DNA of 64,000 bases from the NCBI RefSeq assembly GCF_947497025.1, contig NZ_CANMFC010000001.1, positions 434,001-498,000 of the forward strand, in the 5' to 3' direction. Source of the stretch: an uncultured Kushneria sp. (GTDB taxonomy: Bacteria; Pseudomonadota; Gammaproteobacteria; Pseudomonadales; Halomonadaceae). The notes under the pieces were generated by a model. It was not told the origin of the DNA. It saw only the letters and a program-made list of their open reading frames with translations, and did not search any database. Made by a program: the position numbers and the translations under genes. Below are positions 1-64,000 of the stretch, one piece after another; the stretch's first letter is position 1, and each line of letters opens with the position of its first letter.

Positions 1-344
1 GGTGGCAGTCCCTGTAGGCCATCATTGCCCCCCAGTTCCAGCAGCACGATATCGGGATGGTGTGTCTCGAGTGCCTCCGGCAGCCGCTCAAGGCCGGCCG
101 CCGTCGTGTCACCGCTGATACTGGCGTTGATCACCGTATGCTGTCCCGGGGCCTCGGCTTCCAGCCGGTTTTGCAGCAGATTGACCCAGCCCTCGTCACG
201 ATCGATACCGCGGGCGGCACTGAGACTGTCGCCGACCACCAGCAGCGTTTCGGCATGAACCGGCTGCAGCGCCGCTGTCAGCACAACCGCCAGCATCATC
301 AGCATGCGCCGGGCACGCGAGCCCGCGCGGCGTGAAACATTCAT
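1..344 (-). CDS. tesA: Arylesterase / acyl-CoA thioesterase I (TesA), 3' end outside window
   Basis: About 114 N-terminal residues of a GDSL-family (SGNH) hydrolase, cut by the left edge of the window. A signal peptide (hydrophobic residues ~14-28, likely cleavage after VHA at 31) implies a periplasmic enzyme. The nucleophile block GDS (Ser ~40), the block II glycine in SGDT and block III GGND (~105-108) are all present; the block V Asp-His pair would lie outside. TesA hydrolyses acyl-CoA thioesters, lysophospholipids and aryl esters. It is divergent from ybbA, the same arrangement as in E. coli. The start at 344 gives a normal signal peptide; an ATG at 340 is out of frame. Confidence 0.9.
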   Translation of the reverse strand, partial: MNVSRRAGSRARRMLMMLAVVLTAALQPVHAETLLVVGDSLSAARGIDRDEGWVNLLQNRLEAEAPGQHTVINASISGDTTAAGLERLPEALETHHPDIVLLELGGNDGLQGLP

Positions 345-483
345 CCAATTCAGGTAGCGCAAGATGTCGACTCCAGAAACCAGAAAACAGGACGTTGAGC
401 ACCCCGGTCAGGATGATAGCCAGCGGGATGAACAGGAGGGTCATGCACGAAGCGCACGCCCACAGGATAGAACAACGATCCTG

Positions 484-1191
484 ATGGCGCGCCAGCTTGA
501 AAAGACCGTCGGCAGCGGATCAAGCGCCATCACCATCCTCAAGGCGCTGGATCTGGAGATCCACGCCGGTGAAAGCGTGGCGATCGTGGGCAGCTCGGGG
601 TCGGGAAAATCCACGCTGCTGGCCTTGCTGGCCGGGCTGGATACGCTCACTCACGGCGAGCTTGCCCTGTTTGGCGAGCCGCTGTCCTCGCTGGATGAAG
701 ACGGCCGCGCGCGTCTGCGGGCCGGGCAGGTCGGATTCGTGTTTCAGAACTTTCAGCTGCTGCCGACGCTGACGGCGCTGGAAAACGTGCTGCTGCCGCT
801 GGAGTTGAGTGAGAGCAGCGTCGATGCCCGTCAGGCACAGCAGTGGCTGGCGCGGGTGGGGCTTGAGGCACGCGTGCAACATCTGCCCAAACAGCTCTCG
901 GGTGGGGAGCAGCAGCGGGTCGCGATTGCCCGCGCCTTTGTCACCCGTCCGGCGCTGGTATTTGCCGATGAGCCGACCGGCAATCTTGATCGTGCCACGG
1001 GCGACCGAATAGCGGATCTGCTCTTTACGCTCAACCGTGAATCCGGCACGACCCTGGTGCTGGTCACCCATGATCCACAGCTGGCGGCGCGCTGTGATCG
1101 TACCCTGATCCTTGATGAAGGGCGGTTGCACGCGCATGGCGATAGCACTGCTGCATCACACCATGAACCTGACGGAGTCGATCACCGATGA
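484..1191 (+). CDS. ybbA: ABC transporter ATP-binding protein, YbbA (LolD/MacB-type)
   Basis: A 235-residue ATPase subunit. It shows Walker A GSSGSGKST (~36-44), a Q-loop in FVFQNFQLLP, the signature LSGGEQQR, Walker B LVFADEP and the switch histidine in LVTHD, so it should be a working ATPase. The subfamily drives mechanotransmission or substrate extrusion through an FtsX-like partner. That partner is encoded immediately downstream, with overlapping stop and start (ATGA at 1188-1191). The frame is open back to 364, but 484 gives the usual family length (E. coli YbbA 228 aa); the upstream codons overlap the divergent promoter region. Substrate unknown. Confidence 0.9.
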   Translation: MARQLEKTVGSGSSAITILKALDLEIHAGESVAIVGSSGSGKSTLLALLAGLDTLTHGELALFGEPLSSLDEDGRARLRAGQVGFVFQNFQLLPTLTALENVLLPLELSESSVDARQAQQWLARVGLEARVQHLPKQLSGGEQQRVAIARAFVTRPALVFADEPTGNLDRATGDRIADLLFTLNRESGTTLVLVTHDPQLAARCDRTLILDEGRLHAHGDSTAASHHEPDGVDHR

Positions 1192-3767
1192 CTGCCCGCT
1201 CGACCCCTGATGCGAGACCCTCGACACGCCACCCATCATCCGGGGTTGCCCATACACTGCAGCTGGGGTGGGCGGGGCTCAGGCGTGACCTGCGCGCCGC
1301 GGATGTCCGCGCGCTCTTTCTGGCACTGGTGCTGGCGGTGGCAGCCACCACCATGATCGGCTTTTTTTTGGATCGCATCGGCAGCGCGCTGGAGCGTCAA
1401 TCCGGCCAGCTGCTGGGGGGTGATCTGGTCCTGGTGCAGGGCAACCCATTCGATACGCAGGTGCTTGATACGCTGGAAGACGCCGGGATGACCACGGCGC
1501 GACAGGTCAATACGGTCTCGATGGCCGGGTTTGATGACCGTTTTCAGCTGGCAAGCCTCAAGGGCGTGGCACCGGCCTACCCGCTGTACGGCAGCTTTCA
1601 GGTCGACTTTGGCGATGGGGCCGAGACCACCACCCAATTGCCCGAGCGACACACTATCTGGGTCGAGCCGCGGCTGGGCACGGCGCTCGGCCTGACGCTG
1701 GGAGATTCCATCACGCTGGGAGACGAGCCGTTTCGGGTCAGCGGCTGGATACTGGAGGAGCCGGATCATGATGTGGGCCTTGCCAGCTTCAACCCGCGCA
1801 TCATGATCAATCTGCCTGATCTCGAGCGTTCGGGACTCATTGCGCCCGGCGCTCGCCTGACCTGGCGGCTGCTGGCGGCCGGCCCACCGGAGGCCGTACG
1901 TTCGCTGGATGACCAGCTCGAGACCTGGCAGGACCGCGGCATTCGCGTGATCGATGTGCGCAAGGACAGCCCGCGCATCGGTCGGGCGCTGGAACGCTCC
2001 CAGCAGTATCTGAGCCTTTCGGGGCTGGCGGCCGTATTGCTGGCAGGGGTCGCGGTGGCCATGGCTACTCGTCGCTACGTTGAGCGCCATCTGGATACGG
2101 CGGCCCTGATGCGCTGCTTCGGCGCCAGTCAGCGACAGCTTTCACGCATCTTTGCCGCGCAACTGGCCATGCTGGCCCTGACCGCTGCTGCGGCAGGCGC
2201 CGTGCTGGGGCTGATCGGCCAGTGGGCGCTATTGAGCCTGCTGGTGCAGTTTCTGCCGCTGGAGCTGCCGCCACCGGGGCCGCTGCCATTACTGCTGGGC
2301 ATGCTCACGGCCGTGGCCATTCTGATTGGATTTGCCGGGCCGACGCTGTTGCGCCTCAAACAGGTCAGCGCTCTCAAGGTGCTGCGTCGGGAGCTGGCGC
2401 CGCTGCCGGCGTCCGGCTGGGTGGTCATCATTTGTGCCAGCCTCATGTTCGGTGCGTTGCTGTGGCTCTACAGCGGCGATCTCGTGCTGTCAGCCGGACT
2501 GTTGATCGGCGGGCTGGTAACGCTGGTCGTGCTGTGGGGGGTGGCGCAGGTGATGCTGTCGCTGCTGCTGCGCGGGGCCGCGCTGTTGCCACGGCACTGG
2601 CGCCAGGGCAGTCGACAGCTGGCACGGCGGCGACAGTCCAGCATCGGCCAGATTCTGGCCTTTGCCGTTACCTTCGCCCTGATGGCGCTGATCGCGCTGG
2701 TGCGAACCGACCTGATCGATGACTGGCAGTCGAAGTTGCCCGACGATGCCCCCAATCAGTTTGCGATCAACATTCAGCCCAGCCAGCGAGACGGCTTTAT
2801 CAGCGCGCTGGATGAGATTACCGATAGCCGCTCGGAGGTCTATCCGATCGTGCGCGGGCGACTGGTCGAGATCAACGGCGTGACCGCGCGGGATGCGGTC
2901 CCGGAAAAGGCCCGTCACGATGGTAACCTGCGTCGCGAGATCAATCTGACCTGGGCGGCCACCATGCCCGACAACAATACGCTCACTGAAGGAGCATGGT
3001 TTTCGGACGAAGACGCGCGAGAGAAGCAGGCAGCGACGCGCGAGGCGCCGGTGGGCGTGTCAGTGGCAAAAAGCATGGCGGAGGATCTTTCCCTCGGGAT
3101 CGGTGACCGGCTGACCTTCGATATTGGCGGGCGTGAAATTACCGCAGAGATTACCAGCCTGCGCAATGTCGACTGGGAGTCGTTTCAGCCCAACTTTTTC
3201 GTGATTTTCCCGCCCGGGCCGCTGGAGCGCTTCAGCCACAGTTTCATTACCGCCTTTCACCTGCCGCTGGATGAGCAGCAGGCACTGGGGCCGCTGGTGC
3301 AGCAATATCCTTCGGTCTCGCTGCTGGATATCGACGCCATCCTGCAGCAGGTGCGTGACCTGCTGCGTCAGGTCTCCCGAGCCGTGGAACTGGTGCTGCT
3401 GTTCGTCCTGCTGGCCGGTGTGGCCGTGCTGTATGCCGCGCTGACGGCGTCCCGACCGGCACGTAGCCATGAATGGGCGCTGCTCAGGGTGTTTGGTGCC
3501 GGCGATCGCCGGCTGGTGCGTACGCAGCTGGCGGAGTTTGGCTGGCTCGGCTTTTGCAGCGGTCTGCTCGGGGCCATGCTGGCGGAAGGCGTCAGCGCGC
3601 TGCTGTATGGCGTCTGGCTGGATCTCGACGTGCGCGTGCACCCGAGTGTATGGCTTTTGATGCCGCTGGGCGGGGCGCTTTTGATCGGCGGTATCGGCTA
3701 TCTGCTCAGTACGCCGCTGCGGCGTCAGGCACCGATGGAGAGCCTGCGGTTGCTGGGAGAAGGGTAG
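1188..3767 (+). CDS. ybbP: ABC transporter permease, YbbP/FtsX family
   Basis: An 859-residue inner-membrane permease that partners YbbA. One N-terminal membrane segment (~40-58) is followed by a large periplasmic domain, then a block of about four helices (~275-450), further membrane segments near 490-505, a second periplasmic domain (~530-715), and three C-terminal helices (~725-750, 775-800, 820-845). This doubled FtsX layout fits the ~800-residue YbbP family. In E. coli the pair sits beside tesA and is thought to help export or release hydrophobic compounds; the actual substrate is unknown. Translation is coupled to ybbA by a 4-bp overlap. Confidence 0.88.
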   Translation: MTARSTPDARPSTRHPSSGVAHTLQLGWAGLRRDLRAADVRALFLALVLAVAATTMIGFFLDRIGSALERQSGQLLGGDLVLVQGNPFDTQVLDTLEDAGMTTARQVNTVSMAGFDDRFQLASLKGVAPAYPLYGSFQVDFGDGAETTTQLPERHTIWVEPRLGTALGLTLGDSITLGDEPFRVSGWILEEPDHDVGLASFNPRIMINLPDLERSGLIAPGARLTWRLLAAGPPEAVRSLDDQLETWQDRGIRVIDVRKDSPRIGRALERSQQYLSLSGLAAVLLAGVAVAMATRRYVERHLDTAALMRCFGASQRQLSRIFAAQLAMLALTAAAAGAVLGLIGQWALLSLLVQFLPLELPPPGPLPLLLGMLTAVAILIGFAGPTLLRLKQVSALKVLRRELAPLPASGWVVIICASLMFGALLWLYSGDLVLSAGLLIGGLVTLVVLWGVAQVMLSLLLRGAALLPRHWRQGSRQLARRRQSSIGQILAFAVTFALMALIALVRTDLIDDWQSKLPDDAPNQFAINIQPSQRDGFISALDEITDSRSEVYPIVRGRLVEINGVTARDAVPEKARHDGNLRREINLTWAATMPDNNTLTEGAWFSDEDAREKQAATREAPVGVSVAKSMAEDLSLGIGDRLTFDIGGREITAEITSLRNVDWESFQPNFFVIFPPGPLERFSHSFITAFHLPLDEQQALGPLVQQYPSVSLLDIDAILQQVRDLLRQVSRAVELVLLFVLLAGVAVLYAALTASRPARSHEWALLRVFGAGDRRLVRTQLAEFGWLGFCSGLLGAMLAEGVSALLYGVWLDLDVRVHPSVWLLMPLGGALLIGGIGYLLSTPLRRQAPMESLRLLGEG

Positions 3768-3801
3768 GCAAGATCCTTTCGGAAGCCAGCGTCATTCAAT
3801 G

Positions 3802-3834
3802 AAATGTCCGGTCAGAGATGGCCGGACATTTTAG
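3802..3834 (+). terminator. Intrinsic terminator after ybbP
   Basis: Inverted repeat AATGTCCGG (3803-3811) / CCGGACATT (3822-3830), followed by TTTAG. It lies 35 bp after the ybbP stop. The T-run is short, so termination may be partial. Confidence 0.65.
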
Positions 3835-4295
3835 CATTTAAAAGAGGGATGACGACAATTAAAGAGGGGTAACGACAAGGGGAAAGATGAACCTGTGGCG
3901 CTATCGCTTTATGCAGAGGAAAGAACGGCATTTAATGATTTATTGGTCATTAATTGTGATTGCTGGCCACCCTTATAAAAGCTTAATCCTTTTAAATAGA
4001 GACAATTAAAAGGAGGAGTTTAATGCCGCCAGGCTGTATCAGCCCTGCATCTTTTGTGAAAGATTAATATGTAGCAAAAATTCAACGCGCACTACTTTAG
4101 TGCGGAAATGCCCTCTTTTGGTGCTGAAAGCCCGCTTCTGCACAGTCGGTCCCGCCGCGCCTCTATACATTCTCCCCGTTCTGCACGCCTTTCTCATAAC
4201 ATCGTCGCTTTTCCAATCAACAGGGCTCGGAGAAGCCGTTGAATACCGACTGGCGATTGTAGATCGGTGAACAAGGGTGGAGGTGACAACCTGCC
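3835..4295. other. AT-rich leader ahead of the polysaccharide locus
   Basis: A 461-bp stretch without a convincing gene, clearly richer in A+T than the flanking genes. It holds a perfect 7-bp inverted repeat, CGCACTA/TAGTGCG, at 4088-4104 and several A/T runs (3950-4030). I looked for a JUMPstart/ops element (GGCGGTAGCGT) as found before many exopolysaccharide operons and did not find a good match. It probably carries the promoter of the ATP-grasp gene at 4296, but I cannot fix the -35/-10 boxes. Confidence 0.4.
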
Positions 4296-5306
4296 ATGAC
4301 TCATGAGCGGGTTTTCGCCATTGGTGTCAATACCATCAAGGGGCATGAACACATGAGAAAGCTGCGAAGCTTGATCTATCGGTTATTCAAGAAATCACCG
4401 GATATCATCTATTTTAACCTGACTTACCTGCGCCTTCATGGCCGCTTTTGTAATTTCAGATCGCCGAAAAGCGTCAGTGAAAAGATCTTTCATCGGATGC
4501 GTTATCCGCATCCCAGCTTTTCGACCCTGGCCGATAAAGTCGCGGTGCGCAGCTATATCAGTGAGCGCGCCGGCGCACAGTATCTGGTGCCCTTTATCGG
4601 TATTTATGACACGATTACCGAACGGGAACTGAGCCGGATTCAGGAGCCGTTTGTCATCAAGGCCAACCACAGTGCCGGCCAGGTGGCCGTGGTGAAAAAG
4701 CCCTGGCATACGGACATGTTTGCGCTGGCCTGTGAAGCCAACCAGTGGCTGCATTATGACTACGCAGGCCTGCATCGTGAGAAGCATTACCGCGCCATCA
4801 AACCGCAGCTGGTGATCGAAAAGGCGCTGCTCATTGATGGAGAAGTCCCGGCGGATTACAAGGTGCTGGTGCTGAACAACGGTGATGAGCAGGAAATCTA
4901 TATTCAGCTGATTGCCGGGCGCTTTACTGATATTCGCTGTCAGTTCTTTACCGAAGACTGGCAGATTGCGCCGTTCAATCGCCGTGGCTACAAGCCCCTG
5001 CAGGGGGAAGAACTCAAGGCCCCAGCGTGTCTTGATGAAATGATTCAGGTCGCAAAGGCGCTCTCCGAACCTTTCGGCTTTTGCCGAGTGGACTTCTTCG
5101 TGGTGGGCGAGCGCTGCTATGTGGGAGAGCTGACCTTTACGCCCGTGGCCGGGGAGTTCGTGCTTGACCCGGTCAGCGCTGATATCGAGCTTGGGCGCAA
5201 AATCGGCTTCCCGGAAAACATTGATTTAACCAGGCCGGCCGAAAGCGCCATCAGGGTGCCTGCGCCGACGGCTACCGCAGTTGTGCCCGAAAGCGAACCG
5301 GCGTAA
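4296..5306 (+). CDS. TupA-like ATP-grasp protein, polysaccharide modification
   Basis: A 336-residue protein of the ATP-grasp family named after TupA, the teichuronopeptide synthesis protein of alkaliphilic Bacillus. It shows the family opening (FNLTYLRLHGRF, then a PKSVSEKI-type stretch), the nucleotide-binding segment PFVIKANHSAG, DYKVLVLN, and the C-terminal FCRVDFFVV...GELTFTP, which carries the acidic metal-binding residues. ATP-grasp enzymes join a carboxylate to an amine, so an amino acid or peptide decoration of the polysaccharide is plausible. The substrate is unknown. The annotated ATG has GGAGG 12 nt upstream; an in-frame ATG at 4353 (MRKLRS) is an alternative start and removes 19 weakly conserved-looking residues. 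It is followed by a strong terminator, so it is a single-gene unit at the head of the locus. Confidence 0.75.
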   Translation: MTHERVFAIGVNTIKGHEHMRKLRSLIYRLFKKSPDIIYFNLTYLRLHGRFCNFRSPKSVSEKIFHRMRYPHPSFSTLADKVAVRSYISERAGAQYLVPFIGIYDTITERELSRIQEPFVIKANHSAGQVAVVKKPWHTDMFALACEANQWLHYDYAGLHREKHYRAIKPQLVIEKALLIDGEVPADYKVLVLNNGDEQEIYIQLIAGRFTDIRCQFFTEDWQIAPFNRRGYKPLQGEELKAPACLDEMIQVAKALSEPFGFCRVDFFVVGERCYVGELTFTPVAGEFVLDPVSADIELGRKIGFPENIDLTRPAESAIRVPAPTATAVVPESEPA

Positions 5307-5309
5307 CCC

Positions 5310-5351
5310 CGGGGCACTCGATGTTGAAAACGGGGCACTCGATGTTGAAAA
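5310..5351. repeat. Perfect tandem duplication, 2 x 21 bp
   Basis: The 21-bp unit beginning CGGGGCACTCG and ending GTTGAAAA occurs twice in direct succession (5310-5330 and 5331-5351), starting 4 bp after the TupA-like stop codon. The second copy runs into the left arm of the terminator, so its last A residues belong to both elements. Confidence 0.9.
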
Positions 5352-5378
5352 ACGGCAGCCCGTGGGCTGCCGTTTTTG
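5348..5378 (+). terminator. Strong intrinsic terminator after the TupA-like gene
   Basis: A 14-bp perfect stem, AAAAACGGCAGCCC (5348-5361) / GGGCTGCCGTTTTT (5364-5377), with a minimal loop. The A-tract and T-tract at the two ends could let it act on both strands. It isolates the ATP-grasp gene from glyA. Confidence 0.9.
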
Positions 5379-5587
5379 TATGGCGGATATTATCGCGCAA
5401 CATGAATCGCCCGGCGGTTACCGATTCTTGATGTCCATTTTTCTGGATGTCGCTCACGCATTCGAGATGGCCGCGTTTCAAGTGAAAGGCCCAAAAGCGT
5501 TGTGTATCATGACAGCCAACGTCTTTCCCCCACGCGCCTGTCCAGCCCGTCCGGTGCGTTTTCAACCTTCTGGTATCGAGGAAGTTC

Positions 5588-6850
5588 ATGTTCACACGCG
5601 ATATGACCATTGCCGGCTATGACGACGTACTCTGGCAGGCCATGCAGCAGGAAAACGGCCGTCAGGAAGATCACATCGAGCTGATCGCCTCGGAAAACTA
5701 CACCAGCCCGCGCGTGCTGATCGCTCAGGGTTCGCAGCTGACCAACAAGTACGCTGAAGGCTATCCCGGCAAGCGCTACTACGGCGGCTGCGAGTTTGTT
5801 GACAAGGTCGAGGAACTGGCCATTTCCCGCGCCTGTGAACTGTTTGGCTGTGATTACGCCAACGTGCAGCCGCATGCCGGTTCTCAGGCCAACAGTGCCG
5901 TGTTTCAGGCACTGGTCAAGCCGGGTGACACCGTTCTGGGCATGAGCCTGGATGCCGGTGGTCACCTGACCCACGGTGCCAAACCCAACTTCTCCGGCAA
6001 GCACTACAACGCCGTACAGTACGGGCTCAACGACCAGGGCCTGATCGACTACGACGAAGTCGCGCGTCTGGCTCGTGAGCACCAGCCGAAAATGATCATC
6101 GCCGGTTTCTCGGCCTATTCACAGATCATCGACTGGGCGCGGTTCCGTGAGATTGCCGATGAGGTGGGCGCGTGGTTCTTCGTCGACATGGCCCACATTG
6201 CCGGTCTGGTCGCGGCAGGTGTGTACCCCAGCCCGCTCAAGCATGCTCATGTCGTCACCACGACGACCCACAAGACCCTGCGTGGCCCGCGTAGCGGCCT
6301 GATTCTCTCTGCCGCGGGCGATGCCGATCTCTACAAGAAGCTCAACTCCGCCGTGTTCCCGGGCGGACAGGGTGGCCCGTTGATGCATGCCATCGCTGCC
6401 AAGGCTGTCTGCTTCAAGGAAGCGCTGGAACCCGAGTTCAAGACCTATCAGCAACAGGTCGTCAAGAACGCTAAAGTCATGGCCGGTGTCTTCATGGAGC
6501 GCGGCTTTGACGTGGTCTCCGGTGGTACGGAAGATCACCTGTTCCTGCTCTCGCTGGTCAAGCAGGGCCTGACCGGCAAGGACGCGGACGCCGCTCTGGG
6601 TCGTGCCCACATCACGGTGAACAAGAACGCTGTACCGGGCGATCCGCAAAGCCCGTTCGTGACTTCCGGCCTGCGTATCGGCACCCCCGCTGTCACCACC
6701 CGCGGCTTCAAGGAAGACGAATGTCGCGAGCTGGCCGGCTGGATCTGCGATATCCTCGATGCCATGCAAAAGGGTGACAGCGCAGGTGCTGAAGAAGAAG
6801 TGAAGGGCAAGGTCGCCAAAGTCTGCGAAAGGCTGCCGGTCTATTCGTAA
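5588..6850 (+). CDS. glyA: Serine hydroxymethyltransferase
   Basis: A 420-residue PLP enzyme that interconverts serine and glycine with tetrahydrofolate, the main source of one-carbon units, in the cytosol. The PLP lysine is K229 in [12 protein letters not shown], the same number as in the E. coli enzyme. Also visible are [11 protein letters not shown] at the N-terminus, [13 protein letters not shown] (folate/PLP site), VDMAHIAGL and the C-terminal [16 protein letters not shown]. The family length is 417-420. It is a stand-alone gene between two terminators (5348-5378 and 6870-6900), lying inside what otherwise looks like a polysaccharide region. Confidence 0.98.
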
Positions 6851-6869
6851 GTAAAGCTGTTTTGATTAT

Positions 6870-6900
6870 GGCCGTGCTCATTTGGGCACGGCCTTTTCTT
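6870..6900 (+). terminator. Intrinsic terminator of glyA
   Basis: GGCCGTGC (6870-6877) / GCACGGCC (6886-6893) with an 8-nt loop, followed by TTTTCTTT. It lies 20 bp after the glyA stop. Confidence 0.9.
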
Positions 6901-7486
6901 TACGTCTGTCTGACCGCCTGCCAGAACCATTTCAGAAGGCAACACGACCTTTTTTAACCCTGCCTCGGTAACGCTTGAGCCGCAGCCGATGGTGGATATC
7001 TGGTTGACGATATAGCTCAGCATGCAAGCGCTGATCACCGTTATGCTCCATCCGGCAATGGGCCTCCAGAAGGGTGTCATCCAGCCTGCATACACCTGAC
7101 GGCATCTTTCTCTACCCCGGACCTTTGCTTCATGCAGGGTCTTTTTTCGAAAGCATGTTTAGACCCCTTCGTCGCTACTTCTGATTTTTTGCGTAAATCA
7201 GGTTCTGGCACCTCTAATGAGTAGTGTTTACCGAGAGACGTAGCTCCCAAAAGCTGTGGCTATGGGTACCATGCGTGATCTGTCTGTACCAGGCCAGCCC
7301 GGGAAGTACTTCAAACCATGGGTGCGCAGCGTGTGAACGGGGTGCCCAATATGGTGGGCATGGCAATTTTGGATCCTGCATCAGGGTGCACGAAGTATTT
7401 ATCGTCATGAGCGAGCAGGGATCTCCTGGCTTGCTACAGGGCAAAACCAATTCCTTGAGGTTGCCAGACGCGGTTGCTTTGATTTT
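6901..7486. other. Gene-poor spacer with possible relics
   Basis: About 590 bp between glyA and the ligase promoter with no convincing complete gene. On the minus strand, 7095 to ~6960 can be read as a short hydrophobic peptide containing PFWRPIAGW, which resembles the opening of 3-TM phage/GTA-type holins; the reading frame then runs into the glyA terminator, so at best it is a fragment. On the plus strand GACCTTTGC / GCAGGGTC plus TTTTTT (7120-7147) looks like an orphan terminator. These hints suggest debris from an older insertion. Confidence in any single relic is low. Confidence 0.3.
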
Positions 7487-7516
7487 TTCGAATTAATAAT
7501 GGATCTTCTTTATAAT
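7487..7516 (+). promoter_or_regulatory. Candidate sigma70 promoter for the polysaccharide operon
   Basis: A perfect -10 hexamer TATAAT (7511-7516) stands in an A/T-rich run, with a weak -35 (TTCGAA at 7487-7492, 18-bp spacing). Transcription would begin near 7523, about 125 nt before the ligase start. Assigned by inspection only. Confidence 0.45.
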
Positions 7517-7648
7517 GCCGCGCGCTTAATTACTGTGCACTTTGATCTGTCATCCATATTTGCCTGAACAGTACTGACCCAACACCGTTACCCAGCTGTA
7601 TGCCCGTGACCTGGAGCAGGCAGTATTTCCATAAGAGCTTTGAAACCA

Positions 7649-8989
7649 ATGAAATTAGATATGACGACCTTTTGGCAAAAGCCTGCTCCATGGCACTGTC
7701 CTGCCTGGTTATGGTGGTCGGGAGTCATCGGCCTTGTTTTCTATGCAACCTTCCAGGTGCTTTGGCAGGATGTTGGCAAAATTGGAGAGTCTCTAACCGC
7801 CTTTCTAGGGCTGGTTGTCGTACTGCGCTATGGCCATGGCCTGCGTAACTCTACCGCTTTCTGGTTGTTGCTGGCGGCCCTGGTCGTACAGGTCATCTCC
7901 TGGGGGTTGGGTTACCTCCACCATCCCCAATGGGTGCCCGGCGACCCAAAACCTGATCGTCTTGCCAAACTGTTCATTTTTATCGGTGTGGCCTGGTGGC
8001 TGGGTGGCAGCACTCGCAATACGCTGGTGATCTGGTCGCTGGCACTTGTGGCTTTCATTATTGCCACCTTTGTTCATGGAGGCATCGATGACTGGATACA
8101 GGGGCTGCAGGGCACGCGTGTGGGGTTTGGTATCCGCAACAACCAGCATGCCTCCATGCTCTATGGCGTGGCACTGCTGGGCATTGTGATATTTGGCCGG
8201 CGCTTCGTGCATCCGGGAAGATTGATCATCTGGCGTCTCGTGCTCTGGCTGGCATTGCTACTACTGTGCTTAACGGCGCTGATGATTGGTCAGACTAGAG
8301 CAGTATGGGGAGGCGTAACCCTTGCGTTGCTTATCGCTGCTATTGGGTGGGGCGGCTGGAAAGTGTCACATTCCGGCGGTAAAGCCATCATCAAGCCGTT
8401 GATGATCGGCTTGATGGCCCTCGTTATCGTTGGTGCCATTGCTTCTGCCGTTTTCGGTAAAACGCTGCTGCAAAGGGCGACAGCTGAACACCAGGTGATC
8501 GAGCAGGTACTGGAAGGCAATCTTGATAGTGTTCCCTACAGCAGCGTTGGCATTCGAATCCACTCTTGGGTAGCGGCGAGCCAATGGATCAGTGAGCGTC
8601 CCCTGGTCGGGTGGGGTCCGGATGCGCGAGGACTGGTCATTGACCACACGCCCTGGTTGCCGGCCATGGTCAAGGATAACTTCGGCCATCTGCATAATTT
8701 CTTTATCGAGATATGGGTGGCCTATGGTCTGCTGGGTGTTGCACTGATTGCGGCGCTGGCCTTCTGGGTTGGGCGCTGTGCCTGGCTGGCATGGCGGGGC
8801 GGCATACTACCTGGCGATATGGCATTGTTTGCCGGATCATTCTTTATCTACTGGATGCTGGTCAACCAGGTCGAGTCCTATCTGTCATTCTGGACCGGTG
8901 TGTATGTGCACAATCTTGTCATTGGTGGGCTTGTCACGCATTACTGGCGCTGGAAACTGAGCTCTTTTCGCTCTCAGGCATATAAATGA
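7649..8989 (+). CDS. O-antigen ligase / Wzy-family membrane protein (WaaL-like)
   Basis: About 446 residues, largely hydrophobic, with roughly ten to twelve membrane segments. The Wzy_C/O-antigen ligase signature lies in the second half: a long periplasmic loop (~290-355) with RIHSWVAASQWISERPLVGWGPDA and HLHNFFIEIW, whose Arg and His residues are typical of the catalytic region. Such enzymes transfer lipid-linked glycans to lipid A core or to another acceptor in the periplasm. The ATG at 7649 was chosen; TTG 7640 is in frame. Its C-terminus (NLVIGGLVTHYWRWKL) is matched by the relic at 21526-21642. GC content is near that of the chromosome, unlike the next three genes. Polymerase rather than ligase function cannot be excluded. 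Confidence 0.8.
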   Translation: MKLDMTTFWQKPAPWHCPAWLWWSGVIGLVFYATFQVLWQDVGKIGESLTAFLGLVVVLRYGHGLRNSTAFWLLLAALVVQVISWGLGYLHHPQWVPGDPKPDRLAKLFIFIGVAWWLGGSTRNTLVIWSLALVAFIIATFVHGGIDDWIQGLQGTRVGFGIRNNQHASMLYGVALLGIVIFGRRFVHPGRLIIWRLVLWLALLLLCLTALMIGQTRAVWGGVTLALLIAAIGWGGWKVSHSGGKAIIKPLMIGLMALVIVGAIASAVFGKTLLQRATAEHQVIEQVLEGNLDSVPYSSVGIRIHSWVAASQWISERPLVGWGPDARGLVIDHTPWLPAMVKDNFGHLHNFFIEIWVAYGLLGVALIAALAFWVGRCAWLAWRGGILPGDMALFAGSFFIYWMLVNQVESYLSFWTGVYVHNLVIGGLVTHYWRWKLSSFRSQAYK

Positions 8990-9063
8990 ACACTTTTAAT
9001 ATGCGAATAAATCTATGTTTACACTTTGGGTGTGCGAACTTAAAATTTTTCAAGGATTGATAG

Positions 9064-10401
9064 ATGGAAATAACCATAAACACTATAGCTTTATTATCTT
9101 ATATGTTTTATGCATACAGCTTGCTTAGATGTAAAGAAATAAGCTTGAACATGACGACAGGGGTTTTCTTATGTATTAGTCTTTTTTATGGTCCGCACAC
9201 TGTAATGTTTGAACAGTTTTATCGTGAATCAAGCTTAAGTGTGTTAGATGAAAAAGTGGGGATGCATTATGCAGCATTAATGATTTTAACGTACATCGTT
9301 TTTGGGGCTGTTAATTTTTCCACAAACCATAAACTACTTACAGTTGGTAGCTGGCAAGGAGCGTTTAAAAAAAAATCAGGTGGTGGGATAGCTAACTTAA
9401 TTGTTTTAATAGTAAGCGCTCTTTTCATAGCGATAAGTATTTTGCTTCAATCTGGCTGGACGATAACCGCTGAGCATCTCAAATACCTCATCGGTTTATC
9501 AGATTACTCTTATAATGAAATAAGAAGAGAATTATATGATGGGTCTGTTTGGGGAAAATATGCGGCGCAAATAAGGTTTAGCATTATCCCTATCCTGTAT
9601 GGATACATGCTGACCCTGTCGATGTTAGAGAAAAGTAGATATAGAGTGTTTTACATTTTGATAGCCATAAGCTTGCCCATTATAACGTCAATTCAATTGA
9701 ACAAGTTTTTCTATATATACTATTTGTTTTTAACAGCGTCAATACTGTATATGTGTTTGAGTAAAAAAAGCCTTGTGTTCAATGTTAGTATTAAAAATTT
9801 AAAATTTTACGCTGGATCATTTTTTGTTTTTGGTGTTGTCATAATTATGCTGTATTTAATGCAATACAGTTCAGCGTTGAGTGGCGGTTCTTTGTCTTTG
9901 GCACAAATGATTGATACTATTATTTACAGAGCTTTTTTTGCAAGTGCCGATGCACTTAGGTTGTGGATCGATTATTTTTATTATCAATACCATCCTGCAG
10001 GGCTGCAGTCAGTTGGAAAAGTTTGTGAATTATTTTTTGACGAATGCGTTAACGTTAATACGTTGATCCCCTATCATTATGCTGAAGCTATTAATACATC
10101 AATGCAAAGTGGCTTTTTAGGTAGTATTTATTCAGTTTGGGGCGTCTTTTCTGGCCCTTTGATAATTACCTTTGTTGCTTTAATGACAGTTGCTAATAAT
10201 TTTCTCCTTTCAAAGGTTAATTATAGTTTGCTAGGTCTGGTTGCTGCTCCAGTGATGTTTATGTCTGCCTATTTTATAACTACATCAGAGTTAAATACGG
10301 CGATATTGTCAGGTGGGGGAGTTTTTAATGCGGTGTGCATATATATACTACATTTATTTATAAACAAAGAAAAAAGCGATGAAATTGATAGTATTAGCTA
10401 A
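9064..10401 (+). CDS. wzy: Polysaccharide polymerase, Wzy-like membrane protein
   Basis: A 445-residue integral membrane protein with about ten or more hydrophobic segments and no soluble domain. This, together with its place next to a flippase gene, fits a Wzy polymerase that joins repeat units on undecaprenyl diphosphate at the periplasmic face. No sharp sequence motif can be claimed, because Wzy proteins diverge strongly. AAGGA lies about 10 nt before the ATG. The gene is very A+T rich and uses AT-ending codons, unlike glyA or gmd, so it was probably acquired by transfer. Its 3' end overlaps the flippase gene by 23 bp. Confidence 0.7.
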   Translation: MEITINTIALLSYMFYAYSLLRCKEISLNMTTGVFLCISLFYGPHTVMFEQFYRESSLSVLDEKVGMHYAALMILTYIVFGAVNFSTNHKLLTVGSWQGAFKKKSGGGIANLIVLIVSALFIAISILLQSGWTITAEHLKYLIGLSDYSYNEIRRELYDGSVWGKYAAQIRFSIIPILYGYMLTLSMLEKSRYRVFYILIAISLPIITSIQLNKFFYIYYLFLTASILYMCLSKKSLVFNVSIKNLKFYAGSFFVFGVVIIMLYLMQYSSALSGGSLSLAQMIDTIIYRAFFASADALRLWIDYFYYQYHPAGLQSVGKVCELFFDECVNVNTLIPYHYAEAINTSMQSGFLGSIYSVWGVFSGPLIITFVALMTVANNFLLSKVNYSLLGLVAAPVMFMSAYFITTSELNTAILSGGGVFNAVCIYILHLFINKEKSDEIDSIS

Positions 10402-11554
10402 ACGTTTTTCTTGGGCTCTTTTAGGAAGAGTTTTTGGTGCTGTGGTTCAAGCATTAATGCTACTGTTGTATGCGAGGTGGTCAACTGTTGAAGAGTTTGG
10501 GACTACTATCTCATTAATGACAATATCTGTAGTTGCTTATGTTATAACGGATGTTGGGTTTTCACCATTTACAATTGTCGCATACGCAAAAAATGAAAAT
10601 AAAAAAGTAGAATCCATATTTTGCTATGAGAAATGGGTGTTAATATTAACGGTTGTTGTTCTTGAAATAGTTTTTTTTACTGTTGGTCATCTTATGATGA
10701 TGCTAATACCAATTTGGGCAGCTTTTGAAAAAAGAGCAGATTTGTGGTTGTGCTTAGCGCAAGCAGAAGGGGATAATAAAAAAATCTCTTATGAGATAAT
10801 AAAAAGAAGGATGTTGTCATTGGTTGTTTATATTTCGTTAGTGGGGATGAGTATAAATAATATCTACGCTTTTACGGGGGCACTGTTGGCAGGAGGGGTA
10901 TATTCATTGTGGTCGGTTTCAAAAAACAATGAAGTTTTTTTAAAAAGTAATGACGTTTCAGCGATATGTGTTTTAAAAGAGTCAGTGTTTTATTATATTA
11001 ATTCAATAGCTGCACAAATGAGGAATTTAGATGTTCCTTTGGTGAACCTTTTTGGTGGAAATGTTCAGGGGGGGATGTTTGCGATAGTTAACAGGATTAT
11101 ATCGCCTATGACAATGGTTGCAACTTCTGTAAGCATGGTCATCATGCCAGCCATAACAAAAAAAGAAATAAAAGGAGAGAAGGTGGTAAGTCTTCTTTTT
11201 TTAACAATAGTGTTGTCTAGTATACCAATAGTTGTGCTCTATTTTTTTGCGCCGTATATTACATTGGTTGTAGGAAGTAAATATCAACATGCTGTTAAGC
11301 TTATTGAGCTAACTTGTTTGGGGCTCTTTTTTTATAGCGCTGCCAATATGTTTATTTCAGTACTTCAAGGAATGAGTAAAGCTAAAGTGACAGCAAGAGT
11401 TAATATAGCCTCAAGCTGCTTGTATATAATATTAATCCCCATGGTTGCGTTGAAATTCGGTGCCATAGGAAGTGTGTGGCTTTTAAATGCCTATTTCTTT
11501 ATTTTGTTTTTAGGAAACGGTCTATTTGTTTTTCGTGAGATTGGAAAGGATTAG
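10379..11554 (+). CDS. wzx: Repeat-unit flippase, Wzx-like (MOP superfamily)
   Basis: A 391-residue membrane protein with about twelve predicted helices. The N-terminus (KRFSWALLGRVFGAVVQALMLLLYARW) and the conserved-looking DVGFSPF, NRIISPMTMVATSVSMVIMP and C-terminal helices are as in polysaccharide flippases of the MATE-like MOP superfamily. It would move the lipid-linked repeat unit across the inner membrane. It is slightly short for the family (usually 410-480 aa). It starts inside the wzy gene (23-bp overlap) and is followed after 3 bp by a glycosyltransferase, so the three are translated as a unit. The same low GC as wzy. Confidence 0.75.
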   Translation: MKLIVLAKRFSWALLGRVFGAVVQALMLLLYARWSTVEEFGTTISLMTISVVAYVITDVGFSPFTIVAYAKNENKKVESIFCYEKWVLILTVVVLEIVFFTVGHLMMMLIPIWAAFEKRADLWLCLAQAEGDNKKISYEIIKRRMLSLVVYISLVGMSINNIYAFTGALLAGGVYSLWSVSKNNEVFLKSNDVSAICVLKESVFYYINSIAAQMRNLDVPLVNLFGGNVQGGMFAIVNRIISPMTMVATSVSMVIMPAITKKEIKGEKVVSLLFLTIVLSSIPIVVLYFFAPYITLVVGSKYQHAVKLIELTCLGLFFYSAANMFISVLQGMSKAKVTARVNIASSCLYIILIPMVALKFGAIGSVWLLNAYFFILFLGNGLFVFREIGKD

Positions 11555-11557
11555 CAT

Positions 11558-12619
11558 ATGACTAAGCAGCGGCTATTGATAATACAACCAGCTATACCTC
11601 TATATAGAGTGCCTTTTTTTGAGCGTTTAAGAGAAAGCACTGTATTTAAAATAATCGCCTCCAACATGGATGAGAACGATGTTGTGAGCCGAACTGATAA
11701 TACCAGTTTTGAGAGCGTCATATTAGATGATGTAAAAAAAATAAAAGGAGTTGTTTTTCAAAGAGGGGTCCTGAAATATATTCTTCAACTTCAAAGAGGA
11801 GATGTATTGGTTATAAATGGGAATCCTAGATATATTGTTAATGTGCTAGCTGCGATGCTAGTAAAGTTAAAGGGTGTGAAAATAATATGGTGGGGGCAAG
11901 TATGGTCTGCGAATACAACCAACAATAGTTTTAGAGTAAAAAGATGGGTTATGAGATTTTTTAACGCAGTTTTGGTTTATAATGACCAAGAAGCCAGTCT
12001 CTTAAAAAAATATTTAGGAGATAAAGTGTTTTCTATAAATAACGGAATTAATAATAAAGATATTTCTATTCTTAGAAAAGAATATGATGTTTCAGCTAGG
12101 GCAGGGAATGTATTGTATATAGGGAGGCTAACTGAAAAATCAAATTTTAGTTTTTTAATCGAAGCTCTAGACAGGGTAAGCAATATCACTTTACATGTAA
12201 TAGGCAATTCTACAAACAGAGAAGATATTTATAAGCCCGATAGCAACGTGAAAGTGATTTTTCATGGAGAGCTTAATGATGAAAATAAAATATCAAATGT
12301 TGCTAATAAGTGTCTCTTCTTTATATACCCAGGGGCTGTAGGGCTTAGCTTGCTCCACGCTTTTAATTATGGGTTACCAGCTTTGATACATAACAAAAAG
12401 CATAAACATATGCCCGAAGCTAATTTGTTCGAAGAAAGAGTTAACGGGGTAAGTTTTCAATGTGATGATATAAGCGATTTGGCTAGTAAGATAATGTCAT
12501 TAAATAATCATGAGTACGATTTGGGGAGAATGTCTATTAACGCAATTTCGGCATGTGAGAATGATTATAATACTGAGGCTATGGTTGGCCGGTTTTTGGG
12601 TGCGATCAACAGCGTATAA
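11558..12619 (+). CDS. Glycosyltransferase, GT-B fold (family 4-like)
   Basis: A 353-residue cytosolic or peripheral-membrane glycosyltransferase. The N-terminal Rossmann half starts LLIIQPAIPLYRVPFFERL, typical of GTs of polysaccharide loci. The C-terminal half has VLYIGRLTEKSNFSFLIEAL (nucleotide-sugar domain start), then GAVGLSLLHAFNYGLPALI and MPEANLFEERVNG, comparable with the E-x7-E region of GT4 enzymes, though the first Glu is replaced. It adds one sugar of the repeat unit; donor and linkage are unknown. SD GGAAAGGA precedes the ATG. Low GC like wzy and wzx; followed by a hairpin terminator, so it ends the AT-rich block's first transcript. Confidence 0.75.
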   Translation: MTKQRLLIIQPAIPLYRVPFFERLRESTVFKIIASNMDENDVVSRTDNTSFESVILDDVKKIKGVVFQRGVLKYILQLQRGDVLVINGNPRYIVNVLAAMLVKLKGVKIIWWGQVWSANTTNNSFRVKRWVMRFFNAVLVYNDQEASLLKKYLGDKVFSINNGINNKDISILRKEYDVSARAGNVLYIGRLTEKSNFSFLIEALDRVSNITLHVIGNSTNREDIYKPDSNVKVIFHGELNDENKISNVANKCLFFIYPGAVGLSLLHAFNYGLPALIHNKKHKHMPEANLFEERVNGVSFQCDDISDLASKIMSLNNHEYDLGRMSINAISACENDYNTEAMVGRFLGAINSV

Positions 12620-12622
12620 TAT

Positions 12623-12645
12623 AAAGCCAACAATTGGCTTTTTCT
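12623..12645 (+). terminator. Intrinsic terminator inside the polysaccharide locus
   Basis: AAAGCCAA (12623-12630) / TTGGCTTT (12634-12641) with a 3-nt loop and a following TTC. It lies just after the stop of the glycosyltransferase gene. The 12646-12770 spacer downstream is A/T-rich and may carry a promoter for the next gene. Confidence 0.65.
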
Positions 12646-12770
12646 ATTCAGGTGACGCTAGACTTACAAGAGTTTTTCATCGAGTACTTTTGTGACATGA
12701 TTTATGTTGTGCATATCATTGCATTAGCAATTAAGTCGATGCGGTGCAGACAAATTAAGGGCTATTAGTT

Positions 12771-13850
12771 ATGAAATATGATGTGATAATGGTAGGTCCT
12801 TTTCCTCCGCCCGTACATGGTATGGCCTCCATAAATTTATGCGTTTACAATGATTTGACTCAGAAAGGAAAGCAGGTCAAATGTTTAAACACCTCTGCGA
12901 GGGATTTGAAGAGAAACTATTTTTCAAGGCTGGCAAGGTTGCCAAGAGTAATTGCTACTTTTTTTCTTTTCATAATCAATGTCGGGCAGTGTAAGAACCT
13001 TTATTCAAGCGTTTCTGGTGGAAAAGGACAGGTTTATGAGGTTTTATTTATAGCTGTAGCCCGGGCTTTTAAAAAGAGAATCTATTTGCATCATCATACT
13101 TTTTCATATCTCGATAACTATAGCCGGCTCACGATGCTTATGACCAAGGTGGCTGGTCCGGAAGCAAGGCATATTGTCTTGTCCGAAGAAATGGCTCAAA
13201 AAATGAGAGATAAGTATGGTGCAAAAAGAGTAATAGCCGTTTCAAACAGTGCCTTTCTTGTCAACAATGAAAGTGCCACCATCAAAAAAGAGCCCAATAG
13301 TGACTTAATGTCAATTGGCTTTATGAGCAATATTGCCAAGGAAAAAGGTATTTTTGAGTTTCTGGATTTTTTTATCGAAGCCAATAAAAAAGGATTGCCT
13401 ATAAAAGGGGAGATCGCTGGCCCCTTTCAGGATGATGAGGTTAAAAGCGTAGTTCTTGAGAGGCTGAAGAAGCTTCCTAACGTTGAGTATTTGGGGCCAA
13501 GGTATGGTGCGGAAAAGGAGCTTTTTTATAATGGAATTGATGTTCTTCTATTTCCGACTATTTATGCGAATGAAGCCGAGCCATTGACGATTCATGAGGC
13601 GATGAGTCATGGACTTCCGGTTATCGCTTATGGTCGAGGCGCCATACCCGAAATACTTGGTAAAGAAAGCGGTGTTGTCATTGATGTCCATCAGCCGTTT
13701 GTTAGCATTGCGTTGACACATATAGAAGAGTGGACAAAAACCCCTGTTCTTTTTAACAGGTTGTCTTGCAATGCTAGAGACACTTTTGGCAGATGCAGAA
13801 GTAGCAATATATCGATTTGGAATGAAATTAGTTCGCAGGATTTTGCTTAA
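12771..13850 (+). CDS. Glycosyltransferase family 4 protein
   Basis: A 359-residue GT4-type enzyme. It opens VIMVGPFPPPVHGMASIN, the usual glycine-rich start of GT4 acceptor domains, has HHHTFSYLDN mid-way, IGFMSNIAKEKGIFEFLDFF at the start of the donor domain, and EAEPLTIHEAMSHGLPVIAYGRGAIPEIL, the E-x7-E motif that binds the nucleotide sugar. It probably adds a repeat-unit sugar at the cytosolic face of the membrane. GC content is intermediate between the AT-rich block upstream and gmd downstream. The gene follows a terminator and a 150-bp spacer, so it may start a new transcript. Confidence 0.82.
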   Translation: MKYDVIMVGPFPPPVHGMASINLCVYNDLTQKGKQVKCLNTSARDLKRNYFSRLARLPRVIATFFLFIINVGQCKNLYSSVSGGKGQVYEVLFIAVARAFKKRIYLHHHTFSYLDNYSRLTMLMTKVAGPEARHIVLSEEMAQKMRDKYGAKRVIAVSNSAFLVNNESATIKKEPNSDLMSIGFMSNIAKEKGIFEFLDFFIEANKKGLPIKGEIAGPFQDDEVKSVVLERLKKLPNVEYLGPRYGAEKELFYNGIDVLLFPTIYANEAEPLTIHEAMSHGLPVIAYGRGAIPEILGKESGVVIDVHQPFVSIALTHIEEWTKTPVLFNRLSCNARDTFGRCRSSNISIWNEISSQDFA

Positions 13851-13881
13851 ACCTTATCTATGATTGCAGGCTGAAAATAGT

Positions 13882-15006
13882 ATGGCTATGAAAAAAGCGT
13901 TGATAACCGGTGTGACAGGACAGGACGGTTCCTATCTGGCCGAATTTCTTCTGGAAAAAGGCTATGAGGTCCATGGCATCAAGCGTCGTGCGTCTTCGTT
14001 CAATACACAACGAGTGGATCACATCTATCAAGATCCCCATGTCGAACATCAGAATTTTATTCTTCACTATGGTGATCTGACCGACTCTTCCAATCTCACC
14101 CGCATTCTTCAGCAGGTGCAGCCGGATGAGGTTTATAACCTGGGGGCACAGTCGCATGTGGCCGTCAGCTTCGAGTCGCCTGAGTACACTGCCGATGTCG
14201 ATGCCATGGGCACGTTGCGTCTTCTCGAGGCGATACGACTGCTTGGGCTGGAAAAGAAAACGCGATTTTATCAGGCCTCTACTTCCGAGCTGTACGGCTT
14301 GGTTCAGGAAACCCCGCAAAAGGAAACAACGCCTTTTCATCCGCGCTCTCCCTATGCCGTGGCAAAACTCTACGCGTACTGGATCACGGTCAACTATCGG
14401 GAAGCCTACGGTATGTATGCCTGCAATGGCATACTCTTTAATCACGAATCTCCGCGCCGGGGGGAAACCTTTGTAACGCGAAAGATCACTCGTGGGCTGG
14501 CCAATATTTCTCAGGGGCTGGAGCAATGCCTCTATATGGGCAATATGGATGCGCTTCGTGACTGGGGCCATGCAAAGGACTACGTGCGCATGCAGTGGAT
14601 GATGCTGCAGCAGGAACAGCCTGAAGACTTCGTGATTGCAACGGGCAAGCAGATTTCCGTCCGTGATTTTATTGCCATGAGCGCGAAAAACCTCGGCATT
14701 ACCCTGCGTTTTGAGGGAAGCGGTGTCGAGGAAGTGGGTATCGTTGAAGCGGTGGATGCGGAGTTGGCCCCGGGGCTTGAGTGTGGCAGTACCGTTGTGC
14801 GCGTTGATCCCCGTTATTTCCGTCCTGCCGAAGTGGAAACCCTTTTGGGTGATCCGGCGTACGCCAAAGCCAGGCTGGGTTGGGAACCTGAAATAAGTGT
14901 CGAGAGCATGTGCGCCGAAATGGTTCAGGAAGACCTGAAGGTCGCACAGCGCCATGCCCTGCTCAAGGAGTTTGGACACACGGTCACGATATCGGTGGAG
15001 AATTGA
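13882..15006 (+). CDS. gmd: GDP-mannose 4,6-dehydratase
   Basis: About 374 residues, an extended short-chain dehydrogenase/reductase that converts GDP-mannose to GDP-4-keto-6-deoxymannose, the first step to GDP-L-fucose. The NADP site is [19 protein letters not shown] near the N-terminus; the catalytic Thr and Glu are in STSELYG and the YxxxK pair is in [21 protein letters not shown] is a family mark. E. coli Gmd has 373 residues. Start ATG 13882 (a second ATG at 13888 is equally possible). It is followed after 2 bp by fcl. GC returns to the chromosomal level here. Confidence 0.96.
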
Positions 15007-15008
15007 TC

Positions 15009-15983
15009 ATGCCGGAAAATCTGGATCGACCTGTATTCGTCGCAGGCCATCGCGGGATGGTCGGCGCGGCTATCGTTCGCCGTCTGCAGGCACTGGGCTA
15101 TAGCAACATTCTGACGGCGAGCCGCAGGGAGCTGGATTTGCTGGACCAGCGAGCGGTGCTGGATTTTTTTGAAACCCATAAGATCGCAGAAGTGTATCTG
15201 GCGGCGGCTAAAGTGGGCGGGATTCATGCGAACAATACTTATCCTGCAGATTTCATTCATGAAAATCTGGTGATCGAAACCAACCTGATTCATGCCGCGA
15301 ATCAAGGCAATGTACAGAAGCTTCTTTTTCTCGGTTCTTCCTGCATTTATCCAAAGCAGGCCGAACAGCCCATGCGTGAGAGTGCGCTATTGACCGGGCC
15401 GCTGGAGCCGACCAACGAACCCTATGCACTTGCAAAGATTGCCGGGATAAAGCTGTGTGAAAGCTTTAATCGGCAATATGGGCGCGATTATCGCAGTGTC
15501 ATGCCCACCAATCTTTATGGCCCGTTTGACAACTTTCACCCGGAAAACTCTCATGTTGTTCCTGCCCTGATACGCCGCATTCATGAGGCCAAACAGCTCG
15601 GGTCTGAACAGGTCACTATCTGGGGCAGCGGCAAACCGATGCGTGAGTTCCTGCATGTCGATGATATGGCTGATGCCTGTATCCACGTCATGCAACTCGA
15701 TCAAGAGGTTTACGCTGAAGCGACGGAGCCGATGCTTTCACATATCAATGTCGGTACGGGGGTTGATTGCAGCATCAGAGAACTGGCTGAAACGCTCAAA
15801 GAGGTTATCGGCTTCCAGGGGGAGCTGGTCTTTGATACCAGCAAACCTGATGGCACGTCTCGAAAACTGCTTGATGTTTCCCGGCTCAATGCACTGGGAT
15901 GGAGTGCAGGGATCGGTCTGCATGAAGGGTTGCAGAATGCCTATCAGTGGTATTTGGAAAACATGGATCATGCAAGAACATAA
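15009..15983 (+). CDS. fcl: GDP-L-fucose synthase (GDP-4-keto-6-deoxymannose epimerase/reductase)
   Basis: A 324-residue extended SDR enzyme. It epimerises C3 and C5 of the Gmd product and reduces C4 with NADPH to give GDP-L-fucose. Visible are [14 protein letters not shown] (dinucleotide site, family form GxxGxxG), [10 protein letters not shown] with the catalytic Ser, and [13 protein letters not shown] with the YxxxK pair. The length equals that of E. coli Fcl (321). The ATG at 15009 begins 2 bp after gmd. Together the two genes say that the polysaccharide contains L-fucose or a close 6-deoxysugar. Confidence 0.96.
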
Positions 15984-15996
15984 AAATGGAATCTTG

Positions 15997-17205
15997 ATGA
16001 AGATACTGCTTTATGGGATCAACTATAAGCCTGAGCTCACGGGTATCGGTAAGTACTCGGGAGAGCTTTGCGAGTGGTTATCAAATCAGGGGCATGATGT
16101 CCGTGTTGTTACTGCACCGCCTTACTATCCTGCCTGGCAGGTAGATCCTGGCTATTCACGATGGTGGTTCAAAAAGGAAAGGGTGGAAGGCATCAGTGTA
16201 TTACGGTGCCCGTTATACGTGCCCAGGTCTCCGACCACCATTAAGCGTCTTTTTCACCTGTCTTCCTTTGCACTGACGTCCTTTTTTGGTCTGTTTTCCA
16301 ATTTACGGTGGAAGCCCGATCTGGTTGTCTTGGTAGCGCCGACGCTTTTCTGCGCCCCGGCGGCTATTTCCTTTTCCAGATTGGTTGGGGCGAAAAGCGT
16401 TATTCACGTGCAGGATTATGAAGTCGATGCCATGTTTGGTCTCGGTCTTGCCCAAAAGGGTGGGGTCGAGAAAATTGCATACAAGGTAGAACGTTATCTG
16501 CTTGATGGCTTTGATTATGTGTCCACCATTTCAAAAGCCATGTTGAAAAAAGCAGTAAACAAGGGGGTCGAGGAGAAAAAGACGGTATTTTTCCCGAACT
16601 GGTCAGAAGTATCTCGATTTAGCGATGCCATCAAAAACAATGACTTTCTGTCTGAACTTGGCATCGACAGTCAAAAAAGAATAGTACTTTATTCGGGAAA
16701 TATGGGAGAAAAGCAGGGTCTTGAATCGGTAATTGCAACTGCAGATATTCTGCGGGATCGATCGGACATACAGTTTGTCATGGTCGGAGAGGGCGGTGGA
16801 AAAAGCAAGCTTATCGAACTTGCTGAAAAACAAAAGCTGGAAAATATCATTTTCCTGCCCCTGCAACCCTATGACAAACTGCCGACTTTACTCGCCTCTG
16901 TTGATTGCCATCTGGTTGTTCAGCGTCGCGGTGCCGCTGATGTTGTTTTACCTTCCAAGCTGACGAACATTCTGGCTGTCGGTGGCAACGCGGTGATTAC
17001 GGCGGACCCGGAAACGGAGCTGGGCATATTATGTCGGGACTACCCGGGCATTGCCGAGTGTGTCGAGCCTGAATCCACTCGTGCGCTGGCCGAGGGAATT
17101 CTGAGCGCTTTGGAGAAGTCTCAACCCAATGTTGTGGCTTCAGAGTATGCGGCCAGAAATCTTGACAAGGCTCAGGTGATTCAGACCTTCTTAAACTCGA
17201 TTTGA
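15997..17205 (+). CDS. wcaI: Colanic acid-type fucosyltransferase, WcaI-like (GT4)
   Basis: A 402-residue GT4 enzyme with the WcaI opening [23 protein letters not shown], followed by [13 protein letters not shown] and [12 protein letters not shown]-like segments. In colanic acid synthesis WcaI is a presumed fucosyltransferase, and the gene directly follows fcl here as in E. coli (gmd-fcl-...-wcaI-manC). ATG 15997 was chosen because it aligns with the E. coli start; ATG 15970 in the same frame would overlap fcl. Its stop overlaps the TTG at 17202. Acceptor and linkage are inferred only by analogy. Confidence 0.85.
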
Positions 17206-17216
17206 GCACCCTAATC

Positions 17217-18626
17217 ATGTTTTTACCTGTGATCATGGCCGGTGGCTCCGGCTCACGTCTCTGGCCGCTTTCTCGCCCCCTGTATCCCAAACAATTCCTG
17301 CCGCTTGAAAATAACGGTCATACCCTGCTTCAGCAGACCGTACAGCGGCTCGAGAAGCTTGAGTATTTACCTCCCCTTTTGATCTGCAATGAGGAACACC
17401 GATTCCTTGCCGCTGAGCAGATGCGCGTCAAGGGGACTGGTCATGGTGGTATCCTGCTTGAGCCCTTCGGGCGTAACACGGCGCCAGCGATCGCCCTTGC
17501 CGCCTTGAGAAGTATGGCCAATGGTGAGGATCCCGTTTTACTGGTACTGGCAGCAGATCACTACATGGATGATGTGGCTGCTTTTCAGGAGGCCGTGCTC
17601 AAGGCTCAAATGGCGGCTGAAGAAGGGTTCCTGGTCACTTTCGGCATTCAGCCAACGCATGCTGAAACCGGCTATGGGTATGTCAAGGCTGGTAAAACGG
17701 GGGCGCAGGGTTATGCCCACATACAGTCCTTCGTTGAAAAGCCCGATGAGGTGACGGCACAGCGCTATCTGGCGGAGGGGGGATACTACTGGAACAGCGG
17801 CATGTTCATGTTCAAGGCCAGCCGTTACCTAGAAGAACTGGGCAGGTATCGGCCGGATATTCTTGAAGCCTGTCAGCGCAGCATGGCGCATGTCAGCGTT
17901 GATATGGATTTTCTTCGTATTGACGCCGCTGCTTTTGAAGGCTGTCCATCGGAGTCCATCGATTATGCCGTCATGGAGCATACCGACAGGGCTGTCGTGG
18001 TTCCCATGGAGGCCGGCTGGAGTGATGTAGGCAGCTGGTCAGCCGTTTGGGAGGTCAATGACAAGGATGACGCGGGCAATGTCAGCCATGGCGATGTGGC
18101 CCTCCATCAGAGCAGCAACTGTCTGGCGTATTCACAAAGCCGCCTTGTGAGCCTGGTTGGGCTGGATAACATCATGGTGGTAGAAACCAAGGATGCTGTA
18201 CTGGTGGCAAGCCGTGATAACGCTCAGGAGGTCAAAACGCTGGTAGAGAGGCTAAAGGCCGAGGGTCGCAAGGAAGTATTGCAACACCGTGAGGTGTACC
18301 GGCCTTGGGGGAAATATGATGCGATCGATTGCGAAGCTCGCTATCAGGTCAAGCGTATTACGGTGAATCCGGGGCAGAAGCTTTCGGTGCAAATGCATCA
18401 TCACCGCTCGGAGCACTGGGTAGTCGTTTCTGGCACTGCCCTAGTAGGTATTAACGGTGAAGAGCAGCTGGTTGCCGAAAATCAATCTGTTTACATTCCT
18501 TTGGGCGCTACACATTTCATGGCGAACCCGGGCAAGATCCCTCTGGAGCTGATCGAAGTCCAGTCAGGCGCCTACCTGGGTGAAGATGATATTGTGCGCT
18601 TTGAGGATATATACGGACGTCAGTAG
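17217..18626 (+). CDS. manC: Mannose-1-phosphate guanylyltransferase / mannose-6-phosphate isomerase
   Basis: A 469-residue bifunctional type II enzyme. The N-terminal GTP:mannose-1-P guanylyltransferase has [19 protein letters not shown], with the signature Arg and Lys, and FVEKP. The C-terminal cupin (~345-469) has [17 protein letters not shown] (metal ligands) and [10 protein letters not shown], characteristic of type II phosphomannose isomerases. It makes the GDP-mannose that Gmd uses. ATG 17217 was chosen over TTG 17202, which overlaps the wcaI stop. Normal family length (about 470-480). Confidence 0.96.
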
Positions 18627-18647
18627 TTTCACGAGGTAACCGGGGTT

Positions 18648-20030
18648 GTGGCTAACAAGGGCGTATTATTAATTGAACGAGCACCACTGCCACTGCTCGC
18701 AATGGTGCTGGATGCTATCGCTATTCTTACTGGCGGTATGGCCGCTTATTTTTATCGCTTTGGTCATTGGGATGTTGAAGAGCGTTACTTCTGGGCGCTG
18801 ACTGTCATTACCTTGCTGTTGTTGATGCTCAATAGTTCAGCGGACGCGTACCGGCGTTGGCGTACCCGCAGATTTTACGAAATTCTGTTCAAGCTATTGC
18901 TGGTGTGGGGTGGCGTGACCGTGTTTGCCACTTCCATCATCTACTTCGTTCATGTGGCTGAACGATACTCACGCCTGTGGCTGGTGCTGACAATGGCGCT
19001 TTCCCTTGGCATTGCGGTCTCTGTACGCTGGGCGGCCAGAGCCGTTCTGGCGCGCTATCGGTTACGTGGGCGCCACCGGCGCCATGTTTTCATGATTGGC
19101 CCCGGCGCTACTTTATTGAGTATTAGTCGTCATATACGAGTTCAGCAGGTCGCAGGATATTCCGTGGCTGGCGTACATCGTTTAAGCGGTGATATCGATC
19201 CAGAAAGTCTGGCCTGTATATCGCGCCGCGTTGCGAAATCCGGTTGCAGTGAAGTCTGGATATGCATGCCATTAAGCATGGGAAGCGTGGTGCAGAGTCT
19301 GATGTATGCCTTGCGCTATCAAACGGTAGAGATTCGCTTTTTTCCAGAGCTTTCTGACCTGCCACTGCTCAATCATCGGATCAGCGAAATCGTAGGGCTT
19401 TATAGCATCGACTTGAGCGTAAGCCCCATGGCCGGTGGGGCACGCCTGATCAAGCGACTGGAAGATATTGTTCTCGGCACGATTCTGTCCATTCTGGCAT
19501 TACCAGTGTGCATCATCATTGCAATCGCCATTAAATGCTCGTCTCCGGGCCCCATACTTTTCAAGCAGCATCGTACCGGGTTCAATGGAAAGCGCTTCAA
19601 GGTCTACAAGTTCCGCTCGATGAAAGTCCACAAGGAAAATGGTGGGCAGGTAACTCAGGCGAGAAAGGGGGATAGTCGTCTTACTCCGATAGGCGCCTTC
19701 CTGCGCCGCACTTCGCTGGACGAGCTACCGCAATTTTATAATGTTCTACAGGGCCGAATGTCGATTGTCGGCCCAAGGCCTCATGCCCTGGCACACAACG
19801 AGCATTACAAGGAGCTGGTGCAATCCTATATGCAGCGCCACAAGGTAAAGCCCGGTATTACGGGTTGGGCACAGGTCAGCGGCCTGCGTGGCGAAACAGA
19901 TACGCTGGAGAAAATGCAAAAGCGCGTTCAGCATGATCTCTGGTATATCGATAACTGGTCACTGAGGCTCGATTTAAAAATCATTATCCTGACCTTTGTG
20001 AAAGGGTTTATCGGCCAAAACGCCTATTAG
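18648..20030 (+). CDS. wcaJ: Undecaprenyl-phosphate glucose phosphotransferase, WcaJ-like
   Basis: A 460-residue polyprenyl-phosphate hexose-1-phosphate transferase that starts repeat-unit assembly, probably with glucose-1-phosphate from UDP-glucose. The N-terminal half has four membrane helices and a CoA-binding-like Rossmann domain (~145-250). The C-terminal catalytic domain has the re-entrant helix (~275-300), SSPGPILFKQHRTGFNGK, YKFRSM, DELPQFYNVLQGRMSIVGPRP and GITGWAQVSGLRGET. It starts with GTG, preceded by GAGG at 18632-18635. The sugar specificity (glucose versus galactose) cannot be read from sequence by eye. No wza/wzb/wzc export genes lie in the window. Confidence 0.88.
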   Translation: MANKGVLLIERAPLPLLAMVLDAIAILTGGMAAYFYRFGHWDVEERYFWALTVITLLLLMLNSSADAYRRWRTRRFYEILFKLLLVWGGVTVFATSIIYFVHVAERYSRLWLVLTMALSLGIAVSVRWAARAVLARYRLRGRHRRHVFMIGPGATLLSISRHIRVQQVAGYSVAGVHRLSGDIDPESLACISRRVAKSGCSEVWICMPLSMGSVVQSLMYALRYQTVEIRFFPELSDLPLLNHRISEIVGLYSIDLSVSPMAGGARLIKRLEDIVLGTILSILALPVCIIIAIAIKCSSPGPILFKQHRTGFNGKRFKVYKFRSMKVHKENGGQVTQARKGDSRLTPIGAFLRRTSLDELPQFYNVLQGRMSIVGPRPHALAHNEHYKELVQSYMQRHKVKPGITGWAQVSGLRGETDTLEKMQKRVQHDLWYIDNWSLRLDLKIIILTFVKGFIGQNAY

Positions 20031-20096
20031 CCGGTAGGACCGGTGTCAGGCATCAGGATGTTCGGCACCAAACTTTTAAAGGCGGAGCCCGATAGC

Positions 20097-21524
20097 ATGC
20101 AAGTTGATTTGATTCTGAAACATTCAAACGTTGCCTTCGGCACCAGCGGCGCGCGCGGCCTTGTAGAACATTTCACTGACGATGTCTGTGCGGCATTCAC
20201 AGTTGCATTCCTGAGTCTGATGCGTGACCAGGAAGGCGCTTCAAGCGTTGCTATCGGGTTTGACCGTCGGCCGAGCAGCCCGGCCATGGCAGCCGCCTGT
20301 ACCGCTGCGGCGCGCGGTATAGGCTTTGAGGTTACCGATTACGGGGTTTTGCCGACGCCAGCCCTGGCGCTACAGGCAATGATCGATGGCGTGCCCGCTA
20401 TCATGATCACTGGCAGCCATATTCCCTTTGATCGTAACGGCATCAAGTTTTACCGACCTCAGGGGGAAATTACCAAGCAGGATGAGCAGGCTATTCTTGA
20501 AGTCTCAGCGCCGCTGCCCGAGCTGAATAGCGTTGCCCGTGGGCCGGAAAGCGATGAGGCACGCACCCGCTATATCGCACGCTATGTTGAATGGTTTGAG
20601 GGAAAACCGCTTGCCGGCAAGCGAGTTGGGCTTTACCAGCACTCGGCTGCCGGTCGTGATCTTAATGCACAGGTACTTGAAGCGCTGGGCGCTGATGTGA
20701 TCGTGCTGGGTCGCAGCGAGCAGTTTGTGCCGGTGGATACGGAAGCCGTCAGTGAAGAAGATCGCCTGCAGGCACGCCAGTGGGCGCGTGATCACAATCT
20801 GGATGCACTGCTGACCACGGATGGCGATGGTGATCGCCCGCTATTGGCCGATGAGCGGGGAGAGTGGCTGCGTGGCGACATTCTGGGGCTTCTGTGTGCT
20901 CGTGAACTGCAGATACAGGCTCTGGCTGTCCCCGTCAGCTGCAATACTGCCATCGAAGTCAGTGGTGTCTTTAACAAGGTCATGCGCACCCGTATTGGCT
21001 CTCCTTATGTGCTTGAGGACATGGCGCTGCTGTCTGATCAATACGATCGGGTAGCCGGTTTTGAGGCCAACGGTGGTTTTCTGCTGAACACGACCCTTGA
21101 AAAGGGAGATCGTCGGATGACGGCACTGCCGACGCGAGATGCGCTTTTGCCTGCCCTGTCCCTGATGGTGGCCGCCTCGCATCGCCAGCAGCCACTGTCA
21201 GCGCTTGTTGCCGACCTGCCGGAGCGCTATACCGCCAGTGACCGGTTGAAAGCGTTTCCTGTTGAGCACAGTCAATCGCTGCTTGCCGAGTGGTCAGCTC
21301 ACCCCCGGAAAATGTGTCATACCTTGGGGTTGAAAGACGCCCTCCATGAAACGGATATGACGGATGGTTTACGTGTGACGCTGGAAAATGGCGACATTAT
21401 CCATTTGCGCCCCTCTGGTAACGCCCCTGAATTGCGCTGCTATGTCGAGTCGGCAAGTTGGGAAAAAGCGCAGGATCAGGTGGCCCATGTATTGAGTCGT
21501 CTAAGAGAAATATCCGGGATTTAA
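20097..21524 (+). CDS. manB: Phosphomannomutase
   Basis: A 475-residue enzyme of the alpha-D-phosphohexomutase family that converts mannose-6-P to mannose-1-P, feeding ManC. Visible are FGTSGARGL at the N-terminus, the phosphoserine loop ITGSHIPFDRNGIKFY, the Mg site DGDGDRPLL, the sugar-binding GFEANGGFLLN (usual form E-A/N-N-G) and the phosphate-binding RPSGNAPELRCYVE. ATG 20097 has GGCGGAG 10 nt upstream; GTG 20043 and ATG 20058 are in frame but would add a region between wcaJ and the SD. It ends directly against the ligase relic at 21526. Confidence 0.92.
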   Translation: MQVDLILKHSNVAFGTSGARGLVEHFTDDVCAAFTVAFLSLMRDQEGASSVAIGFDRRPSSPAMAAACTAAARGIGFEVTDYGVLPTPALALQAMIDGVPAIMITGSHIPFDRNGIKFYRPQGEITKQDEQAILEVSAPLPELNSVARGPESDEARTRYIARYVEWFEGKPLAGKRVGLYQHSAAGRDLNAQVLEALGADVIVLGRSEQFVPVDTEAVSEEDRLQARQWARDHNLDALLTTDGDGDRPLLADERGEWLRGDILGLLCARELQIQALAVPVSCNTAIEVSGVFNKVMRTRIGSPYVLEDMALLSDQYDRVAGFEANGGFLLNTTLEKGDRRMTALPTRDALLPALSLMVAASHRQQPLSALVADLPERYTASDRLKAFPVEHSQSLLAEWSAHPRKMCHTLGLKDALHETDMTDGLRVTLENGDIIHLRPSGNAPELRCYVESASWEKAQDQVAHVLSRLREISGI

Positions 21525-21525
21525 A

Positions 21526-21642
21526 AACCTTGTTGTCGGCGGCCTGATAACCCATGACTGGCGCTGGCAGCTACAGGTGAAACATGAAAATACTCCGGAA
21601 TCGCCTTCTATAAACGTCATCAAAGAGAGTACGGCACTTTAA
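21526..21642 (+). pseudogene. 3' relic of a second O-antigen ligase-like gene
   Basis: Directly after the manB stop an open frame of 38 codons plus TAA reads NLVVGGLITHDWRWQL and then a polar tail ending STAL. The intact ligase at 7649-8989 ends its last membrane helix with NLVIGGLVTHYWRWKL: 12 of 16 residues agree, and the distance to the stop is similar. It has no start codon and no upstream part, so it is the cut-off C-terminus of a divergent ligase gene. The next glycosyltransferase begins 2 bp after its stop, which suggests that this gene once followed a full ligase gene. Confidence 0.8.
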
Positions 21643-21644
21643 TC

Positions 21645-22784
21645 ATGCGCACCCTGATTGTGGTAAGAAGCCTGAAAATGGGAGGCATGGAGAGAGTCGC
21701 TGTCAATCTGGCCGATGCCTTTGCCGATGAAGGCCATGACAGTCATCTTCTGGTCTTTCGCAGGCGCAAACAGGGGCTTTCCCCTTCCAGTCCGGCAGTT
21801 AAAACCCATCACTTTCCACTGCGCTGGTGGTTGCGCCTGACCGGTGTTGGGTTGCTTATCGAGTTCATCTCACGGCTGTTGCTGAATCCATTGATCCGGC
21901 GGTCCCATTTTGTCTGGACCGGCTATCTGGGCGGGTACCTTTTCAAGGCGTGGCTTAAATACTTTGAACGCCGGCACGGTCGGCTGGATCGCATCATCTT
22001 TCGAGGGATCGGCTCCTTTGAAATGGTCTGGACCTTTCGTGATGAGCGCGCCAGATTCGTGCTGGAGAATACGCTGCCTCAGGATGTGAATGCTCGTCAG
22101 TACCAGCTGTTTTCGCGCTGTCTATTTCACGACAAGCATCTGGTCGCGGTCTCGGGAGGGGTGAAGGCGTCGATCGAGGAGTCGCAGGCGATCTGGAAGT
22201 TCAAACCGGCCGCCATTTCCGTCATCGTGAACCCCTGCCCGATACGTCAGATTCGTCAGCTCATGGAGGAAGACATTCCGGATATTCCCGACGAGCGATT
22301 TATCGTCAATGTGGCACGTCTTGTACCGCAAAAGGATCAGGCGCTATTGCTGCGTGCCTATGCCATGTCCGGTCTGCAGGAAAGGCTGGTCATGGTCGGT
22401 TCCGGGCCGCTGGAACATGATTTGAAGCGGCTCTCCCGGGAGTTCGGGATAGAAGACCGGGTGATGTTTGCCGGCAACAGGAACAACCCCTATCCCTTCA
22501 TGAAGCATGCTCGCCTGCTGGTTCTGAGCTCGCGTGTTGAAGGCATGGGCATCGTTTTGTTTGAAGCGCTGGCCTGTGGAACACCCGTGGTGTCGGTTGA
22601 TTGCAGGGGCGGTATACGCGAAATTCTCAAGGGTGAACTTGAGGATTCGATCGCGGCCAGAAATGAACAAGCGCTGGCAGAAAAGCTGAAGGAAAAAGTG
22701 GCAGGCGATAAACCGGTGATCAAGGAAGCCTGGTTAAAGGACTTTCTACCAGGTCAGGTGGTGCGTCGGTTTTTGGAAATCTAG
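21645..22784 (+). CDS. Glycosyltransferase family 4 protein
   Basis: A 379-residue GT4 enzyme. The acceptor domain begins TLIVVRSLKMGGMERVAVNLADAF; the donor domain begins IVNVARLVPQKDQALLLRAYA; and SSRVEGMGIVLFEALACGTPVVSVDCRGGIREIL carries the E-x7-E motif. It resembles LPS core or O-chain glycosyltransferases of the WaaG/WabH type, which fits an ancestral neighbour gene coding a ligase. The ATG is 2 bp after the stop of the ligase relic, so the original translational coupling is preserved. Donor sugar unknown. It is the last gene of the locus, followed by a strong terminator. Confidence 0.85.
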   Translation: MRTLIVVRSLKMGGMERVAVNLADAFADEGHDSHLLVFRRRKQGLSPSSPAVKTHHFPLRWWLRLTGVGLLIEFISRLLLNPLIRRSHFVWTGYLGGYLFKAWLKYFERRHGRLDRIIFRGIGSFEMVWTFRDERARFVLENTLPQDVNARQYQLFSRCLFHDKHLVAVSGGVKASIEESQAIWKFKPAAISVIVNPCPIRQIRQLMEEDIPDIPDERFIVNVARLVPQKDQALLLRAYAMSGLQERLVMVGSGPLEHDLKRLSREFGIEDRVMFAGNRNNPYPFMKHARLLVLSSRVEGMGIVLFEALACGTPVVSVDCRGGIREILKGELEDSIAARNEQALAEKLKEKVAGDKPVIKEAWLKDFLPGQVVRRFLEI

Positions 22785-22806
22785 GAACGAACCCGTTCTG
22801 TTCCAC

Positions 22807-22840
22807 AAAAAACGGCACCCCGCGGGGCGCCGTTTTTTTA
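22807..22840. terminator. Bidirectional terminator between the glycosyltransferase and mqo
   Basis: AAAAAACGGC-A-CCCC / GGGG-C-GCCGTTTTTTT (22807-22839) with a tight GC-rich loop. The A-tract and T-tract allow it to end both the polysaccharide transcript (plus) and the convergent mqo transcript (minus, stop at 22859). Confidence 0.9.
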
Positions 22841-22858
22841 CGTCAACTTAAAAGCCGT

Positions 22859-24562
22859 TTAGACGTTTTCAACCGTCTCGGTCGCTTCTTCGCTGTCAGC
22901 ATCGTCGGCCTGCTCGCTGCCGGGTTCCTGACCGCGGGCGCGGGCCTTGAAGGTTTCAAGGCGCCCGACGTTGCCAGCCGTGGGCTGCGTGTCATCGAGC
23001 TCCAGAACGCTGCTGGTGTAGGCACGTACCGCGTTGATCATTTCCGGGTTGCCATTCAGCGTCTGGCCGTAGGACGGAATGATGCGGCTGAGCTTTGACT
23101 TCCATGCGTTGGACTCAAGCTCTTCCGGGAAGATCTTCGCCATTAGACCCAGCATGATGGTCGGTGACGTGGAAGCCCCCGGTGAGGCGCCCAGCAGGGC
23201 AGACATGGTACCGTCTTCAGAAGCGACGACTTCGGTGCCAAACTGCAGCACGCCGCCTTCGTTATCCTTGTCCTTGATGATCTGGACGCGCTGGCCGGCG
23301 GTGATCAGTTCCCAGTCATCGCGCTTGGCTTCGGGGAAGTAGGCCTTGAGGGCTTCAAAGCGATCTTCCTCGGACTGCATCACCTGGCCGACCAGATACT
23401 GCACCAGATTAAAGTTATCCATTCCGACCTGCATCATGGGCACGGTGTTGTGCGTCGTCAGCGAGCCGAACAGATCCGTCCAGGAGCCTTCCTTCAGGAA
23501 TTTGGTCGAGAAGGTGGCAAAGGGACCAAACAGCAGGCGCGGCTTACCATCCAGCATGCGGCGGTCCAGATGCGGGACCGACATCGGGGGGGAGCCTTCC
23601 GCGGCCAGGCCGTAGGCCTTGACGTCATGACGGGCGACCACCTCGGGGTTGCTGGTCACCAGGAACTGCCCGCCCACCGGGAAGCCGGCATACTGTTCGG
23701 CCTCGGGAATACCGGATGCCTGCAGCAGCGGCAGGGCGGCGCCACCGGCGCCGATAAAGACGTGGCGTGCATTGACGCTGTGCTCGCTGCCGTTGTCGAG
23801 ATCGGCAATGGTGACTTTCCAGGTGCCGTCATCGTTGCGATCGAGGCCGCGGACTTCACTGCCGGTGCTCAGAGTGAAGTTCTCGTGCTTCTGGTCCAGC
23901 GCGCTGATGAGCTGACGCGTGACTTCGCCCCAGTTGGCATCGGTCCCGGCCTTCATATAGGTGGCCGCCACATGCTGGGAATCGTCACGGCCGGCCATCA
24001 TGGCCGGGACCCATTGACGCAGCACTTCAGGGTCTTCCGTGTACTCCATGGCGTCATAGAAGGCGTTTTGATGCATGCCTTCATAGCGCTTGCGGAGAAA
24101 ATCGACGTTGTCATCCCCCCACACAAAACTGACGTGCGGTGTGTTGTTGATAAAGGAGGAGGGGTCGTGCATGACGCCATTGAGAATCTGATAGGACAGA
24201 AACTGGCGAGTAATTTCAAAGGCTTCAGTAATTTTCGGCGGCCGCGAAACATCCACGCTGCCATCTTCAAGCTGCGGGGTATAGTTCATTTCGCAAAAGG
24301 CGGAGTGTCCGGTGCCGGCATTGTTCCAGCCGTTGGAGCTTTCCTCGGCGACATTGTCCAGGCGCTCGTACAGATTGACCTTCCAGTCGGGCTGAAGCTC
24401 TTCCAGATAAGTGCCCAGTACGGCGCTCATGATACCGCCGCCGACCATGACAACGTCTACGGTGTCGTCACTGCTGGTCGTGGTACTGCTTTCAGAGGCC
24501 AGAGTATAGCCTGAGACCATGCACAGGTTCATGCATAGCGCTGCTGTTAAATGTTTTTTCAT
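22859..24562 (-). CDS. mqo: Malate:quinone oxidoreductase, long type with signal-like N-terminus
   Basis: A 567-residue FAD enzyme that oxidises malate to oxaloacetate and passes electrons to the quinone pool at the inner membrane. It has a hydrophobic N-terminus (~5-22), then the FAD site VVMVGGGIMSAVLGTYLEEL (~37-56) and the Mqo hallmark ESSNGWNNAGTGHSAFCEMNYTP. It is closest to the E. coli-type Mqo. The final ~25 residues are strongly acidic (many Asp and Glu), a feature common in halophiles. The gene stands alone and converges on the polysaccharide locus, sharing its terminator. A second, unrelated-looking malate:quinone oxidoreductase gene is at 61017-62486. Confidence 0.95.
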   Translation of the reverse strand: MKKHLTAALCMNLCMVSGYTLASESSTTTSSDDTVDVVMVGGGIMSAVLGTYLEELQPDWKVNLYERLDNVAEESSNGWNNAGTGHSAFCEMNYTPQLEDGSVDVSRPPKITEAFEITRQFLSYQILNGVMHDPSSFINNTPHVSFVWGDDNVDFLRKRYEGMHQNAFYDAMEYTEDPEVLRQWVPAMMAGRDDSQHVAATYMKAGTDANWGEVTRQLISALDQKHENFTLSTGSEVRGLDRNDDGTWKVTIADLDNGSEHSVNARHVFIGAGGAALPLLQASGIPEAEQYAGFPVGGQFLVTSNPEVVARHDVKAYGLAAEGSPPMSVPHLDRRMLDGKPRLLFGPFATFSTKFLKEGSWTDLFGSLTTHNTVPMMQVGMDNFNLVQYLVGQVMQSEEDRFEALKAYFPEAKRDDWELITAGQRVQIIKDKDNEGGVLQFGTEVVASEDGTMSALLGASPGASTSPTIMLGLMAKIFPEELESNAWKSKLSRIIPSYGQTLNGNPEMINAVRAYTSSVLELDDTQPTAGNVGRLETFKARARGQEPGSEQADDADSEEATETVENV

Positions 24563-24963
24563 GATTTGGAAATATCTCGACTTGCCAGTCTATGGCTCTA
24601 CCCGGGGCCGGATAGAAGTCGCCTGTAGCAAACGGACAGGCAGGAATTAAGGAATACTCAAGAGTAAGTGCGTCACTTTAACGCAGTTTTGCTTATGGAA
24701 GTGATTATGTATTTATAAAAAACGCATGGCTGTTTTTTTAGTTCAAAAAGAAAGGGGATGGGTAGGGCGGCCATGACTGGTAGAGGCAGCAGGTCGGATC
24801 CGGATCCAGACAGAAAAAATCCGCAGCGGGCGGACTTCGAAAGGAGGGTCTGTACCAAAGCCAGCAGGCCGATGTTTTTTACAGAAAATGACCGTGTTGT
24901 TGCAGCCTGCAGGATTGAACACCTGCTGGCTGGAGGTCTCTTTTAAAAGACGAATCGAGAGTG
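24563..24963. other. Intergenic region upstream of mqo
   Basis: About 400 bp with no convincing gene. A/T-rich tracts at 24650-24750 probably contain the mqo promoter (minus strand). There is a tandem GGATCC duplication at about 24797-24808. The plus-strand open frame at 24758-24946 has no ribosome binding site and no recognisable protein character. Confidence 0.4.
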
Positions 24964-25173
24964 TCAGGCGCGGCCTGATGCCGAGGCGTCATATTCATCA
25001 TCGTTGGCACTGTCATCATGGGCGCGCGGTTTTGCAGCGCCCATGATAATCAGGGCATGTTCATCGCCCACGTGACGCGTTTGAGCGGCGCGTCCGAAAC
25101 TGCTGGCAAGCCACACACTGATACCGCACCACGTGATCATTGCCACTGCCATCATCATCAACAAGGAAGCCAT
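24964..25173 (-). CDS. Small single-pass membrane protein, unknown function
   Basis: A 69-residue protein: one hydrophobic helix at ~2-28 (rich in Met, with TWCGISVWLASSF) and a polar, charged tail with many Ala, Asp and His residues. I do not recognise the family. ATG 25173 is chosen because AGGAG lies 7 nt upstream (complement of 25181-25185); the frame stays open to 25341, but the upstream codons lack protein character. The position between mqo and the His/Gly-rich small protein gives no functional clue. It could be a small subunit or a stress-related small membrane protein. Confidence 0.5.
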   Translation of the reverse strand: MASLLMMMAVAMITWCGISVWLASSFGRAAQTRHVGDEHALIIMGAAKPRAHDDSANDDEYDASASGRA

Positions 25174-25690
25174 GAGCATTCTCCTGCGTGGGGTGTTGAT
25201 GCTCATGGTGACGACATGACATGACGCCAGGACGTCAGGGAGATGACGCTTTGATGAATCCCGGGTCGAAAGGCGCATGGCCGCTTTTTTTGAAGTCGTC
25301 GCCAATTTGATACCGATTGAGCCCGTGCACTGAAGTACCACGACCTGACATACCCGATGGGGTAATGATCAGGCCTGGCGGAAACAGTCATTCGCATCAA
25401 TAGGTTAGTCAGAGAGTTAATGTTTGAAGGGGTTGAAGAGTCATTCTTTTTGACATAAAGGCATTCGTTGGTATTGGTCGTCCAGAGAAAGCCTCATGCT
25501 CTGGTTCAGCAAGGCGTATGAGATCCCCACCTTTCTTTTGGCACAAACTGGTTAAAGGATCTGATAAGTACCTTGATACTGCTGGCTTATTTTGACGTTT
25601 AGGCCGCAAATCTGCACATATTGTTACTTCATGTTGCGTCATCTTTCCCTCGTTCACATTTACCGCATCAGACGGTGGAGACAGGGAAAA
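25174..25690. other. Intergenic region, no gene seen
   Basis: About 520 bp between two small divergent genes. It contains short direct repeats around GACATGACATGACG (25212-25225) and an A/T-rich stretch at 25540-25640, where promoters for the plus-strand small gene may lie. Longer open frames here have no ribosome binding site and no recognisable protein features. Confidence 0.35.
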
Positions 25691-25876
25691 ATGAGTCAGG
25701 CAACCATTGCACTTCTTATCATATTGTTTCTTGGCAGCGGCGTTGCCTGGTGGAACGGCAACCGTCACGACAGCAATCATGGTGGCCATGCCGGTTATCA
25801 TGAAGGTGGCCATGGCGGCGGTAACGGCAGCGGCGGTGGCGGTATCCATTTCCCTGATCCGCAGCAGTGTTCCTGA
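25691..25876 (+). CDS. Small membrane-anchored His/Gly-rich protein
   Basis: A 61-residue protein: an N-terminal hydrophobic helix (~5-21, IALLIILFLGSGVAWW) followed by a segment of glycines and histidines (six His within about 20 residues) and a short C-terminal tail with a Cys. The layout suggests one membrane anchor with a flexible His-rich tail that might bind divalent metals; this is inference from composition only. AGGG lies before ATG 25691; the frame is open to 25592 but the extra N-terminal residues are unlikely. A strong hairpin terminator follows at 25945. No family recognised. Confidence 0.5.
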   Translation: MSQATIALLIILFLGSGVAWWNGNRHDSNHGGHAGYHEGGHGGGNGSGGGGIHFPDPQQCS

Positions 25877-25944
25877 GCCGGAACGGCTTGAAAGAATTTG
25901 ATCGTGATTGAGGCCGTGGCAGCCGCCATGGCATCAGTCATGGT

Positions 25945-25982
25945 AAAGGGCCCATCGCACGCACTGCGATGGGCCCTTTGCG
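25945..25982 (+). terminator. Intrinsic terminator after the His/Gly-rich gene
   Basis: A perfect 15-bp stem, AAAGGGCCCATCGCA (25945-25959) / TGCGATGGGCCCTTT (25965-25979), with a 5-nt loop. The T-run is only three long, so it may equally be a stabilising hairpin. Confidence 0.7.
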
Positions 25983-26137
25983 TATGCGGGGCATGGCCCC
26001 TGCAGGGCATATACCACGTGCCCTCTGCCAACCGGGCTGGTGTGGCTTTCATGACACGATATGGTGTGTTCGGGGCCAAAGAGGCTATTCTGATGCCCTT
26101 GTCGCCAATAATGGCCTTTTCTTATAGAGCGGACACC

Positions 26138-26956
26138 ATGACATCAACGCCACAACAGCCGCTACTGGTGTTTACGGATCTGGATGGCTCCTTGCTGGAC
26201 CATGCCACCTATGACTATACGCCGGCCATGACCTGGCTTGAGCGTCTTAGAGAAGGGGCGGTGCCGCTGATCATCAATACCAGCAAGACCGCGGCAGAGG
26301 TCATGGTACTGCATCAGGCGTTAGGGCTTGATGCGCCCTTTATTACTGAAAATGGGGCTTCGATTCATCTGCCGGCCTCCTGGTGTCTGGATGAAACGCC
26401 TGATGAGCGCGGCTGGGCCGATATTGTGCTTGGCGAATCCTACCGCCGGATTCGCGATGTTCTGGAGGCGATCAGGGCCACCGAAGGCTTCCAGTTCAGA
26501 GGTTTTGGCGATTTCGGTATCGAAGAGGTGGCCGAGCATACCGGGCTTGATATCCACGATGCCGAGCTTGCCCATCTGCGGGAAGCCTCGGAACCCCTGA
26601 TCTGGGAAGACACGGAGGAGGCGCTCGAGCGCTTTCGCCTGTTGTTGATTGGTGCCGGCCTGAGCCTGACCCAGGGGGGGCGTTTCTATCACGTTCTGGG
26701 GGATAACAGCGGCAAGGGGCGCGCGATGGCCTGGCTGGTGGATCGCTATCACCTGCTCAAGGGGCAGCGTCCTCTGACCGTGGGTCTGGGAGATGGCCCC
26801 AACGATATACCGATGCTGGAAAGCGTCGACCGGGCGGTGCTGATTCGCGGTGAGCATGACACCCCGATCCGTATCGTCGAGACTATCCAACTTTATACAA
26901 CAACACAAAAGGGCCCGGCAGGATGGTCGGAAGGTCTTGATCACTGGCTGGGTTGA
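26138..26956 (+). CDS. Glucosyl-/mannosyl-3-phosphoglycerate phosphatase (HAD family)
   Basis: A 272-residue HAD-superfamily phosphatase of the MPGP group (COG3769, E. coli YedP-like). Motif I is FTDLDGSLLD with both catalytic Asp residues (~12-21), motif II is IINTSKT, and motif IV is GLGDGPNDIPML; ENGASIH in the cap is also typical. It removes phosphate from the product of the next gene, giving glucosylglycerate, a compatible solute. Though often named mannosyl-3-phosphoglycerate phosphatase, the neighbouring GT81-type synthase points to the glucosyl compound. ATG 26138 gives the family length; the open frame to 25898 includes the upstream terminator. Forms an operon with gpgS (21-bp gap). 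Confidence 0.85.
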   Translation: MTSTPQQPLLVFTDLDGSLLDHATYDYTPAMTWLERLREGAVPLIINTSKTAAEVMVLHQALGLDAPFITENGASIHLPASWCLDETPDERGWADIVLGESYRRIRDVLEAIRATEGFQFRGFGDFGIEEVAEHTGLDIHDAELAHLREASEPLIWEDTEEALERFRLLLIGAGLSLTQGGRFYHVLGDNSGKGRAMAWLVDRYHLLKGQRPLTVGLGDGPNDIPMLESVDRAVLIRGEHDTPIRIVETIQLYTTTQKGPAGWSEGLDHWLG

Positions 26957-26977
26957 CCGCGACAGGGAAAAGACGCC

Positions 26978-28198
26978 ATGAGCGATTTTTATCAAAACGG
27001 CATTATTACCAACTTCCATAATCTCACGCGGCGCCCGCTGGAAGCTCTGGAAAGTGACCTGCTGGGGTTTTCAAAACGCCGTCCGATGGGGCTGATTCTG
27101 CCTTCGCTCTATTCCGAGCTCGAAGGTCCGGCGCTCACCCGTATTATCGACCAGCTCTCGCAGGTTGAATATCTAAGCGAGATCATCATCGGGCTGGATC
27201 GCGCCGATCGGGATCAGTTTCTTCACGCCCGCGACTTCTTTTCCCGCCTGCCCCAGCGCCATCGCATTCTCTGGAACGATGGCCCGCGCCTGAAGGCACT
27301 GGATGCCGAGCTTGCCGCCGAGTCGCTCTCGCCGCAGGCGCCGGGCAAGGGGCGTAACGTCTGGTTCTGCTCGGGGTATGCCATTGCCTCCAGTCGCACT
27401 GAAGCGATCGCGCTGCATGACTGCGATATCACCACCTATGACCGCTCGATGCTGGCGCGTCTGCTCTATCCGGTGGCCAATCCGCACTTCAACTACGAGT
27501 TCTGCAAGGGCTATTACGCTCGCATTGCCGATGGCAAGCTCAACGGACGCGTCGGGCGGCTGATGGTGACCCCGCTTCTGCGGGCGCTGAAAAGGATTCA
27601 CGGACCGCTGGACTATCTGAACTATCTCGACAGCTATCGCTATCCGCTCTCGGGCGAGTTCGCCATGCGCGCCGATGTGTTAAACGATATCCGCATTCCC
27701 AGTGACTGGGGACTTGAGATCGGCGTGCTTTCCGAAGTGCACCGCAATTACTCCACCAAGCGGCTGTGCCAGGTCGATATTGCCGACAACTACGATCACA
27801 AGCACCAGCCGCTCTCGCCGGAAGACGCCTCCACCGGGCTTTACCGCATGAGCACCGACATCGCCAAGGCGCTCTATCGCAAGCTGGCCACGCTGGGTGT
27901 CACCATGAGCGAGGCGCACTTTCGAACGCTCAAGGCCACCTACTACCGCACCGCGCTCGATATCATCGAAAACTACTACCATGATGCCATGATGAACGGC
28001 CTCAAGGTCGATCGTCACAGCGAAGAGCAGGCCGTGGAGCTGTTCGCCCAGAGCATCATGGAGGCCGGTGTCGCCTTTCTGGAAAGTCCGCGCGACAAGC
28101 CCTTCATCCCGAGCTGGAGCCGGGTACAGTCGGCCTTCCCCGATATGCTTGAACGCATGTATGACGCCGTGGAAGCCGATAACCGCGGCGACGTGTAA
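26978..28198 (+). CDS. gpgS: Glucosyl-3-phosphoglycerate synthase (GT81)
   Basis: A 406-residue retaining GT-A glycosyltransferase that joins glucose from a nucleotide sugar to D-3-phosphoglycerate. The D-x-D motif is in LHDCDITTYD (~148-151). Other family marks are GLILPSLYSELEGPAL, PGKGRNVWFCSGYAIA, FNYEFCKGYYAR, YPLSGEFAMR and DWGLEIGVL. It is the GpgS of Persephonella and halophilic bacteria rather than the short mycobacterial form. The product, after the upstream phosphatase, is glucosylglycerate, which accumulates under salt stress and nitrogen limitation. The start ATG 26978 follows AGGGAAAAG. Confidence 0.9.
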   Translation: MSDFYQNGIITNFHNLTRRPLEALESDLLGFSKRRPMGLILPSLYSELEGPALTRIIDQLSQVEYLSEIIIGLDRADRDQFLHARDFFSRLPQRHRILWNDGPRLKALDAELAAESLSPQAPGKGRNVWFCSGYAIASSRTEAIALHDCDITTYDRSMLARLLYPVANPHFNYEFCKGYYARIADGKLNGRVGRLMVTPLLRALKRIHGPLDYLNYLDSYRYPLSGEFAMRADVLNDIRIPSDWGLEIGVLSEVHRNYSTKRLCQVDIADNYDHKHQPLSPEDASTGLYRMSTDIAKALYRKLATLGVTMSEAHFRTLKATYYRTALDIIENYYHDAMMNGLKVDRHSEEQAVELFAQSIMEAGVAFLESPRDKPFIPSWSRVQSAFPDMLERMYDAVEADNRGDV

Positions 28199-28317
28199 AC
28201 CTGTCTCCCTTTTAGTCCCTGTCACCGCTATCAGGCCTGTGGTCCGGCAACGACACCCATGGGCGTCGGAGCCGGCGCTGGTGCCGGCCTTTCTGGATGC
28301 CACGAAATCCATTCTGG

Positions 28318-28543
28318 ATGGCTGGCTACAGTCAGGCGCTGGGCCAGCTGAGCGAAGCCTTTCGCGATGTGCTGGCCGGTCAGGACGAGCAGCCGGGCCA
28401 GTCGCCCGATATGCCAGAAGAACTTCACCGCCATCCATGAGCAGATGCACAAGGAGGCCAGCGATCGCATCGAAACAGCCGGCCTGAGCAATGATGATGC
28501 TGGTGCTGCCTGGATCATGCAGACGCAGGCCTTGCGGCTCTGA
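28318..28543 (+). pseudogene. Unidentified coding-like relic, frameshifted
   Basis: Two short stretches look like protein but lie in different frames: 28318-28440, 40 codons with SQALGQLSEAFRDVLAGQ, and 28424-28543 with NFTAIHEQMHKEASDRIE and DDAGAAWIMQTQAL. Neither has a start context that convinces me and I do not recognise the family. They sit directly before the alkaline phosphatase relic and may be the remains of another gene or of a diverged part of the same one. Confidence 0.3.
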
Positions 28544-28776
28544 CGCAGACACTCAACGAATATGGCGGTATCAGCTTCAGCTCCGGCAACCACACGGCCG
28601 AAAACGTGCCGCTGTACGCCTCCGGTCCGGGTTCCGACATCTTTGCCGGCCTTCTGGACAACACCGAAGTGGGTCAGGGTCTGGCCACGGCCATGGGTCT
28701 TGAGTTCTCCGATCTGCCCGCAGCCGAGGTCATGGGCGTCGACACCATGGCGCAGAACGAGCTGGCGGTCGCCTGA
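28513..28776 (+). pseudogene. Alkaline phosphatase (PhoA family), C-terminal relic
   Basis: From 28513 one frame reads DHADAGL (compare the D-H-x-T-G-G-L metal-site motif), TQTLNEYGGISFSSGNHTAENVP and LYASGPGSDIFAGLLDNTEVG, then a TGA at 28774-28776. The S-G-N-H-T and P-L-Y-A-x-G-P segments are the C-terminal metal- and phosphate-site region of alkaline phosphatases. About 80% of the gene, including the active-site serine, is missing, and the preceding LVLP stretch is one frame off. So this is a decayed 3' fragment, not a working gene. Confidence 0.65.
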
Positions 28777-28890
28777 GGCGCGGGCCACTTTCAGCGCCTC
28801 TGACGGTACCTTCTGAGGCCTGAAGGGGGCCTTGAGTATCAGAACGCTGGTCGTCGCCGGGGAAGGCGATACCAGAAGAAGAGCACGAAG

Positions 28891-28918
28891 AAGGGCGCCA
28901 TGAAGGCGCCCTTTGTTA
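28891..28918. terminator. Hairpin terminator between the phosphatase relic and exeM
   Basis: AAGGGCGCC (28891-28899) / GGCGCCCTT (28905-28913) with a 5-nt loop, followed on the plus strand by TGTTAT. It would also serve the convergent exeM gene (minus strand, stop at 28992), where AAGG becomes CCTT with a short T-tract. Confidence 0.65.
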
Positions 28919-28991
28919 TATCGGTACTTTTTTCTGATTTTCTGATTTCCAGTTCCGGCAACCTGTCGCTGCCGGAACCCGGCGGCCCTTT

Positions 28992-30989
28992 CTAGAAGCC
29001 CGCCGCCTGTTGATTATCGCTGCCCGGATCAATGCCGATAATGATGGGATCATGGTCCGAGGCGCGCCAGACATCATCACTGTAGAGCGTATCGATCTGG
29101 GCGTCCGATTTGTACTCGGTGTTGTAGTCCAGCACGGTGGGTTCGTCGGCGTTGATATGCCAGGTCGTGGTGCCGGTGACCTGATCATTCATCGAAGCAC
29201 TCGCCAGAGCGTGGTCCAGCGAGCCCCACTGGCCATCAAAGCTGTAGGAGTAGTCGTCATCCAGCAGCGTGTAGCCCTCATCGCGCAGTGCCGTGATGGG
29301 GTCTTCCATGGCGTAGCTGTTGAGATCCCCCACAATCAGTACATCGCTGTCACCGCTGTCGGTAGGATCGGTCTCGATCCAGGCGGCGAGCTGCTCGGCG
29401 GCGTCAACCCGGGTCGGGTTATTGTTGCCCTGACCGTCACCGATTGCCTCTTCACCATCGATCACACTGCCCTTGGACTTGAAGTGATTGACCGCGACCG
29501 AGAAGGTTTCCTGGCTGTCGTTGTCCTGGAAGGTCTGCAGCATGGGGGCACGGTTGCCGGTGGCAAAGGCACCGCTGGTATTGATGGCGGCTTCCCCCGC
29601 GGGCGTGACGCTGTCAGCGCGGTAGATCATGCCGACGGCGATGGCATCGGTCCCGGGGGCCACGACGTCGCCGTTGTCATCGCGCGGCGTGATCCATGCC
29701 CAGTCACCGCCGTTGCTGCCATTGTCGGTCTCATAAGTATTGAGAGCCGAGACCAGCGTGGCGATGGCGCTATCTTCTGCGTAGCCATCATTGGCCACTT
29801 CCATCAGGCCGACCACATCGGCATCGGAAGCGCTGATGGCGCTGACCAGCTTGTCCTGCTGGCGGTCAAGTTCTACCTCGCTGTTGGCACCGCGCGGGGT
29901 ATGCTCGATGCCGCCGGGCGTGGTGATCTCGTTGCCATTGGCATCCAGGGTGTTGAAGTAGTTCAGCACGTTGAAGGAGGCGACTTTCAGTGAAGCGTCA
30001 CCGAGTGCCTGGGCATCCGGGGCCTCGGTGCGTTCATTGGTGGCCTGGAAATTCTGGCCATCGGTACTCTGCACGCGCCACTGCTGATGGCTGAAATCCA
30101 GTACGCCGTTGAGCTGATCCAGCGTATCGCCACCGCGCAGCGTATTGTCCGCCGACAGCGGCGCGCCGTTCCGCCCGAAAATAATCTCTTCGGGGTTCTG
30201 CGCACTGCTGGCGTCATCGAGCACGATCGAGCGGCTTTCGATCTGCTCCAGCCACTGCTGATGGCCCGCCTGGTCCGGCGTGTGCTGCTCGGTGTACTGC
30301 GCCAGCCGGCCGCCGGAAGAGAGCGTCACGCTGCCGTAGCGCCCCAGTTCATGGGTGTCGGTGACGGTCAGCGGCGTGCTGTCTTCGCCTTCGATGCTCA
30401 CCCGCATGCTTTCAAGGGCGGCCAGATCCGACTTGTCTGCCATGGGCAAAGTCAGCGCCGTGGCGTCAGGCAGGGCCTGATCGGTGCCGGTGACTTCCAG
30501 CGCGGTCAGATCCGTCAGTTCGGTCTTGCCTTCATACTCCTTAACCGTGCCACTCAGGCGGACCCGGTCGCCGACGCTGATATCATCAAACTGCGCGTCC
30601 TGACCGTCCTGCAGATAGACAAAAATGCCTTCGGAGGTGGCGACATTGCCATCCTGGTCGGTCGCTTCTTCCTGGACGAAAAAGCCGCTCAGGCCGTCGC
30701 GGGCATCCAGCGTCACGATGGCCTCGACGCTGACCCGCTGGCCGGCCATCGCACTTTGCATACCGCTGCCCTGAATGGTGGAGATCATCTCCACGGGAGG
30801 TGCTTCCATGTTATCTCCTGGGTCATTGTCCCCGTCATCCTGCTCGCCAGTGTTTTGGTCATCACCGCCCTGATCGTTGTCACCGGCCTGACCGTTAACG
30901 GTGTCGTCGGCATTCTGAATCATCAGACCCGCGTCCGGTGATACTGTCAGCGGGGCACTGAACCAGGACGCGTGTGAAATGGGCGTCAT
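28992..30989 (-). CDS. ExeM/NucH-family endonuclease/phosphatase, no visible signal peptide
   Basis: A 665-residue protein of the endonuclease/exonuclease/phosphatase family. After a low-complexity acidic linker (~25-60, Asp/Gly/Asn-rich) comes an OB-fold region (~65-190), then a linker domain, then the catalytic domain from ~340: ASFNVLNYF, GLMEVANDG, VNHFKSKGS, VGDLNSY and ASDHDPI. All metal and catalytic residues appear intact. ExeM enzymes are secreted or surface DNases that feed on or disperse extracellular DNA. The N-terminus has no signal peptide, and the start lies 7 bp after the stop of the phosphorylase gene, so the 5' end was probably lost. Strongly acidic, as expected for a halophile's outside protein. 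Confidence 0.8.
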   Translation of the reverse strand: MTPISHASWFSAPLTVSPDAGLMIQNADDTVNGQAGDNDQGGDDQNTGEQDDGDNDPGDNMEAPPVEMISTIQGSGMQSAMAGQRVSVEAIVTLDARDGLSGFFVQEEATDQDGNVATSEGIFVYLQDGQDAQFDDISVGDRVRLSGTVKEYEGKTELTDLTALEVTGTDQALPDATALTLPMADKSDLAALESMRVSIEGEDSTPLTVTDTHELGRYGSVTLSSGGRLAQYTEQHTPDQAGHQQWLEQIESRSIVLDDASSAQNPEEIIFGRNGAPLSADNTLRGGDTLDQLNGVLDFSHQQWRVQSTDGQNFQATNERTEAPDAQALGDASLKVASFNVLNYFNTLDANGNEITTPGGIEHTPRGANSEVELDRQQDKLVSAISASDADVVGLMEVANDGYAEDSAIATLVSALNTYETDNGSNGGDWAWITPRDDNGDVVAPGTDAIAVGMIYRADSVTPAGEAAINTSGAFATGNRAPMLQTFQDNDSQETFSVAVNHFKSKGSVIDGEEAIGDGQGNNNPTRVDAAEQLAAWIETDPTDSGDSDVLIVGDLNSYAMEDPITALRDEGYTLLDDDYSYSFDGQWGSLDHALASASMNDQVTGTTTWHINADEPTVLDYNTEYKSDAQIDTLYSDDVWRASDHDPIIIGIDPGSDNQQAAGF

Positions 30990-30996
30990 GCCTGAC

Positions 30997-32739
30997 TCAG
31001 GCCTCGCTGACCAGCCAGCAGCTGCGATAGGGCTTGAGCACGGGGAGCTCGCTGTCCGGATCGATGCGCTCCAGCAGATCGCGCCAGTGATGGCTGGCCC
31101 AGGCCTCGGGCAGATTCAGGGGATGGGACTGGTCGGTCACGTTGTGTACGGCCAGAAGCCGCCGACCATCGGGCAGCGGGCCGCGCAGGAAAGCGAAAAA
31201 GTGCGGGCCCAGATCGATGATCTTCTGCGGCACGTCGGGGTGAAAGCAGGGCTCCTGACGGCGGGTTTTCAGTCGCGTTGTCAGCGCCTCGAACACAATG
31301 TGCGTGGGCGTGCTGTAGGCCTCCAGCAGGGGCTCCAGTGCCTCGCGCTGCCAGCGCTTGCGGTTAATCGCCCGCAGTCGGCCGGTACGGGTCACGCCTT
31401 CATGATCGTTGAGCGTGGCGACCAGGCTATGAAAATAGACGGCCGGAATGCCCTGAAGACCCAGCATGATGGTCTGGGAGCAGATAAAGCGGGCAATCTG
31501 CCATGGATCGGCGCCGCGTCTTGTCCCCTTGAGCGCATCGAAATAGGTGATATTGATCTCGTAGGGTGAGTCCTGACCATCGGGGTCGGTCTTCATGCTG
31601 GTGAAGCCGCCAAAGCGCTGCATCAGTTCCAGCAGGGCATCGATGTCATGGCGGGGCAAAAGACCTTCAAGCGCGCGGACACCGACGCCGTCGTGGCTGG
31701 CGGTAAAGTTGAGATAGGTGCAGCCGACCGGCAGCGAGGGCAGGGTGGCGGCCCATTCGGTCAGGGCCCGGGCATCGCCGGTCGTCAGGGTATGCAGCAA
31801 CAGCGGCGGCAGAGTGAACTGATAGATGATGTGCGCTTCATCACCGTTGCCGAAATAGCTCAGATTTTCATGATGGGGAACGTTGGTTTCGGTCAACAGC
31901 AGCGCCCCGGGGGCCACGCGTTCCATGATGGCGCGCAGCAGCCGTACGATGGCATGGGTCTGTGGCAGGTGAATGCAGCTTGTGCCCAGCTCCTTCCATA
32001 GATAGGCGATGGCATCGAGTCGAATCAGACGCGCGCCCTGGTTCAGGTAATAAAGCAGCACACCGACCATCTCGATGAGCACATCGGGATTGGCAAAGTT
32101 GAGATCGATCTGGTCTTCGGAGAAGGTCGCCCAGACATGTTGCATGCCCCGCCGGGTGGAAACCGGTGCCAGCAGCGGCGTATTGCGCGGTCGGGTCACG
32201 GATCTGACATCGGTCTGTTCGGGCAGTTCGATGAAGTAGTCACGCCCGGGCAGCGTGTCCGAGAGGTAGTCAATAAACCACAGCGATTCCCTCGAGACGT
32301 GGTTGATGACCAGATCAAACATCAGGTTGAAGCGTCCGGCGAGATGGCGTATCTGGGGCCAGTCCCCCACGGCGGGGCTGACCTTGCGATAGTGAATGAC
32401 CGAAAAGCCGTCATCACTGCTCCAGGTGAAAAAGGGCAAAATATGCACGGCACTGAAGGTGTCCTCAAGGTGCTCGCGCATGAAGCGCTCCAGCACTTCC
32501 AGCGGGACGCTTCCCTCGCCTTCAATGATGCTGTCTCCGTAGGTAATCATCATCTGGGTCTGCTCGCTCCAGAGCGGGCGCGGCTCACGGGTGATGTCCT
32601 TTTGATGATGGGCGATCAGCTGTTCCAGGCGCCGCAGAATGTCAGGGGCCTGTTCCTTATAGACAAACGTCAGTTCGGCACCGGCACGGGCGTGAAAATC
32701 ATCGCGGGAAAGCGCGGCGACTGTGGGGGCGGCAGACAT
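30997..32739 (-). CDS. Glucosylglycerate phosphorylase-like GH13_18 enzyme
   Basis: A 580-residue glycoside hydrolase family 13 protein of the sucrose-phosphorylase subfamily. Region I is FDLVINHVS; the nucleophile Asp is in RLDAIAYLWKELG; the acid/base Glu is in LLTETNVPH; the transition-state Asp is in TASHDGVG. The subfamily includes sucrose, sucrose-6-phosphate, glucosylglycerol and glucosylglycerate phosphorylases (E. coli YcjM). Because gpgS and its phosphatase lie next door, glucosylglycerate is the best guess for the substrate, giving glucose-1-phosphate and glycerate when salt stress ends. The start has GGAG upstream. Sucrose phosphorylase is the alternative. Confidence 0.8.
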   Translation of the reverse strand: MSAAPTVAALSRDDFHARAGAELTFVYKEQAPDILRRLEQLIAHHQKDITREPRPLWSEQTQMMITYGDSIIEGEGSVPLEVLERFMREHLEDTFSAVHILPFFTWSSDDGFSVIHYRKVSPAVGDWPQIRHLAGRFNLMFDLVINHVSRESLWFIDYLSDTLPGRDYFIELPEQTDVRSVTRPRNTPLLAPVSTRRGMQHVWATFSEDQIDLNFANPDVLIEMVGVLLYYLNQGARLIRLDAIAYLWKELGTSCIHLPQTHAIVRLLRAIMERVAPGALLLTETNVPHHENLSYFGNGDEAHIIYQFTLPPLLLHTLTTGDARALTEWAATLPSLPVGCTYLNFTASHDGVGVRALEGLLPRHDIDALLELMQRFGGFTSMKTDPDGQDSPYEINITYFDALKGTRRGADPWQIARFICSQTIMLGLQGIPAVYFHSLVATLNDHEGVTRTGRLRAINRKRWQREALEPLLEAYSTPTHIVFEALTTRLKTRRQEPCFHPDVPQKIIDLGPHFFAFLRGPLPDGRRLLAVHNVTDQSHPLNLPEAWASHHWRDLLERIDPDSELPVLKPYRSCWLVSEA

Positions 32740-32883
32740 GGCAGGACTCCGGTATCTATTATTGTATGACTTTAATCAAAGCCCTTGATGGCTGGAAATT
32801 CAAACTGTGTCCGGTCTGAAAAAACATTAAGGCTTAATTATTGGCTTGCGCCAATGTAAAAGCTGATCGACACTTGCCGCTGT

Positions 32884-33069
32884 TGAAGGAGGGGAGTATT
32901 CCCTGCAGGGCGCGGCGCCTGTTATCAGGCCTGCGTTTTTCTACAGCGGTGTCGTCATCACGGTGAATTGTCGCTTGAGGAGTGTCCCTTGAGACAGTCA
33001 CCCGGTGCCGCTGGTCAGGGGTGTTGCCACGCAGGGATGTGGCACGCCTTTGGCGGAAGAGACCTCCGG
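32884..33069 (+). ncRNA. yybP-ykoY (manganese) riboswitch upstream of alx
   Basis: The element shows the three conserved parts of the family in order. The 5' part is GGAGGGGAGTA (32888-32898; B. subtilis yybP has AAAGGGGAGTAG). The middle part is GTCGTCA (32949-32955). The 3' part is AGAGACCTCC (33058-33067; compare AAGACCTTT). The closing helix P1 pairs GGAGG (32888-32892) with CCTCC (33063-33067), matching the AAAGG/CCTTT helix of the B. subtilis element with compensatory changes. Family members sense Mn2+ and precede Mn exporters and TerC/Alx genes, as here. An inverted repeat ATTGGC/GCCAAT just upstream (32840-32855) may belong to the promoter region. Confidence 0.8.
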
Positions 33070-33088
33070 TAAATCACCTTTGCCGGAG
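33064..33088 (+). promoter_or_regulatory. SD-sequestering hairpin that competes with riboswitch P1
   Basis: CTCCGG (33064-33069) is perfectly complementary to CCGGAG (33083-33088), which contains the GGAG Shine-Dalgarno sequence 9 nt before the alx ATG. CTCC of the same arm is needed for the P1 helix of the riboswitch, so the two pairings exclude each other. With ligand, P1 forms and the SD is free; without ligand the SD is hidden. Control by translation start is the likely mode. Confidence 0.65.
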
Positions 33089-33097
33089 AACCAGGGC

Positions 33098-34108
33098 ATG
33101 CATGTTCCTTTCTGGGTATGGGGAGCCACCATTGCGGGCTTCGCTGCCATGTTTTTGTTTGATTTCTTCTCGCACGTGCGCAAGCCGCACGCCCCGACCA
33201 TGCGCGAGTCAGCGCTGTGGTCCGTGTTCTATGTCAGCCTTGCGGCCATTTTTGGGGCCGGTCTCTGGATGGTGTGGGGCCATGATCATGGGGTGGAGTA
33301 TTTCGCCGGCTTTATTACCGAGAAGAGTCTGTCGGTCGATAACCTGTTTGTCTTTGCCATCATCATGGCCAAATTTGCCGTCCCACCTATCTATCAGCAG
33401 AAAGCACTGCTGATCGGCATCATTATGGCGCTGATCATGCGCGGCATTTTCATCGCCGTGGGCGCTGCCGCCATCAATCAGTTCAGCTGGGTCTTTTATA
33501 TCTTCGGGCTTTTTCTGCTCTATACCGCTTTCAAGCTCGCCGTGGAAAGTGCGCAGGGCAAGGAAGGCGGCGAAGAGGATTTTGAGCCCAATGCGCTGGT
33601 AAAGTTTGCCGAGCGCCATCTTCCGGTGACCGATCAGTTCCATGAACAGAAGCTGATCGCTCGCGAAAATGGCAAGCGTGTCCTCACGCCGCTGTTTCTG
33701 GTGGTACTGACGCTGGGTGTCACCGATTTGCTCTTCGCGCTGGATTCGATTCCGGCCATCTACGGGCTGACGCAGGAACCCTATATTGTCTTCACGACCA
33801 ACGCCTTTGCGCTGCTGGGGCTTTTGCAGCTCTATTTCCTGCTGGGCGGGCTGCTGGATCGACTGGTCTATCTGGGCTTTGGTCTGTCGCTGATTCTGGC
33901 TTTTATTGGCGTCAAGCTGGTGATGCATGCCATGGTCGAGAACACGCTGCCCTTTATCAATGACGGTCAGCCGCTTGAGTGGGTGCCGCATATTTCGACG
34001 GTGCTGTCCCTGTCCGTCATTGTCGGCATTCTGGTGGTGACGACCGTGGCCAGTCTTCTGAAAAGCCGACACAGCAGTAAAACGGCGTTGGATCAGAATC
34101 AGGGCTAA
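33098..34108 (+). CDS. alx: Alx/TerC-family membrane protein, probable Mn2+ exporter
   Basis: A 336-residue integral membrane protein with about nine hydrophobic helices. It has the two TerC-family acidic motifs: EKSLSVDNLFVFAIIM (~72-87) and LTLGVTDLLFALDSIPAIYG (~210-228), whose Asp residues lie in the membrane and likely bind metal. Alx of E. coli exports Mn2+ and is controlled by a yybP-ykoY RNA that responds to pH and Mn2+; the same arrangement is seen here. ATG 33098 follows GGAG with 9-nt spacing; the open frame back to 33005 lies inside the riboswitch and is not coding. Confidence 0.9.
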   Translation: MHVPFWVWGATIAGFAAMFLFDFFSHVRKPHAPTMRESALWSVFYVSLAAIFGAGLWMVWGHDHGVEYFAGFITEKSLSVDNLFVFAIIMAKFAVPPIYQQKALLIGIIMALIMRGIFIAVGAAAINQFSWVFYIFGLFLLYTAFKLAVESAQGKEGGEEDFEPNALVKFAERHLPVTDQFHEQKLIARENGKRVLTPLFLVVLTLGVTDLLFALDSIPAIYGLTQEPYIVFTTNAFALLGLLQLYFLLGGLLDRLVYLGFGLSLILAFIGVKLVMHAMVENTLPFINDGQPLEWVPHISTVLSLSVIVGILVVTTVASLLKSRHSSKTALDQNQG

Positions 34109-34141
34109 AGGCAGCCTGCGATGTCCTGATGTCCCAAAGCG

Positions 34142-34170
34142 TCAACAGAACGTCACCTGACGTCAGTTGA
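34142..34170 (+). promoter_or_regulatory. Candidate operator before the carnitine operon
   Basis: A nearly symmetrical dyad: TCAAC (34142-34146) - ACGTCA (34150-34155) - CC - TGACGT (34158-34163) - GTTGA (34166-34170). The inner 6-bp arms are perfect. It lies 55 bp before the BKACE gene start, where the GlxA/CdhR-type regulator would be expected to bind. Assigned by symmetry alone. Confidence 0.4.
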
Positions 34171-34224
34171 TCATCCCGGGACACGCCGATACTGGGTCTT
34201 TCATCCTTGACCCGGGGCCGTCCC

Positions 34225-35118
34225 ATGAACCATAACGTCATTCTCACCTGCGCTGTAACCGGCGCAGGTGATACCCCCCAACGCAATCCCGCTGTTCCCG
34301 TGACTCCCGAAGAGATTGCCCGTGCTGCCATCGATGCCGCGAAGGCAGGGGCCAGTATTGCCCATATTCACGTGCGTGATCCGGTCACCGGTGGCATCAG
34401 CCATGACAGCGATCATTTCCGCGAGGTGGTGGAGCGGGTGCGCTCGGCCGATACCGATATCGTGCTTAACCTCACGGCCGGTGGCGGCGGCGATCTGTTC
34501 CCCGAAATTGACAACGGGGTACTGCACGCCGGAGCCGGCAGCGATCTGCAGACGCCGGCCGAGCGTCATGCGCCGGTAGGCGAACTGCTGCCCGAAATCT
34601 GCACCCTGGACTGCGGCAGTCTCAACTTTGGCGACATGGTGTATCTCAATAGCGCCGACTGGCTGCGCGAGCATGCTGCGCTGGTCAGGGCCGCCGGCGT
34701 CAAGCCCGAGCTTGAATGCTTTGATACCGGGCACATACGGTTTGCCAAACAGCTCATTGATGAAGGGCTGATCGATGGGGACCCTCTCTTTCAGCTTTGT
34801 CTGGGCATTCCCTGGGGTGCCGAGGCGCAGACACAGACCATGCTGACCATGCGCGATCTGCTGCCGGAGAATGCCCGCTGGGCAGCGTTTGGCATCGGAC
34901 GAATGCAGATGCCGATGGTGGCGCAGGCGATGTTGTTGGGCGGCCACGTACGGGTAGGCCTTGAAGACAACCTTTATCTCTCAAAAGGGGTCAAGGCAGA
35001 TAATGCCGGACTGGTCGACAAGGCTGTCGGTATCGTCGAATCGCTGGGCGGGCGGGTCATGAGCCCGGTTGAAACACGCCAGCATCTTGGACTGCGTATG
35101 CCGGGGGGTGAAGCATGA
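34225..35118 (+). CDS. cdhC: 3-Dehydrocarnitine cleavage enzyme (BKACE, DUF849)
   Basis: A 297-residue beta-keto acid cleavage enzyme. [10 protein letters not shown] (~46-56) supplies two zinc-binding His residues, and the strand motifs [21 protein letters not shown] and [11 protein letters not shown] are typical of the TIM barrel. In carnitine degradation it transfers acetyl from 3-dehydrocarnitine to acetyl-CoA, giving betainyl-CoA and acetoacetate. The substrate call rests on the neighbours: carnitine dehydrogenase (ATGA overlap) and the thioesterase, the same three-gene set as cdhCBA of Pseudomonas. ATG 34225 is used; TTG 34207 is in frame. Confidence 0.88.
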
Positions 35119-36092
35119 GCGCCATACACACTCAGGCACCCGGAGTCATGGCCGTAGCAGGCTGTGGCGTCATTGGCAGCGGCTGGATTGCCCGCGCGCT
35201 GGCGGCTGGCATGCAGGTGCAGGCCTGGGACCCGGATCCCGATGCGATCAGAAGGCTCAGGGTCAATATCGATACCGCCTGGCCGTCGCTTGAGCGGCGG
35301 GGGCTCGCTGAAGGCGCCTCGCGCGATAACCTGAGCTTTACGACCGAGCTCGCCGACGCGCTTGATGGGGCTGATCTGGTGCAGGAGAACGCCCCGGAGC
35401 GTCTGGAAATCAAGCAGTCGCTGCTGGCGCAAATCGATGCGCTGACACCGGCGTCGGTGCTGATTGGTTCCTCGACATCGGGCATCAAGCCCAGCGAACT
35501 TCAGGCACAGTGTCAAAAGGCGCCGGGCCGTGTGATCGTGGCGCATCCTTTCAACCCGGTCTATCTGTTGCCGCTGGTCGAGCTGGTGGGCGGTGAGCAC
35601 ACTGAGGCGGCACAGCTTGAAAAGGCCAGCGAGCAGTACCGCGCGCTGGGCATGCGCCCGCTGATCGTGCAGCGCGAAATCGAGGGGCACATTGCCGATC
35701 GATTGATGGAAGCGCTGTGGCGCGAGGCGCTGTACCTGGTCAATGACGGGGTGGCTACTACCGAGGAAATTGACGCGGCGGTGGTCTACGGCGCGGGGCT
35801 GCGCTGGTCATTGATGGGCACCTTCATGACCTTTCATCTGGCCGGTGGCGAGGGCGGCATGCGTCATATGCTGGAACAGTTCGGTCCGGCACTGAAACTG
35901 CCCTGGACGCGACTTGAAGCGCCGGAGCTTACCGATACGTTGATTAACCGTGTAGCCGAAGGCAGCGAGTATCAGGCGGCCGGTCGCTCGGTAGCCGAGC
36001 TGGAAGCGCGCCGCGACCAATTCCTGACCGAGCTGCTGGCAGTGGTCGAGCGCTACTGGCCGGAAGCCGAAGGTCTGGGAGGACGCATCTAA
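35115..36092 (+). CDS. cdhA: L-carnitine dehydrogenase
   Basis: A 325-residue NAD-dependent enzyme of the 3-hydroxyacyl-CoA dehydrogenase fold. The Rossmann site is [19 protein letters not shown] followed by the acidic AWDPDPD (~10-40). The catalytic His lies in [19 protein letters not shown] and the C-terminal helical domain starts near 190 ([18 protein letters not shown]). It oxidises L-carnitine to 3-dehydrocarnitine, the substrate of the gene product upstream. Start and stop overlaps on both sides (4 bp with cdhC, 1 bp with cdhB) show a tightly coupled operon. Confidence 0.9.
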
Positions 36093-36550
36093 TGCCGCTA
36101 CAACTGTTTACCCGCCATGTGCCGCATGATTGGGTTGATTACAATGGCCACATGAATGACGCCGCCTATGCGCTGGTATTTTCCCACGGTGTCGATGCAC
36201 TGATGGATCATATTGGTCTTGATGAGACCGGGCGCGCCGCGCATGGCTATACCGTTTTCACCCTGGAAACCCATCTGTGCTATCTACAGCAGGTGCACGA
36301 AGACGCGCTGGTGGTCTGTGATGTCGTCTTGCTGGCATCCGATGCCAAACGCCTGCACCTCTTTTTCACCCTGAAAGACGAGGCGGGAACCATCCTGTCG
36401 ACCAGTGAACAGATGTTGATGGGTATCGGTCTGCAGAGCGGACGTTCGCAGGCCTTTCCGGAGGCAGTGAGTACATGCGTCACGTCCCTGCCGAGGCTGG
36501 AGTCCACACACTGGCCCGAGCAGGCCGGGCGGCGCATCGGCCTTCGCTAG
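36092..36550 (+). CDS. cdhB: Betainyl-CoA thioesterase (hotdog fold)
   Basis: A 152-residue hotdog-fold acyl-CoA thioesterase of the 4-hydroxybenzoyl-CoA type: WVDYNGHMNDAAYALVFSHGVDALMDHIG carries the conserved Asp and N-G-H-M-N motif, and FTLETHLCYLQQV starts the second strand set. In the carnitine pathway it hydrolyses betainyl-CoA to glycine betaine, itself an osmoprotectant. The ATG shares one base with the cdhA stop. Its stop TAG (36548-36550) lies in a CTAG palindrome shared with the stop of the convergent regulator gene. Confidence 0.88.
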   Translation: MPLQLFTRHVPHDWVDYNGHMNDAAYALVFSHGVDALMDHIGLDETGRAAHGYTVFTLETHLCYLQQVHEDALVVCDVVLLASDAKRLHLFFTLKDEAGTILSTSEQMLMGIGLQSGRSQAFPEAVSTCVTSLPRLESTHWPEQAGRRIGLR

Positions 36551-37548
36551 GCCTTTGGGTGGTTGTCAGCCATCTCCCCTTGAGCGCGAAACCGGCCGGG
36601 TGGGCAACCGTAATGGCGGCGAAAGGCATGAGCCAGGCCGGAAGAGGAGGTGAATCCACAGGCCTGGGCGACAGCGGTAATGCTCATTTCTCCTTCCTCA
36701 AGCAGCGTTCGGGCGCGTGTCAGCCGAAGCTTCAGGTACCACGCACCGGGCGAACTCTCCAGCTGCTCGACAAACAGTCGCTGCAGCTGTCGGCGCGAAA
36801 CGCTGGCCTTGTCGGCCAGTGCCTGAATGGACAGGGGGTCCTCTATATGCTGCTCCATCAGGGCGATGGCTTCGATCAGCGGGCGTTGATGCAGGTCCAG
36901 GCGGCGGGCGATGGAAAGACGCTGCTGGTCTTCGCGCCCACGCAGACGATCATGAATCAACTGCTCTGCCACGGCATGCGCCAGCGCGTCACCATGATGT
37001 CTGGCAATCACGGCCAGACTCATATCCATTGCTGCTGCCCCGCCTGCGCAGAAAAAACGTCGATGTCCCAACTCGAAAAGCGTTTCGCTGGTCTTCAGAT
37101 GTGGCCATCGTTCCTGAAAGGCAGGCAGGCTTTCCCAGTGCAGCGAAACGCGATCTGTTGGAGAAATCAGGGAAGCCTCGGCCAGTATAAAGGCACCGGT
37201 ATCGATGCCTCCCAGCCGGCACCCTGCCTGATCAAGACGTTGCAGCCATTTTCGAAGTGTTCGGCCGGGGGAGGGCAATGGCGTAAAGCCCGAGCAGATG
37301 GCAAGCGCAAATGGCGAACCAGCATCGTCGGGGCAGCCATCGACCATTAAACGCATGTCGTTGGAGGCGCTTACCGGATGACCATCAAGGCTGAGCGTGA
37401 GCCAGGAGTAGAGTGTACGCTCGGCAATACGGTTGGCGATACGCAGGGGTTCGACGGCCGAGAAAAAGGCCATCATTGAAAATCGCTCGATAAGCAGAAA
37501 AGCAATCTCGCGATGGGGGGCGGACTCGAAGGTGTTTGAAGAGAGCAT
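36547..37548 (-). CDS. cdhR: GlxA-family AraC-type regulator, probably CdhR
   Basis: A 333-residue transcription factor. The N-terminal ~170 residues form a DJ-1/PfpI-like domain (IAFLLIERFSMMAFFSAVEPLRIANRI; GGIDTGAFILAEASLI) that senses small molecules without catalysis. The C-terminal ~100 residues hold two AraC helix-turn-helix units (IQALADKASVSRRQLQRLF; ITAVAQACGFTSSSGLAHAFRRHYG). CdhR and GbdR of Pseudomonas belong to this group and control carnitine and betaine catabolism. It is convergent to the operon, so the likely target is the dyad at 34142-34170. Direct ligand is unknown. Confidence 0.85.
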   Translation of the reverse strand: MLSSNTFESAPHREIAFLLIERFSMMAFFSAVEPLRIANRIAERTLYSWLTLSLDGHPVSASNDMRLMVDGCPDDAGSPFALAICSGFTPLPSPGRTLRKWLQRLDQAGCRLGGIDTGAFILAEASLISPTDRVSLHWESLPAFQERWPHLKTSETLFELGHRRFFCAGGAAAMDMSLAVIARHHGDALAHAVAEQLIHDRLRGREDQQRLSIARRLDLHQRPLIEAIALMEQHIEDPLSIQALADKASVSRRQLQRLFVEQLESSPGAWYLKLRLTRARTLLEEGEMSITAVAQACGFTSSSGLAHAFRRHYGCPPGRFRAQGEMADNHPKA

Positions 37549-37600
37549 GAGAGGAATATCAGCGACTGTCCGGTAAGGGACAGCCGCAAAAGGTCAGGCG

Positions 37601-37849
37601 TTACTTTCTGACCACGCGATAGAGAAACAGCAGCACAATCGCACCTATCACGGCTACGACAAAACTGCCGAAATTGAAACCGTCAACGCTGCCAAAGCCC
37701 AGTGCCGTACCGATCCATCCGCCGACGACGGCACCCAGAATACCGATGATGATCGTGACGATGAAGCCACCCGGATCCTTGCCAGGCATCAGAAGCTTGG
37801 CGATGGCGCCTGCAATCAGGCCAAAGATGATCCACGCAATAATACCCAT
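37601..37849 (-). CDS. GlsB/YeaQ/YmgE-family stress response membrane protein
   Basis: An 82-residue protein of three hydrophobic segments joined by short loops: IIAWIIFGLIAGAIAKLLMPGKDPGG, then a glycine-rich helix pair (GGWIGTALGFG) and a final helix ending in RVVRK. This is the transglycosylase-associated (GlsB) family, whose expression often rises under stress; the biochemical role is unknown. The start has an SD (AGGAGC) about 8 nt upstream. A second member is at 38052-38315. Confidence 0.88.
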   Translation of the reverse strand: MGIIAWIIFGLIAGAIAKLLMPGKDPGGFIVTIIIGILGAVVGGWIGTALGFGSVDGFNFGSFVVAVIGAIVLLFLYRVVRK

Positions 37850-38051
37850 AGTCAGCTGCTCCTTGCTGTTACCGTGTGTCTGTCAGTTTTCAGTATGAAA
37901 AAGCCCGGGAAAAACATTTTTCCTTAATATTTTTACCCGGCTGCACTCAAGACTAGATGGACAGGCATGAGCTGGCAAGCAGACCGTGTTGTAGTATGTC
38001 ACTGATTGCAAGGTATTATTTGAAAGGTACATCGTGACGAACCATCGCGGC

Positions 38052-38315
38052 TTATCCCTTGTTGTAGCGTACCATCCAGATCGTCATGACGGCGATGCCG
38101 CCCAGGGCCCCGACCACGGCAGCGGCAAGGCTTCGAACATCGAATTCAAGCTCGGCGGCAAAACCGAACACCGTGACGATAAAGCCCAGTACCACGCCGC
38201 CCAGCACGCCCATGCCGGCCGTACCAAGAAAACCGACACTCAGGCGCCGGGGAATGATCAGGTTGACCAGCATGCCCACGGCGATGCTTGCGAAAATCCA
38301 GGAGATAATGTTCAT
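38052..38315 (-). CDS. GlsB/transglycosylase-associated small membrane protein, second copy
   Basis: An 87-residue three-helix membrane protein with the same layout as the product of 37601-37849: short N-terminal helix, PRRLSVGFLG in the place of the PGKDPGG loop, glycine-rich second helix (GVLGGVVLGFIVTVFG) and a C-terminal helix. The two copies are clearly divergent, so this is an old duplication or an independent gain. Each seems to have its own promoter region (200-bp gap). Function unknown; association with osmotic or envelope stress is likely but not shown. Confidence 0.75.
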   Translation of the reverse strand: MNIISWIFASIAVGMLVNLIIPRRLSVGFLGTAGMGVLGGVVLGFIVTVFGFAAELEFDVRSLAAAVVGALGGIAVMTIWMVRYNKG

Positions 38316-38686
38316 GTGGCTTCTCTGTCGGTAGACATTGTCGACTTCAAAATAGCGCTGTGGGCGATGGCGCTCAACTGCACGATGACGGCCGGGGGCG
38401 TGTCGCAGCCGTGAAGGGATGAGGAAGTTTCATCGCGTTTTCGCGGGAAACCGTGCATGTTCGCGCCCCGGGAGCGGGGATGCGTTTCAGAACACAGGGT
38501 AAAACGTTACAATATTATCCCCGAGTATGCGTCGACATGTCGCAACGCCAGACCGCACCGCCGAGTGCGTCATGCCCAGAAGGCCGCCGCCCTGATTGCG
38601 GTGTATTATGGTCCTGTCATTCACAGGGCCTGAAAGGCTCGGGGCATCGATTATCGGGTTTTTCATCGACGGAACAGAGAACATTC
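38316..38686. other. Intergenic region before nrdR, with a candidate promoter
   Basis: About 370 bp with no gene. A good -10 box TACAAT (38508-38513) stands in an A/T-rich run, with a weak -35 (TTTCAG, 38485-38490) 17 bp upstream; this probably drives nrdR. The left third must carry the minus-strand promoter of the GlsB-like gene. I saw no FMN riboswitch here. Confidence 0.4.
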
Positions 38687-39196
38687 ATGCATTGCCCCTT
38701 TTGCGGTGCGCAGGATACGCGAGTCACTGACTCCCGGCTGGTGGCCGATGGCGATCAGGTACGCCGGCGTCGCCAGTGTCTGGCCTGTGGCGAGCGTTTT
38801 ACAACGCATGAAGCTGCTGAACTGGTCATGCCGCGGGTCGTCAAGGCCGACGGTTCGCGGGAAAGCTTTGATCCTGCCAAGTTGCGTGCCGGCATGCTGC
38901 GGGCACTGGAAAAGCGCCCGGTGTCCAGTGAGCATATCGAGGCGGCCATCGAGCGTATTCGACAGCGTCTTCGGGCGCGCGGTGAGCGCGAAATCAATGC
39001 ACTTGCCATCGGCGAAGAGGTCATGGGCCAGCTCAGAGCGCTGGACCAGATCGCCTATATCCGCTTTGCTTCGGTATACCGGCGCTTTCAGGACATTGAT
39101 GAATTCCGCGCCGAAATCGAACGCCTTTCCAGTGAGTCCGCATCGTCATCCAGCGCAGACAGTACCGGCAGGGATCAGGAGTCTCATGAGCATTGA
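38687..39196 (+). CDS. nrdR: Transcriptional repressor NrdR
   Basis: A 169-residue repressor of ribonucleotide reductase genes. The N-terminal zinc ribbon has MHCPFCGAQ and QCLACGERF (two CxxC pairs), with [18 protein letters not shown] between them. The ATP-cone domain (~49-139) begins [24 protein letters not shown] 38687 gives the normal length (E. coli 149) with an acidic/serine-rich C-terminal extension of about 20 residues. It heads the nrdR-rib-nusB cluster, the standard order in gammaproteobacteria. Confidence 0.97.
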
Positions 39197-39251
39197 GGAT
39201 GCCGCAGAAGGGGCGCTGGCGCCCTTTTGTCGCATGGAGGGAAGCTCAAGC

Positions 39252-40436
39252 GTGACACGGCAACCCGAGGATTACATGGCTCGTGCGTTGCATCTGGCGC
39301 GTCGCGGGCTCTATACGACCGATCCCAACCCGCGGGTAGGCTGCGTGCTGGTGCGCGGCAATCAGGTCGTGGGAGAAGGCTGGCACGAGCTGACCGGTGA
39401 GCCTCACGCCGAGATACATGCCCTGCGCGCCGCCGGTGAGGCGGCGCGCGGGGCCACGGCCTATGTCACCCTGGAGCCCTGTTCACATTATGGTCGCACC
39501 GGGCCCTGTGCCAAGGCGCTGGCGGAGGCGGGCGTGGATGTGGTCGTCGCGGCCATGCTCGATCCCAACCCTCAGGTCTCCGGACGGGGTATCGCGATAC
39601 TGGAAGCCGCCGGCGTTGGCACGCGCGTCGGCATGCTGGAGGCGGATGCCCGCGAGCTTAACGTGGGATTTATCTCGCGCATGTCGCGCTCGCTGCCCCA
39701 CGTTCGGCTCAAGATGGCGATGAGCCTGGATGGTCGTACTGCCATGGCCAGCGGCGAATCGAAATGGATTACCGGGGAGCGCGCGCGTCGTGATGTGCAG
39801 CATCTGCGCGCGCGCTCGAGTGCCATTCTCAGCGGCGTCGCCTCGGTGATTCGCGATGACAGCCGATTGACCGTGCGCGTTGATCAGCTCAGCCGGCCGG
39901 AATCGCATGCCGTTCAGGTCTCGCATGAACGAGGGGTACGTCAGCCGCTGCGCGTGATTGTCGATTCGACCCTGTCCCTGCCGGCCTCGGCGCGCTGTCT
40001 GACAGAGCCGGGCCGCACGCTGGTGGCCACGGTATCGCCGACAGGCCCTGGTGCACTGGATAACCGGGATCACTTTCGTCGGCGGGAAGCGCTGGTGGCC
40101 GCGGGGGCCGAGGTGGTCACGCTGGCGTCAAGCCCGGGTGGCCAGGTCGATCTGGAAGCGCTGATGCACTATCTCGCTGATGTAGAACAGTGCAACGAAG
40201 TACTGCTCGAGAGCGGCTCGCGGCTCAGCGGTGCCATGCTGGATGCGGGGCTGGTCAACGAGCTGATCATCTATATGGCGCCGATTCTGATGGGCGATGA
40301 AGCGCGCGGGCTTTTGACCCTGCCGGGGCTTGAGAAACTGTCCCAGCGGCGACAGCTTTCCATCGTGGATGTTCGCGCCTTTGGGCCTGATTGGCGTATT
40401 ATCGCGCGCCCCGTCAACGATCATGAAACCTCCTGA
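39252..40436 (+). CDS. ribD: Bifunctional riboflavin deaminase/reductase RibD
   Basis: About 394 residues. The N-terminal deaminase has the zinc site HAEIHAL and PCSHYGRTGPC; the C-terminal reductase begins RLKMAMSLDGRTA and continues with SGVASVIRDDSRLTVR. RibD carries out the second and third steps of riboflavin synthesis. GTG 39252 has GGAGGGAAG upstream and fits the family start; ATG 39186 (overlapping the end of nrdR) and ATG 39234 are in frame alternatives. Slightly longer than E. coli RibD (367) owing to insertions in the reductase domain. Confidence 0.95.
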   Translation: MTRQPEDYMARALHLARRGLYTTDPNPRVGCVLVRGNQVVGEGWHELTGEPHAEIHALRAAGEAARGATAYVTLEPCSHYGRTGPCAKALAEAGVDVVVAAMLDPNPQVSGRGIAILEAAGVGTRVGMLEADARELNVGFISRMSRSLPHVRLKMAMSLDGRTAMASGESKWITGERARRDVQHLRARSSAILSGVASVIRDDSRLTVRVDQLSRPESHAVQVSHERGVRQPLRVIVDSTLSLPASARCLTEPGRTLVATVSPTGPGALDNRDHFRRREALVAAGAEVVTLASSPGGQVDLEALMHYLADVEQCNEVLLESGSRLSGAMLDAGLVNELIIYMAPILMGDEARGLLTLPGLEKLSQRRQLSIVDVRAFGPDWRIIARPVNDHETS

Positions 40437-40527
40437 TCAGGACAGGTTCAACGCCCTGATCATCAGGGAGGCACTCATTCAGGCAACCCTGCATCGAAAG
40501 GAGCGGCTCAGCCGGCAAGCGTTATGA
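40423..40527 (+). CDS. Possible 34-residue ORF bridging ribD and ribBA
   Basis: ATG 40423 lies within the last codons of ribD, and the TGA (40525-40527) overlaps the ATG of ribBA, so a ribosome could pass from ribD through this frame to ribBA. The 34-residue product is charged (RFNALIIREALIQATLHRKERL) and matches no family I know. It may be a coupling peptide, a chance frame, or the last trace of a gene lost from this place (ribE is usual here). Confidence 0.25.
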   Translation: MKPPDQDRFNALIIREALIQATLHRKERLSRQAL

Positions 40528-41678
40528 GTCAGTCAACGGGCAACTTCGCTTCCATGGAAGCGCTGATCGAAGATATCCGCCAGGGCAGGATGGTCATCCT
40601 CATGGATGACGAAGACCGTGAAAATGAAGGTGACCTGATCATGGCTGCCGAGTGCGTGGAAGCTTCGCACATCAATTTCATGGCGCGCTACGCCTGTGGC
40701 CTGATCTGTCAGCCCATGCTGCGCGCACGCTGCGAGCAGCTTGGCCTGTCACTGATGGTCAATGACAACGGCTCCGGCTTCGGTACCCGCTTTACCGTCT
40801 CCATCGAGGCGGCCACTGGCGTCAGTACCGGCATCTCGGCCGCTGACCGGGCGCGAACGGTGCAGGCCGCGGCTTCCCGCGATGCCAGACCCGGTGATGT
40901 TGTCCAGCCCGGCCATATCTTTCCGCTGATGGCGGAAGCCGGCGGGGTTCTGCGGCGTGCAGGACATACCGAGGCGGCCTGTGACCTGGCCGCCATGGCG
41001 GGTTTCGAGCCAACCGGGGTGATCTGCGAGATCATGAACGAGGACGGCACCATGGCGCGGCGGCCGGAGCTTGAACGCTTTGCAGCCCGCCATGACATCA
41101 AAATCGGCACCATTTCCGATCTGATTCACTACCGCATTCACAATGAGCAGACCGTTGAACATGTGGAGTCACATCCAGTAGAAACGGACGCCGGCCCCTT
41201 TCAGCTGCACTGCTTTCGCGACCGGATCCAGGGCTCTCATCATTTGGCGCTGGTCAAGGGCTCTCCGGAAAGCGATCAGGCCACGACCGTTCGCGTTCAT
41301 GTCGCCGATGCCCTGCGTGATCTGTTGGGGCTGCGCCGTGATGGCCAGCAGAGCTGGTCCTCGCGTGATGCACTCGAAGAGATCGCGGCCAGCGAGACCG
41401 GCGTGCTGGTACTGCTCGCCGACCAGCGGGGCATGGCGGATTTTCGTGATCAGCTCGATCTTTTTCTGGAGCGACGTCCGCGAGCCCAGGACCCGCAGAC
41501 AGATGGTGCCGGCAACTATTTGAGTATTGGCACCGGGGCGCAGATCCTGCGCAGCCTGGGGGTCGGACGAATGCGTCTTTTAAGCTCGCCCTGGCGTTTT
41601 TCAGCGCTGGCGGGCTTTGGCCTTGAAGTCATCGAACAGGTCAGTAGCGTTGATGACAGCCGCCCGGCGCGGCACTGA
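40524..41678 (+). CDS. ribBA: 3,4-Dihydroxy-2-butanone-4-phosphate synthase with degenerate GTP cyclohydrolase II domain
   Basis: A 384-residue fusion. The N-terminal DHBP synthase (~1-205) is intact: [16 protein letters not shown] (Mg site), [19 protein letters not shown]-like [20 protein letters not shown] and [14 protein letters not shown]. The C-terminal half (~210-370) resembles GTP cyclohydrolase II ([32 protein letters not shown]), but the three zinc Cys residues and the C-D-C-G motif are absent. So it should make the butanone phosphate only, and GTP cyclohydrolase II must be supplied elsewhere. Such hybrids are common in gammaproteobacteria. ATG overlaps the small upstream frame. Confidence 0.92.
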
Positions 41679-41788
41679 CAATAGCAATCAATGGCAACGA
41701 CAGTTTCCGGAAGGGCCCGAAAATGACGGGTCCAATGGCTTATATTACACGCTGATGCGTTTTATCAGAGACAACAGGATTTCAAGAC

Positions 41789-42307
41789 ATGCAACCGATT
41801 GCACAACTGGAAGGGCGTTTCAACGAGATCGATGGCCGTTATGTCATCGTGGTCGGACGCTTTAACCATCACGTGGTCGACTCTCTGGTAGAGGGCGCCG
41901 TGGACGCGCTGGTGCGTCACGGCGTCGACGATGCCAATATCGATATTCTTCATGTGCCCGGCGCGTGGGAGCTGCCACTGGCGGTCAAGCGTGCGCTGAT
42001 CCGTATCCAGCCGGATGCCATTATTGCCCTGGGCGCGGTCATTCGCGGCGGTACACCGCATTTCGAGCATGTGGCAGGCCAGTGCAACGCGGCGCTCAAC
42101 CGTCTGCAGCTTGATTTTGATACCCCCATTGCCAATGGAGTGCTGACGGTCAATTCGATCGAGCAGGCCATCGAGCGTGCCGGTACCAAGGCGGGCAACA
42201 AGGGCTTTGAGGCGGCCATGGCGGCCATGGAAATGGTCTCCCTGTTGCGTCAGCTGGGCGGCAACGATGGTCTTGATGACGATGCCGATCATGGAGGTGT
42301 GGCGTGA
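41789..42307 (+). CDS. ribH: 6,7-Dimethyl-8-ribityllumazine synthase
   Basis: A 172-residue enzyme that forms lumazine from the RibD product and butanone phosphate, as a large capsid-like or pentameric assembly. Visible are [45 protein letters not shown] with the catalytic His, and [17 protein letters not shown]. The C-terminal tail is rich in Asp ([10 protein letters not shown]). Its stop overlaps the GTG start of nusB (GTGA), coupling the two genes. 110 bp separate it from ribBA. Confidence 0.97.
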
Positions 42308-42810
42308 CCCAGCCCAAACGTGCCCCTTCAAAGCAGCAGCAGGCCCGAAGGGCAGCGCGCGAGCTGACGGTACAGGCGCTGTATCAATGGGAAATGACGG
42401 GCACGTCGATTTCCCAGGTTGAAACCGAGTTTCGCTCACAGATCGCCGATGACGATCTGGAACCGCACGAGAACTGGGTTCAGGTCATGAAAATCGCTGA
42501 TCTGGGGCTTTTCCATCAGCTGCTTCATGGCGTGGCCAGACACTGTGGTGAGATGGATAATCTGATTGCGCCGGCGCTGGATCGCAAACTGGAAGAACTT
42601 GATCGCATCGAGCTTTCCATCCTGCGCCTTGGAACCTATGAGCTGGCGCACCGGCCAGAGGTGCCCTATATCTCGGTCATCAATGAAGGCATTGAGCTGG
42701 CGCGCTCGTTTGGCGCCACCGAAGGGCATAAATATATCAACTCCATTCTTGATCGATTAGCCAGGAAACTGCGTGAAGCCGAAGTTCAGGCACGCAGGCG
42801 CCGTGACTGA
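42304..42810 (+). CDS. nusB: Transcription antitermination factor NusB
   Basis: A 168-residue all-helical RNA-binding protein. It binds boxA with NusE (S10) for rRNA antitermination. Family marks are [19 protein letters not shown] near the N-terminus and the C-terminal half [38 protein letters not shown]. Starts with GTG, overlapping ribH, the usual gene order. About 30 residues longer than E. coli NusB (139), mainly from basic N- and C-terminal extensions. Confidence 0.97.
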
Positions 42811-42892
42811 GCATGGCCCATCCGGAGCATGGCCTGTGCATGATGGTCACTGATCAGCGCTTTCCTTCACCTGTCAGGGAGATGTCCGGGCG

Positions 42893-43933
42893 ATGAGCGA
42901 TGCAGCCACTCCTGGCGAGTTTGAACTCATCAGGCGTTATTTCATGCAGGACGTTGAACCCGCCTGCCGCTCGGATCAGGTCTCGCCGCATCAGGCTCGC
43001 GCCGGGGTCGTGCTGGGGCAGGGCGATGACTGTGCGCTGCTGGCGCCGTCTCCCGGCTGCCGGCTGGCAGTCAGTGTGGATACGTCGCTGGCTGATGTGC
43101 ATTTTCCGCGTGATGCCTCGGCAGAAGCGATCGGCCATCGTGCGCTGGCGGTCAATCTCAGCGATCTGGCCGCCATGGGGGCCAGACCGCGCTGGTTTGT
43201 GCTGGCCCTGACGCTGCCCGACGTCGACGAGCAGTGGCTGGAAGGCTTCGCGCGCGGGCTCTATGGCCTTGCGCGCGAGCATGACATTGCCCTGGTCGGG
43301 GGAGACATTACCCGTGGCCGGGAGCTCTCCATTACCATTACCGTGCATGGCGATGTGCCCGATGACAGCGCCATTACACGTCACGGTGCCCGTCCTGGCG
43401 ATCTGCTGGCGGTGACCGGCGTATTGGGCAGTGCCCATGGTGGCCTGCGCGCCTGGTTTGACGGGCAACGCGATGAGCACCATCCGCTGGTGAAGGCGTA
43501 TTTGCGCCCCGCCCCCCGCGTGGGTGAAGCCATGAGCATTCGTCATCTGGTCTCGGGCGGTCTTGATATCTCTGATGGTCTTCTGGCGGATCTGGGCCAT
43601 CTTTGCGCCCGCTCCGGAGTCGGTGCCTGCCTTGAAGCGGGGGCCATTCCGCTGGATCAGGCACTGGTTGAATTGCTGGGGGCGCAGGAGGCGCTTGAGG
43701 CCGCACTTAACGGCGGGGATGACTACGAGCTTTTGCTGGCACTGGCCCCGGTGCAGGAAGACGCGGTGCGCCGGGCGCTTGAAACGCTGGGCGGCGAACT
43801 GCACGTCATCGGTCGGGTCACCGCAGAGCCCGGTATCACCGGCATCGTGTCTACCGGTCGGGGCTGGCAGCACTTTCACGCACAAGACCATCACGATGCA
43901 GAAGAACATCACGGCACGGGAGCTTCGCCATGA
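42893..43933 (+). CDS. thiL: Thiamine-monophosphate kinase
   Basis: A 346-residue AIRS/PurM-like ATP-binding enzyme that phosphorylates thiamine monophosphate to thiamine diphosphate. It shows GEFELIRRYF, LGQGDDCALL (Mg site), VDTSLADVHFP, ALAVNLSDLAAMGARPRW and GGLDISDGLLADL plus NGGDDYELLLA, all typical. The C-terminal ~20 residues are His/Asp/Glu rich (HFHAQDHHDAEEHHG), an unusual tail. It follows nusB after 82 bp and overlaps pgpA by 4 bp. Confidence 0.96.
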   Translation: MSDAATPGEFELIRRYFMQDVEPACRSDQVSPHQARAGVVLGQGDDCALLAPSPGCRLAVSVDTSLADVHFPRDASAEAIGHRALAVNLSDLAAMGARPRWFVLALTLPDVDEQWLEGFARGLYGLAREHDIALVGGDITRGRELSITITVHGDVPDDSAITRHGARPGDLLAVTGVLGSAHGGLRAWFDGQRDEHHPLVKAYLRPAPRVGEAMSIRHLVSGGLDISDGLLADLGHLCARSGVGACLEAGAIPLDQALVELLGAQEALEAALNGGDDYELLLALAPVQEDAVRRALETLGGELHVIGRVTAEPGITGIVSTGRGWQHFHAQDHHDAEEHHGTGASP

Positions 43934-44403
43934 ACCGTGCGCCTGCAAGCGTCTGGCGGCGCCCCGTACACTTTCTGGCCTTCGGGCTGGGCAGCGGCGC
44001 GGCGCCCTTTGCCCCGGGGACCTTCGGGACCCTGGCGGCCATTCCCTTTTACTGGCTGATGTCGACGCTGCCGCTGGGCATCTACCTGGCGATTCTGGCC
44101 GTGGCCACCATCATTGGTATCTATCTTTGTGATCGCACCTCGAAGGATCTGGGCGTACATGATCATTCGGGGATCGTCTGGGACGAGTTTGTCGGCTACT
44201 GGTTAACCATGGCTGCGGTGCCGTTTTCCTGGCAGTCCGCGCTGTGGGGCTTTGTTATCTTTCGGGTCTTTGATGTCATCAAGCCCTGGCCGGTGCGCAC
44301 GGTGGATCGCCGTGTGGCAGGCGGTTTCGGCATCATGGCCGATGATGTTCTGGCCGGGGTCTATGCCTGGAGTGTGATGCACGTGTGGCTTTGGCTACAT
44401 TGA
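43930..44403 (+). CDS. pgpA: Phosphatidylglycerophosphatase A
   Basis: A 157-residue inner-membrane phosphatase that makes phosphatidylglycerol from its phosphate. GSGAAPFAPGTFGTLAAIP is the N-terminal family mark, DHSGIVWDEFVGYW carries the acidic catalytic region, and FRVFDVIKPWPV with DRRVAGGFGIMADDVLAGVYA closes it. Three or four hydrophobic segments. ATG overlaps the thiL stop (ATGA), the common gammaproteobacterial arrangement. Confidence 0.96.
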   Translation: MNRAPASVWRRPVHFLAFGLGSGAAPFAPGTFGTLAAIPFYWLMSTLPLGIYLAILAVATIIGIYLCDRTSKDLGVHDHSGIVWDEFVGYWLTMAAVPFSWQSALWGFVIFRVFDVIKPWPVRTVDRRVAGGFGIMADDVLAGVYAWSVMHVWLWLH

Positions 44404-44498
44404 TAGGACGTAAAGCGTGAGTATCACTCTTGCAGAGGTCATCCGTGCCAGCGATTCCGGCACGATCGTGATCTTTTGTATCGACCCGGGGAGCGTTG

Positions 44499-45887
44499 AT
44501 GAAAAGGAAAGTGACCACTGCACTGGTAGCCCTTGTCGTTCTGGCATTGACGCTCTGGCTGGGCGCCCTGGCCTGGAGTCGTCATGAAGTGCAGGCCCGT
44601 ATGGCCGGAAAGGTCGCCGACATCAATGCGCTGGCCGGGGTTCGCGCCATCAATACCATCGACAACGATGGCTTTTTTTCCTCTAGTGGGACGCTCCGGG
44701 TCATCATGTCCGACAGCGACGCCGACGCTGATGCCCCTGCCGGGATGATCGACTGGCGTGTTGCCTATGGCGTTTTGAGTACACGGTTTTCGGGGCATGG
44801 CGATATCATGAGTCGGGACGGCAAGGCCCTGCTGGCCGATGAGCTCTCCGAGGGTGAAAGGCTCGATTTCGATGCCCATATTCAGCATCTAGGCCATGAC
44901 CTGACGCTCAACGCCAGATTTCCCGACACGATGCGCTATCATGGCCAAAACGGACAGGGGCAGGGCCCGCAGACACAGGGCATGACCCTGAGGCTGTCCG
45001 GGGCTCGGTTGGGCCTTGCTGAGAATGAGCAGGGGCTGCGTCTTGATGGCCAGTGGTCAGAGCTGGCGCAGCAAGGTTCTCGGCGTCAGGTGCATTTTGG
45101 GGAAACACACTGGTCGATGCTGTTTCCAGCCGACGACGCTGACCAGACAGGCGATGCGCCAGAGGGCCGGCCCGGCCGGCTGGACAGTCTGGATATTAGC
45201 GATGCCCGTCTGCAACGACAGGGCGGACTCCCCCTGACACTGAACAATCTTCATCTCGAAGGCAGCACCCATCATGATCGCCAGGAGTTCAGCTATCTGT
45301 TGAAAGCCCAGCTGGGTAATGCTGCGTTTTCCGAGCAGCAGCTGGGCAGTGCCTCGCTGGATGCGGTGGTGCGGCGGATCAACGAGCCGGCAGCGCGCGC
45401 ACTGCTACAGACCATGGGTCGTGATATCCGTCAGCGCTGGCAGAATGCTCGACAACAGGAGCCCCGGGACAATGCCGGATTGCAGGGCATGGCCGCCGAT
45501 GACGGCGAATATCCGAATAACGTGCATGACCTTGCCTCGCTGATGGCGCTCTGGCAGGAAGCCTTTTTTGCCGTGATGAGCGACTCCCCACAGGTGGTGG
45601 TCCATCAGCTACAGCTGGAAAGCCCGATGCTGGATCAACACATGCATCTGGATGGCGAGCTGACGCTGGATGGTACAAACATCAAGACGACCCGTGTCGA
45701 GCAGTTGCAAACCTCATGGGGGCGGGCGGCGTTCAAGCGTCGACTTGACGGTCAATTCACGCTCCACAATGCACCACCGCTGCTGGCGCTGGTGGCCGGG
45801 CAGGCCCCTGATCAGGACACGCTTGAACTTGTCATTCGAAAAGGGGTCTTTTTGGTCAATGATGAGCCCTGGTTCCTGCTGAACTAG
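44499..45887 (+). CDS. DUF945 (YdgA-like) family protein
   Basis: A 462-residue protein with one N-terminal membrane anchor (~6-24) and a large periplasmic body. It has the general DUF945 plan: an early GVRAINTIDNDGFFSSSG beta segment, a middle part with many short beta strands, and a C-terminal half ending in a hydrophobic strand near NAPPLLALVAGQ. The role of the family is not known; some members are linked to motility or envelope functions. GGGGAG lies 5 nt before ATG 44499. It is separated from pgpA by 95 bp and followed by a hairpin terminator. Confidence 0.7.
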   Translation: MKRKVTTALVALVVLALTLWLGALAWSRHEVQARMAGKVADINALAGVRAINTIDNDGFFSSSGTLRVIMSDSDADADAPAGMIDWRVAYGVLSTRFSGHGDIMSRDGKALLADELSEGERLDFDAHIQHLGHDLTLNARFPDTMRYHGQNGQGQGPQTQGMTLRLSGARLGLAENEQGLRLDGQWSELAQQGSRRQVHFGETHWSMLFPADDADQTGDAPEGRPGRLDSLDISDARLQRQGGLPLTLNNLHLEGSTHHDRQEFSYLLKAQLGNAAFSEQQLGSASLDAVVRRINEPAARALLQTMGRDIRQRWQNARQQEPRDNAGLQGMAADDGEYPNNVHDLASLMALWQEAFFAVMSDSPQVVVHQLQLESPMLDQHMHLDGELTLDGTNIKTTRVEQLQTSWGRAAFKRRLDGQFTLHNAPPLLALVAGQAPDQDTLELVIRKGVFLVNDEPWFLLN

Positions 45888-45926
45888 ACTTTTGATCAGA
45901 ACAGGGATTTGTCGGAAATGAATTAC

Positions 45927-45956
45927 GCGGCTGCCTCTGGCAGCCGCTGTCGTTTT
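45927..45956 (+). terminator. Intrinsic terminator after the DUF945 gene
   Basis: GCGGCTGCC (45927-45935) / GGCAGCCGC (45939-45947) with a 3-nt loop, followed by TGTCGTTTT. A strong stem with a short, interrupted T-run. Confidence 0.7.
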
Positions 45957-45987
45957 GAACCGGCAAACGTTTTAGTGTGCCTCCGGA

Positions 45988-46015
45988 CTTGATAACGGCG
46001 TCCGGTGCCCGCATT
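45988..46015 (+). promoter_or_regulatory. Candidate heat-shock (sigma32) promoter of lon
   Basis: CTTGAT (45988-45993), a 14-bp spacer, then CCCGCATT (46008-46015) resemble the sigma32 consensus CTTGAA-N11-15-CCCCATNT. It lies about 90 bp before the lon start. lon is a classic heat-shock gene, so the site is plausible, but the -10 part is imperfect. Confidence 0.4.
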
Positions 46016-46105
46016 GCCACAGACAACAGGTAACGCCGGCCACGTGTTGCTGCCCCAGGCATCACCGCCGGCGCACGGTTTCGATACGGGAGAGCAGGGT
46101 AGCCC

Positions 46106-48505
46106 ATGAGTGAAGAAGATCAGTCCGACTACACCATCGAGTCCGGTGATGACAACGACAGTGCCATGACGCAGGCCGTAGTGCCTGCCAGTGAGTATCT
46201 GCCCGAAAGGCTCTATCTGCTGCCGGTGCACAATCGCCCTTTCTTCCCGGCACAGGTTCAGCCGCTGGTACTTAATCGCAAGCGCTGGAGTGATACGCTC
46301 GAGCAGGTCGGCAATACGTCGCACCATATTGTCGGGTTGACCTTTATCGGCGATACGGGTGCTGACCCATCGCCGGAAGAGTTCCCTGTCTATGGCACGG
46401 CCGTGCGCGTCCACCGTGCCGAGAACAATCAGGAGCAGCTGCAGTTCATCGCTCAGGGGCTGCGTCGTTTCAGGATTACCCGCTGGCTGTCACAGGAGCC
46501 GCCCTACCTTGTCGAGGTTCACTATCCCAAAGAGCCGGTCGAGAAGCAGAGCGATGAAACGCGGGCCTATGCGATGGCCATCATCAATGGCATCAAGGAG
46601 CTCCTGCCCATCAATCCGCTCTATGGGGAGGAGCTCAAGCACTACCTCAACCGTTTCAGCCCCAACGAGCCCGGCCCGCTGACCGATTTTGCCGCAGCCA
46701 TCACGTCGGCGCGTGGCCCCGAGCTTCAGTCGGTGCTGGAGACCCTGCCGGTGCTGGAGCGCATGCAGGTGGTACTGCCACTACTGCGCAAGGAAATCGA
46801 GGTCGCGCAGCTGCAAAGCGAGATCTCCGAGCAGGTCAATGCCCAGATGCAGGAGCGTCAGCGCGAGTTCTTTCTGCGCGAGCAGCTCAAGGTCATCCAG
46901 AAGGAGCTGGGTATTTCCAAGGATGACCGGGAAAACGATGTCGATACCTTCCGCGCGCGTCTGGAAGACAAGGTTGTCCCGGAGCGCGTGCAGGCCCGTA
47001 TTGATGACGAGCTTGGCAAGCTTTCAGTGCTGGAAACCGGCTCGCCTGAATATGGCACCACACGTAACTACCTTGACTGGCTGACCGCGCTGCCCTGGGG
47101 GATCACCTCCGAGGACCAGATGGATCTACCGCATGCGCGCCAGGTGCTCGATCGTGATCATGACGGCCTGCAGGATGTTAAAAATCGCATCATCGAATTC
47201 CTTGCCGAAGGCACCTTCAAGGGCGATGTCGGTGGATCGATTCTGCTGCTGGTTGGCCCACCCGGGGTTGGCAAGACATCAGTGGGCCGCTCGATTGCCG
47301 AAGCGCTGGGACGCAGGTTCTACCGCTTCTCGGTCGGCGGTATGCGGGATGAGGCCGAGATCAAGGGCCACCGCCGCACCTACATTGGCGCCATGCCTGG
47401 CAAGCTGGTGCAGGCGATAAAGGAGGTCGATGTCGAGAACCCGGTCATCATGCTTGATGAGATCGACAAGCTGGGCCAGTCCTTTCAGGGTGATCCGGCC
47501 TCGGCGCTGCTGGAGGTGCTCGATCCGGAGCAGAACGTCGATTTCCTCGATCATTATCTCGACGTGCGCATGGACCTCTCCAAGGTATTGTTTGTCTGCA
47601 CGGCCAACCAGCTCGATACGATTCCCGCGGCGCTTCTGGACCGCATGGAGCAGATTCGACTGGCCGGCTACATTGCCGAGGAGAAGGTGGCGATTGCCAA
47701 AAACCATCTCTGGCCGAAGCTTTTGGAGCGTGACCGCATTCCCAAAAAGCGCATCAATCTGACCGATGCCGCGCTCAAGCATGTGATCGAGGGCTATGCG
47801 CGTGAATCCGGCGTACGCCAGCTTGAAAAGCAGCTGCATCGCATCGTGCGCAAGGCCGCCGTCAAGCTGCTGGAAGAGGAGCTCGACACGGTCAAGGTGT
47901 CGGTCAATAACCTTGAGGAGTTTCTGGGCGCACCGATGTTCCGCAAGGAAAAGGTGCTCAAGGGCGTGGGCGTGGTGACAGGCCTTGCCTGGACGGCCAT
48001 GGGTGGGGCCACCCTGCCGATCGAGGCCACGCGGGTGCACGGTCTGCAGCGCGGCATCAAGCTGACCGGCAAGCTGGGCGATGTCATGCAGGAATCCGCC
48101 AATCTGGCCTACAGCTTCGTGCTCGGCCATCTGCAGGAGTTTGGCGCGCAGCCGGGCTACTTTGACCAGGCCTTTATTCACCTGCACGTGCCGGAAGGGG
48201 CCACACCCAAGGATGGCCCGTCAGCGGGGGTCACCATGACCACGGCGCTGCTGTCGCTGGCGCGCGGGCAGGACATCAACCGTCCGCTGGCCATGACGGG
48301 TGAAATTACGCTGACCGGACAGGTGCTGCCGGTGGGCGGCATTCGTGAAAAGGTGATCGCTGCCCGGCGCAGTGCCATCTTCGAGTTGATCCTGCCGCAG
48401 GCCAACCAGCGTGACTTCGATGAGCTGCCGGATTTCCTGAAAGAGGGCATGACCGTGAATTTTGCCCGCACCTATCAGGATGTGGCCAAAGTGGTGTTTG
48501 ATTGA
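46106..48505 (+). CDS. lon: ATP-dependent protease Lon
   Basis: A 799-residue cytosolic AAA+ serine protease that degrades misfolded and regulatory proteins. The N-terminal substrate domain (~28-230) starts LYLLPVHNRPFFPAQVQPLVL. The AAA+ module has Walker A GPPGVGKT (Lys ~389) and Walker B VIMLDEIDK. The proteolytic domain has the catalytic Ser706 in PKDGPSAGVTM and Lys749 in GGIREKVIAA, 43 residues apart as in E. coli (679/722). The N-terminus is ~27 residues longer than E. coli Lon, with acidic residues. Stand-alone gene with its own promoter and terminator. Confidence 0.97.
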   Translation: MSEEDQSDYTIESGDDNDSAMTQAVVPASEYLPERLYLLPVHNRPFFPAQVQPLVLNRKRWSDTLEQVGNTSHHIVGLTFIGDTGADPSPEEFPVYGTAVRVHRAENNQEQLQFIAQGLRRFRITRWLSQEPPYLVEVHYPKEPVEKQSDETRAYAMAIINGIKELLPINPLYGEELKHYLNRFSPNEPGPLTDFAAAITSARGPELQSVLETLPVLERMQVVLPLLRKEIEVAQLQSEISEQVNAQMQERQREFFLREQLKVIQKELGISKDDRENDVDTFRARLEDKVVPERVQARIDDELGKLSVLETGSPEYGTTRNYLDWLTALPWGITSEDQMDLPHARQVLDRDHDGLQDVKNRIIEFLAEGTFKGDVGGSILLLVGPPGVGKTSVGRSIAEALGRRFYRFSVGGMRDEAEIKGHRRTYIGAMPGKLVQAIKEVDVENPVIMLDEIDKLGQSFQGDPASALLEVLDPEQNVDFLDHYLDVRMDLSKVLFVCTANQLDTIPAALLDRMEQIRLAGYIAEEKVAIAKNHLWPKLLERDRIPKKRINLTDAALKHVIEGYARESGVRQLEKQLHRIVRKAAVKLLEEELDTVKVSVNNLEEFLGAPMFRKEKVLKGVGVVTGLAWTAMGGATLPIEATRVHGLQRGIKLTGKLGDVMQESANLAYSFVLGHLQEFGAQPGYFDQAFIHLHVPEGATPKDGPSAGVTMTTALLSLARGQDINRPLAMTGEITLTGQVLPVGGIREKVIAARRSAIFELILPQANQRDFDELPDFLKEGMTVNFARTYQDVAKVVFD

Positions 48506-48527
48506 TCAGGCACCTGACCCTGAACGC

Positions 48528-48556
48528 AAAAGCCGCCCTGACCGGGCGGCTTTTTT
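48528..48556. terminator. Terminator between convergent lon and dhaKL
   Basis: AGCCGCCC (48531-48538) / GGGCGGCT (48544-48551) with a 5-nt loop, flanked by AAA on the left and TTTTT on the right. It can serve lon on the plus strand and, less strongly, the minus-strand kinase gene. Confidence 0.9.
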
Positions 48557-48574
48557 AATGTCGTCTGCGACCAT

Positions 48575-50215
48575 TCAGCGGTGACCGGCACGCCCAGCCA
48601 TCGCTTCAAACAGCCGGGCCACGGCTTCAGCGCCCGGATCGACCACTCCCTCAAGGGCCTGCTCCGGCACCAGCGAAGAGCGACCGGCGCCGGCCTTGCG
48701 CATGCCGGCGGTCTCGTCGGCACCCGAGCGGGCCGATTGGGCCGCCGCTTCAAGGCTCTGGCCATCAGCCAGCGTCTCGATGGCAGGGATCAGTGCGTCC
48801 AGCATGGTACGATCACCCTGCTGCGCACCGCCGTAATGCTGCATCCGCTCAATGCCTGCCTGCAGGGCTTTTGGCCAGCTGCCCTCTTCTTCCAGCTGCT
48901 GTGCGGCGCTGGTCATCAGAATCGACAGCAGTACGCCACTTGAGCCGCCCATGGCGGTGGCAAACAGGTGCCCCAGCTCGCTGGCCAGGCGCGCGTTTTC
49001 TCCGGTGGAGAGCCGGCCTTCATTCAGAGCGTTCAGTACGGCTCTTGCCCCTGCGGCAAAGGTGGCACCGGCGTCACCATCGCCGACTCTGGCATCGAGC
49101 TCGTCCAGCGCCTTCTCACTGTCCTTGAGCGTGGTCGCAAGGTGGGCGATCAGATGGCCGCGCGTCTCATCATGACGGCCTTCACCTGGCGAGGGCCGCT
49201 GACTGAAGCGTGGCGAAAAGGTTTCGATATCATGCACTGTCTGCGGTGTTGGCCAGGCCGGCGCCTGAACCGGTGCGTTCAGCGCCTCAAGGATTGTCTT
49301 GTCTGCCGGCGCCAGCGTGACGGAAAAACCGTGCATGTCCAGCGAGGTCATCAGCGGTGCGGGGCCCAGCAGTAGCGCCACATTGGCGCGACCGAGCTGG
49401 TCAAGGCAGGCGCGCTTGAGTACCTGCATCTCCTGCGGGGCGCAGCTGCCCAGATTGTTGAGCAGGACCACCCAGGGCCCGTTATCGGGACGGCCCAGCG
49501 CCTCAAGCACCTGTGTCACGGCGTCATCGGCGCTATCGGGCGTAACCTGACGGACACCGGGCTCGTTATGGATGCCCAGCCCCAGCTCGGATGTCTTGCG
49601 TGAAGACGCTTCCTGCCCGGGCAGGGTAGCACTGGATAGTGCCATGCCCATGGAGCGTACACGTGTGGCCATATCATGGGCTGCCTGGTGGACCGTTGCG
49701 AGATCATCGCCCCGTTCGGCGCAGTAGCCGGCCATCTTGTGGACCAGCAGGGTGCCGGCCAGCCCGCGCGGCTGAGGAGCGTCCGGCAGGGCCACGTCAT
49801 CGGCCACGATCACCGTTTCTACCTGAAAGCCTTCTTCGCGGGCGCGTTCGGCGGCAAGTCCAAAATTGAGCCGGTCACCGGTATAGTTCTTGATGATCAA
49901 AAGACAGCCGGCGTCTCCACAGCAGGCGCGAATGCCGGCGAGGATGGCTTCTACGCCCGGTGAAGCGAAAACATCCCCGGCCACGGCCGCTGTCAGCATG
50001 CCCTGGCCCACAAAGCCCGCATGTGCCGGCTCGTGCCCAGAGCCACCGCCTGAAATCAGGGCGACCTGCTGGCGGCCTTCACGGTCCGGCTGCCAGTCCG
50101 AGCGCATGACGATGCGCGCATCCTGGTGATCGGAAAGGGTAACGCGGGTCGACATGGCCAGACCTTCAAGCAGTTCGCTGACCAGATGTGCCGATTGATT
50201 ATAGAAATGATGCAT
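48575..50215 (-). CDS. Dihydroxyacetone kinase, single-chain DhaK-DhaL (ATP-dependent)
   Basis: A 546-residue kinase. The N-terminal DhaK domain (~1-330) has ISGGGSGHEPAHAGFVGQGML and the His that binds dihydroxyacetone covalently in GLGIHNEPGV. The C-terminal DhaL domain (~355-546) has ARVGDGDAGATFAAGARAV, the Asp set that holds Mg-ATP, and GGSSGVLLSILMTSAAQ. The fused form uses ATP, unlike the PTS-driven DhaKLM of E. coli. No glycerol dehydrogenase lies nearby, so the source of dihydroxyacetone is not evident from context. Convergent to lon. Confidence 0.92.
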   Translation of the reverse strand: MHHFYNQSAHLVSELLEGLAMSTRVTLSDHQDARIVMRSDWQPDREGRQQVALISGGGSGHEPAHAGFVGQGMLTAAVAGDVFASPGVEAILAGIRACCGDAGCLLIIKNYTGDRLNFGLAAERAREEGFQVETVIVADDVALPDAPQPRGLAGTLLVHKMAGYCAERGDDLATVHQAAHDMATRVRSMGMALSSATLPGQEASSRKTSELGLGIHNEPGVRQVTPDSADDAVTQVLEALGRPDNGPWVVLLNNLGSCAPQEMQVLKRACLDQLGRANVALLLGPAPLMTSLDMHGFSVTLAPADKTILEALNAPVQAPAWPTPQTVHDIETFSPRFSQRPSPGEGRHDETRGHLIAHLATTLKDSEKALDELDARVGDGDAGATFAAGARAVLNALNEGRLSTGENARLASELGHLFATAMGGSSGVLLSILMTSAAQQLEEEGSWPKALQAGIERMQHYGGAQQGDRTMLDALIPAIETLADGQSLEAAAQSARSGADETAGMRKAGAGRSSLVPEQALEGVVDPGAEAVARLFEAMAGRAGHR

Positions 50216-50292
50216 AAAAGGCTCCTTTAAGAGGGCGCTTTCAGCGTAGAGGGTTCCGGGCGGAAACAGGAGTCCCTTGTGTCATGCAGAGC

Positions 50293-51318
50293 TCAGCCGG
50301 CGTTCGTTGGCGCTGGCCGACGGGGCGCTGGCCATTCGATCGGCCCCCGGTCGATCCCCGGATCCAGACGCCCCGGTTGCATTTCGGGCGTGCAATCCTT
50401 GAGGGCGTTGGCCAGCCGATTCAGAGCGGCCTGTCCGCTGGTGCCGGCAGTCACTTTTTCCCACCACTGTCGATGTACGGCACGCACGGTGACCGGAACG
50501 GTGGTCAGACCCAGGCGCTGTGCCATCGCCAGACGGTGCAGACCGCGATTAACCTTGAGCAGATGGCCTTCACGCGTCACGACCACGCCAAGCGTATCCT
50601 TGCCGCGAGTAGTGTCAAACCCGTGACAGGCCATGTCATCAAGAAAACCCAGATAGATATTCAGGTAAGCCAGAATTTTCGCTTCACTGTCCAGCACAAT
50701 GCCTTCATGAGCCGACACCCAGGGGGAGCCCGCTTTCAGGCGCGCGGCATGTTCCTGAAAGCGTTGCGTCAGGGTGAGATCGTCACGGTGCTCGTCCAGA
50801 TCGGTGATGAATTGATAGCGAGAGCCATGACGCAGATCGCCACGGCTTTGATCCCATTCGCCGTCCCAGAGAAAGGCGGAAGAGGAGGGACGTTTGCCGC
50901 CAACGCCCTTGAAGTTGACATCACGAATCATGTCTCGCGGATTGATATACACCACCAGTCGATCGCCCAGGCGTTTTTCAATGGAGCGTCGGGGGAGTCC
51001 CGCCCTTTCAAGGTGTGCACCGCCAGGCTTGCCCTTTAGCCAGCGCTGAAACCAGAATTCTTCAAAAGGTATACCCACGCGTTGCTGAAACGACGACTTG
51101 AACCACTCCTGAAGGTGGACACGCCGCATCGACCAGCGGAGACGATCGCTGCCCAAGCAGGCAAAGGCATTCTCATCCTGCGGGAGAGGGGAGTTGTGAA
51201 AAAACCTTGAAGACATGAAATGAACCGATAACTCGAGACTGGGTACGTATACGATAAGTTTATCATGTCGGACAGGGAATGCTGGAAAAGGCCGCACCAG
51301 GGGGGCAAATTCAGACAT
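50293..51318 (-). CDS. ParB-like (partition nuclease fold) hypothetical protein
   Basis: A 341-residue protein of unknown role. The C-terminal half includes GVVVTREGHLLKVNRGLHRLAMAQRLGL and VPVTVRAVHRQWWEKV, which resembles the ParB/Srx-like core (G-x-H-R-x-x-A/A-x-x-L-G), as seen in orphan ParB-like proteins rather than plasmid partition proteins. The N-terminal half is Phe/Arg/Trp-rich (FSSFQQRVGIPFEEFWFQRWLKG-like, in part SFQQRVGIPFEEFWF) with no membrane segment. No helix-turn-helix is obvious and there is no parA next to it. ATG 51318 is the longest start; an in-frame ATG at 51216 is possible. Divergent from the secreted protein gene at 51583. Confidence 0.6.
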   Translation of the reverse strand: MSEFAPLVRPFPAFPVRHDKLIVYVPSLELSVHFMSSRFFHNSPLPQDENAFACLGSDRLRWSMRRVHLQEWFKSSFQQRVGIPFEEFWFQRWLKGKPGGAHLERAGLPRRSIEKRLGDRLVVYINPRDMIRDVNFKGVGGKRPSSSAFLWDGEWDQSRGDLRHGSRYQFITDLDEHRDDLTLTQRFQEHAARLKAGSPWVSAHEGIVLDSEAKILAYLNIYLGFLDDMACHGFDTTRGKDTLGVVVTREGHLLKVNRGLHRLAMAQRLGLTTVPVTVRAVHRQWWEKVTAGTSGQAALNRLANALKDCTPEMQPGRLDPGIDRGPIEWPAPRRPAPTNAG

Positions 51319-51370
51319 CGCAGGGCAGTTTATTTCTTGACCCAGGCTTTATCTCTCTTTGTACAGCACT

Positions 51371-51399
51371 TTGACAGACTGCGTTTTGTACCCTAATTT
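51371..51399 (+). promoter_or_regulatory. Sigma70 promoter of the secreted low-complexity protein
   Basis: A consensus -35 TTGACA (51371-51376), a 17-bp spacer and a -10 TAATTT (51394-51399). Transcription would start near 51406, leaving a leader of about 175 nt before the gene at 51583. This is the best promoter match seen in the window. Confidence 0.65.
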
Positions 51400-51582
51400 T
51401 ACGCTTACTTACTCAGCGGTATCCTGCAGAGTGCCGCTGTGACTGTCTTGCATGCCATGAAAGGCAGACTGCAATACTGCTTGAGGTTTGTTGCAGGAAG
51501 TATCTGTGTACCCGGTCCCGGTACTGTGGCCTGAACGTGCTTGTGTACCGGAACGAAAATCAGAGTCACGGAGGAAGTATCC

Positions 51583-51978
51583 ATGAAGAAAATTATTGCT
51601 GCCGCTTTTTGTGCCGCTTTTGTACTGCCTGCCATGTCTGTCATGGCCTCGAGTGAAGCTACTCAAACCGCTGCTGGCAGTGAGGGTCAGGAAATGACCG
51701 GTACAGCGACCACAGAGTCCTCCAGTGCCATGGATAACAGTGCCACCAGCACTGATGCCACGCCTACCGGTCAGGGCGGAAATGGAAGCTCGGCACAAAT
51801 GAACGACATGGAAGGCATGAGTGATTCCAGCAGCGGCTCAATGGGCAACACTGGTACCAGTGCCGAAAATGCCGATGAGACCATGACCGGTCGACAGGGG
51901 CATTCCGCGCAGATGGAGTCCACTGATCCCATGGATGATGGTGATAGCACCGAACATGGCGACAGCCCGTCCAACTGA
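51583..51978 (+). CDS. Secreted Ser/Thr/Gly/Met/Asp-rich low-complexity protein
   Basis: A 131-residue protein with a clear signal peptide (MKKIIAAAFCAAFVLPAMSV, cleavage near ASS ~22-24). The mature part has almost no hydrophobic core: it is built of Ser, Thr, Gly, Asn, Met and acidic residues, with repeated short patterns such as S-A-Q-M and H-S-A-Q-M. It is expected to be unfolded, acidic and Met-rich (about 14 Met), and to act in the periplasm or outside. GGAGG lies 8 nt before the ATG, so the gene is well translated. No family recognised. It could be a metal- or oxidation-buffering protein, but that is a guess. Confidence 0.7.
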   Translation: MKKIIAAAFCAAFVLPAMSVMASSEATQTAAGSEGQEMTGTATTESSSAMDNSATSTDATPTGQGGNGSSAQMNDMEGMSDSSSGSMGNTGTSAENADETMTGRQGHSAQMESTDPMDDGDSTEHGDSPSN

Positions 51979-52017
51979 TCCTGTCTTCGATGTAATAACT
52001 GCATTGAACGCGATTTG

Positions 52018-52055
52018 AAGAGGTCCGGCAGCCAACGCTGTCGGGCCTCTTGCTT
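52018..52055 (+). terminator. Intrinsic terminator of the secreted protein gene
   Basis: AAGAGGTCCGGCAGC (52018-52032) / GCTGTCGGGCCTCTT (52037-52051) with a CAAC loop and one mismatched pair inside, then GCTTT. It lies between this gene and the convergent nudE. Confidence 0.75.
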
Positions 52056-52103
52056 TATCAGTGTTCATGGCGGGTCGGGCACGCGATCTGTATCGAGGGC
52101 TGG

Positions 52104-52688
52104 TTACCAGAACATGGGATCGGGCGTTTCCTGTCTGTCGCGAAGTCGCTCCCTGGCAATGAAGAGTGCTGCGATGGCACGTCCTTCGTGGAAATCGCCT
52201 CGGGTCAGCAGGGCCGCGATGTCTTCGATGGCATGTTTTTCGACGATCAGGGGCTCGGGTTCGTCGCCTGGTAGTTGTTCCTTGTAGAGCTGGGTGGCCA
52301 TGACCACATGAATGCGGTGGGTCATGTAATTGGGCGCCAGCGTCAGTTCGATCAGGGGTTCGATCACGTGTGCGCCATAGCCACACTCTTCGCGAAGTTC
52401 CCGGTTGGCCGCCGTGACAATGTCTTCGCCCGGATCAATCACCCCCTTGGGGAGCGTCAGGGCATAGTCTTCGATACCGACCGCATACTCCTGAATCAAC
52501 AGCACATGATCCGGGTCCGGCATCGCCACAATCATGACAGCCCCTGCACCATTTCCGTTGCTGGTCAGACGCTCGAAAGTACGCTGTTCGCCGTTGGAAA
52601 ATTCGAGCTCCAGCGCTTCAATTGCAAAAAGCCGGCTCTGGGCGATGCTGCGCCGCCGTCCGATTTCGGGCTTTCCTGATGGGGACAT
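52104..52688 (-). CDS. nudE: ADP compounds hydrolase NudE (Nudix family)
   Basis: A 194-residue Nudix hydrolase for ADP-ribose, Ap3A and NADH-type substrates. The Nudix box is complete: GVIDPGEDIVTAANRELREECGYGA (G-x5-E-x7-REVxEExG form, ~97-121). E. coli NudE has 186 residues. ATG 52688 follows GAGG and is chosen over the longer frame to 52844, which overlaps the divergent hslR promoter. It lies next to hslR, the same neighbourhood as in E. coli (nudE near hslRO). Confidence 0.9.
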   Translation of the reverse strand: MSPSGKPEIGRRRSIAQSRLFAIEALELEFSNGEQRTFERLTSNGNGAGAVMIVAMPDPDHVLLIQEYAVGIEDYALTLPKGVIDPGEDIVTAANRELREECGYGAHVIEPLIELTLAPNYMTHRIHVVMATQLYKEQLPGDEPEPLIVEKHAIEDIAALLTRGDFHEGRAIAALFIARERLRDRQETPDPMFW

Positions 52689-52868
52689 GTTTCTACCTCC
52701 GGATGCTTCAAAAGACGGGAGCGGCGGATACAACGTGATCTCGATGCCTGAGCCACAGGTTATCGCATTGTGTTGTGGACAGCATCTGTTTGACCCTGCA
52801 ATGACAGGGGCTTGAGAGCATGGCTTTTGCCCCCATATTGGCATTCAGAAACGGTGTGGAGACATGGC

Positions 52869-53261
52869 ATGAGCGAACAGGTTCGACTCGATAAATGGCT
52901 CTGGGCAGCCCGATTTTTCAAGACCCGCGGGCTGGCGCAGAAGGCCATTGACGGTGGTAAGGTTCACTACAATGGTGCGCGCACCAAGGTGAGCAAGATC
53001 GTGGAGCCCGGCGCGCTGCTGACACTGCCCCAGGGGTGGGATCGAATCGAGGTGGAGATCATCGACGTCAGCGACAAGCGGCGCGGTGCCTCCGAGGCTC
53101 AGACGCTTTACCGTGAAACACCGGCAAGCATTGAGCGTCGTACCCGTGAAGCCGAGATTCGCCGCATGGACAAGAGCATGCAGCCCCCGAAGGGGCGCCC
53201 GGACCGTCGAGCCCGTCGCGATATCCAGAATTTTCAGCGTCACAAGCATGACGACTCCTAG
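52869..53261 (+). CDS. hslR: Heat shock protein 15 (HslR), S4 RNA-binding
   Basis: A 130-residue protein with an N-terminal S4 domain (VRLDKWLWAARFFKTRGLAQKAIDGGKVHYNG, ~6-37). HslR binds 50S subunits that carry a stalled nascent chain and helps recycle them. The C-terminus is highly basic (KGRPDRRARRDIQNFQRHK). E. coli HslR is 133 aa. ATG 52869 is chosen; the open frame from 52812 overlaps the nudE promoter region. It is followed after 81 bp by hslO. Confidence 0.93.
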   Translation: MSEQVRLDKWLWAARFFKTRGLAQKAIDGGKVHYNGARTKVSKIVEPGALLTLPQGWDRIEVEIIDVSDKRRGASEAQTLYRETPASIERRTREAEIRRMDKSMQPPKGRPDRRARRDIQNFQRHKHDDS

Positions 53262-53342
53262 CGCCTGCGCAGTGCTTTGATAACCGGGTTTTTCATGTTC
53301 ATGCCTGCCGTGCCGATTACCCTTTTCCTTATCGAGCGACCC

Positions 53343-54230
53343 ATGGATCATATTCAACGCTTTATCTTTGACGACACCAATGTTCGCGGCGAGCTGGTCA
53401 AGGCGGATGACACCTGCCTGAACATCATCAATCGCCACGGCTACCCCGATGTGGTCAACCGCCAGCTCAGTGAAATGCTGGCGGCGGTGGCGCTTTTGAC
53501 CGCAACCATCAAACTCGATGGCGTACTGACCCTGGAGGTCAAGGGAAATGGCCCGGTCAGCCTCCTGATGGCAGAGTCCAATCCTGGCCATGATGAAAAT
53601 GGTCAGCGACTGCGAGCGATCGCCCGCCTTTCCGAGGATCAGCCGCTGCCGGAAGATGGCGCGACGCTTCAGGCGCTGGCCGGGGAGGGGCATATTGTCA
53701 TGACGCTGGATCCGCATGAAGGTCAGCGCTATCAGGGCATTGTCGCGCTGGAGGCGGACACGCTGGCGCAGTGCCTTGAGAGCTATTTCGAGCGTTCCGA
53801 GCAGTTGCCCAGCCGGCTGTGGCTGTCTGCTTCAAAAGAGCATGCCGCCGGACTGATGCTTCAGACGCTTCCCGAAGGTGACCGTCTCAAGGACACGGAT
53901 GCCTGGCCGCGGCTCAATATGCTGGCCGATACCCTCAAGTCCGAGGAGCTTCTGGAGCTGCCGGCGCACGATATTCTGGTGCGTCTGTTTCATGAAGAGC
54001 AGATCAGGGTATTTGAGCCGGACCCCATCGGGTTTGGCTGCACCTGTTCACGCGAGCGTTTTGCCAGCGCTCTGCACCAGCTGGGCGCAGAAGAGTTGCG
54101 TTCGGTGGTTGAAGAACAGGGTGAATTGAGTACGACCTGCCATTTCTGCAACACGGATTACGTGTTCAGCGCCGCTGATATCGAGGCACTGATCGAGTCG
54201 CCCGATGCGCCCTCGCCAACGCTGCATTGA
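53343..54230 (+). CDS. hslO: Redox-regulated chaperone Hsp33
   Basis: A 295-residue cytosolic holdase, switched on by oxidation. The start [18 protein letters not shown] is typical. The C-terminal zinc centre has [10 protein letters not shown] (CxC) and, 27 residues or so later, [12 protein letters not shown] (CxxC), the four Cys residues that bind zinc when reduced. ATG 53343 gives the family length (292); the frame upstream to 53277 includes further ATG codons but not the conserved start. It forms a pair with hslR, as in E. coli. Confidence 0.95.
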
Positions 54231-54454
54231 AAAATGTTTATTCCGGGCTGGCGCATCCTGCTTGTTGTAAAGGTGTGGTGCGCTGTGCCTTTGTGCGTCA
54301 CGCTACCGTGATACATTCTCCCCTTGAAGCGATTTGATCATAATACGCTTTACCGCCTGGCCCGGGGCCGCTTCGTGCAGCGCCAGATCAGGCGGGAATA
54401 TAACGCGAGAGGCAGATAACAAGTGCCCATCCGCTTAACGAGAGAGAACGGCTT

Positions 54455-56026
54455 ATGCCCGGAATAGACATGACAACGAATATGAGTACGCCCCGTATCA
54501 ATGCCAGTGCCGCCGAGCTGGTGGAATATGCCGTCTCAAGGGGTGAGGCAAGGCTTGCCGCCAATGGAGCGCTGGTGGCAGAAACCGGACGCCGTACCGG
54601 CCGCTCGCCCGTTGATCGTTACATTGTTGATGAACCTTCCACCAGTCACGAGATCGACTGGGGGAGGGTCAACCGCCCCTTTTCGGGAGAGCATTTCGAT
54701 GCGCTATGGGAGCGGGTCGAGGAATTTCTGGCCGACAAGGGCGCTTTTGAAACCGAGTTGCACGTCGGGGCGGATCCCGAGCATTATCTGCCGATTCGTG
54801 TCATGGCCCAGTATGCCTGGCATACGCTTTTTGCTCGCAATCTCTTTGTGCGGGCACATCCCTTCAATCCGCGCGACAAGCATGAATGGCAGATCATGAG
54901 TGCGCCAGAGTTTGTCTGTCAGCCCGAGCGTGATCACACTCACTCCGACGGTACGGTGATCATCAATTTCGCCCGCCGCCGCGTATTGATTGCCGGCATG
55001 CATTACGCCGGAGAGATGAAAAAGGCCATGTTTACGGTGCAGAACTTTCTGCTGCCGGAAAAGGATGTGCTGCCCATGCACTGCAGCGCCAACGTGGGTG
55101 ACAATGGTGAGACAACGCTCTTTTTTGGACTTTCCGGCACCGGCAAGACCACGCTTTCCGCGGACCCCTCGCGCTATCTGATCGGTGATGACGAGCATGG
55201 CTGGGGCGAGGGGACCGTCTTCAATCTCGAGGGGGGCTGTTACGCCAAGACCGTCGATCTGAGCGAAAAAAACGAGCCCATCATCTATCGGGCCATTCGC
55301 TTTCCGGCCGTGCTTGAAAATGTCGTGCTGGATGACGCCCGACAGCCCGTTTATGAAGATGCTTCGCTGACGCAAAACGCCCGGGCAGCCTACCCGCTGG
55401 AGCACGTCGACAAGCGGACAGCGGACAATCGGGCCGGTGAGCCGAGTGCCATTGTCTTTTTGACCTGTGACATGAGCGGCGTACTGCCACCGGTCTCGAT
55501 CCTGTCACGCGAAGCGGCCGCCTATCATTTTCTCTCCGGCTATACTGCACGGGTCGGGTCGACCGAGATTGGCGCCGGCAGTGCTCTGGAAGCTACCTTC
55601 TCTACCTGCTTTGGCGCCCCGTTTTTCCCCCGTCCGGCCCATGAGTATGCCGAGCTCTTGATCAAGCGCATCGAGGCTTTCGACTCCCGGGTCTATCTGG
55701 TCAACACGGGCTGGACTGGCGGTGCCTACGGACAGGGCGGAGAGCGTTTCAGTATTCCCACTACCCGCGCCATTATCAGTGCCATTCAGAGTGGCGCGCT
55801 CAAGAATACTGAAACGGTCACGCTGCCCGGGCTCAATCTGTCGGTGCCTGTTGCTGTGGAGGGGGTGGATTCGACGCTGCTGGATCCGCGCAAGGCCTGG
55901 CAGGATCAGGCGGCCTTCGAGGAGCAATCACGGCTTCTGATCGAGCAATTTATCGATAATTTCAGTCGTTTTGACGGGGTGGATGACGCCATTACCCGCG
56001 CCGGGCCGAGTCTGGTTCAGCAATAG
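54455..56026 (+). CDS. pckA: Phosphoenolpyruvate carboxykinase (ATP)
   Basis: A 523-residue gluconeogenic enzyme that turns oxaloacetate and ATP into PEP, CO2 and ADP. The ATP site is [13 protein letters not shown]; the metal/substrate region has [26 protein letters not shown] and [38 protein letters not shown] is a late family mark. The ATG at 54455 gives a short N-terminal extension relative to an in-frame ATG at 54470 or 54482. It lies downstream of hslO, the E. coli order (hslR-hslO-pckA), here with 224 bp between. The gap region may contain the promoter (CATAAT, 54339-54344). Confidence 0.97.
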
Positions 56027-56070
56027 ATCCGACCTGTTGCGATCTGCTTGCATCAAAGGCGCAGATCATC

Positions 56071-56104
56071 ATGGCGATGGCCTTCGGGCTGTCGCCATTT
56101 TTTT
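56071..56104 (+). terminator. Intrinsic terminator of pckA
   Basis: ATGGCGA...GGCC-TTC-GGGC...TCGCCAT (56071-56098) followed by a run of seven T residues. The stem has one internal mismatch. Confidence 0.85.
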
Positions 56105-56190
56105 ATAGCGCTCTGCCCGGTGCCGACGTTATCCCGTCCACGGATGGTTTGTGATACCCTGGCGCCCTGTTTGGAAGGGGATGCGTTTTC

Positions 56191-58551
56191 ATGACACAGA
56201 TTTCTTCGATGGCAGAACGTCTGGCGGCAGAGCTTGGTGATGCTGCCGGTGCGACTGCCGTTCGTCCTGCCCAGATTGAGGCCACCATCGCCCTGCTGGA
56301 CGAAGGGGCAACCGTGCCGTTCATCTCCCGCTATCGCAAGGAAGCCACTGGTGGCCTTGATGATAGCCAGCTACGCCTTCTTGAAACCCGGCTGCGCTAC
56401 CTGCGCGAGCTTGATGAGCGCCGAGCAACGGTGCTGGCTTCGATCGAGGAGCAGGGCAAGCTCGATGACGCGCTGCGCGCCAGTATTCTGGCCGCCGATA
56501 CCAAGCAGCGGCTGGAAGACCTTTATCTGCCGTACCGCAAGAAGCGGCGCACCAAAGCACAGATTGCTCGAGAGGCGGGGCTTGAACCGCTGGCCGATGC
56601 GCTGTTGAACGATCCCTCGCTGGAACCCGAGTCGCTGGCCGTCGATTATCTCAATGCCGAGCACGGTATTACGGATGCCCGCACCGCACTGGATGGTGCC
56701 CGGCAGATCCTGATGGAGCGTTTTGCCGAGTCCCCGGCCCTGGTCGGGCGGCTGCGGGACCGCCTGTGGCAGGAAGCCGAGCTGGTGTCCACGATGCTCG
56801 CCGGTCAGGAGAGCAGTGGCGCCAAGTTTTCGGACTATTTTGATCATCGTGAAAGGCTTTCCAGAACGCCTTCGCACCGGGCGCTGGCCATGTTTCGTGG
56901 TCGCCAGGAGGGGGTGCTGGGTCTGTCCCTCAAGCTGCCCGATGAAGAGGAAGCGTCCGTTCATCCCTGCGAGGTCGAGATCGCGCGCGAGTTTGGCATC
57001 CGTGATCATGCCCGGCCTGCGGATCGCTGGCTGAAGGAGGTGGTGCGCTGGACCTGGCGGGTCAAGCTCTATACGCATCTGGAAACCGAGCTGCTGGGCC
57101 AGCTGCGTGAACAGGCAGAAGCTACAGCCATTGGCGTGTTTGCCGATAATCTGAAGGATCTGCTGCTGGCAGCGCCTGCCGGCGCGCGTGCCACGCTGGG
57201 GCTTGATCCGGGCCTTCGTACCGGCGTCAAGGTGGCCGTGGTGGATGCCACCGGCAAGGTGGTGGATCATACGGCCATTTATCCCCACGCACCGCGCCAT
57301 CAGTGGGAAGCCTCGCTGGTCACGCTGACCGAGCTGTGTCAAAAGCATGATGTCGGGCTGGTGGCCATCGGGAACGGCACCGCCAGTCGTGAAACCGATC
57401 GGCTGGCTGCCGACCTGCTGGATCGACTCAAGGGGCAGGACATTGCCAAAGTCATGGTCAGCGAGGCCGGCGCCTCGGTGTATTCCGCCTCCGAGTTTGC
57501 CTCGCGTGAGCTGCCGGAGCTGGACGTCACCATTCGAGGAGCCGTATCGATCGCCCGACGGCTGCAGGACCCGCTGGCCGAGCTGGTCAAGATCGATCCG
57601 AAATCGATCGGAGTAGGGCAGTATCAGCATGATGTGTCACAGCTGATGCTGGCGCGCTCGCTGGACGCCGTGGTTGAGGACTGCGTCAACGCCGTGGGGG
57701 TGGATCTCAATACGGCCTCCTCGGCGCTGCTGGCGCGTGTGTCGGGGCTCAACAACACCCTGGCCGACAATATTGTGGCCTGGCGTGATCGTCATGGTGC
57801 CTTTGACAATCGTCGTCAGATTCTTGAGGTCACCCGTCTGGGGCCAAAGACCTTTGAGCAGTGCGCGGGTTTTTTGCGCATCAACGGTGGCAGCAATGCG
57901 CTGGACGCTTCGGCCGTCCACCCCGAGGCTTATCCGCTGGCAGAACGGATCGCAAGGGCCGGGCGCCGTAATCTGCAGGCGCTGATCGGCGATAGTGATT
58001 TTCTACGCGGTGTTCGCGCGGCAGATTATGTCGATGAGCGCTTCGGGCTGCCGACGGTGAGCGATCTTCTAAAGGAGCTGCAAAAGCCCGGCCGTGACCC
58101 GCGCCCCGAGTTTCGTGCCGCGCAGTTTCAGGAAGGGGTCGAGAAGGTCAGCGATCTGGTCGCCGGGATGGTGCTGGAAGGCGTCATCACCAATGTGACG
58201 CATTTTGGCGCCTTTGTGGATGTCGGCGTTCACCAGGATGGTCTGGTGCATATTTCGGCGCTGTCGCATCAGTTCGTGCAGGACCCGCGCTCGGTGGTCA
58301 AGGCCGGTGACGTGGTCAGGGTCAAGGTCATGAGCGTCGACCTGGCGCGCCAGCGTATTGCGTTGTCCATGCGCCTTGATGATACCCCGGAGGCCGAGCA
58401 GGGCAGCAGGACAGAAGGGGCAGGGCGCCGCGATCGAAGCAAACCTCAAAAGCGCAGCAGTGAAGCTACCTCTTCATCGGAGCCGGTCGGTGCGCTGGGG
58501 GCAGCACTGCTCAAGGCAGGCGCCGGCAAGTCACGCGATCGAAAGCGTTGA
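56191..58551 (+). CDS. tex: Tex family RNA-binding transcription accessory protein
   Basis: A 786-residue nucleic acid-binding protein. The N-terminal helical domain starts [27 protein letters not shown]; a YqgF/RNase H-like domain (~335-460) begins [18 protein letters not shown]; helix-hairpin-helix elements are around [20 protein letters not shown]; the S1 domain (~654-730) has [31 protein letters not shown]. Tex is conserved in bacteria and related to the eukaryotic elongation factor Spt6; it affects transcription and stress tolerance. E. coli homologue YhgF has 773 aa. The C-terminal tail is basic and Ser-rich. Confidence 0.95.
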
Positions 58552-58766
58552 CATGATAAACTCGTTAGCATGCACACTTTGGCGCTTGAAAGGGCCGAGT
58601 CGCGCTTCATAATGAGCACACTATTGGCAGATGCCGACGCCTGACTGATGCAGTGTCATCAGGTGCCGGTCGACGAAAACAGTTCCGGAGCCTGTCCCGG
58701 CCACCTGCCGGCATGCGCGCGATAAAGCCACTGCGCGCGGGCTCCCGCAAGAGAAGGTGTTCAACC

Positions 58767-60368
58767 TTGTCCGAGCAATTCACTCGCCGCATCGATGGAT
58801 TGAGCGCACCGGCGCAGCAGGGCCTTTTTGGCCGCATTCGCCGAGGCATTGAAAAGGAAGGTCTGCGCGTGGATTCTCGGGGGCATATCGTGTCAACGCC
58901 CCATCCGCATGCTCTGGGCTCGAAGCTGACCCATCCCTACATCACGACCGATTATTCCGAGTCGCTGCTGGAGTACATCACGCCGGTATTTTCCCGGCCA
59001 TCGGATGCGCTTGCCTTTCTGGGAGATTTGCATCGCTACAGCTATCGCTATCTGGGACAGGAGCTCATCTGGCCCTCGAGCATGCCTGCAGAACTCGATG
59101 GCAACGATAGCGTGCCGATTGCCGATTACGGCAGTTCCAATGTAGGTACCATGAAGCGGGTCTACCGTAACGGTCTGGATATGCGCTACGGGCGCATCAT
59201 GCAGTCGATCGCGGGTATTCACTACAACTTTTCGCTGCCCGATGAGCTCTGGACGCATCTACAGGACATTGACGGTCAGCAGGCAGTTTCGGCCCAGGCG
59301 TTTCGCTCGCGCGGCTATTTTGACCTGATTCGCAACTTCCGCCGTAACAGTTGGGTGCTGATGTATCTGTTTGGTGCCTCGCCCGCCGTGGATCGCAGCT
59401 TTCTGGAAGGACGCGATGCCGGGCTGCTGCCTCATGGCGGGCAAACGGAGCTTTCGGATACGGCGTCCACGCTTCGCATGAGCGATCTGGGCTATCAAAA
59501 CAAGGTGCAGTCTCAGCTGCGCATCTGTTTCAACTCGCTTGAAAACTATATCGGTACCCTGCGCCATGCCATTGTCACGCCGTGGCCCGCTTATGAGCGT
59601 GAAGGCGTCGAAGTCGATGGGCAGTGGCGTCAGCTCAATGCCAACATGCTGCAGATCGAAAACGAGTACTACAGCGATATTCGTCCCAAGCGTGTGGCAC
59701 GCCATGATGAAACGCCGACTCAGGCCATGGAGTCGCGCGGCGTGGAATATATCGAGGTGCGCTGTCTGGATCTCAATCCGTTTACGCCGCTGGGCATCGA
59801 TGAGCAGCAGATTCACTTTATCGACACGTTCCTCGTCTGGTGCCTTTTGTCGCCCAGTCCCTGGATCAATGATGAAGAGTGTGACCGCCTCGATGACAAT
59901 CGGGCACACGTGGTTCGTGGAGGGCGTGACGCGTCACTGATGCTGTCCTTTGCCCACGGTGATCGCCCTCTGCACGAGTGCCTGGAAGAGATTTTTGATG
60001 CCATGGTCCCCATCGCCGAACTGATGGACAGCGCTGATGAGCGCGCCTCCCATCAAAAGGCCCTGACCGAGCTGCGTAAGCTGATTCATCACCCCGAGAA
60101 GACCCCGGCCGGGCGCATGCACCAGCAAATGCAGGACAGTGGCAGCGATTTCGTGACCTGGTCGCTGGAACGTGCCCGTGAACATGCACAGTGGTTTGCC
60201 GATACGCCGATGGATCCGGCGCGTGACACGCTGCTTGATCAGCTGGTGGAAACCTCCCATCAGCAGCAGCGTGAAACGGAAGAGGGCGACGATGTTGATT
60301 TTTCGACCTTTATGCGGCGTTATTTCGAACATGCGCGTCAATTGAAGGTCAATAATGGCGCTCAATAA
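58767..60368 (+). CDS. gshA: Glutamate-cysteine ligase (type 1)
   Basis: A 533-residue enzyme that makes gamma-glutamylcysteine, the first step of glutathione. The family marks GIEKEGLRVDSRGHI, THPYITTDYSESLLEYITP, YGSSNVGTMKRVYRNGLDMRYG and the late YIEVRCLDLNPFTPLGI are present; the E. coli enzyme has 518 aa. The TTG at 58767 is chosen as start because AAGG lies 9 nt upstream and the alignment of SEQFTRRID begins there; the open frame continues to 58653 with a GTG and to an ATG at 58713. The rare start codon may hold expression low. Followed after 34 bp by dsbB. Confidence 0.93.
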   Translation: MSEQFTRRIDGLSAPAQQGLFGRIRRGIEKEGLRVDSRGHIVSTPHPHALGSKLTHPYITTDYSESLLEYITPVFSRPSDALAFLGDLHRYSYRYLGQELIWPSSMPAELDGNDSVPIADYGSSNVGTMKRVYRNGLDMRYGRIMQSIAGIHYNFSLPDELWTHLQDIDGQQAVSAQAFRSRGYFDLIRNFRRNSWVLMYLFGASPAVDRSFLEGRDAGLLPHGGQTELSDTASTLRMSDLGYQNKVQSQLRICFNSLENYIGTLRHAIVTPWPAYEREGVEVDGQWRQLNANMLQIENEYYSDIRPKRVARHDETPTQAMESRGVEYIEVRCLDLNPFTPLGIDEQQIHFIDTFLVWCLLSPSPWINDEECDRLDDNRAHVVRGGRDASLMLSFAHGDRPLHECLEEIFDAMVPIAELMDSADERASHQKALTELRKLIHHPEKTPAGRMHQQMQDSGSDFVTWSLERAREHAQWFADTPMDPARDTLLDQLVETSHQQQRETEEGDDVDFSTFMRRYFEHARQLKVNNGAQ

Positions 60369-60402
60369 CGAAATGACAACGTAAAATCGGTGGGAATCAC
60401 GC

Positions 60403-60930
60403 ATGACGAATCTGTTGAATCGGTCGGCACGCCAATGGTGTCTTGTTGGCAGCGTCTTTTGTATTGCCATGCTGGCCTTCGCGCTGGTGTTGCAGTATGG
60501 CTTCGGGCTTGAACCCTGTCCGCTGTGTACCTTTCAGCGGGTGGCCGTGCTGGCGGCGCTGGTGCCGCTGATCATCGGAGCGCTGCATAACCCCCGGGGA
60601 TGGGGCGGCAGCCTCTATGGTGTGCTGGCACTGATCGGTGCCGGCGCCGGCATCTTTCTGGCCGGTCGTCATGTCTGGCTGCAGCATCTTCCCGCGGATC
60701 AGGTGCCCAGCTGTGGACCGGGACTGGATTACATGATGGAAGTGCTGCCGCTGAAAAGCGTGATTGCCACCGTGTTAAGCTCTTCGGGAGAGTGTGCCGA
60801 TATCGAAGGCAGCTTTCTGGGCGTTTCCCTGCCCGGATGGACGCTGGTCGGATTCGTTGTGCTGACCCTGATCACGATGGGTCTGATCTCGAGTGCCATC
60901 AAGCGCCAGCGTTTGAATGCCAGCGCCTGA
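60403..60930 (+). CDS. dsbB: Disulfide bond formation protein DsbB
   Basis: A 175-residue inner-membrane protein with four helices that oxidises DsbA and passes electrons to quinone. The first redox pair is C39/C42 in LEPCPLCTFQR; the second is near residues 106 and 132 (VPSCGPG and SGECADIEG) in the periplasmic loop. Both pairs are present, so the protein should be working. It follows gshA after 34 bp and may be co-transcribed. E. coli DsbB has 176 aa. Confidence 0.95.
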   Translation: MTNLLNRSARQWCLVGSVFCIAMLAFALVLQYGFGLEPCPLCTFQRVAVLAALVPLIIGALHNPRGWGGSLYGVLALIGAGAGIFLAGRHVWLQHLPADQVPSCGPGLDYMMEVLPLKSVIATVLSSSGECADIEGSFLGVSLPGWTLVGFVVLTLITMGLISSAIKRQRLNASA

Positions 60931-60964
60931 TCACGCCGTATCGACAAGCATTGTGGTTAACATG

Positions 60965-60992
60965 AAAAAGGCACCTCAGGGTGCCTTTTTTT
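60965..60992. terminator. Terminator between dsbB and the convergent mqo2
   Basis: AAAAAGGCACC (60965-60975) / GGTGCCTTTTTTT (60980-60992) with a 4-nt loop. A- and T-tracts on both sides suggest it works for both transcripts. Confidence 0.9.
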
Positions 60993-61016
60993 ATGCCAGC
61001 AATTGCTTGCCGACCA

Positions 61017-62486
61017 TCAGACGCCGGGGCCGACGCTTTTGTCTTCTTTTTCCTTTTCCTGCTCGGCATCAAGATCTTCGCCATGAGATGACTTCTCGGG
61101 CGACATCTGCGGTGCCTCATCAAGCCCTCGAAGTTCGACTTCACCCATCAGCAAATCGCGCTCGAAGGCTTCCTTGTCGATGTTAAAGCCCAGGAATTTC
61201 TGCGCCAGATACAGATCCTTCTCGGCGTTGCCCAGACAGCTGGTGCCACCGGGCGAGGGTGTCATGTTGAACACGATGCCTGTACCCGGGTCGATCTTGG
61301 CCTCGCCCATGACCAGCTTTTTGGCCGTCTTGTCGATCAGCTGGGGACGTACCCCACCAAAGCCCTTGGCAAACTCAACATCTTCGGCGCGCAGGCTTGG
61401 TACGATGCTCTTGATGCTCTGGTGGAAGAGCCTCTCGCGCAGCACCGGCACTTCATACATGAAGTTCTTGAACACGTAGTTGCGAATATCGCGAACCTTG
61501 AGCAGATCCCAGAAGACCTTCGCCACGCTGCCGTCGAAGCGGAAAACGCGCAGAAATTCCGTAAAGGTCTTGCTGTTATAGCGCTCAAGCAACGGCAGCA
61601 TCAGGGCTGTGGGGCCAAAGCGGGTCTTGCCCTCGACCAGTACGTCCGGGTCACCGTGTACGGCCGCAAAGGGCAGGTTCTCGTTCTGGATGGTGTAGAC
61701 CTTGCCGTTGAGTACCCTGGGCGTGAAATAAAACGACCCGGCCATCGGCAGGCAGGACTTGTCCAGACCATAGCCCATCTGGTGGGCAAACAGCAGCGAG
61801 TGACCGCCGGCGGCAACAACGACATAGCGTGCCTGCAGGGTACCCTTGTTGGGCGTAGTGACCTTGAAAAGGTCGCCTTCCTTTTCGATCCTGTGAACCG
61901 GCGTGGAAAGATGCAGATCGCAGGTCATGCCCTTTTTCTCGGCATCCTGCTCGGCATATTTTACAAAGGCTTCGGACAGCGTGGTGTAGTTGACGGCCGT
62001 ATATTCGTTGGCAGAGCCCAGCGCCAGAATCTTCTCTGCAGGGTCTCGGCCTTCCACCACTTTCGGCTCCTGGGCGGCGATATCGTCGCGCTCCAGAAGA
62101 CGCATGTTCGGGAAGAGTTCACGGAAGGTGTCAAAGCGCTTGCGCAAAAAATCACACTGCTTGTCGCCAACACCCAGCACCATCTTGGGGTAGCGATAGA
62201 TGATGTGGTCGCGCTCTTCGGCGGCCAGCTTGGTGCCGAAATTGATGACCATGCCGGCGGTGCGCTTGGTCGTGCGCGCCTTGTCCAGCGTGTAGTTGGT
62301 CTCGATATCGCCGCAGTGAATGGTCTGGCTGTTGTTGCGACCATGCGAATTGACGATGGCAACCTTGTCATACTTCTCGATCAGACCGATGGCATTGACA
62401 TCGGTATATCGAGCCAGTTCATACAAAAGGGCAGTGCCTGATACGCCGCCACCCACGATAAGGACATCATACGTCGTTGCTGCCAT
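61017..62486 (-). CDS. FAD-dependent malate:quinone oxidoreductase, short type
   Basis: A 489-residue flavoprotein. The FAD site is DVLIVGGGVSGTALLYELARY (~7-27), followed by SHGRNNSQTIHCGDIETNYTLDKA, a stretch characteristic of the epsilonproteobacterial-type malate:quinone oxidoreductases rather than of E. coli Mqo (which has NGWNNAGTGHS). Further marks are PHLPGAGSFYF-like LPMAGSFYFTPR and NMTPSPGGTSCLGNAEKDL near the C-terminus. The last ~25 residues are acidic (DLDAEQEKEKEDK). The substrate is inferred from the family; the gene could also act on a related hydroxy acid. Stand-alone, convergent with dsbB. The first Mqo is at 22859-24562. Confidence 0.8.
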   Translation of the reverse strand: MAATTYDVLIVGGGVSGTALLYELARYTDVNAIGLIEKYDKVAIVNSHGRNNSQTIHCGDIETNYTLDKARTTKRTAGMVINFGTKLAAEERDHIIYRYPKMVLGVGDKQCDFLRKRFDTFRELFPNMRLLERDDIAAQEPKVVEGRDPAEKILALGSANEYTAVNYTTLSEAFVKYAEQDAEKKGMTCDLHLSTPVHRIEKEGDLFKVTTPNKGTLQARYVVVAAGGHSLLFAHQMGYGLDKSCLPMAGSFYFTPRVLNGKVYTIQNENLPFAAVHGDPDVLVEGKTRFGPTALMLPLLERYNSKTFTEFLRVFRFDGSVAKVFWDLLKVRDIRNYVFKNFMYEVPVLRERLFHQSIKSIVPSLRAEDVEFAKGFGGVRPQLIDKTAKKLVMGEAKIDPGTGIVFNMTPSPGGTSCLGNAEKDLYLAQKFLGFNIDKEAFERDLLMGEVELRGLDEAPQMSPEKSSHGEDLDAEQEKEKEDKSVGPGV

Positions 62487-62730
62487 GGCTTCTCACGCTC
62501 GGTTTGATGCGAGATTTGCGTCCTGATCTGTCATCCTGACATGACACGGGGCATTACACACCGAGGAGTCATCGTCATGGATGGGTAGATGACAAACAGG
62601 ACGCGCTGGGTCGAACGGCACTTCCATGGTCTGGCCGGAGGGCGGGCCCCGATCGGGGAGGGCGCTTGTCAATGCCTGTCCGGTTCAACCAATGGTGTCA
62701 AAGTGACACACTCCGCGATGGATATGTCGA

Positions 62731-63426
62731 TTATAGGGAATCACGCCGTTCGTCGCGATCCCGCAGGGTAATGATTTGCCAGTGCCGCTGTCGGGCAACG
62801 TCAGCCAGTACCGGGTCCGGATCGACTGCCACGGGGTTGTCGACCCGTTCAAGCAACGGCAGATCATTTTGAGAGTCACTGTAGAAAAAGGCGCCCTCAA
62901 GCGAAATGTCGTGCGCCTCGATCCACTGTTCCAGACGGGTGATCTTGCCCTCGCGAAAGCTTGGAATGCCCGTTACGCGTCCGGTGTAGCGATCAGCTTC
63001 CATCTCGGGCTCCACGGCGATCAGGTGCTCAACGCCCAGCCTTTTTGCGATGGGGCCGGTGACAAAGCGATTGGTGGCCGTGATGATCAGGATCCGGTCA
63101 CCGCGGCTACGGTGCTCCTCCAGCAGCGCCTCGCCACGAGGCAGGATGATGGGGTCGATGCGATCCTTCATGAAGTGCCGGTGCAGTTCATCAAGCTCTG
63201 TTAGGCTGTGGCGGGCCAGTGGCTCAAGTGCAAAGGCCAGATATTCATGGATATCCAGCGTGCCGGCATCGTAGGCACGATGGAAACGATCATTTTCACG
63301 ACGAAAATGGTCACGATCGACAATGCCCTGTTCCACCAGAAAATCGTTCCAGGCGTGATCGCTGTCGCCGCCAAGCAGTGTGTTGTCGAGATCGAAAATG
63401 GCCAGCGTCAAGGGGAAGGCTCCCAT
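62731..63426 (-). CDS. HAD-IB family hydrolase (SerB/CicA-like)
   Basis: A 231-residue HAD-superfamily phosphatase. Motif I is IFDLDNTLLGGDSDHAW (catalytic Asp pair ~11-13), the Thr motif II is IITATNRFV, the Lys is in GKITRLEQW, and motif IV is YSDSQNDLPLL. It belongs to the phosphoserine phosphatase-like HAD-IB group; the substrate is unknown. ATG 63426 is used. It is divergent from rppH, an arrangement also seen in Pseudomonas (PA0335/PA0336), which supports the call. Confidence 0.85.
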   Translation of the reverse strand: MGAFPLTLAIFDLDNTLLGGDSDHAWNDFLVEQGIVDRDHFRRENDRFHRAYDAGTLDIHEYLAFALEPLARHSLTELDELHRHFMKDRIDPIILPRGEALLEEHRSRGDRILIITATNRFVTGPIAKRLGVEHLIAVEPEMEADRYTGRVTGIPSFREGKITRLEQWIEAHDISLEGAFFYSDSQNDLPLLERVDNPVAVDPDPVLADVARQRHWQIITLRDRDERRDSL

Positions 63427-63581
63427 CAAAGGCAAGGGTCGGTTTGTTTAATTTCATTATTACAAAGATGATCGCGCTTTAATATGCGCAACAACTCGCG
63501 CCTGCCTGCGCGCAGCATATTGATGCGCTTTCGCGCTTTGTGGAAGAATGCCTGTAATCTATTTTCAAAAGGTGGCAAGTC

Positions 63582-64000
63582 GTGATCGATCCCGACGGTT
63601 TCCGGCCCAACGTTGGCATCATTATTGCCAACTGCGGTGGTCAGGTGCTGTGGGCACGACGGGTAGGACAGAATGCATGGCAATTTCCACAGGGTGGGAT
63701 CAAGGAAGATGAGACACCTCATGACGCCTTGTATCGAGAACTGAAAGAGGAGATCGGCCTGCATCCCGATGACGTCGATATACTGGCCTGTACGCGTGGC
63801 TGGCTTAGATATCGACTGCCAAAGGGACTGATTCGTACCCATTCGCGCCCGCTTTGCATCGGCCAGAAGCAGAAGTGGTTCCTGTTGCGCATGCGATGTC
63901 AGGAATCAAGCATTTGTGTGGATACCACGCCCAAGCCCGAGTTTGACGGCTGGCGATGGGTCAGTTACTGGTATCCTCTGGGTCAGGTAGTGTCTTTCAA
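63582..64000 (+). CDS. rppH: RNA pyrophosphohydrolase RppH, 3' end outside window
   Basis: About 139 residues, running off the right edge. [23 protein letters not shown], then [28 protein letters not shown] (the Nudix box), and [12 protein letters not shown] and [13 protein letters not shown] are hallmarks of RppH, which removes pyrophosphate from mRNA 5' ends and starts decay. GTG 63582 is the start, with AAGG 9 nt before it. In relatives ptsP follows; that would be outside the window. Confidence 0.95.

Follow-up and report, generated by a model that had tools for sequence, protein, structure and literature searches.

The locus and its genes

The window, the whole stretch of 64,000 nucleotides from an uncultured Kushneria sp. 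that was analysed here, carries a polysaccharide locus between glyA and mqo. An FtsX-like gene, tupA and glyA form the left flank, and mqo and the genes at 25898 and 26978 form the right flank. These flanks are shared with Kushneria phyllosphaerae and eight other Kushneria genomes, with tupA undetected in G002, G006 and G008, and mqo undetected in G002 and G008. K. phyllosphaerae EAod3 (NZ_ONZI01000003.1; G005, loci L061 and L065) is the nearest genome carrying the locus. The features are as follows.

5588..6850, + strand: glyA (serine hydroxymethyltransferase), closing the left flank
6847..12769, + strand: block with no in-place counterpart in K. phyllosphaerae, encoding a ligase, an orphan protein (9064), a flippase-like protein (10379) and a glycosyltransferase (11558)
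7640..8989, + strand: intact Wzy_C-type ligase, 449 aa, TTG start as listed, PF04932 E = 4.9e-16
12770..21511, + strand: block shared with K. phyllosphaerae at 90.5% DNA identity, with a glycosyltransferase, gmd, fcl, a WcaI-like glycosyltransferase, manC, wcaJ and manB
20043..21524, + strand: manB-like phosphomannomutase, its stop codon being the left end of the proposed deletion
21526..21642, + strand: ligase scar, the terminal 38 codons plus stop left from a lost Wzy_C-type O-antigen ligase gene
21645..22784, + strand: GT4-type glycosyltransferase, former neighbour of the lost ligase
22859..24562, - strand: mqo, right flank of the locus

Outside the shared block the window is also collinear with K. 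phyllosphaerae over 1-6846 (86-87% DNA identity, with a short gap at 3850-4069) and over 21626-28198 (80%). Where the window has 6847-12769, K. phyllosphaerae holds 11.3 kb of other sequence, and among the four proteins of the window's block only the ligase has a match there (80 kb compared), at another place. The G+C content is 34-36% from 9 to 13 kb, and the low-G+C genes 9064-12619 lie inside the differing block. One of them, at 9064-10401 in a stretch of 34% G+C, encodes a 445-aa orphan protein with no Pfam or NCBIfam match; across 196 genomes it was found in its own genome and as a partial hit in G071 (7.4e-4). By its position it could be guessed to be a candidate polymerase (Wzy). In the shared block, the open reading frames 13864-15006 (gmd), 14910-15983 (fcl) and 15583-17205 (WcaI-like glycosyltransferase) overlap in the list of frames. 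In the last of these the family match begins only at residue 139, which probably puts the real start near 15997 and makes the longer frame an artefact.

The gene at 7640-8989 is the single Wzy_C match in its own genome, where a search with the ligase sequence likewise gave one match, and lies 12.5 kb from the scar. It is 56-57% identical to the complete ligase of K. phyllosphaerae described below, and in a ligase tree the two join with weak support (91/76). It is a homologue of the lost gene and a putative replacement for it. The family PF04932 includes both ligases and polymerases, and it is their family together with their position and context that suggests naming both genes ligases rather than polymerases. 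The K. phyllosphaerae gene passes the Wzy_C family cut-off; an NCBIfam search matched neither gene, and a PDB sequence search with the window's ligase gave no match up to E = 1. A first reading made from the sequence only had placed this ligase at 7649-8989; the listed frame starts earlier, at the TTG at 7640.

A ligase tail between manB and the glycosyltransferase

The scar is a frame of its own, of 38 codons and a stop and with no in-frame ATG within 21526-21642. It sits exactly where the sequence-only reading had put it, with a single base between it and the end of manB at 21524 and 2 bp between its own stop and the glycosyltransferase ATG at 21645.

That reading had also matched the 38 codons to a ligase C-terminus, and blastp-short recovers the same 12 of 16 identical residues between scar residues 1-16 and positions 425-440 of the window's ligase. 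Across codons 1-19 the two agree at 34/57 bases and 12/19 residues; at this level of DNA agreement the scar is, as had been proposed, a diverged homologue and no fresh copy. It is closer to the tail of the K. phyllosphaerae ligase, with 16/19 residues and 43/57 bases the same over scar residues 1-19. Clear alignment is limited to these first ~19 codons, and the remaining tail varies among ligases.

A profile hidden Markov model (HMM) was built from 29 full-length ligases, including those of the window and K. phyllosphaerae and excluding the scar. In a search of 22,815 six-frame fragments from the window and the comparison loci, the scar scored 26.1 bits (E = 3.7e-6) over HMM positions 420-443 and was the best fragment other than large parts of ligase genes. 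Among 11,694 fragments of Kushneria loci its E value was 1.9e-6. When the 38 residues were shuffled 20,000 times, no shuffle scored above 8.2 bits, while the real scar scored 24.8; hmmsearch gave scores for 13,063 of the 20,001 sequences. The search against ligase proteins thus bears out the resemblance, although Pfam gives no match for the 38 residues, PF04932 (Wzy_C) included. Pfam is silent because the Wzy_C match covers residues 206-370 of the ligase and the part equivalent to the scar begins at residue 425. The observation is confirmed: the scar is a remnant of a member of the Wzy_C/O-antigen ligase family, and is not itself a member.

An intact counterpart is found in K. phyllosphaerae, where the gene order is gmd, fcl, a glycosyltransferase, manC, wcaJ, manB, a complete ligase of 466 aa (L065:18600-20000), a glycosyltransferase and mqo. 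The window has this order with the scar in place of the ligase. The glycosyltransferase at 21645 is 89% identical to its K. phyllosphaerae orthologue, the ligase stop in K. phyllosphaerae lies 2 bp before the glycosyltransferase start, and the stop-TC-ATG junction is identical in the two genomes. A full ligase therefore stands directly before a glycosyltransferase of the 21645 type in a relative, in agreement with the ancestral ligase-glycosyltransferase pair that the sequence-only reading had proposed. The alignable flanks of the K. phyllosphaerae ligase run to window 21511 (position 458533 there) and resume at window 21626 (459983). Relative to K. phyllosphaerae the window lacks 1,309 bp that reach from the manB stop as far as ligase codon 425. 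As these ends are estimated against another species, the limits of the deletion would be approximate. The two loci share gene order, flanks and the orthologous glycosyltransferase; they differ in that K. phyllosphaerae has a complete ligase, and an unrelated 11.3-kb block after glyA with no ligase in it.

The substitution pattern bears on the age of the loss. Over the 57 alignable bases the scar and K. phyllosphaerae differ at 14, of which 11 are synonymous and three non-synonymous, whereas non-synonymous changes make up an expected 77% of possible changes (binomial P = 2e-5). This test covers 19 of the 38 scar codons; the other 19, which need gaps, were excluded. In the neighbouring intact glycosyltransferase, taken as a control, codons 1-100 have a share of non-synonymous differences (8/42) like that of the scar (3/14), which argues that the scar was mostly coding since the lineages split. 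DNA identity to K. phyllosphaerae is lower in the scar (75%) than at the start of the glycosyltransferase (86%). Much of the scar's divergence seems to have accumulated when the ligase gene was still working, and the loss looks recent relative to the split between the window and K. phyllosphaerae.

The ligase-glycosyltransferase pair and the loss of its ligase

Among the matches listed, full-length glycosyltransferase homologues of at least 49% identity occupy 44 places, including the window and with G106 and G033 counted twice; partial matches, such as that in G015, were excluded. For the ligases, matches down to that in G062 (E = 1.8e-40) were used, leaving out weaker and mostly partial ones. 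At 16 of the 44 listed places a ligase lies directly upstream on the same strand, 36-126 bp away by match coordinates, and all 16 belong to the window's own family. In seven of 15 junctions (G046, G033, G010, G048, G059, G095 and G079) the ligase stop overlaps the glycosyltransferase start codon. The two genes are adjacent in the opposite order in G065, G020 and G055, and convergent in G027, G042 and G085. In G015 the glycosyltransferase is split over two contigs, and a same-strand ligase lies 244 bp upstream of its first part. Judged from these sequences, the pair is a widespread unit in the Halomonadaceae, and there are good grounds for placing it at this site before the deletion. In this locus, K. 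phyllosphaerae is the only one of the nine other Kushneria genomes with the pair (the locus of G006, on two contigs, was read in part), so the evidence for the earlier state comes from K. phyllosphaerae and from other genera.

Remnants were also looked for, over at least some 1.5 kb of upstream sequence, at the 28 listed glycosyltransferase places (the window among them) with no ligase directly upstream. The window has one and G098 weakly so; other short fragments reached at most 8.0 bits and E values of at least 1.1 (reported to E = 10). The idea of the scar as a common feature was rejected on this count. The G098 fragment (L098, G098:C1, 1691-1858, + strand; 14.0 bits, E = 0.017) may be a second ligase-tail remnant; it lies upstream of the homologous glycosyltransferase on the opposite strand, and the match is weak.

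The reading we favour, at a probability of roughly 85%, is that the resident ligase was deleted in place, and that the loss was tolerated most likely because the exchanged block carries a ligase of its own. The ancestral locus would have had the order manC-wcaJ-manB-ligase-glycosyltransferase-mqo, as K. phyllosphaerae still does. The block after glyA would then have been exchanged, bringing in the ligase at 7640-8989 and making the two ligases redundant. An in-place deletion of ~1.3 kb, beginning at the manB stop codon and reaching ligase codon 425, would have taken nearly all of the resident gene and left its last 38 codons directly before the glycosyltransferase, with manB and the glycosyltransferase intact. 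The left ligase would now be the putative enzyme attaching O-antigen to the lipid A core. We infer both this functional replacement and the order in which exchange preceded deletion; the events may also have run in reverse, with the ligase lost first and restored later.

The sequence-only reading was right that the scar is what remains of a second, diverged ligase, and that a ligase-glycosyltransferase pair once stood there (K. phyllosphaerae; 16 of the 44 listed places). It had the pair cut by the arrival of an imported 7.6-21.5 kb cassette with its own ligase, the right end of which broke into the resident ligase, and this mechanism is disfavoured, as 12770-21511, with most of manB, is collinear with K. 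phyllosphaerae. Import would explain why the scar lies directly 3' of manB and why the left ligase sits beside low-G+C genes. A suitable donor is conceivable, since in G009 a homologous manC-wcaJ-manB is followed directly by mqo, with neither ligase nor glycosyltransferase, and identity to K. phyllosphaerae drops to 78% over the last 250 bp of manB. However, the shared block is more similar to K. phyllosphaerae than either flank, manB is followed by the intact ligase there, so that the manB-ligase order is shared, and a homologous cross-over within manB would leave the ligase whole. The block without a counterpart ends at 12769. The two ligase ends are not supported as cassette borders; the left border is about right, but the right one falls 8.75 kb before the scar. 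Since the shared part includes both manB and the scar, in-place deletion is preferred, and import is an unlikely account. Recombination between the two ligase genes was considered as well and rejected, as it would have removed the sequence that lies between them.

The tail could also be a functional leader, kept as the translation-initiation region of the glycosyltransferase through a coupled stop and start. The junction common to the window and K. phyllosphaerae is in keeping with this, as are the stop/start overlaps in nearly half of the junctions, which point to translational coupling of the pair. Yet the scar frame has no ATG to start from and, by eye, no clear ribosome site, making coupling unlikely; the middle of the tail has diverged, with indels relative to K. 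phyllosphaerae; and a random deletion sparing the glycosyltransferase start would give the same picture. We regard a retained leader as improbable, to much the same degree as import. Far less credible is a chance similarity, or an ordinary spacer in which no ligase was ever present. The shortness of the clear alignment and the lack of a Pfam call would suit it, but the HMM and shuffle results speak strongly against it, as does the intact ligase at the very same place in K. phyllosphaerae.

Possible ligase turnover in Kushneria and published parallels

The place of the ligase differs between Kushneria lineages. Eight of the ten genomes have a ligase-type gene in one of three places. In G001, G002, G003, G004, G006 and G009 it is on the minus strand immediately before glyA, in the window it lies just after glyA, and in K. 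phyllosphaerae it fills the gap between manB and its partner glycosyltransferase. The minus-strand ligases are 33-36% identical to the window's ligase. G007 and G008 have no ligase just before glyA; the single Wzy_C protein of G007 is encoded at another point of the locus, and that of G008 on a different contig. Matches to Wzy_C above the Pfam cut-off number one per genome in nine of the ten Kushneria and two in G009. Neither the window nor K. phyllosphaerae has a ligase before glyA or an HMM-detectable remnant there. A remnant of the minus-strand ligase between tupA and glyA was sought in both with the HMM to E = 5 and rejected; nothing but the full-length ligases was found, apart from one chance-level fragment of the window at 25577-25873 (E = 4.7) that lies outside the gap.

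O-antigen ligases are usually regarded as tied to the conserved core. From the ten genomes, we tentatively suggest, as a possibility that is rather less probable than its opposite, that the O-antigen ligase of Kushneria is exchangeable within the serotype locus, with lineages switching both its place and its lineage together with antigen type, and that the scar catches a recent switch. If this switching is true, the ligase would be paired with antigen type and not with the core alone; and if the ligase moves with the antigen cassette, the locus would allow the matching of ligase to antigen type to be tested. A single remnant is by itself ordinary. This one can be read as a footprint of surface-antigen gene turnover in which the intact relative, the remnant and the replacement candidate can be aligned gene by gene.

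Of the published cases found, the nearest parallel is Salmonella group B1 with its remnant of wzy. This group arose from group B2: a new wzy was gained outside the cluster and the original wzy later decayed to a remnant (PMC3715488). As may be the case in the window, a chain-assembly gene of the O-antigen cluster became a remnant once another gene serving that step had been acquired at a different site, and the remnant tells the order of events (PMC3715488). In Salmonella the gene is the polymerase wzy, the new copy lies outside the main cluster and several serial deletions and IS elements are involved (PMC3715488), whereas the window has a ligase, a 56-57% homologue as putative replacement at the opposite end of its locus and apparently one deletion. 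A complete gene is retained at the place of the scar in one of the nine other Kushneria genomes, K. phyllosphaerae.

Halomonas and Kushneria belong to the same bacterial family. An O-antigen gene cluster of Halomonas bluephagenesis has waaL at its boundary, with a sugar-phosphate transferase; laboratory work removed this cluster and complemented it, and the text examined describes no remnant (PMC9232590). A literature search for ligase remnants, the Kushneria O-antigen and ligase replacement returned no description of the locus in the literature searched.

Another sequence feature next to a ligase 3' end was seen in G006. Here a 71-bp exact direct repeat of the last codons of the ligase (L140, G006:C8, 4068-4138 and 5250-5320) flanks a two-gene module, as if the module had been inserted next to the end of the gene. 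The first protein of the module has no significant Pfam match; the module also encodes a RES-domain protein, and is presumably of toxin-antitoxin type.
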